From Snodgrassella alvi (GTDB lineage Bacteria > Pseudomonadota > Gammaproteobacteria > Burkholderiales > Neisseriaceae): a DNA stretch of 64,000 nt. The translations under genes and the position numbers were made by a program. Under the pieces are notes generated by a model, which made no database searches, had not been told where the DNA came from, and saw only the letters and a list, made by a program, of their open reading frames with translations. The stretch is from positions 434,001 through 498,000 of the forward strand of contig NZ_CP160328.2 in assembly GCF_040741455.2 (NCBI RefSeq), read 5' to 3'. Positions within the stretch are counted from its first letter, which is position 1. Each line of letters starts with the position of its first letter. Below are positions 1 to 64,000 of the stretch, piece after piece.

Positions 1-1
1 T

Positions 2-823
2 GTCGGCCACCCAATGGGTGCAGTCAAAGAACAAAGTGCCAATTTATATGCCACTAAAATGGCCGAACAAGGCTTTATTACGCTTTCTATCGATTTATCA
101 TTCTGGGGTGAAAGTGATGGACATCCTCGCAATGCCGTATTACCTGATATGTACAGCGAAGATTTCAGTGCCGCAGTAGATTTCTTAGGCACTCAGCCAT
201 TTGTAGATCGCAATAAAATAGGCGTCATCGGCATATGTGGCAGCGGTAGCTTTGCCATCAGCGCCGCTAAAATTGATCCTCGCCTCAAAGCCATTGCCAC
301 TGTCAGCATGTACGACATGGGTGCAGCAACCCGCAACGGTTTGCACCATACACTTACCCTGCAAAAGCGAAAACAAATCATCCAGCAAGCTGCAGAACAA
401 CGCTACATTGAATTTACTGGCGGAAAAATCGAGTATACTGGAGGCACCATTAATAAAGGAAAAATCACTGCTTCTGACAGCCCAATAGCACATGAATTTT
501 ATGATTTTTACCGTACTGCTCGTGGTGAGTTTACACCATCCGGTTCACAACCAGATTTAACTACCCACCCCACCCTAAGCAGCAACCCCAAATTCATGAA
601 TTTTTACCCCTTTAATGACATAGAAACCATCTCACCACGTCCATTGTTATTCATCACAGGAGATAAAGCCCATTCTAAGGAATTCAGCGAAGATGCGTAC
701 CGCCGCGCAGCCGAACCCAAAGAGCTGTATTACGTAAAAAATGCCGGCCATGTAGATTTATATGACCGCGTTAATCTTATCCCCTTCGCCAAACTAACCT
801 CTTTTTTCAAAACCAACCTTTAA
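2..823 (+). CDS. alpha/beta hydrolase (5' end cut by window)
   Basis: The frame is open from the first bases of the window, and the family motif (HPxGAVKEQ) begins before the first ATG at 14, so the true start lies upstream. This is an alpha/beta-hydrolase of the dienelactone-hydrolase/YcjY-like group. The nucleophile elbow reads GICGSG, with Cys where most relatives have Ser. The likely acid lies in the ITGDKAHS stretch and the catalytic His in AGHVDLYD near the end. The substrate is unknown, and cytosolic location is inferred from the visible part only. It converges on the LysR gene, with a hairpin between them. Confidence 0.8.
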   Translation, partial: VGHPMGAVKEQSANLYATKMAEQGFITLSIDLSFWGESDGHPRNAVLPDMYSEDFSAAVDFLGTQPFVDRNKIGVIGICGSGSFAISAAKIDPRLKAIATVSMYDMGAATRNGLHHTLTLQKRKQIIQQAAEQRYIEFTGGKIEYTGGTINKGKITASDSPIAHEFYDFYRTARGEFTPSGSQPDLTTHPTLSSNPKFMNFYPFNDIETISPRPLLFITGDKAHSKEFSEDAYRRAAEPKELYYVKNAGHVDLYDRVNLIPFAKLTSFFKTNL

Positions 824-873
824 TCAGCCCATGTAAAAACAGCTAATTCAAAATAGTTTGAATATATTTATTT

Positions 874-909
874 TGCCTGCATCTTTGATTAAAACTAAAG
901 ATGTAGGCA
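874..909. terminator. hairpin between convergent genes
   Basis: Two 13-nt arms (874-886 and 897-909) pair with one G-T wobble around a 10-nt loop. The hairpin sits between the ends of two convergent genes. Neither side has a clear poly-T tail, so termination is an inference from position. Confidence 0.4.
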
Positions 910-939
910 GAGACTGACAATAAAAGCTTATAACAGAGC

Positions 940-1821
940 TTAAATAGAAAAAACTTCCTTCAACCGCTGTAAAAATAGCATAGAAACTTTTGAAAACAAT
1001 TGAAATTTTTTCCAAACTATGTTGACATCCACTTCCAATAGTGGATCCAGCGGCCGAAAACAGAAAACACTGTCTCCACTAGTATTAATCAGTTTATCCA
1101 AACACAAAGCATAGCCCACATTCTGTTCAACCAACAGCGCCGCATTAAAAATCAAATTATAGGTTGCAACCACATTAAGCTGGTCATAATCTTTTTTTAT
1201 CCAACTAGCTATACTGTTACTCACATACTTTTGGCGCGACATAATCAGCGGCAGTCCCCATAAATCTTGCGGTTGAATAAAATCGCGTTCAGCTAGTGCA
1301 TTATCTTTGCGCATCAGCACACCCCATCTGTCTTTCTGCGGTAAACAGATCGAATCATATTTATCCACACGCGCTGGATCAATTAATACACCAAAATCAA
1401 GTAATCCTTTATCTAACCGCTCAGTTACATCATTGGCATTACCACTGAAAATATGAAAGCGAATACGAGGATAATCTTTCTGCATCATCTTGATTACCCC
1501 TACAACCGGTCTTAACGCATCCGTTTCACCACAGCCAATATAAATATCTCCGTGCAGACTTTTATCTAAATGATGAAACTCAGACTCCGTTTTGTGTACC
1601 AGCTCCAGTATCTGCTCAGCACGTTGACGCAAATGTATGCCTTCTTCCGTCAGCGTAATTCGTCGGCGGCCACGTATAAACAAAGTACACCCTAGTTCTT
1701 CTTCCAGCTCAATAAGCTGGCGCGACAGCGTAGGCTGAGTAAGATGCAGGTAATCGGCTGCTGCTGTTATACTTTCCTCTCTAGTCAGTGCCAGAAAATA
1801 ACGCAATACTTTAATATCCAC
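940..1821 (-). CDS. LysR-family transcriptional regulator
   Basis: The N-terminal winged helix-turn-helix (about residues 1-60) has the canonical LysR pattern with FLAL, AAxxLHLTQPTLSRQ and LEEELGCTLF motifs. A periplasmic-binding-like effector domain (about 90-290) follows. The length of about 293 residues is normal. The frame can start at TTG 1824 or GTG 1821. A GGGAG ribosome site precedes both, and GTG gives the usual V/M-D-I-K-V-L-R-Y-F beginning, so I chose it. LysR regulators often control a divergent neighbour, but here the upstream neighbour is the CsbD-like gene on the same strand, so the target is not evident. Confidence 0.88.
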   Translation of the reverse strand: MDIKVLRYFLALTREESITAAADYLHLTQPTLSRQLIELEEELGCTLFIRGRRRITLTEEGIHLRQRAEQILELVHKTESEFHHLDKSLHGDIYIGCGETDALRPVVGVIKMMQKDYPRIRFHIFSGNANDVTERLDKGLLDFGVLIDPARVDKYDSICLPQKDRWGVLMRKDNALAERDFIQPQDLWGLPLIMSRQKYVSNSIASWIKKDYDQLNVVATYNLIFNAALLVEQNVGYALCLDKLINTSGDSVFCFRPLDPLLEVDVNIVWKKFQLFSKVSMLFLQRLKEVFSI

Positions 1822-2000
1822 CAAGCAATTCTCCCTTACCCTTCCAGTGCACAGACTAGCATCTTCTACCTAAGCAAAAAAATTTATTATCAATCTAGAA
1901 CCAGATTAATATGTTCTTTACAAAAAGAACAATTAAATATCATAGCCATTAAATTAAAGCTTATTCAATATATGAATCTAATTAACTTATATTTAAGTAA

Positions 2001-2028
2001 AAAACAAAAGGCCGCTAAAAAGCGGCCT
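2001..2028 (-). terminator. Rho-independent terminator of the CsbD-like gene
   Basis: A perfect 8-bp stem (AGGCCGCT at 2009-2016 with AGCGGCCT at 2021-2028) and AAAA loop are followed on the minus strand by a T-rich run (2001-2008). It lies 19 bp after the stop of the CsbD-like gene. Confidence 0.85.
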
Positions 2029-2046
2029 GAAAAACATGATTCAGAA

Positions 2047-2247
2047 TTAATCCTGAAATTTTTTCTTAATAGAATCCACAGCATTATCGATAGCATTAGC
2101 TGCATCATGCACAGCATCTTTTACACTGCCAACGGCTTTATCAACAATACCTTCAGACTGAGTCTTAGTATCGCCAACTACCTTACCCACATTTTCTTTT
2201 ACTTCACCTTTGGCTTTATCTACAAATCCATTATCGTTCATATTCAT
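2047..2247 (-). CDS. CsbD-like stress protein
   Basis: A small hydrophilic, Lys/Asp/Val-rich helical protein with the repeated pattern DKAKGEVKENVGKVVGD then VDKAVGSVKDAVHDA, as in the CsbD family of general-stress proteins. Its biochemical role is unknown. Three in-frame ATGs are clustered at 2253, 2247 and 2241. The GGAG ribosome site abuts the first and is 6 nt from the second, so 2247 is chosen (66 residues). It has its own terminator. Confident for the family, not for function. Confidence 0.75.
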   Translation of the reverse strand: MNMNDNGFVDKAKGEVKENVGKVVGDTKTQSEGIVDKAVGSVKDAVHDAANAIDNAVDSIKKKFQD

Positions 2248-2253
2248 AACCAT

Positions 2254-2660
2254 CTCCGTTCTGTTTAATTATAGCTTAAAATTTTTTATATAAAACACTT
2301 ATCCCTCAGTGATTTATCTTAGAGAGACAACCAAAAGCCCGCAATAGATATAGTCAGAATTTGCAGCTAATTACAAACATCACAAAAAAACTAGTAAAAC
2401 CTAGAAATAGTTAACTTAAATACAAACAATAAATACAGTAACAGCCGAATTTAAAAAGCCGTTTCAGAAACACATTAAAATAATTAATTCAATTCAAGAA
2501 TTTTTATTTAAATTTTAACTTTGTTTTTTTTTATTTTATTTTGTTAAAATTATTATAAACACAATGACTTAAATTGGTTATTTAACGATACGAATTACAT
2601 AGCAAAGTCAGCTAAAAGCTATTCTGAATGTTTTAAAAAATTTAGAAAGTAGAGATCAAA
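2254..2660. other. AT-rich intergenic region
   Basis: About 400 bp of very AT-rich sequence between the divergent CsbD-like gene and the repeat-protein gene. It must contain both promoters. A TTGTTA / TATAAA-like pair near 2541-2558 is a possible promoter for the repeat gene but is not convincing in such AT-rich DNA. I see no gene. Confidence 0.5.
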
Positions 2661-5600
2661 ATGGCAGATGATAAAGTTAACAAGCAAATTGTAGAATTAA
2701 GCAAAATAAGCCGTGATGATGGAAAAGAAAAATATGCTAATGCTCAATTTAATTTAGCTATTATTTATCAAGAGAAAAAACATGATTATGATAAGGCTGA
2801 ACTCTTTTACTCTAATATAACCAAAGAGGATGAACCTTATATTTATGCAATAGCTCAATTTAATTTAGCTCTTATCTATAAAAAGAAAAAAAATGATAAC
2901 GATAAGGCTGAACATTTTTTCTCTGATATCACTAGAGAGGATGATTCTAAAATTTATGCGTTTGCTCAATTCAATTTAGCTCTTATCTATGAAGAAAAAA
3001 AACAGGATTATGATAAGGCTGAACTCTTTTACTCTAATATAACCAGAGAGGATGACCCTAAAACTTATGCTGAAGCTCAATATAATTTAGCTCTTATCTA
3101 TGAAGAAAAAAAACAGGATTATGATAAGGCTGAACTCTTTTTCTCTAGTATAACCAGAGAGGATGACCCTAAAATTTATGCTAAAGCTCAATTTAATTTA
3201 GCTATTATTTATCAAGAGAAAAAACAGGATTATGATAAGGCTGAACTCTTTTACTCTAATATAACCAAAGAGGATGACCCTTATATTAATGTAATTGCTC
3301 AATTTAATTTAGCTCTTATTTATCAAGAAAAAAAACACGATTATGATAAGGCTGAACTCTTTTACTTTAATATAACCAGAGAGGATAAACCTTATATTTA
3401 TGCTAAAGCTCAATTTAATTTAGCTCTTATTTATCAAGAGAAAAAAAATGATAACGATAAGGCTGAACATTTTTTCTCTAATATCACTAGAGAGGATGAC
3501 CCTAAAACTTATGCTAAAGCTCAAGTTAATTTAGCTCTTATTTATCAAGAGAAAAAAAATGATAACGATAAGGCTGAACATTTTTTCTCTAAAATCACTA
3601 GAGAGGATGACCCTAAAATTTATGCTGATGCTCAATTCAATTTAGCTATTACTTATCAAGAGAAAAAACACGATTATGAACAAGCCATTCGATTTTACTC
3701 TAATATAACCAGAGAGGATAAACCTAAAATTTATGCTAGTGCTCAATTTAATTTAGCTATTATTTATCAAGAGAAAAAACAGGATTATGATAAGACTGAA
3801 CTCTTTTTCTCTAGGATAACCAGAGAGGATGACCCTAAAATTTATGCTAAAGCTCAATTTAATTTAGCTATTATTTATCAAGAGAAAAAACAGGATTATG
3901 ATAAGACTGAACTCTTTTTCTCTAGGATAACCAGAGAGGATGACCCTAAAATTTATGCTAAAGCTCAATTTAATTTAGCTATTATTTATCAAGAGAAAAA
4001 ACAGGATTATGATAAGGCTGAACTCTTTTATTCTAATATAACTAAAGAGGATGAGCCTAAAATTTATGCTAAAGCTCAATTTAATTTAGCTATTATCTAT
4101 AAAAAGAAAAAAAATGATAACGATAAGGCTGAACATTTTTTCTCTAATATCACTAGAGAGGATGATTCTAAAGTTTATGCGTTTGCTCAATATAATTTAG
4201 CTTTTATCTATGAAGAAAAAAAACAGGATTATGATAAGGCTGAACTCTTTTACTCTAATATAACCAGAGAGGATGACCCTAAAACTTATGCGTTTGCTCA
4301 ATACAAATTAGCTTTTATCTATAAAAAGAAAAAAAATGATGACGATGAGGCTATAAAATTTTTTTTAAATGTCAGTCATGAGCATGACTTAGAATCTTAT
4401 TATCTTGCACAGTTTGAGTTAGGTAATATTTACTTGTTTAAAAAACAACTACCCGAAGAATCCCTTAAGTTTTATAAACAAATCAAATATCGCAATTTAT
4501 CAGCGGATAATTTTATATCTGCTCAATTAATATTAGGATTAATTGATTTAAAATCGAATAATATTGGTAATATTAAATGGAAAAAAATAATAATTAATAG
4601 AATTAAGAAAATTTGTCAATTAGTTAAAGAAATAAAAGATTTATTAATAGTTTCATTCGAAAAAAATTTATCATCTAACGAAGAAATAGTAACCAAAAAT
4701 CCTGAACGTCGTGTAGCGCATTACACTAGACCGGGTGTTTTATTCAATTTACTTAAAGGCAAAAATCCAAGTAAATTCAGATTGAATATCGTCGATTTTA
4801 TGAATGATCCCAGTGAGAATCAGGTATTAACACAATGGCTGAATATTACAACTAATCCAGATAATGAAATTAAAACATTCTTAGCTAGCTTTTCCTTTAA
4901 TCATAACTCTTTAAATCAATTTCGATTATATGGAAATGAGGACAATATATTTGGTTCAGGTGTTAGCATAGCTTTTAATCACAATTTTTTCGGCCAGAAT
5001 GCTGAACGAAGTATAAATATGGAAAATTTTAATATAACAAAACAATTTTCTACTTCAACTTCTGAAAATGAAAACCAAATTTTAAGTCTTAATAAAACCG
5101 AAGATAAACCAAATACAAATCTTTATCCTTTACCTATATATCGTTGCCTGTACTTTGACCCTAAAACTGAATATATCTCTTTGGCTAAACGTAACAAACA
5201 ATCTTTCTATCTGGAAATGAGTAACGAAAAAGAAACTCAGTATATTGAAAACGAGTGGAAAAATTATATAGATACATTAAACGAACAGAAAAAAATACAA
5301 GATATTCGCATACATTTAAAAAAAATAAATGTTCTAATGAGTAAACTTTTAAAAAACCGTGAGTTACAAAAAATACCTAATTTGCAACAATTACTTAGCT
5401 TAGCTGTCTTACCTATATCCTGCCTGATAAAACACGCTGCTTTCGAAGATGAGGACGAATGCCGTATGATTTATATTACTCACATCGCAGATAAAAATAT
5501 TGTTGAACCAACAGATTATCAAGCCGCTAATAATTTGTACATTGAATATAAAGAAGTTGAAGATTATATAGACAAAATTTATCTGGGTCCGCAATGTAAA

Positions 5601-5693
5601 ATGCAGCATAAATTATGGCTAGATAATCATTTCAAGAAAAAACACAATAGAAAAGAAATCAAATTGATTAAATCCGAAATGCCTTTGCGCTAA
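2661..5693 (+). CDS. 37-residue TPR/Sel1-like repeat protein with DUF2971-like C-terminal domain
   Basis: After a 27-residue leader without a signal peptide come fifteen highly similar 37-residue repeats (residues 28-582; consensus begins AQFNLAIIYQEKKQDYDKAE), then one or two degenerate ones to about 640. Such helix-turn-helix repeats usually bind partner proteins. From about residue 683 the pattern HYTRPG, LNIVDFMNDPSE, LASFSFNHNSLNQFRLYG and FEDEDECRMIY matches my memory of DUF2971, a family of unknown activity seen in accessory genomes. No membrane segment is visible, so it is probably cytosolic. The very low GC suggests acquisition. A weak AGAG site precedes the ATG. A stand-alone gene; function unknown, perhaps defence or effector-like. 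Confidence 0.8.
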   Translation: MADDKVNKQIVELSKISRDDGKEKYANAQFNLAIIYQEKKHDYDKAELFYSNITKEDEPYIYAIAQFNLALIYKKKKNDNDKAEHFFSDITREDDSKIYAFAQFNLALIYEEKKQDYDKAELFYSNITREDDPKTYAEAQYNLALIYEEKKQDYDKAELFFSSITREDDPKIYAKAQFNLAIIYQEKKQDYDKAELFYSNITKEDDPYINVIAQFNLALIYQEKKHDYDKAELFYFNITREDKPYIYAKAQFNLALIYQEKKNDNDKAEHFFSNITREDDPKTYAKAQVNLALIYQEKKNDNDKAEHFFSKITREDDPKIYADAQFNLAITYQEKKHDYEQAIRFYSNITREDKPKIYASAQFNLAIIYQEKKQDYDKTELFFSRITREDDPKIYAKAQFNLAIIYQEKKQDYDKTELFFSRITREDDPKIYAKAQFNLAIIYQEKKQDYDKAELFYSNITKEDEPKIYAKAQFNLAIIYKKKKNDNDKAEHFFSNITREDDSKVYAFAQYNLAFIYEEKKQDYDKAELFYSNITREDDPKTYAFAQYKLAFIYKKKKNDDDEAIKFFLNVSHEHDLESYYLAQFELGNIYLFKKQLPEESLKFYKQIKYRNLSADNFISAQLILGLIDLKSNNIGNIKWKKIIINRIKKICQLVKEIKDLLIVSFEKNLSSNEEIVTKNPERRVAHYTRPGVLFNLLKGKNPSKFRLNIVDFMNDPSENQVLTQWLNITTNPDNEIKTFLASFSFNHNSLNQFRLYGNEDNIFGSGVSIAFNHNFFGQNAERSINMENFNITKQFSTSTSENENQILSLNKTEDKPNTNLYPLPIYRCLYFDPKTEYISLAKRNKQSFYLEMSNEKETQYIENEWKNYIDTLNEQKKIQDIRIHLKKINVLMSKLLKNRELQKIPNLQQLLSLAVLPISCLIKHAAFEDEDECRMIYITHIADKNIVEPTDYQAANNLYIEYKEVEDYIDKIYLGPQCKMQHKLWLDNHFKKKHNRKEIKLIKSEMPLR
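2742..4406 (+). repeat. fifteen tandem 111-bp repeats
   Basis: In-frame 111-bp units encode the 37-residue repeats. Units 10 and 11 (3741-3851 and 3852-3962) are identical base for base. Units 12-14 resemble units 1-3 in the same order, so a three-unit block was also copied. This points to recent expansion by recombination and likely copy-number variation between strains. Confidence 0.92.
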
Positions 5694-5822
5694 TTTTTAT
5701 ACTGAATGGTGATAGCAAAAGTGTATTTTTGCATTTAGTCTACCAAGCAATATATTTAACCCATGTATAATCTGCATTTATGTAGAATTTAACTAGGGGC
5801 TTCACTGTACTCACACAGTGAT

Positions 5823-6932
5823 ATGGCCTTGATTCAACGGTTTTTAGAAGTGCAAACAATGCAGGAATACAAACGTTTAAGCGCCAGCAATGGTACTGCA
5901 ACGGCCAATATAAATCAGCAGGTTAATCAACCTCTGCCGCCAAGAACTTTATCTGTGGCGCCAATGCTGGACTGGACAGACCGGCACTACCGCTATATGG
6001 CCAGACTAATTAGCCAAAATACATGGCTGTACACGGAAATGATTAACGCTAATGCCATTATTCATGGCAATCGAGATAAATTACTGGCATATCATCCGCA
6101 AGAACAGCCCGTTGCCTTGCAGCTTGGGGGCAGCGAACCCGATGTATTGGCACAGGCAGCGAAAATTGCTGCCAGCTATGGTTACAACGAAATTAATCTA
6201 AATTGTGGTTGTCCTAGCCCACGCGTACAGCAAGGCGCTTTTGGTGCTTGCTTAATGCGTGAGGTTGCACTGGTTGCCCACTGTCTGAATGCCATGCAGG
6301 AAGCCGTAGATATTCCGGTTACCATTAAGCATCGCATCGGTTTGGACAAAGAAACTGCTTATGAGCCCTTAGCTGATTTTGTCGGCACATTGCGTGAACG
6401 TACCGCCTGCCGCATTTTTATTGTACATGCGCGTAATGCATGGCTCGAGGGGCTATCACCAAAAGATAACCGTGATATTCCACCACTACGCTATGACTAT
6501 GTTTATCGCCTGAAACAGGAATTCCCTGATTTACAAATCATTCTCAACGGTGGCGTGACCAGCAATGAGCAAATTAGCCAGCATCTACAATATGTCGATG
6601 GCGTGATGGTCGGGCGTGAGGCTTATCATAATCCGATGCTGATGCGTAGTTGGGATGCTGAATTTTATGGCAGTACACTTCCTGCAGTGGGATATGAAGC
6701 CTTAGTCGAGCAATTGATTGAATATACACAGCAGCAGCTGGCAAAACCCGATAATTCTTTGCGCCATATGGCACGTCACTACCTAGGGCTGATGCATGGC
6801 CTGCAAGGAGCACGCCAGTGGCGGCGTATGCTATCCGATGCTTCTTTGTTAAAAAATAACAATGCCAGTTTAATTGCTGCTGCATGGCAGGCAGTGAAAA
6901 ATAGCAGCGTCAGCCAACCTGCATCAATTTAA
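5823..6932 (+). CDS. dusA: tRNA-dihydrouridine synthase DusA
   Basis: FMN-dependent enzyme that reduces uridine to dihydrouridine in the tRNA D-loop. The TIM-barrel core starts at about residue 41 ([14 protein letters not shown]). NLNCGCPS carries the catalytic Cys (C130 in this numbering), followed by GAFGACLM. Later GGVTS and [14 protein letters not shown] fit the FMN phosphate-binding end of the barrel. The 369 residues include about 40 extra at the N terminus. An alternative ATG at 5859 has a better AGAAG ribosome site and may be the true start. A 7-bp-armed inverted repeat lies just before 5823. Confidence 0.93.
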
Positions 6933-6967
6933 GCTACAATTACCCTATTTTGTATTGGATAATCTGT

Positions 6968-7762
6968 ATGCAACAGTATCTAGACTTAATGCAACACGTA
7001 CTTGATCATGGCGTGGACAAATCAGACCGTACCGGTACCGGCACTCGTTCGGTTTTCGGTTATCAAATGCGCTTTAATCTCGCCGATGGCTTTCCTGTGC
7101 TCACCACCAAAAAGCTGCATTTGCGCTCCATTATTTATGAATTGCTGTGGTTTTTACGCGGCGATACCAATATCCGCTATCTGCATGAACACAATGTTAC
7201 CATTTGGGATGAATGGGCGGATGCCGATGGCAATCTAGGGCCGGTTTATGGCTACCAATGGCGCAGCTGGCCAGCACCGGATGGCCGCCATATCGACCAA
7301 ATCAGCAATTTGCTGCAGCAGATTAAAAACAATCCAGACAGTCGGCGCCTGATTGTTTCTGCATGGAATCCGGCATTGGTAGATGAAATGGCCTTACCCC
7401 CTTGCCATGCTTTGTTTCAGTTTTATGTAGCAAACGGCAAATTGTCCTGCCAGCTTTATCAGCGCAGTGCCGATATATTTCTTGGTGTACCGTTTAATAT
7501 AGCAAGCTATGCCCTGTTGACCATGATGATTGCTCAAGTGTGTGATTTACAATTAGGTGAATTTGTTCATACCCTAGGTGATGCTCACTTATACAGCAAT
7601 CATTTTGAGCAGGCAAAATTGCAACTAACCCGTACACCGAAAAAGCTGCCCCATATGCATTTAAACCCAGATGTAAAAGACCTATTTGCATTTCAGTTTG
7701 AAGATTTCACTCTAACGGATTATCATCCGGATGCTCATATCAAAGCCCCAGTAGCCGTATGA
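6968..7762 (+). CDS. thyA: thymidylate synthase
   Basis: Converts dUMP to dTMP with methylene-tetrahydrofolate. From the ATG at 6968 the protein is 264 residues, the same as E. coli ThyA, and begins [15 protein letters not shown]. The longer frame from 6950 adds six unlikely residues. The catalytic Cys is C146 in [24 protein letters not shown] and DAHLYSNH are the usual substrate-binding segments. Its stop overlaps the start of folA (ATGA), so the two are translationally coupled; DHFR recycles the dihydrofolate that ThyA makes. Confidence 0.97.
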
Positions 7763-8268
7763 ACAAATTCCGTAAAATCACCTTAATTGCAGCGCTTTCT
7801 GATAATAATTGTATTGGCAAAAAAAATCAGATTCCATGGTATGTACCCGAAGATTTTCAATTTTTTAAACATTACACCATGGGCAAACCTGTGATAATGG
7901 GGCGCAAAACATGGGATTCGCTGCCCAAAAAACCCTTACCGGGACGGCCAAATTACGTAATCAGTCGAAATCCGGAGCAAGTGTTTTGCGGTGCTACATC
8001 CTGCCGGAATATCGAAGAGGCTCTTTTCCAGTTAGCAGACACTGATGAAGTCATTATTATGGGCGGCGCACAAATCTATGCTCAAGCAATGCCCCTAGCC
8101 ACTGATCTACGCATCACCAGAATTCATTTAGATGTTGCCGGAGATACATTTTTTCCAGAAATTAGCCCCCGTGGATGGCAATTAGCAGAAAGCAGTAATC
8201 ATACGAGTAAACAAGATAATATTGTTTATGACTTACAGCATTTTGTGCGCTTGCCCACTGCCGATTAA
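7759..8268 (+). CDS. folA: dihydrofolate reductase
   Basis: NADPH-dependent reduction of dihydrofolate to tetrahydrofolate, in the cytosol. Family motifs are visible: [23 protein letters not shown], in which the acidic active-site residue follows the usual W-x-x-P-E-D pattern; [12 protein letters not shown] for NADPH binding; [13 protein letters not shown]. The 169-residue length is normal. Overlaps thyA by four bases (ATGA), forming a thyA-folA operon. Confidence 0.96.
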
Positions 8269-8603
8269 TTCCAATAATCATCAAGTAGTTAATTCGCATT
8301 CAAACTGAATTTAGCAATAGAGGATGAGGTTAAACGAGCAGGCTTTTTTGAAATATTAAACTTAATTGTTGCTTTGCCTGTATGATAACTATGATGTCTG
8401 ATATTTAATGTCGTAGCCAATCTTCTATCCTCTGCTATGTTCAGACCTAATAAAAATAGATTCATTTAGAAATGAATTTTCTCTATTTATGCGTAAAGTT
8501 AGCTTTAGTGTAATCAGCATAGATATACTTTGACAGTTATCCATCCTTCGCCCACAATAAGCCTACACGTCATTAACGAGATTAAACATCAAAGGATATA
8601 GTT
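8269..8603 (+). other. intergenic region upstream of tpx
   Basis: 335 bp without a supported gene. It contains a TTGACA hexamer at 8530-8535 that could be the -35 element of the tpx promoter, but the matching -10 (about 8553-8558, CACAAT) is weak. An imperfect inverted repeat lies around 8455-8490. Nothing else is recognised. Confidence 0.4.
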
Positions 8604-9101
8604 ATGAGTACTGTTTCCCTAAAAGGTTCACCTGTTGAAGTAAATGGCCTTTTCCCCCAAAAAGGCGCTACAGCCCCTGAATTCACCCTTACCGACGCGA
8701 ATTTAAATGAAGTTTCATTGGCTAGCTTTGCTGGCAAACGCAAAGTTCTAAATATATTTCCAAGTGTAGATACTGGCGTTTGTGCGGCTTCAGTACGCCA
8801 TTTCAATGCTGATGCGGCTAAATTGAGCAATACAGTTGTTTTATGTATTTCAGCCGATTTACCTTTTGCACAAGCTCGCTTCTGTGGAGTTGAAGGACTC
8901 GATCAGGTAATTACCTTATCTACATTCCGCCATCCCGAATTTCGAGAAGAATATGGTGTAAAACTGAGCACAGGCCCTTTAGCTGGGCTGTGTGCCCGCG
9001 CTGTGATTGTTTTAGATGAAAACAATCAGGTTTTACACAGCCAGCTGGTAGCTGAAATCACTACCGAACCAAGCTATGAAGAAGCATTAGCAGTATTGTA
9101 A
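8604..9101 (+). CDS. tpx: thiol peroxidase Tpx
   Basis: Atypical 2-Cys peroxiredoxin that reduces peroxides with electrons from thioredoxin. The peroxidatic Cys is C60 in [16 protein letters not shown] (Thr57 two residues before it in the T-x-x-C motif), and the resolving Cys is C94 in [10 protein letters not shown]. The 165-residue length is standard. A good AAAGGA site precedes the ATG, and a strong terminator follows. A stand-alone gene; the trxA that may feed it is at 31.2 kb. Confidence 0.96.
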
Positions 9102-9117
9102 AATATAATGTCCAGAT

Positions 9118-9146
9118 AAGCGTTCAGAAATCTGAACGCTTTTTTG
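9118..9146 (+). terminator. Rho-independent terminator of tpx
   Basis: Perfect 10-bp stem (9118-9127 with 9132-9141), 4-nt loop, followed by a T run. It lies 17 bp after the tpx stop codon. Confidence 0.92.
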
Positions 9147-9225
9147 CTTTTGCACTATGTCGTTGCAAAGGCAGCTTTGTTAAAATCTCATCAGAAGAAA
9201 ATTAAAATAGCAGGAAACCATATCA

Positions 9226-9903
9226 ATGAACCCACAAGTAATCGTTACAGATGTACAACGCCCTAAACTAATTCCGCCCAAGGGTGCCGGCAAAGTATTG
9301 TTGCATTCATGCTGTGCACCTTGCTCCGGTGAAGTAATGGAAGCCATGCTGGCCGCAGGCATTGATTACACCATCTATTTTTATAATCCTAATATTCATC
9401 CGAAAAAAGAATATGAAATTCGCAAAGATGAAAACAAAGCCTTTGCAGAAAAATTCAATATTCCGTTTATCGACGCCGATTATGATATGGACAACTGGTT
9501 TGCCCGCGCAAAAGGTATGGAGTTTGAACCAGAGCGTGGTATTCGGTGTACCATGTGTTTTGATATGCGTTTCGAACGTACAGCTTTATATGCTCATGAA
9601 AACGGTTTTCCGGTCATTACCAGCTCTCTAGGCATTTCTCGCTGGAAAAATATGCAGCAGATCAATGATTGCGGCAAACGTGCGGCAGAAAAATATCCTG
9701 GTCTGATTTACTGGGATTACAACTGGCGCAAAGGCGGTGGCAGTCAGCGTATGATAGAAATCAGCAAACGTGAGCAGTTTTATCAGCAGGAATATTGCGG
9801 CTGCGCTTATTCTTTGCGTGACAGCAATGCATGGCGTCGCGAACATGGCCGAGAAAGCATTAAAATCGGCACTAAATACTATGGCACTGAAGAAAAAGCT
9901 TAA
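9226..9903 (+). CDS. queH: epoxyqueuosine reductase QueH
   Basis: QueH (formerly DUF208) carries out the last step of queuosine synthesis, reducing epoxyqueuosine in the tRNA wobble position, and replaces the unrelated cobalamin-dependent QueG. The conserved cysteines for the Fe-S and metal sites are visible: C29, C30 and C33 (SCCAPC), C108 and C111 (CTMC), C191 and C193 (CGC). [14 protein letters not shown] and [10 protein letters not shown] are family-typical. The length of 225 residues is normal. Single gene with an AGGAAA ribosome site. Confidence 0.93.
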
Positions 9904-9964
9904 ATCACAAGATTCAGTGCGGTAAGAAATCAATCATAGCAACCAATCTAAATTAGCTTAAAGT

Positions 9965-10007
9965 AATGAAACAGCGGATTCATCAAGTAAATCCGCTGTT
10001 TCATTAA
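9965..10007. terminator. strong hairpin downstream of queH
   Basis: A perfect 17-bp inverted repeat (9965-9981 with 9991-10007) with a 9-nt loop, 60 bp after queH. The trailing ATATTT is only partly T-rich, so it may terminate queH or have another role. The rest of the 9904-10204 spacer shows nothing else except an AAAGGA site for the next gene. Confidence 0.6.
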
Positions 10008-10204
10008 TATTTCGCTAGGGTTTGGACCAGCAGGCTAGTAAACTTGCTTATTTATTTATCTCAAATACCATTTGTAAATGTCTGGCATCTAAAAATAACG
10101 ACAAAAGTTGCAATTTACACTTCTTTCAAATGGCTCATATGTAGCTTTTCTGGCCATTTTCTGCCATCCTTGTAAACAGAAATAAAGCTTATTAAAGGAT
10201 AAAC

Positions 10205-10537
10205 ATGAATCAATGGATTTTCCTATCCATCGCCATACTAGCAGAAATTTTTGCAACCAGTATGCTCAAAGTAAGTAATGGATTTACCAGACTCATACCT
10301 AGCTTCTGCTCCATTATGGGCTATATCATTTCCTTTTATTGTCTGGCGCAGACACTGAAAACCATGCCAGTAGGCATCGCTTATGCTGTGTGGTCTGGAG
10401 TTGGCATTGTTTGCGTATCACTAATTGCATGGATAAAATTTGGTCAGAAGCTGGATATGCCGGCAATTATCGGTATAGGTCTGATACTGGTAGGAGTTGT
10501 AGTCATTAATCTTTTTTCCAAGTCAATGACTCACTAA
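10205..10537 (+). CDS. SMR-family multidrug efflux transporter
   Basis: Small four-helix membrane protein of the EmrE/QacE type, a proton-coupled exporter of cationic compounds. The essential membrane Glu is E14 (ILAEIFATS) and Trp63 lies in AYAVWSGVG, at the same numbers as in EmrE. The 110-residue length is standard. It appears to act as a homodimer, since no second SMR gene is adjacent. Guanidinium exporters of the same family look similar, so the substrate is not settled. An AAAGGA site precedes the ATG. Confidence 0.92.
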   Translation: MNQWIFLSIAILAEIFATSMLKVSNGFTRLIPSFCSIMGYIISFYCLAQTLKTMPVGIAYAVWSGVGIVCVSLIAWIKFGQKLDMPAIIGIGLILVGVVVINLFSKSMTH

Positions 10538-10540
10538 CAA

Positions 10541-10567
10541 AAAAACCGTGGCTAACCCACGGTTTTT
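10541..10567. terminator. bidirectional terminator between the SMR gene and hfq
   Basis: Perfect 11-bp stem (10541-10551 with 10557-10567) with a 5-nt loop, A-run on one side and T-run on the other, between two convergent genes. It should work in both directions. Confidence 0.92.
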
Positions 10568-10585
10568 ATCAAACAGAATAAATGA

Positions 10586-10834
10586 TTATTCTGGAGATGA
10601 TGATTTTGGTTCATGCTGCAGGCTTACAGCCCGTGCAGGAACAATGGTAGAAATCGCATGCTTATATACCATTTGTGTTACAGAGGTATTACGCAATAAC
10701 ACAACATACTGGTCAAATGACTCTACCTGACCTTGCAGTTTAATACCGTTGACCAAATAAATGGAAACCGGTACATACTCTTTTCGCAGTGCATTCAAGA
10801 AAGGATCTTGTAACATTTGTCCTTTGGCGCTCAT
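10586..10834 (-). CDS. hfq: RNA chaperone Hfq
   Basis: Hexameric Sm-like protein that pairs small RNAs with mRNAs. The Sm1 region [24 protein letters not shown] (long proximal-face motif) and Sm2 motif YKHAIST are clear. 82 residues with a short Ser/Pro-rich tail, close to other Neisseriaceae. It sits 84 bp downstream of der on the same strand and ends at a shared terminator, so it may be cotranscribed with der or have its own promoter in the gap. Confidence 0.97.
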
Positions 10835-10918
10835 TTGGATACTCCGTTTTTTTGATTATGTTGTCGCTAAGCTGCACCCGCGTACAGCGATTAGAAAAGC
10901 GTAGTCAATGCTACCACA

Positions 10919-12370
10919 TTAATGGGCATTTGTTTTCTTTGTACTGACTTTATTTTTACGTTTTACCTGCTTTTTCGATTGTTTAATCTGCTCACGTTTG
11001 GCAATCCGGTTACTCATTTTAACTCGACGCAATGGCTGCGCCGGCTTGCTGTCTTTTTCTTCATATGGATTGTGGTTAACATTATATTGAATACGTAAAG
11101 GTGTACCCTGTAAATGAAAGGCTTTGCGAAACGTTTGTGTCAGATATCTGGTATAAGCATCACTAATATGTTGCAAAGCATTCCCATGAATCACTATGAC
11201 TGGCGGATTCATGCCCCCCTGATGGGCATAGCGCAATTTAGGACGAATTAGTCCGGCACGTGGTGGCTGCTGTCGCTCAAGCGCACTTTGTAGTACGCGA
11301 GTAATTTTTGGTGTGGGCAACTTAATCATTGCTGCATCATATGCTTCTTGAATTGAGCTAAACAGCCCGTCTATGCCCTTTTCTTTTAATGCAGAAATAA
11401 AATGAAATTTTGCAAAATCCAGAAAATATAGTTTACGGGCAATATCACGTTTTACTTGCTGTTTGCGTTCTTCGCTCAGTCCGTCCCATTTATTGACAGC
11501 CACCACCAGAGCGCGTCCGGCTTCAAGAGCAAAGCCTGCAATAGTAGCATCCTGATCAGCTATATCCTGCTGTGCATCCAATACCAACACAGCTACATTT
11601 GCTTCATCAATAGCTTGCATCGCCTTGATTACAGAAAATTTTTCAATTGCATCATCTACTTTTCCACGCCGGCGCACCCCTGCTGTATCAATAATCGTAA
11701 ACGGCTTATCACCCCGTTCAAAATCAATATGTATCGAATCACGCGTTGTTCCGGCCATATCAAAAGCGATGACTCGTTCTTCGCCGAGAATGGCATTTAC
11801 TAGCGTTGATTTGCCTACATTAGGACGACCGATGACTGCAAAAACCGGATGCTTGCTTTCAGTTTCTTCTTGCTCTTCAGGAAACGATTCCAGCACAGTT
11901 TCAATCAGCTCATAAACACCATCACCATGTGCACCAGAAATGACTACAGGTTCACCAAGACTGAGCTCATAAAATTCAGCCGCTAAAACCGGCCGATTAC
12001 CACCCTCACCTTTATTCACTGCCAGATACACCGGACGGGTACTTTGACGTAGGCGATTGGCGATAATTTGATCTTGCGGCGTTAAACCCGTCCGCCCGTC
12101 CACCAAAAAGATAACTGCATCTGCTTCATCAATAGCCTGTAAAGTATGCCGTGCCATTTCATAGAGAATGCCACTATCTACAACTGGCTCAAAACCGCCA
12201 GTATCTACCACCAGATAAGGTTTGCTTCCCACCCGTCCATGGCCATAGTGACGATCTCGTGTCAGACCCGGTAAATCAGCAACCAGCGCATCTTTGGTTC
12301 GGGTCAGGCGATTAAACAGAGTTGATTTGCCTACATTCGGTCGACCAACCAAAACGATTGTTGGTTTCAT
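10919..12370 (-). CDS. der: ribosome biogenesis GTPase Der (EngA)
   Basis: Essential tandem GTPase for maturation of the 50S subunit. Two G domains each have a P-loop GRPNVGKST (near the N terminus and around residue 185), with DTGG and DTAG G3 motifs and NKWD as G4 of the second domain. The first G4 reads NKGE. A KH-like domain and a basic C-terminal tail follow. The frame opens at 12412, but the protein family starts at M-K-P-T-I-V-L-V-G, so ATG 12370 is used (483 residues). The yfgM gene precedes it without an intervening bamB. Confidence 0.96.
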
Positions 12371-12449
12371 ATAAATTCTTTCTAATAATTTTACTTCGCT
12401 GTAAAACAGCAACAGCCTGCCATAGGCAAGCTTTTTAAAAAACTACAAT

Positions 12450-12488
12450 CCTGAGATTAAGGCATGATTACTTGCTCGTAATCTCAGG
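12450..12488 (-). terminator. hairpin after yfgM
   Basis: A 10-bp perfect stem (12450-12459 with 12479-12488) followed on the minus strand by a T-rich stretch. It lies 15 bp downstream of the yfgM stop and probably separates the yfgM and der transcripts. Confidence 0.6.
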
Positions 12489-12502
12489 TTGAAATATATC
12501 AA

Positions 12503-13129
12503 TTAGCTCAGACTGCTGATTTTCATTTGAAGCACGTCACGCTGTACTGAATCCTTGTCCAGAAGATTCAATGCCTGCTGATAAGCTGCCATAGCTTCGG
12601 TATTTTTCTTTTGTGCCTGCAGAACATCGCCCTTAGTTTCCAAAAGAATAGGCTTAAACTGAGCCACTACTTTTACATCCAGAGCCTGTAATGCTTCGTT
12701 ATATTTACCCTGCTGCAAATAAACGGTAGCCAGCCTCTGAGCAACGATTGTCTGCAATAAGTCATCTTTCTGTCTGTCCTTCACCCATTGCAAATGACGG
12801 ATTGCTTCATCATATTTATGTTCATCAAAAGCAGATCCGGCCATCATCAGTGTGGCCTGAGTGGCATTCATGGTATCCGGATATTTTTCCTGTAGCTGCA
12901 TCAGAGCTTTTTTACTTTCAGCCATATTATTTGCATTGGCCTGAGTCACAAAAGTTTCAAATACAGCAGCTGCTTTTTCATTATTATTGCGAATATGCCC
13001 CTGATAAAGCACATAACCCAGATAGGCCAGTGCAAGCAAAATCAAAACTGCAAAAATCCATCGACCCCAACGCTGCCAAAAGTACTTAAAATTCGCAACT
13101 TCCTGTTCATCCTGAATATGTACAACCAT
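12503..13129 (-). CDS. yfgM: YfgM-like ancillary SecYEG translocon subunit (TPR membrane protein)
   Basis: A single N-terminal transmembrane helix (about residues 22-42, rich in Leu/Ile/Ala) is followed by a periplasmic TPR domain, the layout of YfgM, which associates with SecYEG and periplasmic chaperones. 208 residues. The start at 13129 overlaps the hisS stop (TAATG), a stronger argument than the in-frame ATG at 13144. Gene order hisS-yfgM-der matches the family context, although the usual bamB between yfgM and der is absent. Confidence 0.85.
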   Translation of the reverse strand: MVVHIQDEQEVANFKYFWQRWGRWIFAVLILLALAYLGYVLYQGHIRNNNEKAAAVFETFVTQANANNMAESKKALMQLQEKYPDTMNATQATLMMAGSAFDEHKYDEAIRHLQWVKDRQKDDLLQTIVAQRLATVYLQQGKYNEALQALDVKVVAQFKPILLETKGDVLQAQKKNTEAMAAYQQALNLLDKDSVQRDVLQMKISSLS

Positions 13130-14421
13130 TATGCATTCTTCCATTGTTGGATTAACTGTAAAACTGCATTTGCAGCAACAGTCTGTTGTTCATGAGTACG
13201 CAGATTTTTTACTGTCAGCGTATTGTTTACCATTTCTTCCTGCGCCACAATTACAGCAAAAGCTGCACCACTGGCATCGGCTTTTTTCAGCTGCGCTTTT
13301 AAACTTTGATCACCACAATGCAGGTAAACACTCAATCCAGCCGCGCGTAATATTGTTGCATTCTGCATTGCTGTCAAACTACTGCCTTCACCCTGATGCA
13401 GAACATATATATCAGGAGCAGCATTAACCTTCAATTTTCCGAATTCCTGCACAATTAATAATAAACGCTCAATTCCCAGCGCAAAACCAATTGCCGGTGC
13501 CGGTTTACCTCCTAGCTCTTCTATAAGACCATTATATCGGCCACCACCGCACACCGTAGCCTGTGATCCGAGCTTATCCGTAGTCCATTCAAACACTGTC
13601 AGATTATAGTAATCCAACCCCCTCACCAGACGTGGGTTTTCAACATAATGGATACCCAGACCATCTAACATACTTTTCAGAGTATTATAATGTGCCAATG
13701 ACTCATCGCCCAAGTAATCAGTCAAGCGTGGGGCTGCATTGGCCATTGCCTGTAAGTCAGGATTTTTAGTATCCAGTACCCGTAAAGGATTAGTATGCAT
13801 TCGCCGCCGGCTATCTTCATCTAAAATAGCTACATGCTGTTGCAGATATGCAATTAAAGCTGTGCGATGCGCCGCCCGCTCCTGCTGATTACCCAAAGTA
13901 TTGAGTTCTAAAGTCAGATGTTCTCGAATGCCCAGATGTTCCCACAAATTGGCACTCATAGCGATTAGCTCAGCATCCACATCAGGTCCGTCAAATCCAA
14001 GTGCCTCAACTCCAACCTGATGAAACTGACGATAACGCCCTTTCTGCGGCCGTTCACGCCTAAACATCGGCCCCATATACCATAACTTTTGCGGGTTATT
14101 ATAAAGTAAATTGTGCTCTACTACGGCGCGTAAACAGGAGGCTGTACCTTCAGGCCTCAGGCTCAAACTTAATTTATCGTTTGAATCGGCAAAAGTGTAC
14201 ATTTCCTTGCCAACCACATCAGTCTCTTCACCGATAGAACGCACAAATAAACCGGTTTGTTCCACCATCGGCGTCCGAATCTGGCTATAGCCAAAACTGC
14301 GTGTCCATAATGCCACTACATCTTCAAATGCCTGCCAGAGTGCTGCTGTTAGCTTGAAATCTTTTTGCACTACTGGTAACAAATCATTCATGCCTTTAAC
14401 GGCCTGGATTTTCTTACCCAT
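13129..14421 (-). CDS. hisS: histidine--tRNA ligase
   Basis: Class II aminoacyl-tRNA synthetase that charges tRNA-His. Visible family landmarks are KGMNDLLP near the start, [26 protein letters not shown] (motif 2 region), [16 protein letters not shown], the histidine-specific [15 protein letters not shown], and GGGRYNGL then [10 protein letters not shown] (motif 3). The C-terminal anticodon-binding domain follows. 430 residues, normal. Its stop overlaps the start of yfgM, and ispG lies 57 bp upstream, so these genes appear to form one operon. Confidence 0.97.
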
Positions 14422-14478
14422 AATATTTTATTTTTATCCCTATGAAACAATACAGCCTGTCACAGCTTGAAGATCTGT

Positions 14479-15750
14479 TCATTGTAAAGCGGCAATCGGA
14501 ATAACTTTAGCTGGCTCCCTTTTTTTACCCTGACTGCCATAATTAGTATGGATATATTCTTCAACTAATGCCAGAAACTCTTCAGCCATATGCTCACCTT
14601 TTAGAGTGGTTTTCCGTTCACCGTCTATGTATACAGGAGCCACAGGCGTTTCACCAGTACCGGGTAACGAAATACCAATATCAGCCAGCTTACTTTCACC
14701 TGGTCCATTCACAACACATCCCATTACTGCTACATTTAAGTTTTCTACACCAGGATATTGCAAACGCCACACCGGCATTTTTTCACGCAAATATCGCTGA
14801 ATATCACGAGCCAGCTCCTGAAAAACAGTACTAGTGGTTCTTCCACAACCTGGGCAAGCTGTTACCAATGGTGTAAACGAACGGATACCCATAGTCTGCA
14901 AAATTTCCTGAGCCACAACGACTTCCTGCGTCCTAGCACTTCCAGGTTCGGGCGTTAATGAAACTCGAATCGTATCACCAATGCCCTGTTGCAAAAGAAT
15001 AGACAATGCAGCAGTGGAAGCAACGATACCTTTACTGCCCATTCCCGCTTCAGTAAGACCCAAATGTAATGGATATAGACAGCGGGCAGCTAGATTATGA
15101 TAAACCTCAATCAAATCCTGCACATTTGATACTTTACAAGATAAAATAATTCGGTCTGAAGGCAATCCCAGACTTTCAGCCTTTTGTGCTGAATCAAGAG
15201 CTGAAACAATTAAAGCTTCTTTCATTACAGCTTCAGCAGGCTGAGGAGCAGGTAAAGCCAAATTGGCATCCATCATTCGTTTGGCCAAAGCCTGATCTAA
15301 CGACCCCCAGTTCACTCCGATACGAACCGCCTTATCATTTTCAGCTGCAGTGTGAATCATAAAGGCAAATTTTTCATCGCCTTTAACCCCTTTGCCTACA
15401 TTTCCCGGGTTAATGCGGTATTTTGCTAGTGCCCGAGCACAATCTGGATAATCTTTGAGTAAGCGATCACCATTAAAATGAAAATCCCCTACTAACGGTA
15501 CATTACAGCCCATATCATTCAGCCGCTGACGAATTTCAGCCACTTTAGCAGCAGCTTGGGGGGTATTTACCGTAATTCTAACCAGCTCAGAACCAGCATC
15601 AGCCAGCGCTTTCACCTGATTAGCCGTCAGTTCAGCATCAGCCGTATCAGTATTGGTCATAGACTGCACTCTCACCGGTGCGTCAGAACCAATTACAACT
15701 TGTTCAATTTTTACCTGATAAGTTTTCCTGCGTACTCCGGACAACGTCAT
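14479..15750 (-). CDS. ispG: 4-hydroxy-3-methylbut-2-en-1-yl diphosphate synthase IspG
   Basis: Fe-S enzyme of the MEP isoprenoid pathway, converting methylerythritol cyclodiphosphate to HMBPP with flavodoxin or ferredoxin. The TIM-barrel begins [11 protein letters not shown]. The 4Fe-4S ligands are in [10 protein letters not shown] and the later CVVNGPGE. From ATG 15750 it is 423 residues; the GTG at 15762 is less likely because TGA-A-ATG spacing after rodZ and a GGTGG site favour 15750. Part of the rlmN-pilW-rodZ-ispG-hisS string. Confidence 0.96.
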
Positions 15751-15751
15751 T

Positions 15752-16636
15752 TCAATTACCACCTACCATAACTACAGCAGTTCTTTTTTTATTTTGAGGA
15801 ATAATAACATCTTTGCCAGCAAACTTGATGCTGGCCCCGGGTGTATAACCAATAATAACTTTATAAGGAGCACTGCCGCTAAATTGTTGAGTGCTTCCTG
15901 CATCGACAACCTGGCTGATTAATACTTTGCCATTTTTGTCACTCACTTGTAACCATGATTTATTTTCAAGCTTGATCAGCAACGCCTCTGAATCAGCAGC
16001 AACAGGCTGTGATGCATTAGTATTGGTATTAGCTTCCTGGGGCTGACTGGCGCTGATCACTGTAGTCGATGCAGTACTGCTGACTTGTTCACTTGCAGGC
16101 ATCGGTACCACACGAATATTACTAGCTGCAATATCACTAATGGACGCAGTTTGCGCAGAAACTTCCTGACTGGCTGTAGCAGCCTGTTTGGCATTTTCAG
16201 ATGTTGATTTACTTTGCCAAGCATATACCACCGCACCAATGATAATCAGCACCAGCAATGCAATAAGCCAACGTGGAAAATGGCGACGTTGAGGTTTATC
16301 CTGAAAATCTAATTCTGAAGATAACACTTTGCTACTGTCTGATGTGGAATAGCGTTGTCCGGATGGAAAAATCTGCTGCAGATATTGCTTAAATTCTGAC
16401 TCATCCAGCTCCAGCAAGCGTGCATAGGAACTCAAAAAACCTTTAATGAATACCGCTTCCGGCAAACCTTTATAACTGCCACTTTCCATTGCCTCAATCT
16501 GTCTGGCTGGTAATTTTAAACGCTCTGCAACCTCACCGACAGATAAGCCTTTTTGCTTTCTTGCCTGAGATAATAATGCTCCCAAAGTGACAGCGGCATT
16601 CGGGCTGGAATCGAGATTTTTGGTTTGCTCATTCAT
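15752..16636 (-). CDS. rodZ: RodZ-like helix-turn-helix membrane protein
   Basis: The N-terminal Cro-type HTH (about residues 18-85; [23 protein letters not shown]) faces the cytosol. A basic RRHFPRW segment, one transmembrane helix (about 122-142), a Ser/Thr/Ala-rich linker and a periplasmic DUF4115-type domain (about 210-290) follow. This is the RodZ layout; RodZ links MreB to the cell wall elongation machinery. Starts on the stop of pilW (TAATG), so it is translationally coupled. 294 residues, normal. Whether the organism has mreB cannot be seen here. Confidence 0.9.
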
Positions 16637-17403
16637 TAGAATTTTCCTGTAGAAACCTGCTCTAATTCAGCAGAATAAGGGAAATTATTACGCAATTGTG
16701 CTTCATATTCATAAGCCGCTTGCATATTACCAAGAGATTTTTCAATTCTCCATCCAAGTAACAAATCATCAGCAGATAAACTATTTACCTGACTTTGATA
16801 TTGTTTAAACAGATAATTGGCTTCTGAAACACTACCTGATTGCAAATCATTACGAGCCATTTCTTTCTTAGCAGCAATAAAATTAGGATTAGCTGCCAAA
16901 GCTCGCTCAAAATAACTGTTTGCCAGCTGATACTGTCCCATCCGACTACTACAGATTCCTTTATTAAACTGAGCAACTTCCGGTGTAGGATAAGTCGGAT
17001 CTGATAAAGCCTTATCAAAATATGAAATGGATGCATTTGGCTTCTTAAGAACATCACAAACAAACCAGCCGAAATTATTATTAACTTCAGCACTGTCTGG
17101 AGCCAAAGAAAGCGCTCGCTGAAAACTTTCTTCTGCCTTAGCCGGTTCTTTCAAATACTGCCAGATTTGCGCACGAATTAACCAAGCATCAAGTGAGCTA
17201 CTATTATTTTTTATAGCTTCATCAATAGATTCTACAGCCTGTCTATAATTTTTATTTCTTAGATATTCTACTGCCAGCTGGGTTTTAATTTGAGCTACCT
17301 CGCGTGCTCGCTGAGCAGCAGTTGGCTTTTTATCCAGAGTTTGAGTAGCACAAGCTGATAAAATAACAGTCATCAGTAAAATTGATCCAAGTTTTTTTTT
17401 CAT
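16636..17403 (-). CDS. pilW: type IV pilus biogenesis/stability lipoprotein PilW (PilF-like)
   Basis: Outer-membrane TPR lipoprotein needed for PilQ secretin assembly or pilus stability. The start at 17403 gives a short KKK signal peptide and lipobox LSAC at about residue 17, then several TPRs (KNYRQAVESIDEAI, PAKAEESFQRAL and others). The frame opens six codons earlier at 17421, inside the end of rlmN, without need. The rlmN-pilW-rodZ-ispG order is typical of beta- and gammaproteobacteria. 255 residues. Confidence 0.9.
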   Translation of the reverse strand: MKKKLGSILLMTVILSACATQTLDKKPTAAQRAREVAQIKTQLAVEYLRNKNYRQAVESIDEAIKNNSSSLDAWLIRAQIWQYLKEPAKAEESFQRALSLAPDSAEVNNNFGWFVCDVLKKPNASISYFDKALSDPTYPTPEVAQFNKGICSSRMGQYQLANSYFERALAANPNFIAAKKEMARNDLQSGSVSEANYLFKQYQSQVNSLSADDLLLGWRIEKSLGNMQAAYEYEAQLRNNFPYSAELEQVSTGKF

Positions 17404-17407
17404 CAAA

Positions 17408-18490
17408 TTACCCCTGTACAAGCTGCCATTTTTGTTGACGCCGAGTTTTATCTTTTACTTTGCCAGCAAGCTGACCACATGCTGCATCAATATCATCACC
17501 ACGAGTTTTTCTGACTGTAACAACAAAACCTGCTTCCAGTAATATTTCTCTAAATACACGGATGCGCTCGTTAGTGGATCGTTCAAAACCAGAATTAGTA
17601 AATGGATTAAACGGAATCAGATTGAATTTACAAGGTACATCTTTAACCAGCTCAATCAGTTCGCGTGCGTGTTGAGGTTCATCATTGACACCCTTTAACA
17701 TGATATATTCAAAAGTAATAAAATCACGTGGAGCTTTAGCCAAATAACGCTGACATGCAGCCATTAATTGGCTAAGCGGATATTTTTTATTCAATGGTAT
17801 CAAGTGATCCCGAACCTCATCATTTGAAGCATGCAATGAAATAGCAAGAGCTACAGGCATCACATCCTTCAATCGATCCATTTGTGGCACCATGCCCGAA
17901 GTAGACACTGTCACACGGCGACGGGACAAACCATACCCATGGTCATCAAGCATTATACTCAGCGCTGTAACTACATTTTCAAAGTTTGCTAAAGGTTCGC
18001 CCATCCCCATCATTACCACATTGGAAATCACTCTTTCATCCTTAGGTGTCACACCAAGCGCTTTATTTGCCCACCAAAGCTGACCGATAATTTCTGCAGT
18101 AGTGAGGTTACGATTAAAACCCTGTCGGCCTGTTGAGCAAAATAAGCATTCTAAAGCACAACCAACCTGTGAAGAAATACATAAAGTTCCCCTACTATCT
18201 TCAGGAATAAAAACTGTTTCCACACCATTGCCTGTACCTACGTCTAACAACCATTTACAAGTACCATCTGCAGATTTTTGCTCTACCAAAAGATCAGGCA
18301 CTTTAATTTCAGCCTTATCCAATAATTTATGGCGTAATGATTTGGCCAGATCAGTCATATCTGTAAAATCAGCTACACCCCCTGGGTGCATCCAGCGCAT
18401 AACCTGCTTGGCACGAAATGGCTTCTCCCCCATCTGAGCAAAGTGGGCAGTTAAGCCGGGTAAGTCAAAATTTAGCAAATTGGTTTTCAT
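17408..18490 (-). CDS. rlmN: dual-specificity 23S rRNA/tRNA adenine-C2 methyltransferase RlmN
   Basis: Radical SAM enzyme that methylates C2 of A2503 in 23S rRNA and A37 of some tRNAs. The cluster-binding motif CALECLFC (C-x3-C-x2-C) is visible in the first half. GEPLANF and VTVSTSG are SAM-binding motifs. The C-terminal [16 protein letters not shown] holds the methyl-carrying Cys. 360 residues, normal. Four bases separate it from pilW. Confidence 0.97.
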
Positions 18491-18590
18491 CTGGAAAATA
18501 CAAAAAAATTACGTAACAAATGCTACAAAACAAACTAATCTAAAACATTATGCTGATAATACAAATTTATTCAACAATTTATACAATTCT

Positions 18591-19352
18591 TTAATTTTTA
18601 CCAGATAAAAAATGCCATACTTTTTTTAGTGTTTTCTCAGTTTTTTTCTTTTGAACTATCACATTAAACAAACGACGATAATGATTAGGCGGACAAGTTA
18701 AGACTTCAGTAGCATGCCAACCATCAGCAGTATTTTTAAAAAGAAAACTGCTGTTATCACGTATATCAAAGCCTTCCACACTCTCAAAATCACTAATGTC
18801 TGGGTTAGTTTTGGCTGTTTTTTTACCACTGAGAGCCAATATTGAACCACCCCATTCTATTTCCCAGTCTGCCGAAGTATTAAAATAAAAAATATGTGTT
18901 CCGATTTTGTCAAAACTATCACAATGTGGTGAAACCTCAGAACCTGTTTCACCAACATGCCACGCATACCGAATCTCATATTCATCAAGATTTAAATACC
19001 GTCTTAAAAACTCCTGATATGGTTCAAAAGTTTGTACCTCCCGAACAAACTCTTGCCAAACTTCAGGTAATTGTTCTAATTTGGTAACGCCTGGTCCAGA
19101 CTGGTCATTTTTATGATATATAGATTTCTCAAAAGCCAGATAATAACGGTTATGCGGTCGCTGACCACTTTTTCCACGTGGTCTGTTAACATGTTTTTCA
19201 AACAACTCAAGACTTGGAAAATTATTATATAAATTATTAAATGCTTCTGGTAACAAAATTTCCTTAAATAGATGATTCGGAAATGGTTTTGTTTCGTTAA
19301 ATGTTTGTACAGAAAGTGATTTTAAAGCTGGTAAATTAAAAAAATCAGACAT
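18591..19352 (-). CDS. 2-oxoglutarate/Fe(II)-dependent oxygenase
   Basis: A 253-residue cytosolic protein with the 2OG-Fe(II) oxygenase signature: SPHCDSFDKIGTHIFYFN carries the H-x-D iron ligands, and GWHATEVL...RRLFNVIV carries the distal His and the Arg that binds 2-oxoglutarate. It resembles the prolyl-4-hydroxylase branch, but the substrate is unknown. It lies between rlmN and ndk on the same strand, with gaps of 80-100 bp either side, in a low-GC stretch. Not part of the usual Neisseria order as I recall it, so possibly an insertion. Confidence 0.78.
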   Translation of the reverse strand: MSDFFNLPALKSLSVQTFNETKPFPNHLFKEILLPEAFNNLYNNFPSLELFEKHVNRPRGKSGQRPHNRYYLAFEKSIYHKNDQSGPGVTKLEQLPEVWQEFVREVQTFEPYQEFLRRYLNLDEYEIRYAWHVGETGSEVSPHCDSFDKIGTHIFYFNTSADWEIEWGGSILALSGKKTAKTNPDISDFESVEGFDIRDNSSFLFKNTADGWHATEVLTCPPNHYRRLFNVIVQKKKTEKTLKKVWHFLSGKN

Positions 19353-19433
19353 CTCATTTCTCCAGTTAACATATATAGTTACAAATTAGTCCACCTCTAT
19401 AGGTGGACTAATTCAATTCATATACAAACTATT

Positions 19434-19859
19434 TTAGCGCGTGCACAATTCATCGGCAGCAAAAAAATATGCAATTTCTGTAGCTGCATTTTCAAGGCTA
19501 TCAGAGCCATGCACAGCATTAGCATCGATTGAATCAGCAAAATCAGCTCGAATAGTTCCGGCTGCTGCTTCTTTCGGATTAGTTGCACCCATGAGCTCAC
19601 GATTTTTAGCGACCGCACCTTCTCCTTCCAGTACCTGGATCATCACCGGACCACTAATCATAAAATTCACCAGTTCACCAAAAAAAGGACGTTCTTTGTG
19701 TACAGCATAAAAACCTTCTGCCTCAGCTTTAGACAAATGTTTCATTTTTGCAGCGATAATTTTCAAACCATTATTTTCGAATCGGCTGTAAATCTGTCCA
19801 ATAACGTTTTTTGCAACTGCATCAGGTTTAACAATAGATAAAGTACGTTCGATAGCCAT
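19434..19859 (-). CDS. ndk: nucleoside diphosphate kinase
   Basis: Transfers the gamma-phosphate of ATP to NDPs through a phospho-His intermediate, H117 in NAVHGSDS. The start [15 protein letters not shown] at 19859 gives 141 residues, the standard size. The frame opens earlier at 19910, but those 17 codons are AT-rich leader. Substrate-binding segments GNLxFxxxMISGPV-like and ATNPKEA are intact. Upstream of the rlmN group, as in Neisseria. Confidence 0.97.
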
Positions 19860-19953
19860 GTTTGTTTCCATTATATTCAAATTAATAAAAATACATATTT
19901 TTAGGCGCAAATAATGCGTAAGACTGTTTTTGTCATTTTAACAAATTTCCGCT

Positions 19954-21114
19954 TTATTTAATATCTTTTCCTAAATGTACAGTTTCTTTATCTAAAGTAA
20001 GATGAGGCAAGTTTAAATATTCTTCAGACTGCATTTCTGTCAGACGACTGGCCGTTCGGGTAAATTCATTAGCAAAGTCACCCTCTGTATATATATTATC
20101 TATAGGCACTTCACAACTGGCACAGAGTTTGATTCGATAATCATACAATACATCAATAAGCCAAGTGAGACGACGGGCTTCTGCCATCTGAGCAGAGCCC
20201 ATCTTCGGTATAGCAGATAAAATCAGTACACGAAATTTTTGCGCCAGCTCCAGATAATCATTCTGTGAACGCGGTCCACAGCATAAAGTTTCAAAATCAA
20301 ACCAAATTGTTGAATCAGATATTGCTTTATAGGACAGTTTTCGGCCCAATATTTCAATATCTCCGCCAGTGATTGGCTGCTGACCATTTATTTTATGAAA
20401 AATATCCCCTAGTTTTTTTTCGCTAGCTGTATCTGCCGGTATGTAAAATATATCAGCAGGCTTGAGTGATCGCATGCGATAATCTTCACCACCATCAACA
20501 TTTAAAATTGTCAGTTCTTTTTCAATCAATGCAATAGTTGGTAAAAAACTGGAACGGTTTTGCCCCTGATAATAAAGATCTGCTGGAGCATAATTAGATG
20601 TAGCCACCATAACCACGCCTTGCTCAAACAGGCCTTCCAGCAAACGTCCGAGAATCATTGCATCAGCGATATCACTGACATGAAATTCATCAAAGCATAA
20701 TACCCTAACCTCACGAGCAATATCCTCTGACACAGCATGTAATGGATTGGCCTGACTATGATGCTCTTTCAGTCGTTGCTGCACTTCTGCCATAAACGCG
20801 TGAAAATGGACTCGGCGTTTGCGCCGATAAGGTAAGCAACCAAAAAACACATCCATTAAAAAGCTTTTACCACGTCCAACACCTCCATACATATATAATC
20901 CTTTGGGTGCCCGAGGTGAACGTAAGCTGCGTCCTAAAAATCGATTACGCTTGCGTTTAAACATCATTAACTCTGTCCAGAGCCTGTCAAGTTGTTTAAT
21001 AGCCCGCAACTGAGCGGCATCATGTATAAATCCAGGTTTCTGCTCTGCAGCCTGATACCAAGACAGAGGACTTTGATTATTAAATTCGGGAGCAACAAAG
21101 ACGGATGTGGTCAT
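19954..21114 (-). CDS. zapE: cell division protein ZapE (AFG1-like ATPase)
   Basis: P-loop ATPase of the AFG1/ZapE family, which in E. coli acts on the Z-ring under stress. Walker A is GGVGRGKS, Walker B LCFDEFHV, then VATSNYAP and WFDFETLCCGPRS, all family-typical. ATG 21114 is preferred to the TTG at 21153 and gives 386 residues. It reads in the same direction as ihfB but is separated from it by a terminator, and it lies 94 bp upstream of ndk. Confidence 0.9.
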   Translation of the reverse strand: MTTSVFVAPEFNNQSPLSWYQAAEQKPGFIHDAAQLRAIKQLDRLWTELMMFKRKRNRFLGRSLRSPRAPKGLYMYGGVGRGKSFLMDVFFGCLPYRRKRRVHFHAFMAEVQQRLKEHHSQANPLHAVSEDIAREVRVLCFDEFHVSDIADAMILGRLLEGLFEQGVVMVATSNYAPADLYYQGQNRSSFLPTIALIEKELTILNVDGGEDYRMRSLKPADIFYIPADTASEKKLGDIFHKINGQQPITGGDIEILGRKLSYKAISDSTIWFDFETLCCGPRSQNDYLELAQKFRVLILSAIPKMGSAQMAEARRLTWLIDVLYDYRIKLCASCEVPIDNIYTEGDFANEFTRTASRLTEMQSEEYLNLPHLTLDKETVHLGKDIK

Positions 21115-21213
21115 ATTGTTCGTTTTCTTCTGAGGAAAGAGCGTATAAGGCAAAAGTTAAAAGACGTAACCATAGCACACTCATTAAAGCTTCGACCACC
21201 CAAAAATAAAAAT

Positions 21214-21234
21214 ACGCCGCAGAAACTGCGGCGT
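21214..21234 (-). terminator. Rho-independent terminator of ihfB
   Basis: Perfect 9-bp GC-rich stem (21214-21222 with 21226-21234), AAA-side loop of three, followed on the minus strand by a T-rich tract (about 21200-21213). It closes the cmk-rpsA-ihfB group. Confidence 0.9.
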
Positions 21235-21260
21235 TAACGTCTATCTCAAATAAAAAAGTA

Positions 21261-21578
21261 TTACTTGTCCGCAGACAGTAGCGCTTTGTCTACGCGTTCA
21301 CGTAATTCCTTGCCAGGTTTGAAGTGAGGTACATATTTTTCAGGTACCGAAACTTTTTCACCCGTTTTGGGATTACGACCAATGCGAGCTGGACGGTGGT
21401 TCAAATCAAAGCTACCAAATCCACGAATTTCGATTCGCTGGCCTTTTGCCAAAGCACGAGTCATTGTATCAACGAGAATCTTGATACTTTGTTCGACATC
21501 CTTAGCATTTAAAATGGTACTATCATTATTAACAGTATATAACTCCGCCAAGCGAATCATTAACTCCGACTTCGTCAT
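21261..21578 (-). CDS. ihfB: integration host factor subunit beta
   Basis: DNA-bending subunit of the IHF heterodimer. The 105-residue protein has the HU/IHF fold with [25 protein letters not shown] and the DNA-inserting arm tip [10 protein letters not shown]. It follows rpsA by six bases, the conserved rpsA-ihfB arrangement. The partner ihfA is not in this window. Confidence 0.96.
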
Positions 21579-21584
21579 AACCGC

Positions 21585-23267
21585 TTATTCGCTTTCACCA
21601 GATAATTTAGCTTTCAACAAATCACCCAGACTGGTGGTACCAGCTGAGGCATTGTTAGCTGATAATGAACGCAGAGCAGCAGTATTATCCTGTGCATCTT
21701 TCGCTTTGATAGACAAATTGATGTTGCGGTTTTTACGATCTACTGTAGTAATCACAGCTTCAACATCATCGCCTTCTTTCAAAACATTGCGAATGTCTTC
21801 AACGCGATCATTAGAAACTTCTGATGCACGTAGATAGCCTTCAACATCATCTGCCAATGCAATGACTGCGCCTTTAGCATCCAGTGATTTTACTTTACCG
21901 GTTACAATGCTGCCTTTGTCATTTACGCTAACATAGTTGCTGAACGGATCACCTGCCAGTTGTTTCACACCCAGAGAAATACGTTCTTTATCTACATCGA
22001 TAGCCAGAACCACGGCTTCAACTTCTTCACCTTTCTTGAACTGGCGTACGGCTTCTTCACCGCCATCAGTCCATGAAAGATCAGACAGGTGCACTAGACC
22101 ATCGATACCACCAGGCAAGCCGACAAATACACCGAAGTCAGTAATAGATTTTACTACCCCTTTGATTTTATCGCCTTTTTCATGATTGGATTCGAATTCC
22201 TGCCATGGATTAGCCTGACACTGCTTCATACCTAGGGAAATGCGACGACGATCTTCATCAATTTCAAGAATCATCACTTCGACTTCATCACCCATCTGAA
22301 CGACTTTACTTGGATGAACATTCTTATTCGTCCAGTCCATTTCAGAAACGTGTACCAGACCTTCAATACCCTGCTCGATTTCCACAAATGCACCGTAGTC
22401 AGTAAGGTTAGTTACCTTACCAAATAGGCGAGTACCTTGCGGATAGCGACGAGCCAGACCATTCCACGGATCTTCACCCAGCTGTTTCAGACCCAGAGAT
22501 ACACGGCTGCGTTCCTGATCGAATTTAAGTACTTTGGCTTCAACTTCCTGACCAACTTCCAGCACTTCACTTGGGTGCTTAACTCGACGCCAAGCCAAAT
22601 CAGTGATGTGCAACAGACCATCAATACCGCCCAAGTCAACGAATGCACCGTAGTCAGTGATATTTTTCACAATACCTTTTACTACAGAACCTTCTTTCAG
22701 ATTTTCCAGCAGTGCTTTACGTTCTTCACCAAGTGTTTCTTCCAATACAGCACGGCGTGAAACAACAACGTTGTTGCGACGTTTATCCAGCTTAATTACT
22801 TTGAATTCAATTTCTTTACCTTCAAAGTGAGAAGTATCTTTAACCGGACGAACATCTACCAGCGAACCAGGCAGGAAAGCACGGATGCTGTTGATCATTA
22901 CAGTCAGGCCGCCTTTGACTTTACCGTTAATTACGCCAGACAGAATTTCACCATTTTCCATGGCTTCTTCCAGCTTAATCCAGTCTGCCGCACGCTTAGC
23001 TTTTTCACGTGAAAGTTTGGTTTCACCAAAACCATTTTCCACAGATTCAATGGTTACAGTGACAAAATCGCCAACTTTAACCTCAATCTCGCCCGCTGCA
23101 TTCTTGAATTCGCTCACATCAATCAGAGATTCTGATTTCAGACCGGCATTCACAGTGACGAAATTATTGTCTATGGCAACAACTTCTGCGGTGATGACTT
23201 CGCCGGGATTCATCTCTTGCAAGGTGAAACTTTCTTCCAGCAACTGGGCAAAATTTTCCATAGTCAT
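21585..23267 (-). CDS. rpsA: 30S ribosomal protein S1
   Basis: Six S1/OB-fold RNA-binding domains over 560 residues; repeated motifs such as [44 protein letters not shown] and [23 protein letters not shown] are visible in part. Brings mRNAs, especially structured or SD-poor ones, to the 30S subunit. The start METNFAQLL-like segment ([10 protein letters not shown]) is as in Neisseria. A 236-bp leader with a hairpin separates it from cmk, and autogenous control of translation, known for S1 elsewhere, is plausible. Confidence 0.97.
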
Positions 23268-23503
23268 ATATATATGTTCTCAAACAAGTATCGCCAGGGG
23301 ATACGAAAGTTAGTTAATCAAAACCGGCACACCCTGACTGTGCCAGCAATACTATTTAATTTAATTGCGACCAATATAATAAATACATACACCAGTGCAA
23401 AATATAAATATGTAAAACAATTATTTGATACAGTACTCGAATGCTCTTGTATTGGCGAACACACTTAGCACTGCATACAAAATCCGAGAATTATACATTA
23501 TTT
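23268..23503 (-). promoter_or_regulatory. rpsA leader region with hairpin
   Basis: 236 bp between cmk and rpsA. A small GC stem (GGCACA at 23326-23331 with TGTGCC at 23339-23344) sits in an otherwise AT-rich leader about 60 bp before the rpsA ATG. E. coli S1 represses its own translation through leader hairpins; a similar role here is inference from position only. Confidence 0.3.
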
Positions 23504-24178
23504 TTAGATTTTCCGATACCAATCAAGTACTTTTTCTACACTTTCTTCAATAGTAAGTAGAGATGTGTCAAGAATTTTGGCATCACAAGCAGGTTTAAGC
23601 GGAGCCACTAATCGGGTGCGGTCTGTCTGATCACGTTTTTCAATATCAGCCAGTATCTGCTGATATTCGATACCATTATTGGCAATTCCAAACTGCAAGG
23701 CACGCCGTTGTGCTCGTACCGTAGCACTGGCTGTAAGAAATATTTTCAGTTCAGCCTGGGGAAATACGACTGTAGCCATATCTCTGCCATCTGCCACCAA
23801 TCCTTTGGAAGTCAGAAAACTGCGCTGACGTTGCAATAATGCGTCTCGTACTGCCGGTAAAGCAGCAACTGCGGAGGCTCCCATACCAATATCCTCGGCA
23901 CGAATTTCTGCTGTTACATCCTTACTATCAAGCAAAATGCATTCATTGTGGAAAATCACAGGTAGATTCTTTGCCAATACTGCAACACCTGATTCATCCT
24001 GCCAATTAATATGCTGTTGCCGTGCATAGAGTGCAGTCAACCGGTATAAAGCTCCAGAATCCAAATAATCTCTATTGAGAACATTTGCTACTCTTGCTGC
24101 CACAGTCCCTTTTCCAGATGCACTTGGACCATCAATTGCAATTACTTTCAAACGTGGCTCAAGTTGTTTCGCCACCAT
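23504..24178 (-). CDS. cmk: cytidylate kinase
   Basis: Phosphorylates CMP and dCMP with ATP. The P-loop is IDGPSASGKGTVAARVA near residue 15. DSGALYRLTAL, the CMP-specific insert, and VADGRDMATVVFP are family-typical, and DxxDRTR lies in the lid region. 224 residues, normal. Upstream of rpsA and ihfB as in most proteobacteria. Confidence 0.96.
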   Translation of the reverse strand: MVAKQLEPRLKVIAIDGPSASGKGTVAARVANVLNRDYLDSGALYRLTALYARQQHINWQDESGVAVLAKNLPVIFHNECILLDSKDVTAEIRAEDIGMGASAVAALPAVRDALLQRQRSFLTSKGLVADGRDMATVVFPQAELKIFLTASATVRAQRRALQFGIANNGIEYQQILADIEKRDQTDRTRLVAPLKPACDAKILDTSLLTIEESVEKVLDWYRKI

Positions 24179-24381
24179 ATTCTTCCTTTATTAAGTACAT
24201 CTTTTATATATTGTACAAAATTTTTTCAATGACCAGTATCTTCGGGATAACTGATAATCGAAGATGCGCAATCACACCCAATGTACTTTAACCGCTGTTA
24301 AAGATTTCCAGTCTGGTTCTAACCTTTAGCATAATGATTAAAAGCAGTTATTGGCATCTACATATTCAAATTTCAGATTTA

Positions 24382-25008
24382 TCAATGTGCTTCAACTTGT
24401 TTTAAGGATTTCTTCATCTGTAAAATGGTACGCCACTGCATTACAGCAGATACAGTGAATAAAGCAAGCATAAAAGGGCATTCATACAATTCTTCCAACA
24501 AGTCATCATAAGCAGAATTGAAAAGAATAAACTGTGAAACCCAACGACCACGTTCAATGGCATCAGCAAGTAGAAAACCCGCCGCAGCCAGCAAAAAATT
24601 CCAAATAGGAAAAGGTTGCTGGTAATAATAAACAATTCCTTCACGTAAACGAGGCCAAACCAGCATCAAGATTAACCCGAGAATTAATATTGCTGCTATT
24701 GTGTGATATACCGCGTGTTCATACCCGGGAAATGTCTGCCTACCCCAATTCTGGTCACGTCCAAGCAACAAAAGCCACCATAATGATGCCCATAACCAAA
24801 ACGCTTTTTTCTTACCGGACAACCCACTGCAAATAGTTGAAAAAAAAGTAAATAAGAAACAAAAAAGCAGAAACAGCGTTTGCCCTTCTTCAACTTTGGA
24901 AACAAAATCAGGAGGAATGTGCAATTGCTGCGCGAAAGGCACACTCAATATCATGATTAACCAAAGTGTACTGAGTTTGGACCAGTGCCAATCAAATTTA
25001 AATTTCAT
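24382..25008 (-). CDS. uncharacterised multi-pass membrane protein
   Basis: I do not recognise a named family. The 208-residue protein has about five or six hydrophobic segments (around residues 13-28, 45-62, 68-82, 101-120, 135-150 and 178-195), with conserved-looking charged and aromatic patches between them: GRDQNWGRQTFPGYEH, DAIERGRWVSQ and YDDLLEELYEC. These acidic motifs facing the same loops could be a binding site. It is divergent from aroA, with a 200-bp shared upstream region. Tryptophan content is high. Confidence 0.7.
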   Translation of the reverse strand: MKFKFDWHWSKLSTLWLIMILSVPFAQQLHIPPDFVSKVEEGQTLFLLFCFLFTFFSTICSGLSGKKKAFWLWASLWWLLLLGRDQNWGRQTFPGYEHAVYHTIAAILILGLILMLVWPRLREGIVYYYQQPFPIWNFLLAAAGFLLADAIERGRWVSQFILFNSAYDDLLEELYECPFMLALFTVSAVMQWRTILQMKKSLKQVEAH

Positions 25009-25207
25009 ACTAACTGACTTTTATTTTAAGATACTAACAAGTCTAATATTATACCTAATCTAACTAATACTTACTGGTTTTATATTTAACCACTTATTAT
25101 GCATTTTCATGTTTAACTTTGCCTAAATCCATTCTTTTTTAGCATATCCGCCCGCACAATTAACTGATAAACTTGCAAACTAATCCTGAAAATTTATTAA
25201 TACCTGA

Positions 25208-26521
25208 ATGAATACACTGCATTTAACATCCAGCACTTGTCATGCCTCTACCATTAACTTACCCGGTTCGAAAAGCATCAGCAACCGAACTTTGCTTCTG
25301 GCGGCTCTAGCGGACAATACAAGCGAAATATACGATGTGCTGGATTCTGACGATACTCTACATATGCTGAATGCATTGAAAATATTGGGTGTTAAAATTG
25401 AGCAGCTACCCACTGCAGAAAAAGAATCAGGGTTGAATCTGCGAATATACGGATGTAATGGTAAGTTTTCACAACAGCAAGCAGAATTATTTCTGGGGAA
25501 TGCAGGCACTGCTTTTAGACCCTTAACTGCTGTACTAGCAATTTTGGGTGGGGAGTACTATTTACACGGTGTAGCACGTATGCATGAACGCCCAATTGGT
25601 GACTTGGTCGATGCGTTAAAAACAGCCGGCGCAATTATTGAATATAAAGGAAAAACAGGTTATCCACCGTTACAAATATATCCAGCCCAAACTCCGACCA
25701 ATCATCTCCTCAGTATTAAAGGTAATGTCTCCAGTCAATTTTTGACAGCATTACTGATGGCTTTACCCTTAACCGGACAAGCTTATACCATCAAAGTAGT
25801 AGGTGAATTAATTTCAAAACCCTATATCGCTATCACTCTTAAATTGTTGCAACAATTCGGAGTACAAATAACCCATAAAAATTTTCAGATATTTCAGCTA
25901 CCGGCAGGTCAACATTACCATGCTCAAGAAGAATTATTTGTTGAAGGTGATGCATCAAGTGCTTCCTATTTCCTCGCAGCCGGACTTTTATCTGGCCAAC
26001 CCATACGCGTAAATGGCATAGATGCCAATAGTATTCAAGGAGATATAGCTTTTGTACATGAACTTGAAAAAATCGGAGCACGTGTTAGCTGGGGAAACCA
26101 ATTTATAGAAATATCCCGTTCACCTGAGCAAGAAATCTTACCATTTGACATTGATGCCAATCATATTCCAGATGCAGCCATGACTTTGGCCATCATTGCA
26201 CTGGCCTGTAAAAATACCTGTCGCATTCGAAATATTGCCAGTTGGCGTGTTAAAGAAACTGATCGCATTTCAGCCATGGCAACAGAATTGCGCAAACTTG
26301 GCGCTAAAATAATCGAAACTGAAGACAGTATCAGCATTACACCACCAACTACATTACAATCCGATATACATATCAGTACCTATGATGATCATCGCATGGC
26401 AATGTGCTTTTCATTAGTCAGTCTTTTGGGAACGTCGGTCTATATCGATGATCCTCAGTGCGTTAATAAAACCTTTCCCAATTATTTCAAAATTTTTGCC
26501 AGCATGTGCACACCTGTTTAA
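25208..26521 (+). CDS. aroA: 3-phosphoshikimate 1-carboxyvinyltransferase (EPSP synthase)
   Basis: Shikimate-pathway enzyme joining PEP to shikimate-3-phosphate. The inside-out alpha/beta barrel is marked by [54 protein letters not shown] and [10 protein letters not shown], all diagnostic. 437 residues, slightly longer than the 427-residue E. coli protein. A single gene, 80 bp before ruvB. Confidence 0.97.
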
Positions 26522-26600
26522 AATCTAAATTTTATCTTGTCTGTTTCGATTAACTTTGGCATTAAGCCAATATTGCTATAATTTAATTTTTTATTCAGCC

Positions 26601-27641
26601 ATGCTACAAACAGACCAACTTTCCGGTGCAAAACCACAGCGGGTTATCAGCCCGCAAACTGTCTCCGCTCAGGAAGAGCAGCTGGAGCGTGCATTACGGC
26701 CGCGCGCATTAACAGACTATATCGGCCAGCACAAAGCTAAAGAACAGCTTTCTATTTTTATACAGGCAGCCAAAATACGAAAAGAGGCACTGGATCACAC
26801 CCTTTTATTTGGCCCACCTGGTTTGGGCAAGACTACTCTTGCTCATATCATTGCCCATGAGCTTGGCGTAAGTTTGCGCCAGACATCAGGCCCTGTGCTG
26901 GAACGCGCAGGCGATCTCGCTGCCATTCTGACTAATCTCGAGCCACACGATGTTCTTTTTATAGATGAAATTCATCGCTTAAATCCTGTAGTAGAAGAAA
27001 TACTGTATCCCGCACTGGAAGACTACCAATTAGACATCATGATTGGTGAAGGGCCGGCAGCACGTTCGGTGAAAATAGACTTGCCTCCTTTCACACTGGT
27101 AGGCGCCACCACGCGCGCAGGGATGCTTACAAATCCATTGCGCGATCGTTTCGGTATCGTTTCTCGTCTAGAGTTTTACAATAATAATGACTTAACAACA
27201 ATTGTGACCCGTTCTGCACAGCTATTACAACTTCATATCGACAATACAGGTGCAGCTGAAATTGCCAGACGCAGCCGTGGCACACCTCGCATTGCTAATC
27301 GCCTGTTGCGCCGCGTACGCGATTATGCCGAAGTAAAACATGAAGGAAAAATCAATGCAGAAATTGCAGATGCTGCGTTAAAAATGCTGGATATCGATCA
27401 ATCTGGTCTTGATGTAATGGATTGCAAATATCTTGAAGCGATTCTCTATAAATTTTCTGGTGGACCAGTAGGTCTTGACAATATTGCAGCAGCAATCGGC
27501 GAATCAACCGATACCATAGAGGATGTAATAGAGCCCTATTTAATTCAGCAGGGTTTTTTACAACGTACACCTCGCGGACGCATGGCAACAGAACTTAGCT
27601 ACAGCCATTTTGGCCTACCAGCTCCAACCAATAAAACCTGA
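26601..27641 (+). CDS. ruvB: Holliday junction branch migration helicase RuvB
   Basis: AAA+ motor of the RuvABC complex. Walker [13 protein letters not shown], Walker B FIDEIHR, sensor GATTRAG, arginine-finger region [13 protein letters not shown], and the C-terminal winged helix with FLQRTPRGR are all visible. ATG 26601 (346 residues) is preferred to the TTG at 26556. The ribosome site is weak. ruvA and ruvC are not adjacent, as in Neisseria. Confidence 0.97.
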
Positions 27642-27726
27642 TTCCCAAAATACATTGCACGAATCAGCCATACCAGCATCAGACCTAACTCAGATTAACT
27701 GAGCACAATTATTCAGGAAAATACTC

Positions 27727-29115
27727 ATGACTTCAAATCAGATAGATGCAAGCATATTCAAAGCCTATGATATCCGCGGTGTAGTTGATGTGTCTTTAAA
27801 CAAAGATACAGCTGAACTGATTGGCCGCGCCATAGCCACAGTAGCACTAAGCAAAGGCATCAGCCAGATTGCTCTTGGCCGTGACGGCCGGCTTTCAGGT
27901 CCAATACTGGCAGCTAGCTTGATTCAAGGCATCACTGCCTGTGGTATCAACGTAATTGATGTAGGAATGGTAGCTACACCCATGCTGTATTTTGCCGCAG
28001 TAGAGCATTGTCATGGCAGCGGCATCATGATCACCGGAAGTCATAATCCACCAGATTATAATGGTTTTAAAATGATGCTAGCTGGCACCACGCTTGCCGG
28101 CGACGATATACAAACATTACGCACAATAATTGAGTCCGAACAACTTGCTGCCAATGCAGAACATAGTGGCAATGTGGTTCCTTTGCCTATAGCAAGAGAA
28201 TACATTACTTACATAAGCAATCAGGTACAGCTTAAGCGCCCAATGAAAATCGTAATTGATGCGGGAAACGGCGTAGCCGGAGCCTATGCAGGTGACTTGT
28301 ATCGTGCGCTTGGTTGTGAGGTGAAAGAATTATTCTGCGAAGTAGATGGCCATTTTCCTAATCATCATCCTGATCCTGCCAAGCCAGCTAACCTGCAGGA
28401 TTTAATTCAAGCATTACACAGCAGCGACGCTGAAATAGGACTGGCTTTTGACGGTGATGGTGATCGTTTAGGTGTAGTCACCAAAGATGGCCAAATCATC
28501 TATCCAGACCGGCAGCTAATGTTGTTTGCTGCTGATGTACTAACTCGAAACCCTAAAGCGAAAATTATCTATGATGTAAAATCAACCCGATTATTAAAAC
28601 CGTGGATTGAACAACATGGTGGTGAAGCCATCATGAGTAAAACCGGACATAGCTTTATTAAAGCCGCTATCAAAGAACACGGTGCATTGCTTGCTGGTGA
28701 AATGAGTGGCCATGTATTTTTTAAAGAACGCTGGTTAGGATTTGATGATGGCTTATACGCCGGTGCTCGGTTACTGGAAATATTATCCGCTACAGAAGAT
28801 CCATCCGCGGTTTTAAATGCCTTACCTGAAGGTATATCTACGCCTGAAATTAACATTGCCGTACCTGCCGGTCAATCAGGACACGAAATCATATCCAATC
28901 TGGCTAAAACAGCTGAGTTCAGCGGAGAAGTAAAACGCATTACCATTGATGGATTAAGAATAGAGTTTAAAAACGGCTTCGGACTAATGCGCGCATCTAA
29001 TACCACACCTGTTTTAGTCCTGCGTTTTGAGGCGGATGATCAGCAAGCTCTGGACAGCATTATTGCTCAATTCAAAGCTGTAATAGCACAAAATCCTGAT
29101 TTAGAATGGGTATAA
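27727..29115 (+). CDS. pgm: phosphomannomutase/phosphoglucomutase
   Basis: Alpha-D-phosphohexomutase of the AlgC/PGM type, interconverting hexose 1- and 6-phosphates for LPS and exopolysaccharide precursors. The phosphoserine loop is MITGSHNPPDYNGFKM, the metal loop DGDGDRLG, the sugar-binding loop GEMSGHVFFK, and the phosphate-binding loop RASNTTPVLVLRFE. 462 residues, four-domain length. It is followed by a good terminator. Confidence 0.93.
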   Translation: MTSNQIDASIFKAYDIRGVVDVSLNKDTAELIGRAIATVALSKGISQIALGRDGRLSGPILAASLIQGITACGINVIDVGMVATPMLYFAAVEHCHGSGIMITGSHNPPDYNGFKMMLAGTTLAGDDIQTLRTIIESEQLAANAEHSGNVVPLPIAREYITYISNQVQLKRPMKIVIDAGNGVAGAYAGDLYRALGCEVKELFCEVDGHFPNHHPDPAKPANLQDLIQALHSSDAEIGLAFDGDGDRLGVVTKDGQIIYPDRQLMLFAADVLTRNPKAKIIYDVKSTRLLKPWIEQHGGEAIMSKTGHSFIKAAIKEHGALLAGEMSGHVFFKERWLGFDDGLYAGARLLEILSATEDPSAVLNALPEGISTPEINIAVPAGQSGHEIISNLAKTAEFSGEVKRITIDGLRIEFKNGFGLMRASNTTPVLVLRFEADDQQALDSIIAQFKAVIAQNPDLEWV

Positions 29116-29168
29116 ACAAGTTAAAATTCCTATATATATATATAGATTGCCCGATTTTAAAAACACAG

Positions 29169-29194
29169 ACGGCTACCATTTTGGTAGCCGTTTT
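29169..29194 (+). terminator. Rho-independent terminator of pgm
   Basis: Perfect 10-bp stem (29169-29178 with 29182-29191), three-base loop, T tail. It lies 53 bp after the pgm stop codon, between convergent genes. Confidence 0.9.
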
Positions 29195-29231
29195 GGGAAT
29201 AGATAAAATATCTACAACACAGCAGAATCAA

Positions 29232-30494
29232 TTAACCTTTTGCCTTACTGCCGGTTTCACGAACGAATATCGTCATAATAAAAGCTAGAATTAATCCGAC
29301 TACAAACACGATATCAGCATTCTGGAAAACTTTCAGATTCAACTGACCTTCAGCCCCAGCCAAATGATCAATCAATATGCTGAAAAGATTTGTCATAATC
29401 GCACTAATAACAAATACGAAAAAGTTAATCACACCTGTAGCCGTACCCTTCACTTCATCTGGATTAACTTCTTTAATCATAGTATAAGGGATCATAGCAG
29501 CGCCTGAAGCAACCCCAAATAGAAAACCCATAATATAAGGGGGCATCGCATTAGGCAAATACACAATCAGACCACCGGTAATGCCCATAGCAATTATACT
29601 ACCCATTACAACAGGTTTACGGCGTCCGATTACATCTGATAAATAGCCCAGAACTGGACAACCAACCACCCAGCCTAAAGGTACCATAGCCAAACGCAAC
29701 GCCACATCACTACTGGCGCTCAGACCCTCTTGTAAAAACTGATTACCCCAGGCAATATTTCCCACATTAGTAGGCAAGAACATCATAGCCCCAATAAAGG
29801 CACAGATATACGATTGAGGGTTTTTCAGCACTACCAAATAAGGATGGCTGAGCCCAGTCCAGTCAATTTTTCCTTCCCGTGTACGTGGAGTAATGAACAC
29901 TGAAGCAAAGAATATTACTGCCAGCACACCAGCGGCCACCATCCAGAACATCTGCCAGGTCAAAATCTGATTTTTTATAATTGGAGAGACTACAGCCTGC
30001 CCCATAAAACCGCCCAGCATACCAAAGCATTGTGTCATACCAACGGCAGTAGCCAGCCATTTTTTGGGAAAACCGCGTGTAGCTAAAAATACTGCACTGG
30101 TAAAAGCTAGCCCAGAACCCGCACCTTGAAGGAAACGTCCACTCTGAGCAGTAATTACTGTACCCGAGCAAAACAGCACACATCCAATAGCAACTAAAAT
30201 AATACCCAATGAAGCTGTAAAACGTGGCCCAATTCGATCCAACAATACACCGGATACCAGCGCAAAAAAAGCATAAGAATAGAAATACAGGCCAATAATA
30301 CCGGCCATTTCAACTTTACTTATTTTCAAAGTGGCAATTATTTCTGTCTGCATAATACTGGGTGCAGAACGCAATGCATATTGGACAAAATAGAAAATGG
30401 CACAGATTAACCAAGCTATCACAAATGTTTTATTTAATAGATTGGATTCTTTACCACTGGGAGGAGACACTGAGGCTCTTGATTCTTGATTCAT
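29232..30494 (-). CDS. MFS transporter
   Basis: Twelve predicted hydrophobic segments over 420 residues. The loop motif GVLLDRIGPRFTASLG between helices 2 and 3 and SDVIGRRKPVVMGS between 8 and 9 are the two MFS A-motifs. QGAGSGLAFTSAVFLATRGFP also fits the organic-anion/sugar-acid group of the superfamily. The substrate is unknown. An acidic C-terminal end and a polar N-terminal stretch (about 25 residues) are cytosolic. It has a long AT-rich upstream region. Confidence 0.85.
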   Translation of the reverse strand: MNQESRASVSPPSGKESNLLNKTFVIAWLICAIFYFVQYALRSAPSIMQTEIIATLKISKVEMAGIIGLYFYSYAFFALVSGVLLDRIGPRFTASLGIILVAIGCVLFCSGTVITAQSGRFLQGAGSGLAFTSAVFLATRGFPKKWLATAVGMTQCFGMLGGFMGQAVVSPIIKNQILTWQMFWMVAAGVLAVIFFASVFITPRTREGKIDWTGLSHPYLVVLKNPQSYICAFIGAMMFLPTNVGNIAWGNQFLQEGLSASSDVALRLAMVPLGWVVGCPVLGYLSDVIGRRKPVVMGSIIAMGITGGLIVYLPNAMPPYIMGFLFGVASGAAMIPYTMIKEVNPDEVKGTATGVINFFVFVISAIMTNLFSILIDHLAGAEGQLNLKVFQNADIVFVVGLILAFIMTIFVRETGSKAKG

Positions 30495-31163
30495 AGCGCT
30501 CTCGCTTTCGTTTAATTACGAATGAAATATCACAAAATCATTCTAACAAAAGCCAGCATGCTTGAACAATAAAGTTAACTCATGCGCCAAAAAAGAAAGA
30601 AAACGCTAAAATTACATTTATTTAAACAATAAAATTGAATATTAATTCAAATTAAACATTATCAGTAAAATAAAATGCCAATAAAATGATATTCCAAAAA
30701 TATATTCGAATATATTTAACATATATAATCATATTTAACTAAAATGCATTAATATGTTTACAATGTTTTTACACTTAATAGACAACTAAGATAGTATAAT
30801 TTTTATTATAATTTTCGTTATTTTAAGGATATTAAAAATAAATAATCAAAGTTTTATAAATTTCTTAAATTTAATTGCTATCAAGTCAAATTATACAAAA
30901 AAACTATTTGATTAAAGCGAATATCAAATTATTTATTATCTACAGTATAAATAAATGACAAAAATTTAAAAATTGATTTCAATCTATTCTTGGTTCTATT
31001 AAGGCTAATCAATTTTTAGTTTGAAATATATCAATAAATATCGCCGGCTAATCAAAGTCGAAGAAATTTATGTCCTTGAATAATGCAGTTCTTATAAGTC
31101 AAATAAACAAACTTAAACCATTATTATTATTCAAGGACATAAATAAACAGCAGAAATTAACAA
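30495..31163. other. long AT-rich intergenic region
   Basis: 669 bp with no supported gene, among the most AT-rich parts of the window. The MFS promoter should lie at its left end. Its right end holds the inverted repeat described separately. A CGCCGGC patch at about 31040 stands out from its surroundings. Confidence 0.5.
31068..31142. repeat. 17-bp inverted repeat downstream of trxA
   Basis: Arms at 31068-31084 and 31126-31142 (TTATGTCCTTGAATAAT and its exact complement) enclose 41 nt. It lies 21 bp beyond the trxA stop. The loop is long for a classical terminator and neither arm is GC-rich; it could be a terminator, a small-RNA structure or ends of a lost element. Confidence 0.6.
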
Positions 31164-31493
31164 CTACAGAGAAGCATTAATAAAAGCTTCTAATTGCCCT
31201 TTATTCAAGGCACCAACTTTAGTTGCAACACTGGAACCATTTTTAAAAATCATAAGGGTTGGAATACCACGAACTCCAAATTTTGCTGGCGTTTCCTGAT
31301 TTTCATCTACATTTAGCTTTACAATTTTCAACTTCCCCTGATATTCGGCAGCCAAATCGTCCAATATCGGGGCAATCATTTTACATGGACCGCACCATGG
31401 TGCCCAAAAATCCAACAATACTGGGACATCTGACTGTAAAACTTCATTTGCAAAATTTCCATCGCCTATATGAACAATTAAATCACTACTCAT
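31164..31493 (-). CDS. trxA: thioredoxin
   Basis: Disulfide reductase with the active site WCGPC (C34 and C37), the cis-proline in RGIPTLM, and the buried Asp before the active site (LLDFWAPW). ATG 31493 gives the normal 109 residues; the frame extends upstream to 31538 without homology. A GGAAAC site precedes the ATG. A likely electron donor for Tpx at 8.6 kb. Confidence 0.96.
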
Positions 31494-31639
31494 TATGGTT
31501 TCCTTTATTATCACATTGTCTATATACCATATAGCCAATCGTCTATCATTGCAATAGATGAATTATACCCAAGGATGAATACAACTCTACACACGCATTA
31601 GTTCTCAAATATACTTCTGAAAATTATACTATTATTGTA

Positions 31640-32824
31640 TTACATAGTAATCATTTTCAGAGCATTGGCTAGATCAGCCTTTAAATCCACCGCATGTTCT
31701 AGTCCAATCGATAAACGAATCAATCCAGGCTGAATAGCTGCATCTAGTTTAGCTTCAGGAGTCATGCGACCATGCGTAGTCGTCCATGGATGCGTCACAG
31801 TAGATTTTACATCTCCGAGATTACCCGTTTTACTAAACAACGTTAAAGCATCAATCACCTGCCATGCTGCCTGCTCTCCACCTTTTACTTCAAAAGCTAC
31901 CACTATACCGCCACCCTGCTGCTGCTTGCGCACCAAAGCTTTTTGAGGATGATTTGCCAGCCCAGTGTAATGAACAGCCACTACTTGTGGTTGCGTAGAC
32001 AGGAACTGAGCCACTTCTAATGCATTAGCACATTGTTTTTCCATGCGGACATATAATGTTTCCAATCCACTTAGCAACACCCACGCATTAAAAGGTGACA
32101 GCACCTCCCCAGTAGTACGTACGTGCTGAAAAATTTCATTAATCAAGGCTTCACTGCCACAAATTACGCCACCCATCACTCGCCCGTGGCCATCAATTGC
32201 TTTAGTAGCAGATTGTACGGAAATATCAGCGCCCAGAGCCAAAGGTTGCTGTAATGCGGGAGAAAGAAAACTGTTATCCACCACCAGCAAAGCCTGATTA
32301 GTGTGCGCAATTTCTGCTAGTTTTCCAATATCAGCCAATTCATTTAGCGGATTAGATGGTGTTTCCACAAACAGCATACGCGTATTAGGACGCATAGCTG
32401 CCTGCCATTCATCAGTATCAGTTTGGCTAACCAATGTTACTTCAATGCCAAAACGAGGCAGAATATTATTCAGTAAACCTATTGTGGTACCAAACAAACT
32501 TTTACTAGCAACCAGATGATCACCGGCTTTCAACAAGGCCAAAAAAACGGCGTTAATAGCAGCCATTCCTGTAGAAGCTGCCAAACCAGCTTCAGCCTGC
32601 TCCAGCTGAGCTACTCGTGCCTGAAAAGCGGCAACATTTGGATTATTGGTACGAGTATAGGTATAACCCGGTACTGAACCAGCAAATAGAGCCGCACCGG
32701 CCTCAGCACTATCAAACATAAAACTACTGGTTAAAAACAAAGCAGAATTATGCTCATTATATGTTGTTTGTTCCTTAGCACCCCTGATCGCAATAGTTTC
32801 TGGGTGCAGATGCAATGTAGACAT
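31640..32824 (-). CDS. metZ: O-succinylhomoserine sulfhydrylase (Cys/Met metabolism PLP enzyme)
   Basis: PLP-dependent gamma-elimination/replacement enzyme of methionine synthesis, adding sulfide to an activated homoserine. The PLP lysine lies in SATKAIDGHGRVMGG; YTRTNNPNVAAFQ and ASTGMAAINAVFL bind PLP phosphate. 394 residues. Neisseriaceae commonly use MetZ for this step, but metB/metC-type activity cannot be excluded from sequence alone. Confidence 0.88.
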   Translation of the reverse strand: MSTLHLHPETIAIRGAKEQTTYNEHNSALFLTSSFMFDSAEAGAALFAGSVPGYTYTRTNNPNVAAFQARVAQLEQAEAGLAASTGMAAINAVFLALLKAGDHLVASKSLFGTTIGLLNNILPRFGIEVTLVSQTDTDEWQAAMRPNTRMLFVETPSNPLNELADIGKLAEIAHTNQALLVVDNSFLSPALQQPLALGADISVQSATKAIDGHGRVMGGVICGSEALINEIFQHVRTTGEVLSPFNAWVLLSGLETLYVRMEKQCANALEVAQFLSTQPQVVAVHYTGLANHPQKALVRKQQQGGGIVVAFEVKGGEQAAWQVIDALTLFSKTGNLGDVKSTVTHPWTTTHGRMTPEAKLDAAIQPGLIRLSIGLEHAVDLKADLANALKMITM

Positions 32825-33023
32825 AATAATTAAGTTAATCTATAAATATGAGTAAAGAATTGTGCCGTTTTTTTTAGGATTATGCAAATAACCAGCTAAT
32901 CAGATTCAGGAATGTAGTATTCTTTGTACCAGACTTCCCACACCAGTATATACAGCTAAATTTCTAAACTCTGGAATACAGAATTCTCATATTCACAGTT
33001 ATAGCTCGGCAAAAGGAAAAAAT

Positions 33024-33806
33024 ATGTACTTTGTGATTTCACCTGCAAAAAAACTGAATGAAAAAAAAGTAAACTTAACTCGCAAACATACCCAACCTGA
33101 GCTACTGACACAGGCCAGACAATTAATACCAGTATTAAAACAGCTGGCTCCGCATGATATCGCCGAATTAATGGGTATTTCGGACAAACTTGCAGTGCAG
33201 AATGCCGAGCGTTTTAATGACTGGCAGCCTCCTTTTACTCTAGAAAATGCAAAACAAGCAGTATATTTGTTTAATGGTGATGTTTATGAAGGCCTTGATG
33301 CCACTACATTATCCCCTGAAGCTTTAAATTATATACAACTACATCTAGGTATACTTTCCGGTTTGTATGGTTTATTAAAGCCTCTGGATCTAATTCAGCC
33401 TTATCGGCTGGAAATGGGCACCAAACTGGCAAATGAACACGGTAAGGATTTATATGCATTCTGGGGAAACACTATTACCCATACAGTAGAAAAAAATATG
33501 CAGGCTGCTCACGACAAAGTATTAATTAATCTGGCGTCACAGGAGTATTCCAAAGCCATTCAGCCATCAAAATTATCTGCACCTGTAATTACACCCGTTT
33601 TCAAAGACCAGAAAAACGGTACCTATAAAATAATCAGCTTTTATGCCAAGCGTGCACGGGGTTTATTTGTGCGCTATGCTGCCCAAAACGAACTGAGTGA
33701 ACCAGAGCAACTTAAAAATTTCGATTGTGAAGGCTACTATTTCGACAAAGCATCATCTACAGATAAAGAATGGATATTCCTACGGGATGAAATACATCAC
33801 TTATAA
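33024..33806 (+). CDS. yaaA: peroxide stress protein YaaA
   Basis: YaaA (DUF328) lowers free iron and protects DNA during peroxide stress. ISPAKKLNEKK at the start, FNGDVYEGLDA, LSGLYGLLKPLDLIQPYRLEMG, LINLASQEYSKAI and IISFYAKRARGLFVRY are all family motifs. 260 residues, as in E. coli. An AAAGGAAA site precedes the ATG. The tRNA-Ser gene follows by about 110 bp. Confidence 0.95.
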   Translation: MYFVISPAKKLNEKKVNLTRKHTQPELLTQARQLIPVLKQLAPHDIAELMGISDKLAVQNAERFNDWQPPFTLENAKQAVYLFNGDVYEGLDATTLSPEALNYIQLHLGILSGLYGLLKPLDLIQPYRLEMGTKLANEHGKDLYAFWGNTITHTVEKNMQAAHDKVLINLASQEYSKAIQPSKLSAPVITPVFKDQKNGTYKIISFYAKRARGLFVRYAAQNELSEPEQLKNFDCEGYYFDKASSTDKEWIFLRDEIHHL

Positions 33807-33914
33807 AATTTAATTAAAAATAAAAATAATGATTTAGAAGATAACAGTAAATTATTAAGATAAAAAAACTTGGCAAATGCGCATTTATCGTCTAATATGC
33901 GCATCTTCAAAGAC

Positions 33915-34005
<91 letters not shown>

Positions 34006-34101
34006 AATAATAAATATAATAAACTCGTTACTAAGAATCTTTTAGCCTATTTAACTACTGTAAAGCCAAAACTAAACGAGCGTTGTCGTTACAAGAAATT
34101 A

Positions 34102-34499
34102 TGGCAACAGTTCGATTTATACAGGCCTGCCCGAATTGACATTTGCAACTACCGCAGCAGACGTTTATCCCGAATGTAGAGAAGCATTCGGTGCGCAATA
34201 TGGCGATGCAACCATTACACAATGCCCGAATTGCAGTTCATCGATACTGTGTTACTACCAAATTGAAGGCGTATTATTCTTACTTAGGTAGCCAATACAA
34301 GCGTTCAGGCTGCTTTTCCCCCGAAGAATTGCAACAGTTCCGTTCCGATTTGGCAGAACTGACGAAAAATAGTTCAAAATTGCAAGTTGCGTTGTTTCGC
34401 TTCAAGCATGTAATGAGCAAAGTTGGAACACCAATCGCTTCTGGCGTGCGTGACATTGTTATTGATATATTAAGCGAAGTAGCCAAGAAGGCAATTTGA
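34102..34499 (+). pseudogene. decayed DUF2321-like gene
   Basis: Starting at ATG 34102 the reading MATVRFIQACPN hits TGA at once. Downstream, a shifted frame gives a Cys-pair stretch (TQCPNCSSSI) and then another frame gives EELQQFRSDLAELTKN to GVRDIVIDILSEVAKKA at the end. Together these resemble, from memory, the DUF2321 family (zinc-ribbon-like N-terminal half, helical C-terminal half), broken by at least one stop and two frameshifts. The 118-codon frame from 34143 is only part of it. Confidence 0.6.
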
Positions 34500-34583
34500 G
34501 GCTGAACAGCTCTAGCTAGGTATTCTAATCACATCAAGCCGTTACTACGAAGACTTGGTGTCGTGGACTTTTCTTCAAGTATT

Positions 34584-34970
34584 TTACAAGACTATTCCTC
34601 CCCTTGTCCTGCGCTCAGCATCTCTTTTTTTCACCTGCTCTGAGACGTAAGCTCCGTAGGTTGTGTTCTTCTTTTTTCCATACATTGTTCGTACATGGTT
34701 TGATTCCATACACCATTTGGAAATCCTATTCTTGCTACTCGATTTTCCGGCTTTTCCGATAGTTCTGTGCAATAAGCATCATTTTTACTTCTCAGCTCCT
34801 TCATTTGCGGCGATTCAGCATTATAATAAGCATCACTTTTTTTGCCCTTCCTTAACCGCTGCTCGCTCGACATAATAGCCATTATACCAGTCCGATATAC
34901 TACACCCTTCTAATACCAGACTAAGGACTGTCATAATCACTAACCTTGTTTTATTTGAATGGGTCTGCAT
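34584..34970 (-). pseudogene. decayed copy of the small CDI-linked lipoprotein gene
   Basis: Third copy of the lipoprotein encoded at 38547-38939 and 39122-39520. From ATG 34970 it has the same lipobox (LVLEGC) and ISDWYNGYY, then a frameshift at a T7/A7 run near 34840 moves the SDAYYNAESPQMKELR part to another frame. A second shift near 34670 moves the C-terminal AERRTRGGIVL end. Both shifts are at short homopolymers, so phase variation or assembly error should be considered as well as decay. Confidence 0.75.
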
Positions 34971-35040
34971 AGTATTTCTCACCTCTATAGTTAAAATAGC
35001 GTTTACCATTAACTTTATGTATTGGTATTAGCACGGTTTT
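34951..35040 (-). pseudogene. remnant of the small ORF preceding the lipoprotein
   Basis: Thirty in-frame codons (IPIHKVNGKRYFNYRGEKYY, ending ADPFK) match the C-terminal half of the 46-codon ORF at 39501-39641. No start is left and a TAA lies just upstream. Its end overlaps the lipoprotein start exactly as in the intact copy. Confidence 0.6.
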
Positions 35041-35119
35041 ATATGCTTAAAGTTTTTTATAAGAGGTGGCTTGCATCTTTATCTATTATTAATCAAACAA
35101 ATTAAACCAATTTTCTATA

Positions 35120-35614
35120 TCACTTTAATCTAATAGTTTGAGGACATTTATTTTTAGGAGAATTTAACCATTTTTGTTGTGTTACATTTAAATTTGATAA
35201 TTTTTTGTAAGTTTCTGAATATTTATTAATACTTATATTATCTTGTAAAATATTTCTTTCTAAATCAATCTTGCCAAAATATAACTTAGATTCATAATAA
35301 CAATATCCATCATAATAATCACCATTAATGTATGAAAAAAAAATATTATTATTTTTTTTATAGTAATTTTTTACAAGAGAATAGTTTCTTGCATCAGACT
35401 TTGTTATGTTTTTATTATATATATTATGATCAATTAATTCATACTCAAAATATGCATCATCTCTAGAATAATCATATCTAAAAGTATAATTACCGTAATT
35501 ATAATCAGTTATTTTATCAAAAATAAATAACAACCAATATATACTCATTAAAATTAAACCTAAGCAAAAAATACAAAATATGCTAGTTATAATATGTATC
35601 CAATGCCTTTTCAT
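35120..35614 (-). CDS. orphan immunity-protein candidate (paralogue of the gene at 39641)
   Basis: 164 residues with one N-terminal membrane anchor (about 8-32) and a Tyr/Asn/Asp-rich domain outside it. It aligns along its length with the 170-residue protein at 39641-40153: DKITDYNYGNYTFR/D-Y, YFEYEL-D, IFFSYINGDYYDGYCYY, LYFGKIDL, WLNSPKNKCP. It directly follows a toxin-tail remnant (35624-35704), as an immunity gene follows its toxin. A good AAGGAA site precedes the ATG, so it is probably still expressed. Very AT-rich. The immunity role is inferred from position and paralogy. Confidence 0.65.
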   Translation of the reverse strand: MKRHWIHIITSIFCIFCLGLILMSIYWLLFIFDKITDYNYGNYTFRYDYSRDDAYFEYELIDHNIYNKNITKSDARNYSLVKNYYKKNNNIFFSYINGDYYDGYCYYESKLYFGKIDLERNILQDNISINKYSETYKKLSNLNVTQQKWLNSPKNKCPQTIRLK

Positions 35615-35623
35615 ATTCGTTCC

Positions 35624-35704
35624 TTACTTGCTATAAATTATATTAGGTTTACTTTTAATATGTATCTTGTAACTTATCCCCTTAGCAGAAGAACTTAACC
35701 ACAT
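35624..35704 (-). pseudogene. remnant of CdiA C-terminal toxin tip
   Basis: The last ~25 codons read ...KGISYKIHIKSKPNIIYSK, nearly identical to the end of the CdiA-like protein at 40162 (KGTSYKIHIKSKPNVIYSK). An upstream in-frame stop shows that the rest is gone. It sits 9 bp before the orphan immunity gene, the same spacing as the intact pair. Confidence 0.75.
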
Positions 35705-35837
35705 ATCTGTCTAATATAATCATCTAACCCTGCCGTTCAAGCAAATTAATATTCCCATATTCTCTAATTTAGTTTAAAGTAACTGAAAGTTTACCTGCTT
35801 TGTGCACAGCGTATGTGGCCTATGTCATTTGCGCTAA

Positions 35838-35901
35838 TACAATAAAAGGCACCAGTATATATGCTATCATTTTGATAAACTGGCGCCCGCTGATTAGTTA
35901 C
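35838..35901 (-). repeat. 64-bp diverged repeat (copy 1)
   Basis: Aligns without gaps to 39029-39092 at about three-quarters identity. In one minus-strand frame both encode a similar peptide (RAPVYQNDSIYTGAFY here, RASVYENDSKYSDAFY there). Probably remnants of the same lost toxin or exoprotein tail. The rest of 35705-36021 shows no gene. Confidence 0.5.
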
Positions 35902-36021
35902 TATTTAAGCTATTTCTGAATATTTGATGTAAATAAACTACTTTTGTATAACAAAATAAACAAATTATAGCTATGATTAAAACTGAATTTAATTTATATT
36001 TTTTAAGAAATTTTTTTAAAA

Positions 36022-36288
36022 TTAAAACCCTTTTCTTTTCATGCATGCATCTTCAGCAGGACCATACACATTACTTAGCCAATCCTGCATTTCTTTTGAA
36101 CCTATATATTCATTTTTAGGACGAGGAAGTGATCGCAACTCTATAAAGCAATCATGAAATGCTGTATTCTTTTCCTTTGACCACGTATCCCATCCTGGCC
36201 CATTCCAAAAACGAACAACGGATTCGTAACACCCTGACATCCCAAGACATAAGATATTTATTAATATTATTTTTTTAATAAGCTCCAT
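36022..36288 (-). CDS. small lipoprotein, candidate immunity protein of the orphan cassette
   Basis: 88 residues with a lipoprotein signal (Lys-rich start, hydrophobic stretch and lipobox GMSGC near residue 20), then a short Trp/Cys-containing domain. It begins one base after the stop of the orphan CdiA C-terminal cassette (TGA-A-ATG), so translation is coupled. Position and small size make it the likely immunity or partner protein of the hydrolase-like tip. No family is recognised. Confidence 0.65.
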   Translation of the reverse strand: MELIKKIILINILCLGMSGCYESVVRFWNGPGWDTWSKEKNTAFHDCFIELRSLPRPKNEYIGSKEMQDWLSNVYGPAEDACMKRKGF

Positions 36289-36289
36289 T

Positions 36290-38383
36290 TCACTTTACTC
36301 CCTTAGGTTTAACTAAAATAGGTATAGATGGATTATCTTTGTTTATATTATGATTTGGGCCATACTTCCATTTTTCTTTAAATTCTTTATTGTAAGGATT
36401 TTCGTTTGTCTTCGTTCCTGTCAGATTCCCATCTTTATCAATATTTCTTCCTTTTTCATCTACCAAAACATCTTTTGGTTTTTCTCTGAAATAACTACTG
36501 TGCGAATACATAAACGGTTTATCTTCTACACCACCTGTAGGTGGATTACCTCCTATCGTATACCGACTACGGAACAATAGCAGTGGACTTCTACCTACAA
36601 AATCTGTGTAATGCACTGCTGAATAAGCTTTACTTCCTTCATAACCATTTATCAATAACTGGTCTGCATACTGTTGTACATTAGTTGCTGTACCGTAAAA
36701 TCTTGCTTCTCTTATTGGTATGCCGGTTAATCCATTTCGATTAGCATACTGTAGCGCATTACTTGCCGTCATCCCACCACGACTGTGGTTACTTAGGTCT
36801 ATTTTATAGCCTTTTTCTTTGGCATACTCATAAAGTAATATATTTGCTTTCTCTGAATTGGTCAAAGGCAGGTGGCTACCGCCCAAATCATTCACTTTAT
36901 CATAAAATGCATATACTCCTTCTGATAAAAAGTTGCTGGTTGGCGGATTGGCAACTACATAGATACCATCTGCTCCTGTTTCCCACAAGTTCTGCTTAAC
37001 CGCATTTTTTAATGCATCATTTAAAGGGTTGAGTATGCCAGGATTGGATATGGTTATTACACCTGTGTTCTGTCCAGGTTTGATTTCATTTATATCAAAT
37101 ATCTGTCTTTTATTCCCTATTTCTGCATAGGGACTTTCTGCATCTATCGGTCTGGTTTTCTTGTTATCGTAACTGTTATTGGAACAATATAAACCATCTT
37201 GTGCACAGGTTACATTCCATATCTGTATTGGTCTTCTGGCTGCTCTAACTGCGGGGTCAATAATAGCGTCGCCATCTGCATAAACCAGTGCAGCAGTATT
37301 ACCATACCCATAAACCGTACCTAATATCATATCTGTATAGAAGGCGGCTTTGTCCCATTTATCGGCACTCCCTTCCAGTGCCAGTGATTCGTTAGTGTTA
37401 TAACCATTTTTGCCGTCTATATAGTTGTCCTTACGAATATTTTCTGCCTGTTGGCGTTTATTATCGGCGATTTTATGCAAGATATTGCGTAATTCTTGAC
37501 GATTTTGGTCAAACTCCTGTGTGACTTCACGCTGTGTATCCAGCTCTTTCTGAACTTTGTCTTTGTCAAAGTTGTTGCTCAGGTAGCCGGCTTTATCCGC
37601 ATAGTTGTCGCTGCTGGTATCGGTATGAATTCCGGCTATGGTTTCGGCTACACTTTTGCCGGTTTTCTGCTGCTGAGCAGCAGCATCCGTAATGATGATG
37701 TTGCTCGTATTGATGCCGCTGTGGGTGGTACTGCTGCTATGGCCACTATCGTGTCCGAAGCCAAGGGAATTGCTCGCACCCGTTTCCCCCTGATTAGCCA
37801 GATTAATCTTGTCATTACCAGTAGGCTGTTTTTGTCCCAGTGTTGATCCACTAATGCTGCCACTGGCACCGATACCAATACTGCTACCACTATAATCACT
37901 ATGATTTTGGATATCGCTGCTCGTCAGGCTGCCGGTAATTACTTGGTTTTTGCCTGCCGCTTCGGCTGCTGCAGTAGAGGTGATGATGGCACCTTTGAGG
38001 TCGGTATTACCTTTGATGTTGAGCTGGTAGCCATCGTCACCGACAATGATGCCGCTTTGTTCTGTTACAGCAGCATAATCGGCTTTAATTTTGCTTTTAC
38101 TAAAGCTGGCGGATGCGGATGCGCCATAGCCTACTGTGACCTGCCCGCTGATATTCTGCTGTTTGCTGTTGTATTTGGCGGTGTCCTGCAAGCTTTCGAT
38201 ATTTAGTTCGGCTGCATCAATCTGTACGCCTTTACCTGCTACCTGTGCGCCTTTGATGTTGGTGGCTCCGCCGCTGGTGAGGCTGGTGTTGCCGCTGCTG
38301 CTGCCGATGTGGCTGTTGCGGTAGCTGGTTTCGTCGCCGTTGCCATGTCCTTTGCCGCAGTTGGCACCTGCGGTGATCTCGCA
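36290..38383 (-). pseudogene. orphan (5'-truncated) CdiA C-terminal cassette with hydrolase-like tip
   Basis: The frame is open from a TAA at 38384 to the stop at 36290 but has no convincing start (only TTG codons near 38191). The first ~290 codons copy the haemagglutinin region of the main cdiA (37516-38357 with 41268-42109). From REVTQEF on, the sequence is unrelated: about 400 residues including YVVANPPTSNF, and LSNHSRGGMTASNAL, which looks like a serine-nucleophile elbow of an alpha/beta hydrolase, seen at the tip of some large exoproteins. It carries neither the VENN-type pretoxin motif nor the toxin end of the main gene. It could be expressed only after recombination into cdiA. Confidence 0.8.
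37516..38357 (-). repeat. 842-bp direct repeat, orphan copy
   Basis: Matches 41268-42109 inside cdiA in the same orientation, with constant offset 3752 and no gaps, differing only at scattered single bases. Identity drops sharply at the left end and more gradually beyond the right end, where about eight codons remain recognisable. Confidence 0.93.
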
Positions 38384-38411
38384 TTAACCATAATATCTTT
38401 TTCACATAAAA

Positions 38412-38435
38412 AACCCACCTGTATTAAGGTGGGTT
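38412..38435 (-). terminator. Rho-independent terminator after the second lipoprotein gene
   Basis: Perfect 9-bp stem (38412-38420 with 38427-38435), six-base loop, followed on the minus strand by a T-rich run (38405-38411). It insulates the orphan cassette from upstream transcription, another reason to think the cassette is silent. The 38436-38546 spacer shows no gene. Confidence 0.88.
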
Positions 38436-38546
38436 AGTGCAGATAAATGGCCTAGTTCCTTTTCATCGGCGGTTTAATCAGGCGACGTTTACTGTCTAGC
38501 CCTTACACGTCGCTAACGATACTCTGTATGGTAGCAGCAATCTTAA

Positions 38547-38939
38547 TTAAAGGACTATTTCACCTCGTGCTCTACGCTCAGCTTTTTCTTTCTTTGATTG
38601 ATTCGATTGATAGGTTTGAAACGTGGGTGTTCCGCGATTTTCCATACACCTTTCAAACAAAGGTTGATTCCATACACCATTTGGGTAACCTTTTTCTTGA
38701 AGTCGATTTTCCGGCTTATTTGCCAGCTCTAGACAATAGTCTTGATTTTTTTTTCTCAGTTCTTTCATTTGCGGAGACTCAGCATCATAATAAGCATCAC
38801 TATCTTTCTGATAGCTTTTCCATGATGACCTATCCACATAATAACCGTTATACCAGTCCGATATACTGCAACCACCTACTAGCAGACTGATTCCTGTCAC
38901 AATTAATAAGCGTTTTTTACTTGGGCGGTAGTACTGCAT
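38547..38939 (-). CDS. small CDI-linked lipoprotein, copy 2
   Basis: From ATG 38939, 130 residues: a basic start, hydrophobic stretch and lipobox LVGGC, then ISDWYNGYY, DAYYDAESPQMKELRKKN, YC-ELANKPENR, YPNGVWNQPL-ERCMENRGTPTF, and a Lys/Arg-rich end AERRARGEIVL. Closely related to the copy at 39122. The frame opens at 39068, but the paralogue and a GAAGGT site favour 38939. As in copy 3, a short coding tail (HFLNYEGKKRHA) ends within its first codons in another frame. Function unknown. Confidence 0.72.
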   Translation of the reverse strand: MQYYRPSKKRLLIVTGISLLVGGCSISDWYNGYYVDRSSWKSYQKDSDAYYDAESPQMKELRKKNQDYCLELANKPENRLQEKGYPNGVWNQPLFERCMENRGTPTFQTYQSNQSKKEKAERRARGEIVL

Positions 38940-39028
38940 GACGTTTTTTACCTTCATAATTAAGAAAATGTCTGCTTGGGGAAATGCTTGATTTATTCTT
39001 TGGCTAAATGGTCTAGGGGTATTTATCG

Positions 39029-39092
39029 GTATAGTAAAAGGCATCAGAGTATTTGCTGTCGTTCTCATACACTGACGCCCGTTAATTAGCTA
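39029..39092 (-). repeat. 64-bp diverged repeat (copy 2)
   Basis: Partner of 35838-35901; see that entry. It lies just upstream of lipoprotein copy 2. Confidence 0.5.
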
Positions 39093-39121
39093 TAGGTAAA
39101 ACAACTTAGTAATTACATGTC

Positions 39122-39520
39122 TTATTGGTTTTCAGGAACTATTTCACCTTGCGCCCTGCGCTCAGCACGACGTTTCTTTGCCTGCATTGACATGTAGGCT
39201 TCATACGTTGGTGTCCCACGATCTTTCATACAACCATCATACATAGGAGTATTAAATACCCCATTTGGATATCCAGCTCTTGCTTCCCGATTTTCCGGCT
39301 TTTCTGCTAATTCAGTGCAATAGGCATCATTGTTTTTTCTCAGCTCTTTCATTTGCGCAGACTCAGCATCATAATAAGCATTCCTATCTTTTTGGCCTTT
39401 GATAATCGCAGCCTCTTCAGCATAATAACCGTTATACCAGTCCGATATACTACACCCTTCTAATAACAGACTAAGGACTGTCAGAATTACTAACTTTGTT
39501 TTACTTAAACGGATCTGCAT
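39122..39520 (-). CDS. small CDI-linked lipoprotein, copy 3
   Basis: From ATG 39520, 132 residues with lipobox LLEGC and the same body as copy 2 (ISDWYNGYY, NAYYDAESAQMKELRKNN, TELAEKPENREARAGYPNGVFN, CMKDRGTPTYEAYM, KKRRAERRAQGEIV). A GGAGG site 11 nt before this ATG supports it over the earlier one at 39568. Its first codons overlap the last codons of the 46-codon ORF in another frame. It ends the cdiA-immunity-small ORF-lipoprotein string and is likely exported and lipid-anchored. Role unknown; an accessory immunity or entry-blocking function is speculation. Confidence 0.75.
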   Translation of the reverse strand: MQIRLSKTKLVILTVLSLLLEGCSISDWYNGYYAEEAAIIKGQKDRNAYYDAESAQMKELRKNNDAYCTELAEKPENREARAGYPNGVFNTPMYDGCMKDRGTPTYEAYMSMQAKKRRAERRAQGEIVPENQ

Positions 39521-39641
39521 AGTATTTCTTACCTCCATAGTTAAAGTAGCGTTTGCCATTAATTTCATGAATGGGTATTTGCGTGGTTTTATGGGTCATA
39601 GTTTTTTGGCCATTAATTGTTATATTATCCTCCCGCCCCAT
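39501..39641 (-). CDS. 46-residue ORF coupled to the immunity gene
   Basis: The ATG at 39641 overlaps the stop of the immunity candidate (TAATG). The 46 codons encode a Lys/Tyr-rich peptide (MGREDNITINGQK ... HEINGKRYFNYGGKKYYADPFK), and the last 20 bases overlap the start of the lipoprotein gene. A decayed copy with the same end and same overlap lies at 34951-35040. The coupling at both ends and the conserved peptide argue that it is, or was, a real gene; it may also be the tail of a lost toxin. No family is recognised. Confidence 0.5.
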   Translation of the reverse strand: MGREDNITINGQKTMTHKTTQIPIHEINGKRYFNYGGKKYYADPFK

Positions 39642-40153
39642 TAAATTACTATTCCGACATCTTTACCTTTCATTCTATCTTTGCTATCTATTTTTCTTTC
39701 TGGACATTTATGAGAATAAGTATTTAACCATTTTTTTTCTGACGAACTTAAATCAGATAATAATTTATATGTTTTAGGGTATAGATGAATATTTATATTA
39801 TTTTCTAATTTATTTTTTTTTAGATTTATTTTACCCAAATATAAATTATTATCGTAATAGCAAAATCCTTCATCAAAAGTACCATTTACATAGGTAAAGA
39901 ATATATCTTCTCCTTCTTTTATATAATCATGAACAAGTGCATGAACATATACATAATTATGGATATCACTATCATCCAAAAGTTCATATTCGAAAACAGA
40001 ATCTCCATAATAATCGGATCTAAATATATATTTTCCATATTTATCATCAGTTATTCCAGTAAATAAAAATACAAACCAAATGATATATCCAACTATTAAA
40101 AACAATAATAGCATAAATATGGTAAATATTTTATGTTTCCAAAACCAATTCAT
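39641..40153 (-). CDS. immunity-protein candidate of the CDI-like locus (CdiI)
   Basis: 170 residues with one N-terminal membrane helix (about 10-33) and a Tyr/Asp-rich domain. It starts 8 bp after the stop of the cdiA-like gene with an AAGGA site, the position of cdiI, and has a much lower GC than cdiA, as is common for immunity genes. It has a paralogue at 35120 next to a remnant of the same toxin tip. A membrane anchor suggests it neutralises the toxin at the inner membrane. No named immunity family recognised; role inferred from position. Confidence 0.72.
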   Translation of the reverse strand: MNWFWKHKIFTIFMLLLFLIVGYIIWFVFLFTGITDDKYGKYIFRSDYYGDSVFEYELLDDSDIHNYVYVHALVHDYIKEGEDIFFTYVNGTFDEGFCYYDNNLYLGKINLKKNKLENNINIHLYPKTYKLLSDLSSSEKKWLNTYSHKCPERKIDSKDRMKGKDVGIVI

Positions 40154-40161
40154 TTTTTTCC

Positions 40162-43100
40162 TTATTTACTATAAATTACATTTGGTTTGCTTTTTATATG
40201 GATTTTATAACTTGTACCCTTACCTGGAGAACCTATCCATGTTTCAATGTTTCTGGGAATCGATTTTAAACCATTATGCATTTCAAAATCATAGCTATCA
40301 TCAATATATCGGATTTTTTGCTTATTAATCTTATCTCTACTAATAGTAACATGACCGAATACTCCCCAATCTTCATAATGTGAATATGGGACATGTCCTG
40401 TCCATTTTTCTTCATTTGATACTGCTGGATTTTGATCCCAAGCCCCATTCTTTGCATTTTTAGGTAAAACAATGCTTATTACTTTATTTTCAGGCAAGTT
40501 AACCACTAAATCAGAATTTTTATTTATTGTATACAAATAATCTGCAACCATTTTATTCAAAGGAATTTTACCTGCTTCGATATCTTCAACTAGTTTTTTA
40601 ACATTTGTGCCGTATTGATTTTTTAACTTTTCCTTAAGTTCATTATTTTGCTTTCTAGTTTTTTCAGGAGTAGTCCCAAAATAAGGCCAATCATTATTGT
40701 TTAGGTTATTATCCACAGCCGTATGCGCAGCCTGATTACCCTGCGCTGTATCTGCCATACTTCCACCCGCTACCGCTCCCGTAGCCGCTCCTGCCAGTCC
40801 TGATATTGCTGACACAGTTGCTTTCTCTTCTGCCGTTAAATCCTTTGGTTCTTTGTCATACAGCCATTTCGATACCACTGGACCTATCGCCTCTGATCCT
40901 CCTGCCGCCAATGCTCCTGCCAATGCATCATTCCCTCCTGCTGCCGCTACCGCTGCACCTAATACTGCATGTGCCACCAGATGGGCTGTGCTGCCTTCAG
41001 CATCTTTGCCTTTAAAGTATTGGCCTATCTGATAGGAAACCACCGGACTGGCTGTGGCTGCCAATATGCCCCCTACGCTATTGGTTGGTGCGGCCAATCC
41101 TGCTCCGATGGCATTCAGCAGTAAGCCGCCTGTGTTCCATTGCGACAGTTCTTTTTCGTATTGTTCCCGCTCTGATAAGGTCAGGTTTTCGTCTTTCAGT
41201 TTTTCTTTCAGGCTATCCTTTTTGCTGTTTATCATTGCTGAGGTAGCCTGTATATTGGCGCTGAATTCCTGTGTGACTTCACGCTGTGTATCCAGCTCTT
41301 TCTGAACTTTGTCTTTGTCAAAGTTGTTGCTCAGGTAGCCGGCTTTATCCGCATAGTTGTCGCTGCTGGTATCGGTATGAATTCCGGCTATGGTTTCGGC
41401 TACGCTTGTGCCGGTTTTCTGCTGCTGGGCAGCAGCATCTGTAATGATGATGTTGCCAGTATTGATGCCGCTGTGGGTGGTACTGCTGCTATGGCCACTA
41501 TCGTGTCCGAAGCCAAGGGACTTGCTGGCACCCGTTTCCCCCTGATTAGCCAGGTTAATCTTGTCATTACTAGTAGGCTGTTTTTGTCCCAGTGTTGATC
41601 CACTAACGCTGCCACTGGCACCGATACCAATACTGCTACCACTGTAATCACTATGATTATGAATATCACTACTGGTCAGGCTGCCGGTAATTACTTGGTT
41701 TTTGCCTGCCGCTTCGGCTGCTGCTGTAGAGGTGATGATGGCACCTTTGAGGTCGGTATTACCTTTGATGTTGAGCTGGTAGCCGTTGTCACCGGCAATG
41801 ATGCCGCTTTGTTCTGTTACAGCAGCATAATCGGCTTTGATTTTGCTTTTACTGAAGCTGGCAGAGGCAGAGGCGCCATAGCCTACGGTGACCTGCCCGC
41901 TGATATTCTGCTGTTTGCTGTTGTATTTGGCGGTGTCCTGCAAGCTTTCGATATTTAGTTCGGCTGCATCAATCTGTACGCCTTTACCTGCTACCTGTGC
42001 GCCTTTGATGTTGGTGGCTCCGCCGCTGGTGAGGCTGGTGTTGCCGCTGCTGCTTCCGATATGGCTGTTGCGGTAGCTGGTTTCGTCGCCATTGCCATGT
42101 CCTTTGCCGGCATTCACTCCGGCAGTAATACCTAACTTTGGACCACCTGAACCAATGCCGATGGTGGCACCGGCATTCCAGCCACTGGATTTGTTGCTGC
42201 TGCGCTCGCTGTGGTTTTGTTCGGCCGCCAGCAGGTTGATTTCGTTGTCTGCCTGTAAGTGTGTACCTTGTTTGCCATTGACATCTGAGCCAATGATGTT
42301 GATGTTGGAATCCTGTCCGGCTCCGGTTGCCAGTAGGTTGACTTCACCACCGGCATTAATCTGGCTGGCGGCGGCGACGCTGTCGCGGCTGTGGGTTTCA
42401 CTGCGGCTTTTTTGCTGGCCTACGGTGATGCTGACGCTGACATTGGTGGCGTTTTGTGGATTGTTGGCCAGGTCGGCGGCGGCATTGCCGGCTTTATACA
42501 AGTCTACGCCGGCATTGAAGGCTGCCATGGCGTTGACGCGCGCGTTTTTGCTTTCGCCTATGCGATTTACGGCGGTGCTGGCTGTTTGGATGGCATTGAC
42601 TATGGGTACGTTGACGGCTACGGTAAGGCCGCTTTTTTCGAAGGTATGGATGTTGTCTCGGCTGTACTGGTCTTCGGCTGCGTTGATGTCTATCTGTTTG
42701 GCTATGATGTTTACGTTACCTTGCGGGGAGGAAACGCTGCTGCCGGTTTGGGTATAGTGGTTGCCGGCTACAATGGTGGTGTCTCCGTTGAGGCTGCCAA
42801 CGCTGCTGCCGCTGTGGATGGTGCGGCGGCTGGTGGTGTCATCGGTTTCTTTCTGTTTCCCGATGCTAAAGCCGATGCCGCCACTACCCATTAGGCCGGA
42901 TTTGGTTTCTTTGTGGTATTCCTGATCTTGATACTGGTTGGACGCCGCTGTGATGTTAACATCCTGGCCGGCTTTCAGCACTGTGCCATTATCGGAGATG
43001 ATGTTGCTGCCACGGATGTTAATATCTTGATCACTACTGATGCTGACTTTGGCGCCGGTGATATTGCTGCCTACAGCTTCATCATAGTTGGCCCGCGATT

Positions 43101-46100
43101 GGTCAAGACTGGTTTTTTTGGACATTAGGCCGCTGGATTTGATGTAGACGGAGTGGTCTAGCTCGGTCTGTTGACGCCCTTCTATGATATTGACACCGTT
43201 TTTGCCGTGCAGGCTGACGTTGCCGTTTTCGCTGTTGATGTCGCCCTGCCGGATGTTGAACTGGTCTGCAGCCTGTATTTGTATATCACCGGCAGCACTG
43301 ATGCTGGTGCCGTTTTCGTTTTGATAGTGGTTTATCCAGTGGTTTTTGTCGCTGCTGCTGCCGTCTGTCATGTCGCGGCGGGTAGTAACGGTATTGAGGT
43401 CGATGCTACCGGCACTGCTGCTGAGCTGTGTAGTGCCATTATCTGCATTGTTGACGATGCTGGCGCCACGGGTAGTGATGCCGTGGGTACCGGCTACGCT
43501 GAGAACAGCGTCTTTGTCTCCGGTGACATACAGCCCAGCGGTGCGGTCGATAACGGTACCACCGTTGCGTTCATCGCCATAGCTGGCTGTGGTGGTGTTG
43601 AGGTTGATTTTATCGGCCTTGAGGCTGAGTAGGTCCTTACCTACTGCGGATCCGCCGTTGAAATTGATGCTGTCATTGGCGGTAAGGGCTACTTTGCTGC
43701 CGCTAAGCATGCCACTATTGTCAATATTCTGTGCCCCCAGACTGAGGATGTTCTGGCCGGCAATGCTGCCCTGATTGTTGATGTTGCCACTGTTTTGCAG
43801 GTTGATGTTGTGCGCACTGATTAGTGCGCCGGCTGTGGTCACGTCGTTATCACGTACTTTCAGGTAGATTTTGGGTACGAGTACGGTCTGCTGGCTGCCA
43901 TCGGCTAGGGTGACGGTCTGGTTGACCAGCCACACCATGTCGCTGGTAAGCTGTGCCATTTGCTCGGCACTTAATGCGACACCGGGGGTGATGTGAAACT
44001 GCTGTGCAAAGCTGATGCCGGCATTCATGAGTGCTTTGTACTGCTCTTCGTCATTACTGTAGCCTTCCAGCCGGCGGTAGCCGGTAAGCTGTGCTATCTG
44101 TTCGTTTATCAGTTTTTGTTCGTAATAGCCATCACCCAGCCGTTTTTGCATTCTGTCTGGGTTCTGCCCTAATGCGCTGAGCATGTAGTCGCTGCCGAGC
44201 CATTTTTTCATGTTGGTGAACGCTGGATCGGTTTCAACCAAATAGCCGCTGTTGGTGGGATTGATGTGGTACAGGCTGCTGTTGGGCAAGTTGGTATTGA
44301 AGCGGCTGAGACTTTGGATGCTTTGGTTGTGGTTTTCTGTCTGTGTCTGCGCTTTATCCTGTGGTTGCAGCTGATTGCCTGTTTTTGCCTGTTCGGCTTT
44401 GCCTTGATTGGCACTGATGCCGGCATGTTGCTGTACAACGCTTACTGGTGTGTCAAATTCATGGCTGGTTATGATGGTTTCGTTATATGGCTTTTCGCCT
44501 GTTTTTTTAATTTTACCGGAGCCCAGTTTGGGATTTTTATATTTGTATCCGCCCTGTTGACCATGATTTTCAACCCGCTGCTGGCCTTTGGTTTCTTGGT
44601 TTTCCAGATTGAGGCTGTCACCACCGGTCAGATTGCCACCGATGATGATACGGCTGTTGTTATTGACCCAGTGTTCGCCACTGATGGTTAGGTCGCCGCC
44701 GATGATGATTTCTGCTGGCTGGCTTTCGGTGACACGCTGTTTGTAGGTATCACTTTTATAGTCCCACCATTTTACGTCTTTAGCTGAGTATTTTTTCCAT
44801 TTTTTATTGGTGCCGTCATTGAATTTGAAACTGAGTTCTTTTTTTCCTTTTTTGAATTTTCCATCCACACCATCTACCCAGATTGCTGGATTGCCTTTTT
44901 CTTGTATCTGGAAGATTTTTTTACTGTTGTCGAGATATTCTTCTACAGCAAAATGATTATTCAGATTCTGTAGTTGCCGTACGGCGATGTTGCCATTTCC
45001 CTGCGCTTCGATGCGCGCGCTGCTGTTGAGCAGATTATCTGCCATGCCCACAGCCTGATGCTGTTGGTTTAGGCTGCCACCGATGGCGATGTCACCCTCG
45101 CTGGAAAGCAGGGCGTGTTCTTTGTTAACGATATCAGTTGCACCAATGTCCAGCCGCTGGCGTGCGGCTATCACTGCTGCTTTGGTTTCGGTGCCGCTGG
45201 TTTCTTCCTGATTGTATAAATCATGGCTGCCAATGGCGACATGGTTGCCATAGATGCGGCCGGTGCCGATGTTGTTGATGCTGTTTCCGGACTGTACTAG
45301 TGTGGTGCCGTTGCTGTTTATCAGGCCACGGTTGGTGATTTTGCTTTGTGCCTGTAATTCGGTTTGATTGTTGCTCTGAATGGTGCCGCTGGCCTGATTG
45401 TCGATATCGGCTGCCTGCAGACGCACGCTGTCGCCGCCACTAAGGGTATGGCTGTTGCTGATCGTCCCTTGGCTGCTGATAGTCAGGTTGTGACCGGCGG
45501 TGATGTCTGCATCGACGCTGAAGTTATCTGTTAATGCGATTTCTGCATCGTGGCCGGCGGCAATGGTGCCCGGGTTATTCAGATTTTGTGCTTGCAGGGT
45601 AAGATTCTGGCCGGCAATGATTTGTCCGTTCTGGCTGTTATCTATTTGCAAGGCGTTACCGCTGATATAAACGTCTTTTTGCGAGCTAATCTGTCCCTGC
45701 TGGTTGTTCAGGCTTTGGTTGATGCTGGTGCGCGTTTCTCCATTGGCACGTATGGCTCCGTGGTTGTTATTTAGTGTGTCAGCATTAATTTTTATGTTTT
45801 CTGCGTCTACTGTGCCTTGTTGGTTATTGAATCCGCTGCTGTGAATTTCTGCTTGCTGTGCAGCACTGATTTTACCCGCTGTGTTATCGATATTACCGGC
45901 TTGAATGGTGAGCTGACCATTGCTGCCTATCTGGCCGGTATGGTTATTAAGCTGATTGGTTACGGTAAGCTGCTGGGCGTTGACGCTGCGAATAGCCCCC
46001 AGCTGATTATTTATGCTATCCGCTTTCAGTTGCAGACTGTCACTATCGATGGCGCCACTATTGTTATTTAGGTTGGCCGTTTGTATTTCAGCAGTTCCTC

Positions 46101-48036
46101 CACTCCATAGCTGCCCGCCTTTGCTATTGTCAATTTGCCCACTACTGTGTAGCTGCAGTTGTTTCTGTGCCGCTATGACGCCGCTATCACTGTTGTCGGT
46201 GTTCTCTGCCTCTATGGCTATTTGTTCCGTCGACTGGATCCGGCCTTTGCGGTTGTCCAGTTCTTTGCCTGTGTACTGGAACGGTCCTCTGCTGCTGATT
46301 TCACCACTGCGGTTATCCAGCCGGCCTGTGCTGATGCGGGCTTCGCCGGTGTTGAGTTTTCCTTGCTGGTTGTCGAGCAGTTCGCCGCTTACTTGTAATT
46401 TGTTTAGGTTGAGGGTGCCACGGTTGGTCAGGCCGTTATGTGCGTTCAGGTCGATGCCACCATTGGCAATTATTTGGCCGTTGTCGTTGAGAATTTCTTG
46501 TTCGCTGATGATTTGGCCGCTGGCAAATTGTTTGGGGGTGCCCGCCGCTGCTTCGGTCTGGCCTGCGCCTGTGGCAATGGTCGGTACGGGGGTATCCTGG
46601 TTTTCTGCCGGTTTCTGCGGCCTGGCTGGCTGTTCTGTTGTGGCTGATTCGCTGCTGTTGCTGGTTGGGGGTTCTGATGGTGCATAACCGATCAGGCTGT
46701 TGCTGCTGTTATTCAGTTTATTCAGATCCAGTTTCAGGCTTTGCTGGCCGCTCTGGATGATTTTGCCCTGCTGGTTGTAGATGCTGCCGCTGCTGATGTC
46801 GAGCCGGCCGCCGTTGATTTCGCCCTGATTGCTCAGTTGCTGCCGGTTGCGGATGTTTAATTCGTCGGCACTGGTGATTAAACCGCTGTTGTCTAGCTGC
46901 TGGCTTTGTAATTGCATTTTGCCTTGGCTCGACAGGGTGCCGCTGTTGCGGATGCTGTCTGCATGTATGGCTGCTGTGGCCTCTTCTGCGGCGCTACTGT
47001 TTTTATCTGCGGCAACGATGCTGCCGCTGTTGCTCAGTCTGCCATCGGTACTGATGCTGACGCCTCCGGCTCCGGCAAAGATTTGGCCGGCATTGTTGAT
47101 GCCGACGCCTTTGTCGTTGCTGATTAGTACGATTTTGCCGGCATACATGCCACCTAGGCTGCTGCTGTCTATGGCTATGCTTTGTTTGTCCGATATATTG
47201 TTGTTTACGTTGGCGGTGATCTGCCCTTGGGCATTGATGTCATTACTGCCGGTACTGATGTTGAGTTTATTTGCCCAGATGCCGGCATTGATTTGCGCTG
47301 CTTTGGTCAGGATGTTGGTGTAATCACTGCCGCTTGTGTCCAGACCCTGTCCGTTGATGCTGATGTTGCCTCCCCGTACCTGAAAGCCGTCCAGGCTGCC
47401 GTTATTGAGTACGGGTCTGCCGGTGGTTAGGGTGACGCCGGCAGCATTGATAAAGCCGCCGCCATTGACGCTGATACCGGACGGGTTGGCCATGATGACT
47501 TCGGCTCGTCGGCCGGCTACTTCGATGTAGCCGTTGAGCCGGCTGGGATTGCTGCTGTTGATTTGGTTGACGATGATGCCGGCTTCGCCTTTGGCCAGCC
47601 ATGGGTTGCCTTGTATCCACCCAGCCTGTTTGGTCTGGGTGCTTTTACGGCTGTTGTTGAGGATGGCTCCTTGTTTGTTGACGTCTAATTGCCGGTACTG
47701 GTTGATGGATACGCCGCCTTTGCTCGGGGTCTGGATGTTGATTTGCGGGATGCCGTTGGCGGTTTGGAGGATGGTGGGTTGCTGGTTTTTGGGAGCAGAC
47801 GGGTCGGCATGGATGTCTGCGGCTATGGCAGAGTGATTAATGAGTACGCATAGACCTAATCCGAGTAGGATGGAGCTGGTTAATACGGGTAGTCTAGCCA
47901 GTAGGCTGCTGAAGATGGTGCCGCCGCTTTGATTACGGTCTGCGGTGCTTTTGCCTTCACGGATGGTGTTTTCGGCTACGGCAACCAGAATTCCTCTTTT
48001 TTTGTTGAATATGACTTTGTATCTGTTTTTATTCAT
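40162..48036 (-). CDS. cdiA: CdiA/FhaB-like two-partner secretion exoprotein (contact-dependent toxin)
   Basis: 2624 residues. An extended signal peptide (1-72, MNKNRYKVIFNKKRG... ending SAIA) targets the Sec pathway. The TPS domain (about 75-330, with NPSGISVNGGGFINAAG) is recognised by the TpsB partner. A long FHA-1-type beta-helix of NNQ/GxI repeats runs to about 1150. A conserved non-repetitive segment at about 1250-1395 (WLGSDYML, KRLGDGYYEQ, PGVALSAEQMAQLTSDMVWLV) matches the region next to the receptor-binding part of CdiA. FHA-2 repeats follow to about 2200, then an Ala/Gly-rich pretoxin region ending in VDNN (2441-2444). The last 180 residues are the variable toxin tip, without a recognised family. 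Confidence 0.93.
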   Translation of the reverse strand: MNKNRYKVIFNKKRGILVAVAENTIREGKSTADRNQSGGTIFSSLLARLPVLTSSILLGLGLCVLINHSAIAADIHADPSAPKNQQPTILQTANGIPQINIQTPSKGGVSINQYRQLDVNKQGAILNNSRKSTQTKQAGWIQGNPWLAKGEAGIIVNQINSSNPSRLNGYIEVAGRRAEVIMANPSGISVNGGGFINAAGVTLTTGRPVLNNGSLDGFQVRGGNISINGQGLDTSGSDYTNILTKAAQINAGIWANKLNISTGSNDINAQGQITANVNNNISDKQSIAIDSSSLGGMYAGKIVLISNDKGVGINNAGQIFAGAGGVSISTDGRLSNSGSIVAADKNSSAAEEATAAIHADSIRNSGTLSSQGKMQLQSQQLDNSGLITSADELNIRNRQQLSNQGEINGGRLDISSGSIYNQQGKIIQSGQQSLKLDLNKLNNSSNSLIGYAPSEPPTSNSSESATTEQPARPQKPAENQDTPVPTIATGAGQTEAAAGTPKQFASGQIISEQEILNDNGQIIANGGIDLNAHNGLTNRGTLNLNKLQVSGELLDNQQGKLNTGEARISTGRLDNRSGEISSRGPFQYTGKELDNRKGRIQSTEQIAIEAENTDNSDSGVIAAQKQLQLHSSGQIDNSKGGQLWSGGTAEIQTANLNNNSGAIDSDSLQLKADSINNQLGAIRSVNAQQLTVTNQLNNHTGQIGSNGQLTIQAGNIDNTAGKISAAQQAEIHSSGFNNQQGTVDAENIKINADTLNNNHGAIRANGETRTSINQSLNNQQGQISSQKDVYISGNALQIDNSQNGQIIAGQNLTLQAQNLNNPGTIAAGHDAEIALTDNFSVDADITAGHNLTISSQGTISNSHTLSGGDSVRLQAADIDNQASGTIQSNNQTELQAQSKITNRGLINSNGTTLVQSGNSINNIGTGRIYGNHVAIGSHDLYNQEETSGTETKAAVIAARQRLDIGATDIVNKEHALLSSEGDIAIGGSLNQQHQAVGMADNLLNSSARIEAQGNGNIAVRQLQNLNNHFAVEEYLDNSKKIFQIQEKGNPAIWVDGVDGKFKKGKKELSFKFNDGTNKKWKKYSAKDVKWWDYKSDTYKQRVTESQPAEIIIGGDLTISGEHWVNNNSRIIIGGNLTGGDSLNLENQETKGQQRVENHGQQGGYKYKNPKLGSGKIKKTGEKPYNETIITSHEFDTPVSVVQQHAGISANQGKAEQAKTGNQLQPQDKAQTQTENHNQSIQSLSRFNTNLPNSSLYHINPTNSGYLVETDPAFTNMKKWLGSDYMLSALGQNPDRMQKRLGDGYYEQKLINEQIAQLTGYRRLEGYSNDEEQYKALMNAGISFAQQFHITPGVALSAEQMAQLTSDMVWLVNQTVTLADGSQQTVLVPKIYLKVRDNDVTTAGALISAHNINLQNSGNINNQGSIAGQNILSLGAQNIDNSGMLSGSKVALTANDSINFNGGSAVGKDLLSLKADKINLNTTTASYGDERNGGTVIDRTAGLYVTGDKDAVLSVAGTHGITTRGASIVNNADNGTTQLSSSAGSIDLNTVTTRRDMTDGSSSDKNHWINHYQNENGTSISAAGDIQIQAADQFNIRQGDINSENGNVSLHGKNGVNIIEGRQQTELDHSVYIKSSGLMSKKTSLDQSRANYDEAVGSNITGAKVSISSDQDINIRGSNIISDNGTVLKAGQDVNITAASNQYQDQEYHKETKSGLMGSGGIGFSIGKQKETDDTTSRRTIHSGSSVGSLNGDTTIVAGNHYTQTGSSVSSPQGNVNIIAKQIDINAAEDQYSRDNIHTFEKSGLTVAVNVPIVNAIQTASTAVNRIGESKNARVNAMAAFNAGVDLYKAGNAAADLANNPQNATNVSVSITVGQQKSRSETHSRDSVAAASQINAGGEVNLLATGAGQDSNINIIGSDVNGKQGTHLQADNEINLLAAEQNHSERSSNKSSGWNAGATIGIGSGGPKLGITAGVNAGKGHGNGDETSYRNSHIGSSSGNTSLTSGGATNIKGAQVAGKGVQIDAAELNIESLQDTAKYNSKQQNISGQVTVGYGASASASFSKSKIKADYAAVTEQSGIIAGDNGYQLNIKGNTDLKGAIITSTAAAEAAGKNQVITGSLTSSDIHNHSDYSGSSIGIGASGSVSGSTLGQKQPTSNDKINLANQGETGASKSLGFGHDSGHSSSTTHSGINTGNIIITDAAAQQQKTGTSVAETIAGIHTDTSSDNYADKAGYLSNNFDKDKVQKELDTQREVTQEFSANIQATSAMINSKKDSLKEKLKDENLTLSEREQYEKELSQWNTGGLLLNAIGAGLAAPTNSVGGILAATASPVVSYQIGQYFKGKDAEGSTAHLVAHAVLGAAVAAAGGNDALAGALAAGGSEAIGPVVSKWLYDKEPKDLTAEEKATVSAISGLAGAATGAVAGGSMADTAQGNQAAHTAVDNNLNNNDWPYFGTTPEKTRKQNNELKEKLKNQYGTNVKKLVEDIEAGKIPLNKMVADYLYTINKNSDLVVNLPENKVISIVLPKNAKNGAWDQNPAVSNEEKWTGHVPYSHYEDWGVFGHVTISRDKINKQKIRYIDDSYDFEMHNGLKSIPRNIETWIGSPGKGTSYKIHIKSKPNVIYSK
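41268..42109 (-). repeat. 842-bp direct repeat, cdiA copy
   Basis: Same segment as 37516-38357. In CdiA it encodes the end of the FHA-2 region just before the pretoxin part, so recombination here would replace everything from the pretoxin region to the tip. Confidence 0.93.
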
Positions 48037-48103
48037 GATTTTTCCTGTTATTCGGCCGTACAGCCTGGGCTAACGGCGTTCTGATATGTGTGGTTTGATT
48101 GTG

Positions 48104-49876
48104 TTATATGGAATAGTTGAGGCTGAAGCCAACGGTGGTATTGGCGGTACGGAAGTACTGGGGTTTATATATTGGTTTGCCGGCAAAGATGTCGTAATAC
48201 CACTGGCCGCCGGCTTTCATCTGGCCTTTGAAGCCGATAACGGCACCAGCTAGTGTTTTACCCAGCTGCATTTCGGTGGCGGGACCGGCAACGTGGCCGA
48301 TATCCAGCCCCAGATATACCTGATGGGTACCTAGATATTGCCAGCTGAGGTTGTTGTTCCAGTACCAGCCTCGTTCTCCCATGAGGGTGACTTCGCCGTC
48401 AAATCCGCGCACGGTATAACGGCCACCGATGGAAAGCTGGTCTTGGGTAATTAAGGGGGTTTTGTTCCACTGGCTGTGAAGGGAGCTGTCGAAGCTGAGG
48501 CGTTGTCTGCCCAGGGTGAATGGCTGCGTGTAGCCGATGTCGGCTGTGATGATTTTCATGCGCGATGTGCCTTCGCCAAATTCTTCTTCGGGTGCCCGCA
48601 GGCTGTGATCGGCACCGGTACCACGGCGGTAACCTAATCCGATGTTGACGGTGCCATTACCTATGTATTCTTGATGATTTAGGTTGACTGCCCAGCCGGC
48701 AGTATGCCGTTGCTGTACTTCGATTTCGGCATCGTTTACGTAATTATGGGATTGCCGACGCCATAATTTGGCGGTGATGTCGGTTTTGCGGTGGCTGTCG
48801 CGATACAGCAGCCGCGTTAGTCCGATGTCGCTGTTGTCGCTTTTGCCGTTGTAGTCGTAGTTTTCGTTGTATCCGGCTACGGCCTGATGATAACGGTAAT
48901 GGTTGCGGTTATACGCTATCAGCCAGTTGCCATAAGGTATTGAGTAATGCAGTGCATAGCCACGGGTACCGCTGCCGGTACGGTTGCCATCGCTGTCCAT
49001 TTGACTGTCTTTGCTGCCTAAATCATGGTTGTAGTTGATATAAAATAAATCACTTAGTCCTAATGGATTATCTGCTGATAATGTGACGCCTCCCTGATAA
49101 CGCCCTGTGGAATGGCTGCCGGAATCGTCTGCGTTAAAACTTATACGAAAGGGAATGGTTCGTTGTGACCAGCTGATGACGATGTCGCTTTCGTTCGGTG
49201 CTTCAGCCGGTACTATCTGGATATCAGCTTCGGCGGTGGGAACGCGACGCAGGTTTTCTAGTCCCTGCTCTAGCTGCCGCAGATTCAGGATGTCTCCGGC
49301 TCTGGCTGGAAATTCGTTCTGGATGCGGCGAATACGCTCTACGTGGGTGGTTGCTGCATTGTCTAAATTGTAACGGATGGTATGGATTCGCCCCGGAATG
49401 ACGCTGAGCTGTAAGGTGCCGCTGGTAAGATCCTGTGGTGTGGCTAAAATACGGGTGGTGGTGTAGCCACGTTCGATGACGGCATTCTGTGCCAAGGTCA
49501 TGATCTGGTTGATGGCTTTGCTGCCTAGGCACATGCCTGCGGTAAACTGGCTCTGGCGCTGCGCTTTTTTTAGGGCAAACTGGAACCGGCTGGCTTCTTC
49601 TCCTGTCAGGGTGATGCTGTTGATGGCAAAACACGGGGTTTCGTTGGTTATCAGTTTGTCTGTCTGTGTTGGGTTTTCTTCTTGTGGCTGTAGACGAATA
49701 TTTACTTCAGGCTGCATTTGCTGCTGAAACTGCTGCTGGCGCTGCTGTTCACGAATGATTTGCTGTTGCTGCTGACGGTCCAGCCGGGAAGCTACTTCTG
49801 ATACCGGAGAGGCGTAAACACTTATAAGACCACTAGCCAAGAAATTGATAAGCAATACGATTTTATGTAGATACAT
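48104..49876 (-). CDS. TpsB/CdiB-like outer-membrane transporter (ShlB/FhaC family)
   Basis: Exports the CdiA-like protein across the outer membrane. 590 residues: signal peptide (1-22), a Gln-rich segment (about 33-60), tandem POTRA domains (about 75-240, with CFAINSITLTG and VIERGYTTTRILATPQDL), then a 16-strand barrel with the lid motif region VRGFDGEVTLMGERG and a C-terminal aromatic strand (GFSLNYSI). It lies 67 bp upstream of cdiA on the same strand, the usual B-A order. The first gene of the operon; its promoter must lie in the long spacer upstream. Confidence 0.93.
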   Translation of the reverse strand: MYLHKIVLLINFLASGLISVYASPVSEVASRLDRQQQQQIIREQQRQQQFQQQMQPEVNIRLQPQEENPTQTDKLITNETPCFAINSITLTGEEASRFQFALKKAQRQSQFTAGMCLGSKAINQIMTLAQNAVIERGYTTTRILATPQDLTSGTLQLSVIPGRIHTIRYNLDNAATTHVERIRRIQNEFPARAGDILNLRQLEQGLENLRRVPTAEADIQIVPAEAPNESDIVISWSQRTIPFRISFNADDSGSHSTGRYQGGVTLSADNPLGLSDLFYINYNHDLGSKDSQMDSDGNRTGSGTRGYALHYSIPYGNWLIAYNRNHYRYHQAVAGYNENYDYNGKSDNSDIGLTRLLYRDSHRKTDITAKLWRRQSHNYVNDAEIEVQQRHTAGWAVNLNHQEYIGNGTVNIGLGYRRGTGADHSLRAPEEEFGEGTSRMKIITADIGYTQPFTLGRQRLSFDSSLHSQWNKTPLITQDQLSIGGRYTVRGFDGEVTLMGERGWYWNNNLSWQYLGTHQVYLGLDIGHVAGPATEMQLGKTLAGAVIGFKGQMKAGGQWYYDIFAGKPIYKPQYFRTANTTVGFSLNYSI

Positions 49877-50891
49877 TTTGCTCTTTAAATATGTAAAGTA
49901 AATTATGACTGCCTGTGATCCATGTAGCTCTAAAGATAGGCAATATTGCCTTTAATAATGAGGCTGGTATTTTCGGCTTTGAATGGATAGTAAAGAGTAA
50001 TGAATATAATTTTATGGTGATTTTTATTCATTTAATCTGGCTGGTTTATAAAAATATTGCGTTGTAGAATGCTGCCCCTATGCTAAAAATGAAGCAATTA
50101 GTCTGAAGATTTCAAATACTGTTTTATTTCCACATAATTTATAAAGAAAATTACTTGAGGTTAGACTTCTGTTTATTGCAACTACAATAATGGACAAATC
50201 TGTAAAAATATTAGTAATAGGAAGACAATTTTTTCAGAAAGTTTCCAAAAATTATAATCGTCATGATTGCTTTTTAATATTAATTTTTATTAAGAACATT
50301 GGAATTTAGTCTATTTAATTACTACTAATATGCATATATGATATTAACAAATTAAATAAATATTATAATAACATTATGATATATATAATAAATATTTTTA
50401 TTCAAATTTTATTCAATATTATTTTCAGATAAAGACTTTAGCATTAATGAACTGTTAATTTTTAGCAACAATATTAGCATTATCTCTTGATTGCCTATCT
50501 AAAATATGAGCCATATGCCATAAAAGATAATGAGATTAATTGATTAAATAGGGGTAAATAACCTGATTCTACTCATGATGTAGTAACTTTGAAAAATCGC
50601 ATCGTGAAGGTTACTGAAATTTAGAAATCTGAAAAATTTCAAATATGCTATTTGTATGGAATTGGTTTTATGAATGAGGGGAGAAATAAGCAATACATGT
50701 AAGAGACATACTTATAGTCTGCGTATTCATACTTGGCGGGCCTTTCTTACATCTTTTCTACTCCAATTAAAATCAGCTTTTTTAAAAAGTCTATATGAAT
50801 TATCTGGAAAAAATATTGGGTGACAAATCACTATATTGAATTGCAATTGCCCAGATGTAGATATTAAACTTAATAGGAGGAAAAAAGATTT
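49877..50891. other. 1-kb AT-rich intergenic region
   Basis: Over 1 kb of very AT-rich sequence with many stop codons in all frames. It must hold the promoter of the tpsB-cdiA operon at its left end. It shows a run of TATATA-type sequence around 50330-50400 and a weak inverted repeat near 50580-50612. No gene, tRNA or CRISPR is seen. Confidence 0.5.
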
Positions 50892-51548
50892 TTATTCTAA
50901 ACATTTGTTTGCAGTTAAATAGCTGATTTCCTTTAATACTTGGTCATTATCAATAAAATGAATAGTTTGCCATCCTCTTTTTTGAGCGGCTACACAATTT
51001 TCTTCTGTGTCATCAATTAGGATACAGTGTTGCGCAGTTGTGTTGGCTTGTTGCTCAGCTATTTGAAAGATGGTCTGGTCTGGCTTTCGGCAGCCAACCT
51101 TACAAGAATCCACTATTATATCCAGCACGTCATCAAGGTTTATCATAGGCCGCCAGTAAGCTTCCCATTCTCTGACATTATTGGTTAATAAACCTATGGT
51201 GAATCCGGCTTTCTTTAGTTGCCGAACTTTATCTATCATAGGTGTATTTGGTTGAATATTTTCAAACCATTGACGCCCGAAATGTTCCAGATCGGCTTTT
51301 GAAGTGTCAATATTTGGTTGGAGCTGGGTCAATCTGTTTTTTACCCGTCTGCCCCACTCTTGCTCACTGATTAAACCAATTTCTAGAGGCTCGAGTCCTG
51401 TATAGCCAAATTCAGCAGCAGTGTCTTTTACAGCTTGCAACATGATATTTGCTGGTAATTGGGTTTTCTGCTGGTATTGATAGATAATTGCTTTAATTGG
51501 TGGCGTAAGTACGCCCCCGAAATCAAACCAGAATATAGGCTTATTCAT
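50892..51548 (-). CDS. HAD-superfamily hydrolase in an operon with the AfsA-like gene
   Basis: 218 residues with all four HAD motifs: FWFDFGGVLTPP (nucleophile Asp9, with Gly in place of the usual second Asp, as in the YihX-like subgroup), GLLTNNVREWEAYW (motif II), KVGCRKPDQTIFQ (motif III Lys) and CILIDDTEENC (motif IV). A helical cap lies between motifs I and II. Probably a phosphatase of a small phosphorylated metabolite. It starts 15 bp after the AfsA-like gene, so it may dephosphorylate that enzyme's butenolide-phosphate product. Confidence 0.85.
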   Translation of the reverse strand: MNKPIFWFDFGGVLTPPIKAIIYQYQQKTQLPANIMLQAVKDTAAEFGYTGLEPLEIGLISEQEWGRRVKNRLTQLQPNIDTSKADLEHFGRQWFENIQPNTPMIDKVRQLKKAGFTIGLLTNNVREWEAYWRPMINLDDVLDIIVDSCKVGCRKPDQTIFQIAEQQANTTAQHCILIDDTEENCVAAQKRGWQTIHFIDNDQVLKEISYLTANKCLE

Positions 51549-51563
51549 GATAATGACTCTGCT

Positions 51564-52553
51564 TTAATGGGATAAAATTTTAAAGGTGACGTCTACACTC
51601 GCCATTGTTTTGTCTTTCTGTTTTATCACAATAGGGAACGTAATGGTCTGATTTTCTTGTGAGGTGTCCAGTACCATTTTTGCTTTATCTATCACGCAAT
51701 CTACATCTGACCCTAATTCACAAAAGGCTTTGAAATTCAGGCAGCAAGAGATTAACTCAAGCAGATTTGCCGGTAGTTGAAAACATTTTCTGATAGCGAT
51801 TAGAGCTGTTTGTTTGCAAAGTTCTACTAAGACCATGCCTGAAATATGGTCTACTTCATGGTCACAAAGTGCCGAATAGCTGGGATCGAAACCTAAAGTT
51901 GTTTGAATAGTTGCGTGATTTTCAATCAGGTTAGTTGCTACGACATTTTTACTCAGGTTTTTACCAACCATAAATGCTGGAAGAGGAAAGTAATTTTCAG
52001 AATAATCATTGCCAAGCGAAACAGATTGAATGGCTGTTTTTTTTCTTAATTTGGTCCATAGTGCTTGGTTTAGCCAGTGCATGGTGGTCTGTGAATGAGC
52101 ACACGGTAAATTGTTAATATAAAGTTGTTCACTTAATGTTAGACCGGTTAAAGTATCGCGTTTGGTTTTAAATGTCAGTATTTTAATGTCTATAAACACA
52201 TCAGCTGGATAGTTAATCATTTTTAACAATTGATGATTTTTAATTTTTAATTGTGTGTTATCAATGATGAAAATATTGGAAAATGGTATCTGATAGAATT
52301 GATGTGTGATGCTAATGGCTGCCTGCCGAAATATTTCCTGTAGCAATATCGCATCATAATATCCCGTAAGATTATCATTGAAATACATATGCGTACGCGG
52401 AAGCTGTGCCGTGACTAGAAACTGATCTTGTTTGGTAGTTTTTATTGAAGTGATAAACACTTCACTTATGGCACGTTTATGTACCAATTTTTTGTTAATG
52501 CATTGAGCAGAATATGCCTTTGTCCCCACACTATTTTCATGCTGTAAATCCAT
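51564..52553 (-). CDS. AfsA-like (A-factor biosynthesis hotdog) protein
   Basis: 329 residues built of two related halves, as in AfsA/ScbA, which joins dihydroxyacetone phosphate to a beta-ketoacyl chain on the way to gamma-butyrolactone signals. First half: VHKRAISEVFITS, PRTHMYFND, LLQEIFRQAAISITHQFY. Second half: YSALCDHEVDHISGMVLVELCKQTALIAI, the same D-H...E...R/K-Q-A pattern. No membrane segment. AT-rich like its surroundings and unexpected in Neisseriaceae, so likely acquired. Whether it makes a signal or another lipid (AfsA domains also occur in other pathways) is open. Confidence 0.8.
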   Translation of the reverse strand: MDLQHENSVGTKAYSAQCINKKLVHKRAISEVFITSIKTTKQDQFLVTAQLPRTHMYFNDNLTGYYDAILLQEIFRQAAISITHQFYQIPFSNIFIIDNTQLKIKNHQLLKMINYPADVFIDIKILTFKTKRDTLTGLTLSEQLYINNLPCAHSQTTMHWLNQALWTKLRKKTAIQSVSLGNDYSENYFPLPAFMVGKNLSKNVVATNLIENHATIQTTLGFDPSYSALCDHEVDHISGMVLVELCKQTALIAIRKCFQLPANLLELISCCLNFKAFCELGSDVDCVIDKAKMVLDTSQENQTITFPIVIKQKDKTMASVDVTFKILSH

Positions 52554-52968
52554 TTTTCAGCCCCTATTTAAAATTTTATACTAATCTGCAATTGATTATT
52601 ATTATGTTTTGTATAGGTGGCAAATATAATCCGTGAATTATTTTAATGTGTTGTAAATTTTCAAAAAAATTTTTATTAAGTATTTATATTCAGGCTCGCT
52701 TGGAATTTTATTTTCAGATACTTTGCAGTTATCAATTCTTTTCAATGCCGTTTGGTAGCCACACATAATATTAAGAGGTTTATATTAACTAGCTTTCTGA
52801 TTGTGTCTGAATCGTTGTTTTTTTATATTTAGCTTGCAGTGTTATTTTGAGTATTACAGTAAATATAAAATGGAAGTTTTTTCTTTAATTAAGAAAAAAC
52901 TTCCTTTGATGGCCAATACACTATGATTAATATCTAAGGTTGGATGATGTAGGTTCGTGTAATGCTTT
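52554..52968. other. intergenic region upstream of the AfsA-like gene
   Basis: 415 bp, AT-rich, containing the terminator of the gene to its right (52872-52904). The promoter of the AfsA-HAD operon should lie between about 52560 and 52800. I see no gene and no clear operator palindrome. Confidence 0.45.
52872..52904 (-). terminator. hairpin terminator after the 117-residue gene
   Basis: Perfect 14-bp stem (52872-52885 with 52891-52904) with a five-base loop and A/T-rich flank, 64 bp after the stop of the gene at 52969. Confidence 0.75.
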
Positions 52969-53322
52969 TTAGTTGTTGCCAAAGTGATGATGCTGTATCC
53001 GTTGATAGTTGTACCAGTTTTTCTGATTAGCCATTAAATTTGTTTGGTTATGTTGCAGCTGGTTATAATTTTGAGAATCATCTTTAATGTCCATTCCGTC
53101 TTCATGAGTTTCTGCAACGGTAACACTGCCTGACTGAACTTGCTGCTGAAACTCCATTTTGCGTGCTTTCTTATCGAGCATGGAAATATGAATTTCAGTA
53201 TCGTATATGCTCTTCAGCTCCAGCAGCTTTTGATATGTGGCAATTAATTCTTTATTTTCAGGAGTGCGCATGATTTGCCCTTCAAGAAATTCACGGCACT
53301 TATTAAATTCTTCGGTTCTCAT
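52969..53322 (-). CDS. small protein of unknown function with Asn/Gln/His-rich tail
   Basis: 117 residues, no signal peptide or membrane helix. Residues 1-60 look like two charged helices, perhaps a coiled coil (EEFNKCREFLEGQIM, ELIATYQKLLELKSIYDTEI). The C-terminal third is rich in Asn, Gln and His (QNYNQLQHNQTNLMANQKNWYNYQRIQHHH), which could bind metal or be unstructured. A single gene between the AfsA operon and clpB, with its own hairpin terminator. Unrecognised. Confidence 0.65.
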   Translation of the reverse strand: MRTEEFNKCREFLEGQIMRTPENKELIATYQKLLELKSIYDTEIHISMLDKKARKMEFQQQVQSGSVTVAETHEDGMDIKDDSQNYNQLQHNQTNLMANQKNWYNYQRIQHHHFGNN

Positions 53323-54082
53323 GGCTGTCTTATTTTGATATTCATAATAATAATTAATTTTACACCATTTAATCTTTTAAGCGTTGGAAAAATGAGTATA
53401 TGACAAATTTATGCTCAAGTTGTATTGAAGCTACAAGTCAAATCTATAGTGGCGTTTAATTAATTGGATGAATCTATTGATATTTATGTTTCAAAATAAG
53501 AAATTGATTTGTTGTTGCTGAATGGTTTGTATATTGGATGGTTTTTCTGCTTAAATTTTAAGCACCTTAAAATTGGATTGATTCATCTTGTTTTTTTTAA
53601 GTTATCCACAGATATACTCACAAATTTTGTGAAATTTTAGTCAGGCATCTGCCCTAACAGCATAAAATGTATTTAGCATATAAATATTCTTTACAATATG
53701 ATTTATATAAATTTTTATATTTTTATGATGTAGCACAAACTTTGCTTAATTTTTAAATATTGCGCGTTACTAAGGAAAGAGGCATGTCTGATTATGCTTT
53801 GAAGTTTGATACAGTTTTGGTTCCGAAGTTGGGGCGATGATGTTCATAAAATCAATTGTTTCTTATCATTATGGAAACAATCTATCAATACAATATAGTG
53901 ATAATTCAATGCTGTTTAGGTGTGAGGAATTGAGCAATCTAGGCTGTTAATAACATCACTATTTATTAAATTTATAAATCAGCAAGTTATAAATTAGACT
54001 CTATTTTAGCCATTTTAGGTCTTGACATTAATTTTCTCATACCAATATATCTATTAATTAAAATTTTAATGAAGGAAATCTG
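53323..54082 (+). other. AT-rich region upstream of clpB
   Basis: 760 bp without a supported gene. It contains a consensus DnaA box TTATCCACA at 53602-53610 and, at its right end, the heat-shock-like promoter of clpB. Nothing else is recognised. Confidence 0.5.
54021..54050 (+). promoter_or_regulatory. sigma-32-like promoter of clpB
   Basis: CTTGACA (54021-54027), 14 bases, then CCAATATAT (54042-54050), close to the heat-shock consensus CTTGAAA-N13-17-CCCATNTA. It ends about 32 bp before the clpB ATG. The same bases can be read as a sigma-70 promoter (TTGACA with a 17-base spacer), so both forms may use it. Confidence 0.55.
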
Positions 54083-56656
54083 ATGCGATTCGATAAGCTT
54101 ACAGCAAAGTTTCAGCAGGCATTGCAGGATGCTCAGAGCATTGCTTTGGGTCAGGATGCCGGATATCTTGAGGCTGTTTTTGTATTGAAAGCCTTGCTTG
54201 ATGATGTGGATAGTGGCAGCGCTGCAATATTGACACAGGCTGGGGCCAATCTGGCACAAGTGAAACAGCAAGTTGAAACCACTATTAATGGTTTACCTAA
54301 GGTATCTGGTCAGGGCGGTGAAATTCTGCCGAGTACCGAGTTACAGCACATTTTGAACTTGATGGATAAGGCAGCTACCAAGCGCAATGATGCGTATATC
54401 GCCAGTGAATTATTTCTGCTAGCTGCGGTACAGGAAAATGGGCAATGTGGCCGTATTTTGAAACAAGCAGGCGCTACTGAAGATAAATTAAATATGGCTA
54501 TTGATGCCGTACGTGGGGGGGCAAGTGTGGATAATCCTAATGCAGAAGACCAACGTGAAGCACTGAAAAAATATACAACAGATTTAACAGAAAAAGCCCG
54601 TGCCGGCAAACTGGACCCTGTAATCGGACGAGACGATGAAATCCGGCGCACTATTTTGGTGCTGGAACGGCGTACCAAAAATAATCCGGTACTGATTGGT
54701 GAACCGGGTGTAGGTAAAACTGCTATTGTTGAGGGCTTGGCTCAGCGGATAGTTAATAATGAAGTACCAGACTCTTTACGCAATAAACGGCTGCTGATGC
54801 TGGATTTGGCGAGTTTGATTGCCGGTGCTAAATTCCGAGGTGAATTTGAAGAACGGCTCAAGGCTGTATTGAACGATTTAGCTAAAGATGAAGGCAATAC
54901 AATAATTTTTATAGATGAAATTCATACTCTGGTTGGTGCTGGTAAAGCTGATGGAGCCATGGATGCAGGTAATATGCTCAAGCCAGCGTTGGCGCGTGGA
55001 GAATTGCATTGTATTGGCGCAACTACTTTGGATGAATACCGCCAGTACATTGAAAAAGACCCAGCCTTGGAACGGCGTTTTCAGAAGGTGCTTGTGAAAG
55101 AGCCTACGGTTGAAGATACCATTGCAATTTTGCGTGGCTTGCAGGAACGGTATGAAATTTATCATGGTGTGGAAATTACCGATCCGGCTATTGTGGCCGC
55201 AGCTGAATTGTCTAACCGGTATATTACTGACCGCTTTCTACCCGATAAGGCAATTGACCTAATTGATGAAGCTGCTTCACTGATTAAGGTGGAAAGCCAG
55301 TCTATGCCGGAAAGCATGGATAAGCTGAAACGGAGAGAAATTCAGCTAGAAATTGAGCGCGCATCTTTGGTGAAGGAAGATGACGAAGCCAGTAAAAAAC
55401 GTCTGGCTTTACTGGATGAAGAACTGGATAACGTTAAGCGTGAATTTGCCAATCTGGATGAAATCTGGAAAGCCGAGCGTGCTAAAGCCCAAGGCAGTGT
55501 AACCATTAAAGAACAGATTGATCATCTTAAAGTTCGTATGGATGCACTAAAACGTGAAGGCAAATGGGAGGATGTGGCCAAGCTGCAATATGAGGAATTG
55601 CCACGACTTGAAGCTCAGTTACAGGCAGCAGACAGCGGTCAGCATGATACACAGCCAAACAAACTGTTACGCACTAAAGTTGGCTCGGAAGAAATCGCAG
55701 AAATTGTATCACGTATGACAGGTATCCCAGTATCGAAAATGATGGCTGGTGAACGTGAAAAACTGCTGAAAATCGAAGAAGTATTGCATGAACGTGTGGT
55801 AGGTCAGGATGAGGCTGTTAGAGCTGTAGCTGATGCAATTCGCCGCTCACGTTCTGGTCTGGCTGATCCTAATAAACCTTACGGCAGCTTTTTATTCCTT
55901 GGACCTACCGGTGTAGGTAAAACAGAGCTATGCAAAACACTGGCTAGCTTCCTGTTTGACAGTGAAACTCATCTTATTCGTGTAGACATGTCGGAATACA
56001 TGGAGAAACACTCTGTAGCACGCCTAATTGGTGCGCCTCCCGGCTATGTTGGTTATGAAGAAGGCGGCTTCCTGACCGAGCAGGTACGACGTAATCCTTA
56101 TAGTGTTGTGTTACTGGATGAAGTGGAAAAAGCCCACCCAGATGTTTTCAACATTTTGTTACAGGTACTGGATGATGGGCGTTTGACAGACGGACAGGGA
56201 CGTACTGTCGATTTCAAAAACACGGTAATTGTGATGACATCTAATATTGGTAGTCAGGAAATCCAGAAGATGGTGAGTGATGATTACGAAGCCATTAAAG
56301 CGGTTGTAATGGAAGAAGTAAAACAATACTTCCGCCCTGAGCTGATAAACCGTATTGATGAAGTGGTGGTTTTCCATAGTTTGAATCAGTCTAATATCCG
56401 TGCAATTGCGAATATTCAGCTCGCAGGGCTGCGCAACCGCTTGGAAAAAATGGATTTGCACTTGCAAGTTGACGATGCTGCTCTGGATGTACTGGCTAAA
56501 GTGGGCTTCGACCCTGTATACGGAGCCCGTCCTTTGAAACGCGCTATCCAGACGGAAATTGAAAATCCGCTGGCTAAGGAATTATTAGCTGGTGATTACG
56601 CGCCTGACAGTACGATTATGTTAACTGCTCAGGATGGTGTTCTGACATTCGCCTGA
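54083..56656 (+). CDS. clpB: ATP-dependent disaggregase ClpB
   Basis: Hexameric Hsp100 chaperone that rescues aggregated proteins with DnaK. N-domain (1-145, [14 protein letters not shown]), NBD1 with Walker A GEPGVGKT and [12 protein letters not shown], the coiled-coil middle domain (about 405-520), NBD2 with [15 protein letters not shown] and [12 protein letters not shown], and the small C-terminal domain ([11 protein letters not shown]). No IGL/F loop for ClpP, consistent with ClpB. 857 residues, normal. AAGGAA site; heat-shock-like promoter upstream; good terminator downstream. Confidence 0.97.
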
Positions 56657-56666
56657 TTGTTGTAAA

Positions 56667-56696
56667 AGAAACCTGCTCAAAAGCAGGTTTCTTTTT
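56667..56696 (+). terminator. Rho-independent terminator of clpB
   Basis: Perfect 11-bp stem (56667-56677 with 56682-56692), four-base loop and T5 tail, 10 bp after the clpB stop. Confidence 0.93.
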
Positions 56697-57074
56697 AATA
56701 ATGCATAACAATTGTATAAGCATAATTTTTGTATGATCAGAATTCGATTGATGGTTCATGAAATTGTCAGTTTCTAACTACATCTTTTTTATTGACTGAT
56801 TTCTCATCAATCTTAAAAATAAATTCTCATTAATGTATTCCAATATTTAAACTTTATTCGTTTAAATAATTAAAATTATTAATTTTCAAAATTGTATTTA
56901 TTAATATCATTCAAAAACTTTGATTTTAATCTCTAATAAGACTACATCCATTAAAATATAATTTATTAACATATTTACAACTCTATTTTAAAAGTAAGAT
57001 AATGTTATTATCGCTTTTAAATATATTAGCGATGCATTACTTTTTATAGTTGTGATATTTTTTGGGAGATTTAT
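56697..57074 (+). other. AT-rich region upstream of the serine hydrolase
   Basis: 378 bp, very AT-rich; I see no gene. The promoter of the next gene should be near 56990-57050. A GGGAGA ribosome site lies at its end. Confidence 0.45.
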
Positions 57075-58394
57075 ATGCACTCTTCTTTAAAAACAATAAA
57101 AATAGCGCTATTAACGTTATGTCTTTCAGCTGCGTTTAACACTCAGGCAAACACAATTCAGAATAATTGCAAAACGCTACATCTGAATAACTGCCCTACA
57201 CCTGTTGACAAAAAACTGCCAAATGTTAAAAACATGCTGACATGGAATCAGCAGCAGCGTGCAATTGGTTTTCGTAATGATTACCGCTCGTATGCTGGTG
57301 ATGTGTTTCATGCAGCAGGCGGTAAACCTTTACCACGTGCAACACAAAATCTTAATCAGGTAAGTTATCAACTTCATGGCCAGTCTTATCTGTTGAAAGA
57401 CTATTTAAAACGCAACAATGTAACCGGTATGATGGTTATAAAAGATGGTAAAGTGGTTTGGGATTATTATGCCAACGGTAATAACCCAACGACTTTATGG
57501 ACGTCCCGGTCTGTAGGTAAATCGATTGTATCCACTCTAGTGGGTGTGGCTCTTAAAGAAGGTAAAATCAAATCTCTAGATGATAAGGTGGTCAAATATA
57601 ATCCTGATGTACGTGGTACTGCATGGGAAAACGTTACAATTCGTCAATTGTTGCAACATACTTCTGGTGTTAACTGGAACGAAGACTACACCAATCCTCA
57701 ATCTGATTTTGCGCAGCTAACCCAATGTGAAGCACATCCCAACACTTATACCTGTGTCAACAATCTAGTCAAAAACCCACAACGTAAGGCCTACGCCAAA
57801 CCAGGTACAGCTTGGTCTTATTCTTCAGGTGGCGCATGGTTGCTAGGTGATACTCTTGAAAAAGCCACTGGTGAAAATATTGCCAAATATCTTCAGGATA
57901 AAATCTGGCAGCCTTTTGGCATGAGTCGTGATGGTGTATGGCATAGTTATGCGGTGGGCAAACATGATGTTGGTGCTCATGGTTTTAATGCCACACTTGA
58001 GGATTGGGGTAAATTTGGCCTGTTTGTGATGAATAACGGCAAATTACCAAATGGTCAGCAGATTCTGCCGGCAAACTGGGTAAAAGATGCGCGTAGCTGG
58101 AATCAGGCAAAAAATTCAGTAAGCAAGCTACATCCAGAGGGTACTTATGGTTATGAATGGTGGAATAATAGTGTACCGGCTAATGCTGCTGATGTAGCAC
58201 CCAAAACTGGGCTAAACAGTAAAGATACCATGTGGGCTCTGGGTATTTACGGGCAGATTATAATGGTTAATCAGGCGCAAAAACTGGTTATTGTACAGTG
58301 GTCTACATGGCCGAAAGCTGAGCCTTCTATGCTGGAGCAGCCATTGGAAGCTTCACTGATGTTTAATGCCATTGCCAACAAACTGGCTTCTTAA
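57075..58394 (+). CDS. secreted beta-lactamase-fold serine hydrolase
   Basis: 439 residues with a Sec signal peptide (1-26, cut near TQANT). The penicillin-binding/class C-type active site is visible: S146-V-G-K149 in WTSRSVGKSIV, LLQHTSGVNW, and WSYSSGGAWLLG, which supplies the Tyr. It resembles the 6-aminohexanoate-dimer hydrolase/esterase (NylB-like) branch more than true beta-lactamases. Periplasmic; the substrate may be a peptide, amide or ester. Standalone with its own terminator. Confidence 0.85.
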   Translation: MHSSLKTIKIALLTLCLSAAFNTQANTIQNNCKTLHLNNCPTPVDKKLPNVKNMLTWNQQQRAIGFRNDYRSYAGDVFHAAGGKPLPRATQNLNQVSYQLHGQSYLLKDYLKRNNVTGMMVIKDGKVVWDYYANGNNPTTLWTSRSVGKSIVSTLVGVALKEGKIKSLDDKVVKYNPDVRGTAWENVTIRQLLQHTSGVNWNEDYTNPQSDFAQLTQCEAHPNTYTCVNNLVKNPQRKAYAKPGTAWSYSSGGAWLLGDTLEKATGENIAKYLQDKIWQPFGMSRDGVWHSYAVGKHDVGAHGFNATLEDWGKFGLFVMNNGKLPNGQQILPANWVKDARSWNQAKNSVSKLHPEGTYGYEWWNNSVPANAADVAPKTGLNSKDTMWALGIYGQIIMVNQAQKLVIVQWSTWPKAEPSMLEQPLEASLMFNAIANKLAS

Positions 58395-58419
58395 CTGCTA
58401 TTATTAAGCTTAAGACCCT

Positions 58420-58456
58420 GCACCAGCAAGCTAAAACACGGTTGCTGGTGCTTTTT
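58420..58456 (+). terminator. Rho-independent terminator of the serine hydrolase
   Basis: Perfect 10-bp stem (58420-58429 with 58442-58451), 12-nt loop, T tail, 26 bp after the stop codon. Confidence 0.85.
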
Positions 58457-58486
58457 CTTGTATATATTAGATGAAAGAAATTGATT

Positions 58487-58951
58487 GTGGCAAAAGAGAT
58501 TGAACGTAAATTTCTGGTAAGAGGCAATGGCTGGCGGGGTCTGGTACCTGCAAATCATTATTGTCAGGGCTACCTTTCCACCATCAAGGAGCGCACAGTG
58601 CGTGTGCGTTGCTGTGAAAATGAAGCATGGCTAACCATTAAAAGTACAACTAAAGGCATTACGCGTACAGAATTTGAATATCCTATACCGCCGGACGAAG
58701 CACGATATATGATTCAGCATCTGGCCGAACAACCTATTATTGAAAAATATCGTTATTGCATACCATTGAATGGTCTTGTGTGGGAAATTGATGAATTTCT
58801 GGGCGCTAATCATGGACTGATTGTAGCTGAAGTGGAACTAAACCATGCACAGGATGAAATTATTTTGCCAGAGTGGATTGGCGAGGAGGTATCAGATGAT
58901 CCACGCTATTACAACAGTAATCTGGTCAGCAAGCCATTTAGCCAATGGTAA
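58487..58951 (+). CDS. CYTH-domain protein (probable inorganic triphosphatase)
   Basis: The CYTH fold hydrolyses triphosphates in a metal-lined tunnel. The signature EIERKFLV is at the start, followed by TVRVRCCENEAWLTIKS, R-T-EFEYPI, EKYRYCI, WEIDEFLGANHGLIVAEVEL and DDPRYYNSNL. The family start M/V-A-K-E-I-E-R fits GTG 58487 (154 residues) better than the TTG two codons earlier. Close to YgiF-like or NeuTTM-type short CYTH proteins. Confidence 0.88.
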   Translation: MAKEIERKFLVRGNGWRGLVPANHYCQGYLSTIKERTVRVRCCENEAWLTIKSTTKGITRTEFEYPIPPDEARYMIQHLAEQPIIEKYRYCIPLNGLVWEIDEFLGANHGLIVAEVELNHAQDEIILPEWIGEEVSDDPRYYNSNLVSKPFSQW

Positions 58952-59002
58952 AGTAAACTTTTATTGAAGCCAAACTGGCTTAACTGACCATAGATGTGTA
59001 GT

Positions 59003-59908
59003 TTATTCTTCACCCAACAGTTGTTCCCGACTTAGCAAGAATACAAAACCATCGCCACCGCTAGTGGATAGCCATGTAAATGGCAATTCTGGAAATGCCT
59101 GCTCAAGTATTTCTCGGTTATGACCAATTTCTACCACTAATACGCCATGAGGATTCAGATAACGAGCAGCCTGCTGAATGATTTGTCTGGTTACATCCAG
59201 CCCATCTTCACCACTGCCAAGTGCCAGCTCAGGTTCATGTAAATATTCTTCCGGCAGCTGCTCAACAGACTCTGCATCCACATATGGCGGATTAGAAACT
59301 ATCAAATCATACGTATTGTCTATACCAGTAAATAAATCTGTATGAATTAAATTAATTCGTTCCTGCAATCCATAGTTTTCTACATTGATTGCGGCTACTT
59401 CAAGCGCATCTAGACTGATATCAACAGCATCAATTACCGCATCTGGATAGCAATGCGCCATCTGGATTGCCAGCGCCCCACTACCAGTACACAAATCCAG
59501 TGCACTGTGTACCAGCTCGTCATATTCAATCCATAACCGCAGAGGTTCGCCTAATAGTTCGTAAATAAATGAACGTGGCACAATCACACGTTCATCCACA
59601 TAGAATTCATATTCGCCCTGCCAAGCCTGATTGGTTAGATAAGCTACAGGTATACGCTCACTGATACGGCGCTGTACCAGATGAAGCAAGGTACCTTTTT
59701 CTGTATCCAGTAACCGCGCATCTAAAAAAGGCTCCAGAGTATCCAGCGGCAAATGTAAGGTATGCAAAATCAAATAGGCAGCCTCATCATAGGCACTATT
59801 ATTTCCATGGCCGAAAAACAGTTTGGCTTCTTCAAACTGACTGACAGTAAAACGTAAAAAATCTCGTACACTATGCAATTGCTGTGCAGCTGCATCAAAT
59901 ACAGACAT
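59003..59908 (-). CDS. prmB: 50S ribosomal protein L3 glutamine methyltransferase PrmB
   Basis: SAM-dependent N5-glutamine methyltransferase of the HemK/PrmB family. SAM motif LDLCTGSGALAIQMA, catalytic NPPYVDAE, and the N-terminal helical domain are visible. RVIVPRSFIYELL in place of the PrmC form marks PrmB. 301 residues, normal. A single gene on the minus strand. Confidence 0.92.
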   Translation of the reverse strand: MSVFDAAAQQLHSVRDFLRFTVSQFEEAKLFFGHGNNSAYDEAAYLILHTLHLPLDTLEPFLDARLLDTEKGTLLHLVQRRISERIPVAYLTNQAWQGEYEFYVDERVIVPRSFIYELLGEPLRLWIEYDELVHSALDLCTGSGALAIQMAHCYPDAVIDAVDISLDALEVAAINVENYGLQERINLIHTDLFTGIDNTYDLIVSNPPYVDAESVEQLPEEYLHEPELALGSGEDGLDVTRQIIQQAARYLNPHGVLVVEIGHNREILEQAFPELPFTWLSTSGGDGFVFLLSREQLLGEE

Positions 59909-59992
59909 GAATCACTCCGGCAATAAAATCAAATGCAGATTATATCAGCTTGTGCGGAAATCTTTCGGAGGCTATTCTGGCTTGCTGTACGT

Positions 59993-60502
59993 TCAGTAAT
60001 GAGGGAGTAAGCGCTGATTATGCGGATGATTGACAAACGGCTTCAGCAAACGACGGAAATAGAGTAGATGCGAATGGTGTCTACTATCACCGGTCAGTGC
60101 CAGAAAATAATCTTGTACCAGTTGTGCCTGCTGCTCCATATTAAGCTGGCCGAAGTATTTAATTTCATTCAAAGGCGGATAACGGTAGGCACGGCGGTGA
60201 TGATAACCTGCTTTCATTGCTAGGTAGACACCGGCCAATAAAACCGGAAAACCATGCTGGCTCTGCCATACATGTATTAATTCATGAATTAGCCATGCTT
60301 GCCGGCTTAAAGAGGTGGCTACAAAATCATCTGTGAAATAAGCAGCTGGAAAATAAATACGATTGCCGCAGGTAATGGCTGCATGCTGATGAAACTGCCA
60401 CCAAGCTCCGAAAACAATCTTTACTTCTGACCAATTAGCTGCATGACCAAGTAAATTTGTAACCAGACGCAATTCATTATCTGTTAACGAACGCTCTATC
60501 AT
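59993..60502 (-). CDS. HExxH-motif protein (putative zincin)
   Basis: 169 residues with no signal peptide. WLIHELIHVWQSQHG holds an H-E-x-x-H zinc-binding motif with a third possible ligand downstream; GNRIYFPAAYFTDDF before it forms the preceding strand as in metallopeptidase-like proteins. Similar HELIHVWQ proteins occur beside Rhs/VgrG and other secretion genes, but none is near here. It follows the DUF2062 gene with a one-base gap (TAA-T-ATG), so the two are coupled. Function unknown. Confidence 0.68.
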   Translation of the reverse strand: MIERSLTDNELRLVTNLLGHAANWSEVKIVFGAWWQFHQHAAITCGNRIYFPAAYFTDDFVATSLSRQAWLIHELIHVWQSQHGFPVLLAGVYLAMKAGYHHRRAYRYPPLNEIKYFGQLNMEQQAQLVQDYFLALTGDSRHHSHLLYFRRLLKPFVNHPHNQRLLPHY

Positions 60503-60503
60503 A

Positions 60504-61052
60504 TTAATTCCGGATATTACGGTGTGCTTTTCTGTACGCTACCCATTTCCAACCATTCCAGACCAAAAAATAGCCGAGAGCAGCCAGAATCATCCCTAGT
60601 ACAGGTACGCCAACAAGCAAAGGTTTGCCAAATTGTATCACCCATTGCCAGAGCTCCGAACCCAGATGACCAATGGTTAAAGCCGGCAAGGCAGGCATTT
60701 CTACACCCCATTGCCCATACATCAGACCGGCACCTATTTCATAAGCACAGTAATAAAGAGGTACATAAGTTAACGGATTAGTATAGAGTGTAGTTAACAA
60801 TGCCAGTGGTAAATGTGTACGAACAAGGTAAGCCACAATAAGTGCGGTAAAAAATTGTGTTGGACCTGGCATCAGACCACAAAACATTCCAACAGCCACT
60901 GCCGAAGCAGCCCGTTCACGACTAAGCTGCCAAAAATAGGGTCGGTCAAACCAGCGTGCGAATGGCTTAAACCAAGGCGAGGCAAATAATGAAGCTTGTG
61001 TCGGCATTTTGTATTTAATGTGCCGTATCCATTTAGCCTTTTTATTACGCAT
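60504..61052 (-). CDS. DUF2062 membrane protein
   Basis: 182 residues with a basic N terminus and three or four hydrophobic segments. The DUF2062 signature PxxxAxxxAxGxFCGLMPGPTQF then LTTLYTNPLTYVPLYY is clear. Family function is unknown. First gene of a two-gene unit with the HExxH protein. Confidence 0.85.
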   Translation of the reverse strand: MRNKKAKWIRHIKYKMPTQASLFASPWFKPFARWFDRPYFWQLSRERAASAVAVGMFCGLMPGPTQFFTALIVAYLVRTHLPLALLTTLYTNPLTYVPLYYCAYEIGAGLMYGQWGVEMPALPALTIGHLGSELWQWVIQFGKPLLVGVPVLGMILAALGYFLVWNGWKWVAYRKAHRNIRN

Positions 61053-61150
61053 TACATCTCTCGGGATAAGAAAGCTGCATTGTTAAATATTCCCATACAG
61101 ATCTAACTGAGTTGATGAAGTCGAAACCTTTTTTGTTTCATCTGCAAAAA

Positions 61151-61789
61151 TTAATTTTTCTCATGCATACGATGTTTCTTTTTAACCAATACATACACCG
61201 CACCATCATTGCGCTCATTAGGCTGAGCATAGGCAATAACTTCGGGATGGGCCATCAGCCAGCGCCGTACCAGCGTTTTTAATATCGGCTGATAGTCTTT
61301 GGAGCCCAGACCACTGCCATGAACAATTTCGCCCACGACACCGTATTGCTGTATATATGCGATAAATTCGTTAAGCACTTCCTGTGCTTCTTCTTGTCTG
61401 TAACCATGTAAATCCACATAAGCCACTATCGGCCAATGTCTGGCTTGCAAACGTTTAATATCAGCCATACCACGGCCATTTTTACTAAACACCACAGGTG
61501 CACTATCTTCCTGATTTTCACCAATATAAAAATAGCTTTCCGTATCCAGCAGCTCTTCCAGCTTCTGACGCGGTTTAATCGGACTAGTGTCACGTGGATG
61601 CTGAAACTGATTTCTGGCTTTTAACGGCACAATATCCTTACCCATCGCTTCACTGAAAGTGATATCTGTTTGACGCTTTGCTGCTTGCTGTGCCCGTTGC
61701 TGCTCTTCAGCCTGACGCTGGGCTCTGGCCAGTTTACCCAGTTGTTGCAACTTTTCTTGAAATGAATTTTCAGCCATATGAGTAACCAT
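61151..61789 (-). CDS. Smr-domain protein
   Basis: 212 residues. A Gln/Ala/Arg-rich helical N-terminal part (1-60) leads to a C-terminal Smr domain (about 120-205) with VDLHGYRQEEAQEVLNEF and IVHGSGLGS, the two nuclease-type motifs of the MutS2/SmrA family. Most such proteins nick or bind DNA or RNA, some in ribosome rescue; the target here is unknown. M1 at 61789 or M5 at 61777 are both possible starts. Confidence 0.88.
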   Translation of the reverse strand: MVTHMAENSFQEKLQQLGKLARAQRQAEEQQRAQQAAKRQTDITFSEAMGKDIVPLKARNQFQHPRDTSPIKPRQKLEELLDTESYFYIGENQEDSAPVVFSKNGRGMADIKRLQARHWPIVAYVDLHGYRQEEAQEVLNEFIAYIQQYGVVGEIVHGSGLGSKDYQPILKTLVRRWLMAHPEVIAYAQPNERNDGAVYVLVKKKHRMHEKN

Positions 61790-61944
61790 TCATATCTAAA
61801 TACCATTTCCATGATTTTAGCAGAGGCGCAAACTCCAAGTTAAGCTTGACCTTTATTAACTTTGTAAGCGTTTAAGATAGGATTCGTGCTGATTTTCAGT
61901 TATCCTAGTGCTGTATAGAATATATTCATTCAGGAACAGATTTT

Positions 61945-63159
61945 ATGACGGCAACTAATGTCTCTCCAAGCTCAGGTAAAGAAACTGATGTCATTATTGT
62001 CGGTGCCGGTCCGGCAGGGTTGAGTCTGGCACGTGCACTGGCACCATCTGGACTATCAATTACCGTAGTAGAAAAGCAAGATTCGGCTACGCTGGCAGAA
62101 CCACCGTTTGATGGCAGGGAAATTGCCCTGACCCATTACTCAAAGGAACTCATGCAACAGCTGGATATGTGGGACAAAGTACCGGCAAATGAAATTTATC
62201 CTTTGCGTGATGCCAAAGTAATCAATGGTTATTCGAATTATCAACTACATTTCGAACAACCCACTATGGCACGCGGTAAACCGGCGAATACTTTAGGTTT
62301 CCTAATCAGTAATCATCATATCCGCCGTGCGGCCTATGAAGCTGTCACCCCTTATAAAAACATCAACTTGATTGGTGGACATAGCATTATTGATGTCAGA
62401 AATGAAGATAGCAACCACATCGAAGCCACTCTGGATAACGGGCAAACCATAAGCGCTAGATTGCTCATTGCTGCTGATAGCCGCTTTTCAAACACTCGCC
62501 GTCAATTAGGTATATCCGCTCAGATTCATGATTTCGGACGTACGGTGATTGTATTCCGCATGCGTCATACCCTGAGCAATCAGCATACTGCTCTGGAATG
62601 TTTCCATTATGGCCGTACATTGGCCTTGCTGCCCTTAGAAGAAAATATGACCAACTGCGTGGTCACCATTAATAATGAACGCGCTGGTGAAATTCTAAAT
62701 ATGTCTCCTGCACAACTGGCGGCAGATATTACCAAGCAGCTCAAAGGCAAATTGGGTGACATGCATCTGGTCAGCACTGTGCATCATTACCCGCTTGTTG
62801 GCGTTCACGCCAATGCATTCTATGCCCACCGTAGTGCCCTGATTGGTGATGTCGCAGTAGGTATGCATCCGGTTACCGCCCATGGTTTCAATCTAGGGCT
62901 GAGTGGAGTTGGTATCTTATCTAAACTAATCATTGAAGCGGTCCAGAAAGGTAAAGACATTGGCAGCCAAACCCTATTGGCACAATACCAGCGCCAGCAT
63001 ATGCCGCATACACGGATGCTTTATCATGGCACCAATGCCATGGTGTCGTTGTTCACCAATGACAGCCATCCTGCTCGGCTGATGCGATCTCTGGTATTAC
63101 GCATCAGCAATAATCTACCACCAGTGAAAAAACTTATCAGCAAACAGCTCACTGGCTGA
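61945..63159 (+). CDS. ubiM: UbiM-like FAD-dependent ubiquinone hydroxylase
   Basis: UbiH/COQ6-family monooxygenase. FAD-binding GxGxxG is VIIVGAGPAGLSLARAL, followed by the second-strand Glu (VVEKQD). The DG motif is AADSRFSNTRRQLGI, and the second FAD motif is LIGDVAVGMHPVTAHGFNLGLSG. 404 residues. Neisseriaceae are known to use UbiM for the C5 step of ubiquinone synthesis; this protein fits that branch, but UbiH/UbiF-type activity is not excluded. Confidence 0.85.
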   Translation: MTATNVSPSSGKETDVIIVGAGPAGLSLARALAPSGLSITVVEKQDSATLAEPPFDGREIALTHYSKELMQQLDMWDKVPANEIYPLRDAKVINGYSNYQLHFEQPTMARGKPANTLGFLISNHHIRRAAYEAVTPYKNINLIGGHSIIDVRNEDSNHIEATLDNGQTISARLLIAADSRFSNTRRQLGISAQIHDFGRTVIVFRMRHTLSNQHTALECFHYGRTLALLPLEENMTNCVVTINNERAGEILNMSPAQLAADITKQLKGKLGDMHLVSTVHHYPLVGVHANAFYAHRSALIGDVAVGMHPVTAHGFNLGLSGVGILSKLIIEAVQKGKDIGSQTLLAQYQRQHMPHTRMLYHGTNAMVSLFTNDSHPARLMRSLVLRISNNLPPVKKLISKQLTG

Positions 63160-63182
63160 TATACAGATAATATTATGAAAAA

Positions 63183-63213
63183 ATGCCTGCTTTAATTAAT
63201 TTCTAGCAGGCAT
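63183..63213. terminator. hairpin between convergent ubiM and pyrF
   Basis: Perfect 9-bp stem (63183-63191 with 63205-63213), 13-nt loop, A-rich on the left. It could serve pyrF on the minus strand, where a T-rich run follows. Confidence 0.65.
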
Positions 63214-63234
63214 AATTACATAAAATTTTCTGAG

Positions 63235-63963
63235 CTAAATTAGACCCTGATTGATTTGCTGTAACAATGCCGAAGGATGCTCACTTTGAGTAATTGGACG
63301 CCCCATAACCAAATAGCTGCTGCCTGCAGCCAAAGCAGCTTTAGGCGTCATGATTCGACGCTGATCGTCTTTGATATCAGTACTGAGACGAATACCGGGT
63401 GTAACCAATAAAAACTCTTGTCCCAACTGCTGACGCAATAAAGTGGCTTCCTGTGCAGAGCAAACTACACCATTCATACCTGCTTGACTGCTCAATTCAG
63501 CCAAACGAACAACCGCTTCATCAATCGGCAGGTTTATGCCGGTTTCAGCCAGCTCTGACTGGGTCATACTGGTTAAAACTGTTACTGCAATCAATAATGG
63601 AGGCTGACTGTAATTGCTGACCGCTTCGGCTGCAGCTTCCATCATTCTGCGCCCTCCCGAAGCATGCATGTCCACCATCCATACACCCATATCAGCGGCT
63701 ACCTTACAGGCAGAAGCAACAGTATTGGGAATGTCGTGATATTTCAAATCCAGAAATATTCGATAGCCTTGCAACACCAATTGTTCCACTAGATACCGTC
63801 CGGTAGCGGTAAACAACTCTTTGCCGATTTTGAGTTGACATAGACTTGGTTCCAGCTGCTGCACAAAATCAAGCGTTTTTTCCGCACTGGCAAAATCCAG
63901 CGCCACAATAACTGGCTTAGCTGGTTGATCAATCAACGTGGTATCTAGCATTAATGGATTCAT
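63235..63963 (-). CDS. pyrF: orotidine 5'-phosphate decarboxylase
   Basis: Last step of UMP synthesis. The TIM-barrel active site is DLKYHDIPNTVA (catalytic Lys/Asp pairs), the N-terminal VALDFASAEKTL holds another Asp, and the phosphate-binding end reads TPGIRL then YLVMGRPITQS. 242 residues, normal for the group I form. The upstream region runs out of the window. Confidence 0.96.
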   Translation of the reverse strand: MNPLMLDTTLIDQPAKPVIVALDFASAEKTLDFVQQLEPSLCQLKIGKELFTATGRYLVEQLVLQGYRIFLDLKYHDIPNTVASACKVAADMGVWMVDMHASGGRRMMEAAAEAVSNYSQPPLLIAVTVLTSMTQSELAETGINLPIDEAVVRLAELSSQAGMNGVVCSAQEATLLRQQLGQEFLLVTPGIRLSTDIKDDQRRIMTPKAALAAGSSYLVMGRPITQSEHPSALLQQINQGLI

Positions 63964-64000
63964 ACTTTATATAGAAAAAAATTACAAAATAATAAGGACC

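Follow-up and report, generated by a model that had tools for sequence, protein, structure and literature searches.

Enzymes of the AfsA family are best known from the hormones of actinomycetes, and members of the family produce signals in Streptomyces. In the parts of PMC7756379 available to us, an AfsA-like domain condenses 3-ketothioesters with dihydroxyacetone phosphate (DHAP) in vitro to yield a phosphorylated butenolide, SAB synthesis depends on the phosphatase SabP, and an intermediate of the same type is proposed for several product classes. The same text describes the gladiostatin polyketide synthase of Burkholderia gladioli, a Gram-negative bacterium, in which the butenolide reaction of an AfsA-like domain was shown in vitro. 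The available portion of PMC7037778 proposes that the phosphatase AhfaP, like MmfP, dephosphorylates a phosphorylated-butenolide intermediate; these methylenomycin furan pathways (MmfL/MmfP/MmfH and AhfaL/P/H) include, besides the synthase and phosphatase, a flavin enzyme and a pair of TetR regulators. In the accessible text of PMC7564063, srrX is placed among srrP (phosphatase), srrO (P450) and srrG (dehydrogenase), and the dephosphorylation in SRB synthesis is drawn as spontaneous.

The locus described here lies in a 64,000-nucleotide stretch of the Snodgrassella alvi genome, referred to below as the window, and belongs to a Snodgrassella lineage from the guts of Asian honeybees. The initial annotation of this DNA was aware of no butyrolactone signal described in bee-gut or neisserial bacteria; two papers, both from 2022, do report afsA or a butyrolactone cluster as specific to one Snodgrassella group. 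The available text of PMC9239279 includes an AfsA of 330 aa among the genes that all ‘Apis group1’ Snodgrassella have and other groups lack, the group being represented by three Asian honeybee strains; afsA is there related to virginiamycin induction and mentioned under antibiotic production, and the list of 19 genes names no HAD protein. In the part of PMC9598484 at hand, which covers 88 strains, the clade ‘Snodgrassella 7’ is the sole Snodgrassella clade with an antiSMASH butyrolactone cluster; such clusters are also found in Gilliamella, whose butyrolactone is discussed as a quorum-sensing molecule possibly acting on the host. ‘Apis group1’ and ‘Snodgrassella 7’ are probably the same species, and neither text, to the extent available, names a metabolite of the Snodgrassella gene or cluster. 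The presence of afsA in Snodgrassella is hence already in print, which reduces the novelty of the locus; as far as our searches show, the new elements are the pairing with a phosphatase gene and its relatives, the lack of an adjoining receptor, the Lys247 change and the variable site.

The AfsA-family protein (329 aa) is encoded on the minus strand at 51564..52553 and is a putative phosphorylated-butenolide synthase. Both halves match the hotdog profile PF03756 above the curated cut-off of 24, with 64.1 and 50.7 bits (E 2e-17 and 3e-13, as calculated for one genome), and the whole protein matches with E 8.5e-32. The motif residues are D67, E73, R76 and Q77 in the first half and D231-H232, D235-H236, E244 and Lys247-Gln248 in the second. 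The D-H...E...Q-A motifs noted in the initial annotation are thus present, with the correction that the second half carries Lys-Gln where the other AfsA rows carry Arg-Gln. The window protein retains 17 of the 18 positions that are invariant across 18 other full-length rows, some of which are near-copies of one another. No related solved structure was found at E <= 1. The closest relative from a named genome, and the sole one found in that collection, is the AfsA of S. alvi wkB298, which is 95% identical.

Downstream of afsA, across a spacer of 15 bp (51549..51563, minus strand), lies the gene for a HAD-IA phosphatase of 218 aa (50892..51548, minus strand), which is proposed to dephosphorylate the AfsA product. 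The two reading frames and their distance are exactly as initially annotated, and the short spacer is consistent with a single transcript. The HAD protein matches Pfam HAD_2 (E 4e-13, 50.2 bits, over the cut-off) and Hydrolase (E 2e-12), as well as TIGR01509 (58.1 bits, over the cut-off); its best NCBIfam match is TIGR02247, the epoxide hydrolase N-terminal-like phosphatase model, with 91.6 bits under a cut-off of 125.4. D9 (in DFGGV), T122, K155 and D179-D180, the residues of the four HAD motifs, are all present, and the residue two positions after D9 is glycine, likewise in the linked relatives described below. The best of 13 matches among solved structures are soluble epoxide hydrolase chains, in which query residues 8-214 align with the N-terminal end. 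This part of soluble epoxide hydrolase is a lipid-phosphate phosphatase domain.

Upstream of afsA, a motif scan returned two sigma-70-like matches on the minus strand (52664-52637 and 52623-52595, within 52595..52664); the 15 such matches across the region are not above chance (mean 15.8 in shuffled sequences). A 14-bp hairpin with a T-rich tail (52872..52904, minus strand) between a 117-aa reading frame and afsA would cut the pair off from the upstream gene; it is the single terminator-like hairpin of the region and is again not above chance (mean 1.5 in shuffles).

Comparison with the described systems reveals that the synthase and phosphatase core of the Mmf and Ahfa pathways (PMC7037778, in part) and of the Streptomyces SabA/SabP/SabD and SrrX/SrrP/SrrG/SrrO sets (PMC7756379 and PMC7564063, in part) recurs in Snodgrassella, with the phosphatase gene linked to the synthase gene at 15 bp, SabP, SrrP and MmfP being likened to the HAD protein by description. 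Unlike the Sab and Srr sets, the Snodgrassella pair is not flanked by a reductase, a P450 or a receptor; neither the flavin enzyme nor the TetR regulators of the furan pathways adjoin it. In contrast to the gladiostatin enzyme, where the synthase forms the terminal domain of a polyketide synthase (PMC7756379, in part), the Snodgrassella AfsA is a free protein of two halves. The A-factor-type synthases AfsA, ScbA and BarX are likewise two-half AfsA proteins and correspond to the model that fits the Snodgrassella protein best, NF041195 (ScbA/BarX equivalog); the latter differs from them in scoring 165.5 bits, below the cut-off of 200, in having Lys for Arg at 247, and in adjoining a phosphatase rather than a receptor.

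We regard the pair as a two-enzyme module that forms a butenolide, comprising a phosphorylated-butenolide synthase and its phosphatase, a reading to which we assign a probability of about 0.6. The genes, their domains, their pairing and their co-occurrence are established; the chemistry and the role of a linked phosphatase would carry over from other AfsA-family systems described in papers. The AfsA-like protein would condense a β-ketoacyl thioester from fatty-acid synthesis with DHAP, the resulting ester would close to a phosphorylated 2-acyl-3-(hydroxymethyl)butenolide, and the adjoining HAD enzyme would strip the phosphate to release a diffusible hydroxymethylbutenolide, perhaps subject to further modification by housekeeping enzymes. 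From homology and pairing we infer that the Snodgrassella pair would make such a hydroxymethylbutenolide, and we infer likewise that the synthase is active despite Lys247, together with its probable substrates, product and biological role. The logic of synthesis followed by dephosphorylation, put forward in the initial annotation, is supported, and an AfsA protein with a linked phosphatase has precedents in Streptomyces. The pair is minimal, apart from any other biosynthetic or regulatory gene of such systems, and its host is a bee symbiont that can be cultured and belongs to a genus containing genomes with and without it; if a butenolide is made, the pair would be an easy way to test whether molecules of this type function in the bee gut and what an AfsA enzyme does without an adjoining receptor.

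A different outcome, that the AfsA-like enzyme has altered or lost its original activity and the HAD protein has been retained for another substrate, is suggested by the residue at 247 and by the rate of change of the gene. Lysine occupies this position in both Snodgrassella rows, whereas each of the 18 other full-length rows, and likewise both half-length rows aligned, has arginine there; the second Snodgrassella protein additionally has Leu for Val at 205. The arginine of ScbA matching this position is reported to matter for activity. Between two Snodgrassella genomes of one species, dN/dS is 0.35 for afsA, 0.07 for had and 0.06 for the start of clpB, so that constraint is looser on afsA than on had or clpB. 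HAD phosphatases are often broad in substrate. Nevertheless, the amino-acid changes in afsA (18 nonsynonymous and 14 synonymous, 18/32) are still fewer than the neutral expectation (p 0.005, by a count test assuming independent changes), as are those in had, and the remaining 17 invariant positions are intact in the window protein. The HAD gene is also missing from the 12 afsA-less genomes of the genus and is therefore no housekeeping gene of the genus. On balance we consider a loss or change of synthase activity unlikely.

The NF041195 score can be set against those of other AfsA proteins. Two receptor-linked AfsAs score 274 and 372, while five full-length AfsAs from HAD-adjacent loci score 107.5, 186.6, 200.9, 207.9 and 219.3, three of the five passing 200, and one half-length HAD-adjacent protein scores 35.9.

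Within the genus the two genes are found together or not at all. PF03756 was matched in 2/14 genomes, namely that of the window and a second one from its species, and the HAD protein in the same two, so that afsA and had are jointly present or jointly absent in 14/14 genomes (two of the 12 genomes that lack the pair are less than 90% complete). The survey thus bears out conservation as a pair. Farther afield, PF03756 was matched in 7/83 genomes of the family, with one of these matches below the family cut-off, and in 4/350 of the class sample, own genome included, which makes AfsA enzymes rare in this class. The AfsA-like protein as query returned 2/300 genomes of the order and 2/369 of the class, again with its own genome included.

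Homologous pairs occur elsewhere. Three genomes (G329, G739 and G741) of a genus in another family of the order encode AfsA (3/10 genomes of that genus and 3/61 of that family), and at all three loci AfsA, HAD, P450 and MFS genes stand in a row, the first two separated by 1 bp. Identity to the Snodgrassella proteins is 51% for the HAD of this pair and 30% for its AfsA; in G329 a divergent ArsR-type regulator adjoins the AfsA-HAD operon, and the G329 AfsA as query found 1/398 genomes of the phylum, that of the window. On plasmid pFiD188 of Rhodococcus fascians, AfsA is followed after 2 bp by a homologous HAD, in an operon that also holds an MFS, a monooxygenase and an aldo/keto reductase gene. 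In Streptomyces goshikiensis the HAD gene follows and overlaps AfsA, and in Streptomyces sp. NBC_00388 the two adjoin in reversed order. The R. fascians and other-family loci resemble Snodgrassella in that both synthase and HAD-IA phosphatase are homologous and adjoining; unlike the Snodgrassella pair, they sit in longer operons with an MFS exporter and an oxygenase. A P450 is also present in the Srr cluster, as SrrO.

Among plasmid records, 147 had an AfsA match and 23 a HAD match at E <= 1e-8, so that a homologous HAD is the exception rather than the rule among plasmid AfsA loci. The seven best of the 23 and one weaker record were inspected. Five of the seven strongest adjoin AfsA, among them one plasmid represented twice and two Streptomyces records that are apparently near relatives; in Nonomuraea the AfsA lies ~11.5 kb away, and in Embleya none lies within 8 kb.

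AfsA proteins also have neighbours from another HAD subfamily, PF12710, whose similarity to the Snodgrassella HAD is barely detectable. Since two distinct HAD types adjoin AfsA, a functional tie between synthase and phosphatase is suggested. Three genomes from a different genus within the family each encode a half-length AfsA (249-250 aa) that overlaps a HAD of this type (L005 710-2136, L017 9288-10714 and L018 8892-10321), assigned by Pfam on L017 and L018 and by likeness on L005. A DUF2165-type membrane protein follows, and an MFS exporter comes next in L017 and a similar reading frame in L018. At a plasmid end of Klebsiella michiganensis BD177, whose source is Bactrocera dorsalis, a PF12710 HAD, AfsA, an acyl carrier protein and asnB stand in a row (L023 7175-10949), and in G669, a distant member of the class, a half-length AfsA comes directly after a homologue of the PF12710-type HADs (L082 8102-9557). 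No HAD homologue was found in the stretches examined near the AfsA of G665 and G696, the latter lying close to a contig end, or within the ~3 kb examined around weak or partial AfsA matches in G037 and G057.

The surroundings of other AfsA genes bear on the role of the product. Ten plasmid AfsA loci were hand-picked from the 147 across the ranking, from annotated records and with the known HAD-adjacent ones excluded. At 10/10 of them a gene labelled ScbR or TetR is present within 4 kb, and at 8/10 such a gene is the direct neighbour, whereas a HAD gene is the direct neighbour at 0/10, partly a product of that exclusion, and lies within 4 kb at 1/10. A TetR gene within 4 kb is present at two of the HAD-adjacent loci, those of R. 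fascians and NBC_00388. In the tree, the ten receptor-linked plasmid AfsAs cluster (93/95) and the Snodgrassella protein clusters with the other-family proteins (93/97); the branches are long, both of these key splits are below the star threshold of the tool, and the remaining HAD-adjacent proteins have no firm placement. Two half-length Neisseriaceae rows were excluded from the tree and from the count of invariant positions, and the half-length proteins of G005, G665, G669 and G696 are outside the alignment.

The initial annotation proposed a butyrolactone-type signal, of which the AfsA family and the linked phosphatase stand, and the signal role is less supported: no ScbR/ArpA-type receptor is linked to the Snodgrassella pair, and no TetR gene stands beside it, as compared with 10/10 of the plasmid loci. 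In its fullest form this proposal is a complete butyrolactone or butenolide circuit, in which the pair would make an autoinducer, and a TetR or LuxR-type protein encoded elsewhere in the genome would detect it and set group behaviour in the gut of the Asian honeybee. Apart from the Streptomyces signals and the quorum-sensing view of the Gilliamella butyrolactone (PMC9598484, in part), it draws on a TetR protein in the own genome that spans nearly the whole ScbR model (NF041196) with 85.6 bits. This score is, however, below the cut-off of 150, and the match is genus-wide, occurring in 13/14 genomes (12 with a long match of 81-87 bits) and likewise in 12/14 control genomes. As a partner of afsA the ScbR-like TetR was therefore rejected, because just 2 of the 13 genomes that have it carry afsA. 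With no receptor, activator or exporter beside the pair, and with receptor-linked AfsAs on a separate branch, we hold the complete circuit to be possible, yet doubtful. A signal role may apply, but the claim is weaker than first put. The pair is the biosynthetic half of a butenolide or butyrolactone system without a dedicated receptor half alongside. That a pair of this kind, off the receptor-linked branch and with Lys for an otherwise invariant Arg, might make a butenolide of a new kind by which one symbiont species of the honeybee gut acts on its neighbours or host is a speculative idea to which we give little credence.

The reading as a butenolide-forming module is weakened by Lys247, the NF041195 score below its cut-off, the looser constraint on afsA, the rarity of homologous HAD genes at plasmid AfsA loci, the lack of a third biosynthetic gene beside the pair and the spontaneous step drawn in PMC7564063 (in part). 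It is favoured by the matches in both AfsA halves, the 17/18 invariant positions, the HAD motifs and epoxide-hydrolase matches, the co-occurrence of the genes, the homologous pairs, the dN/dS values and the literature.

The pair is flanked on one side by an FhaC/FhaB-type secretion locus, comprising a transporter of the FhaC/ShlB type and an exoprotein of 2624 aa, and on the other by the 117-aa reading frame and clpB. No reductase, P450 or other oxygenase, receptor, activator, exporter or third biosynthetic gene adjoins the pair, and the earlier statement that neither reductase nor receptor is adjacent is right for these neighbours. Alignment with a congener (G074, L057) delimits a variable block, 34007..52970, from yaaA to the 117-aa reading frame and clpB, which holds both the FhaB/FhaC-type locus and had-afsA: the DNA match ends at 34006 after yaaA and restarts at 52971, leaving 18,964 bp here and 607 bp there. 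Neither afsA nor had was found in 11 congener stretches before clpB, two of which are short. Several of these congeners have other genes in front of clpB, so the site is a variable one.

This setting bears on a further alternative, in which the pair would be a short pathway whose butenolide product, antimicrobial or active on the host, serves in competition and not in self-sensing. The operons of the best linked relatives hold exporters and oxygenases (P450 and MFS in one case; MFS, monooxygenase and aldo/keto reductase in the other), the pair shares one variable block with a secretion locus, and PMC9239279, in the part available, places the gene under antibiotic production. On the other hand, exporter and tailoring enzyme are absent beside the Snodgrassella pair, and the link to the secretion locus may reflect merely a shared insertion at a variable site. 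A competitive role of this kind is accordingly a tentative proposal that we judge to be on the unlikely side.

The GC content at third positions is 0.324 for afsA and 0.352 for had, values that seven core genes in the window also span (0.32-0.386), so that composition gives no hint of a recent foreign origin of the pair. As fhaB is GC-rich by the same measure (0.561) and the pair resembles core genes, the secretion locus and the pair could have been acquired on separate occasions. A role in anti-phage defence was also considered and dropped, with no PADLOC match at E <= 0.01.

The interval from yaaA to clpB (window 34007-54082; L054-L064) varies among Snodgrassella genomes, and several carry different inserted genes. 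The two-partner secretion locus itself spans 36290-49876 and includes a separate C-terminal exoprotein piece at 36290-38191, which repeats part of the end of the 2624-aa exoprotein. In this respect the locus resembles those of contact-dependent inhibition.
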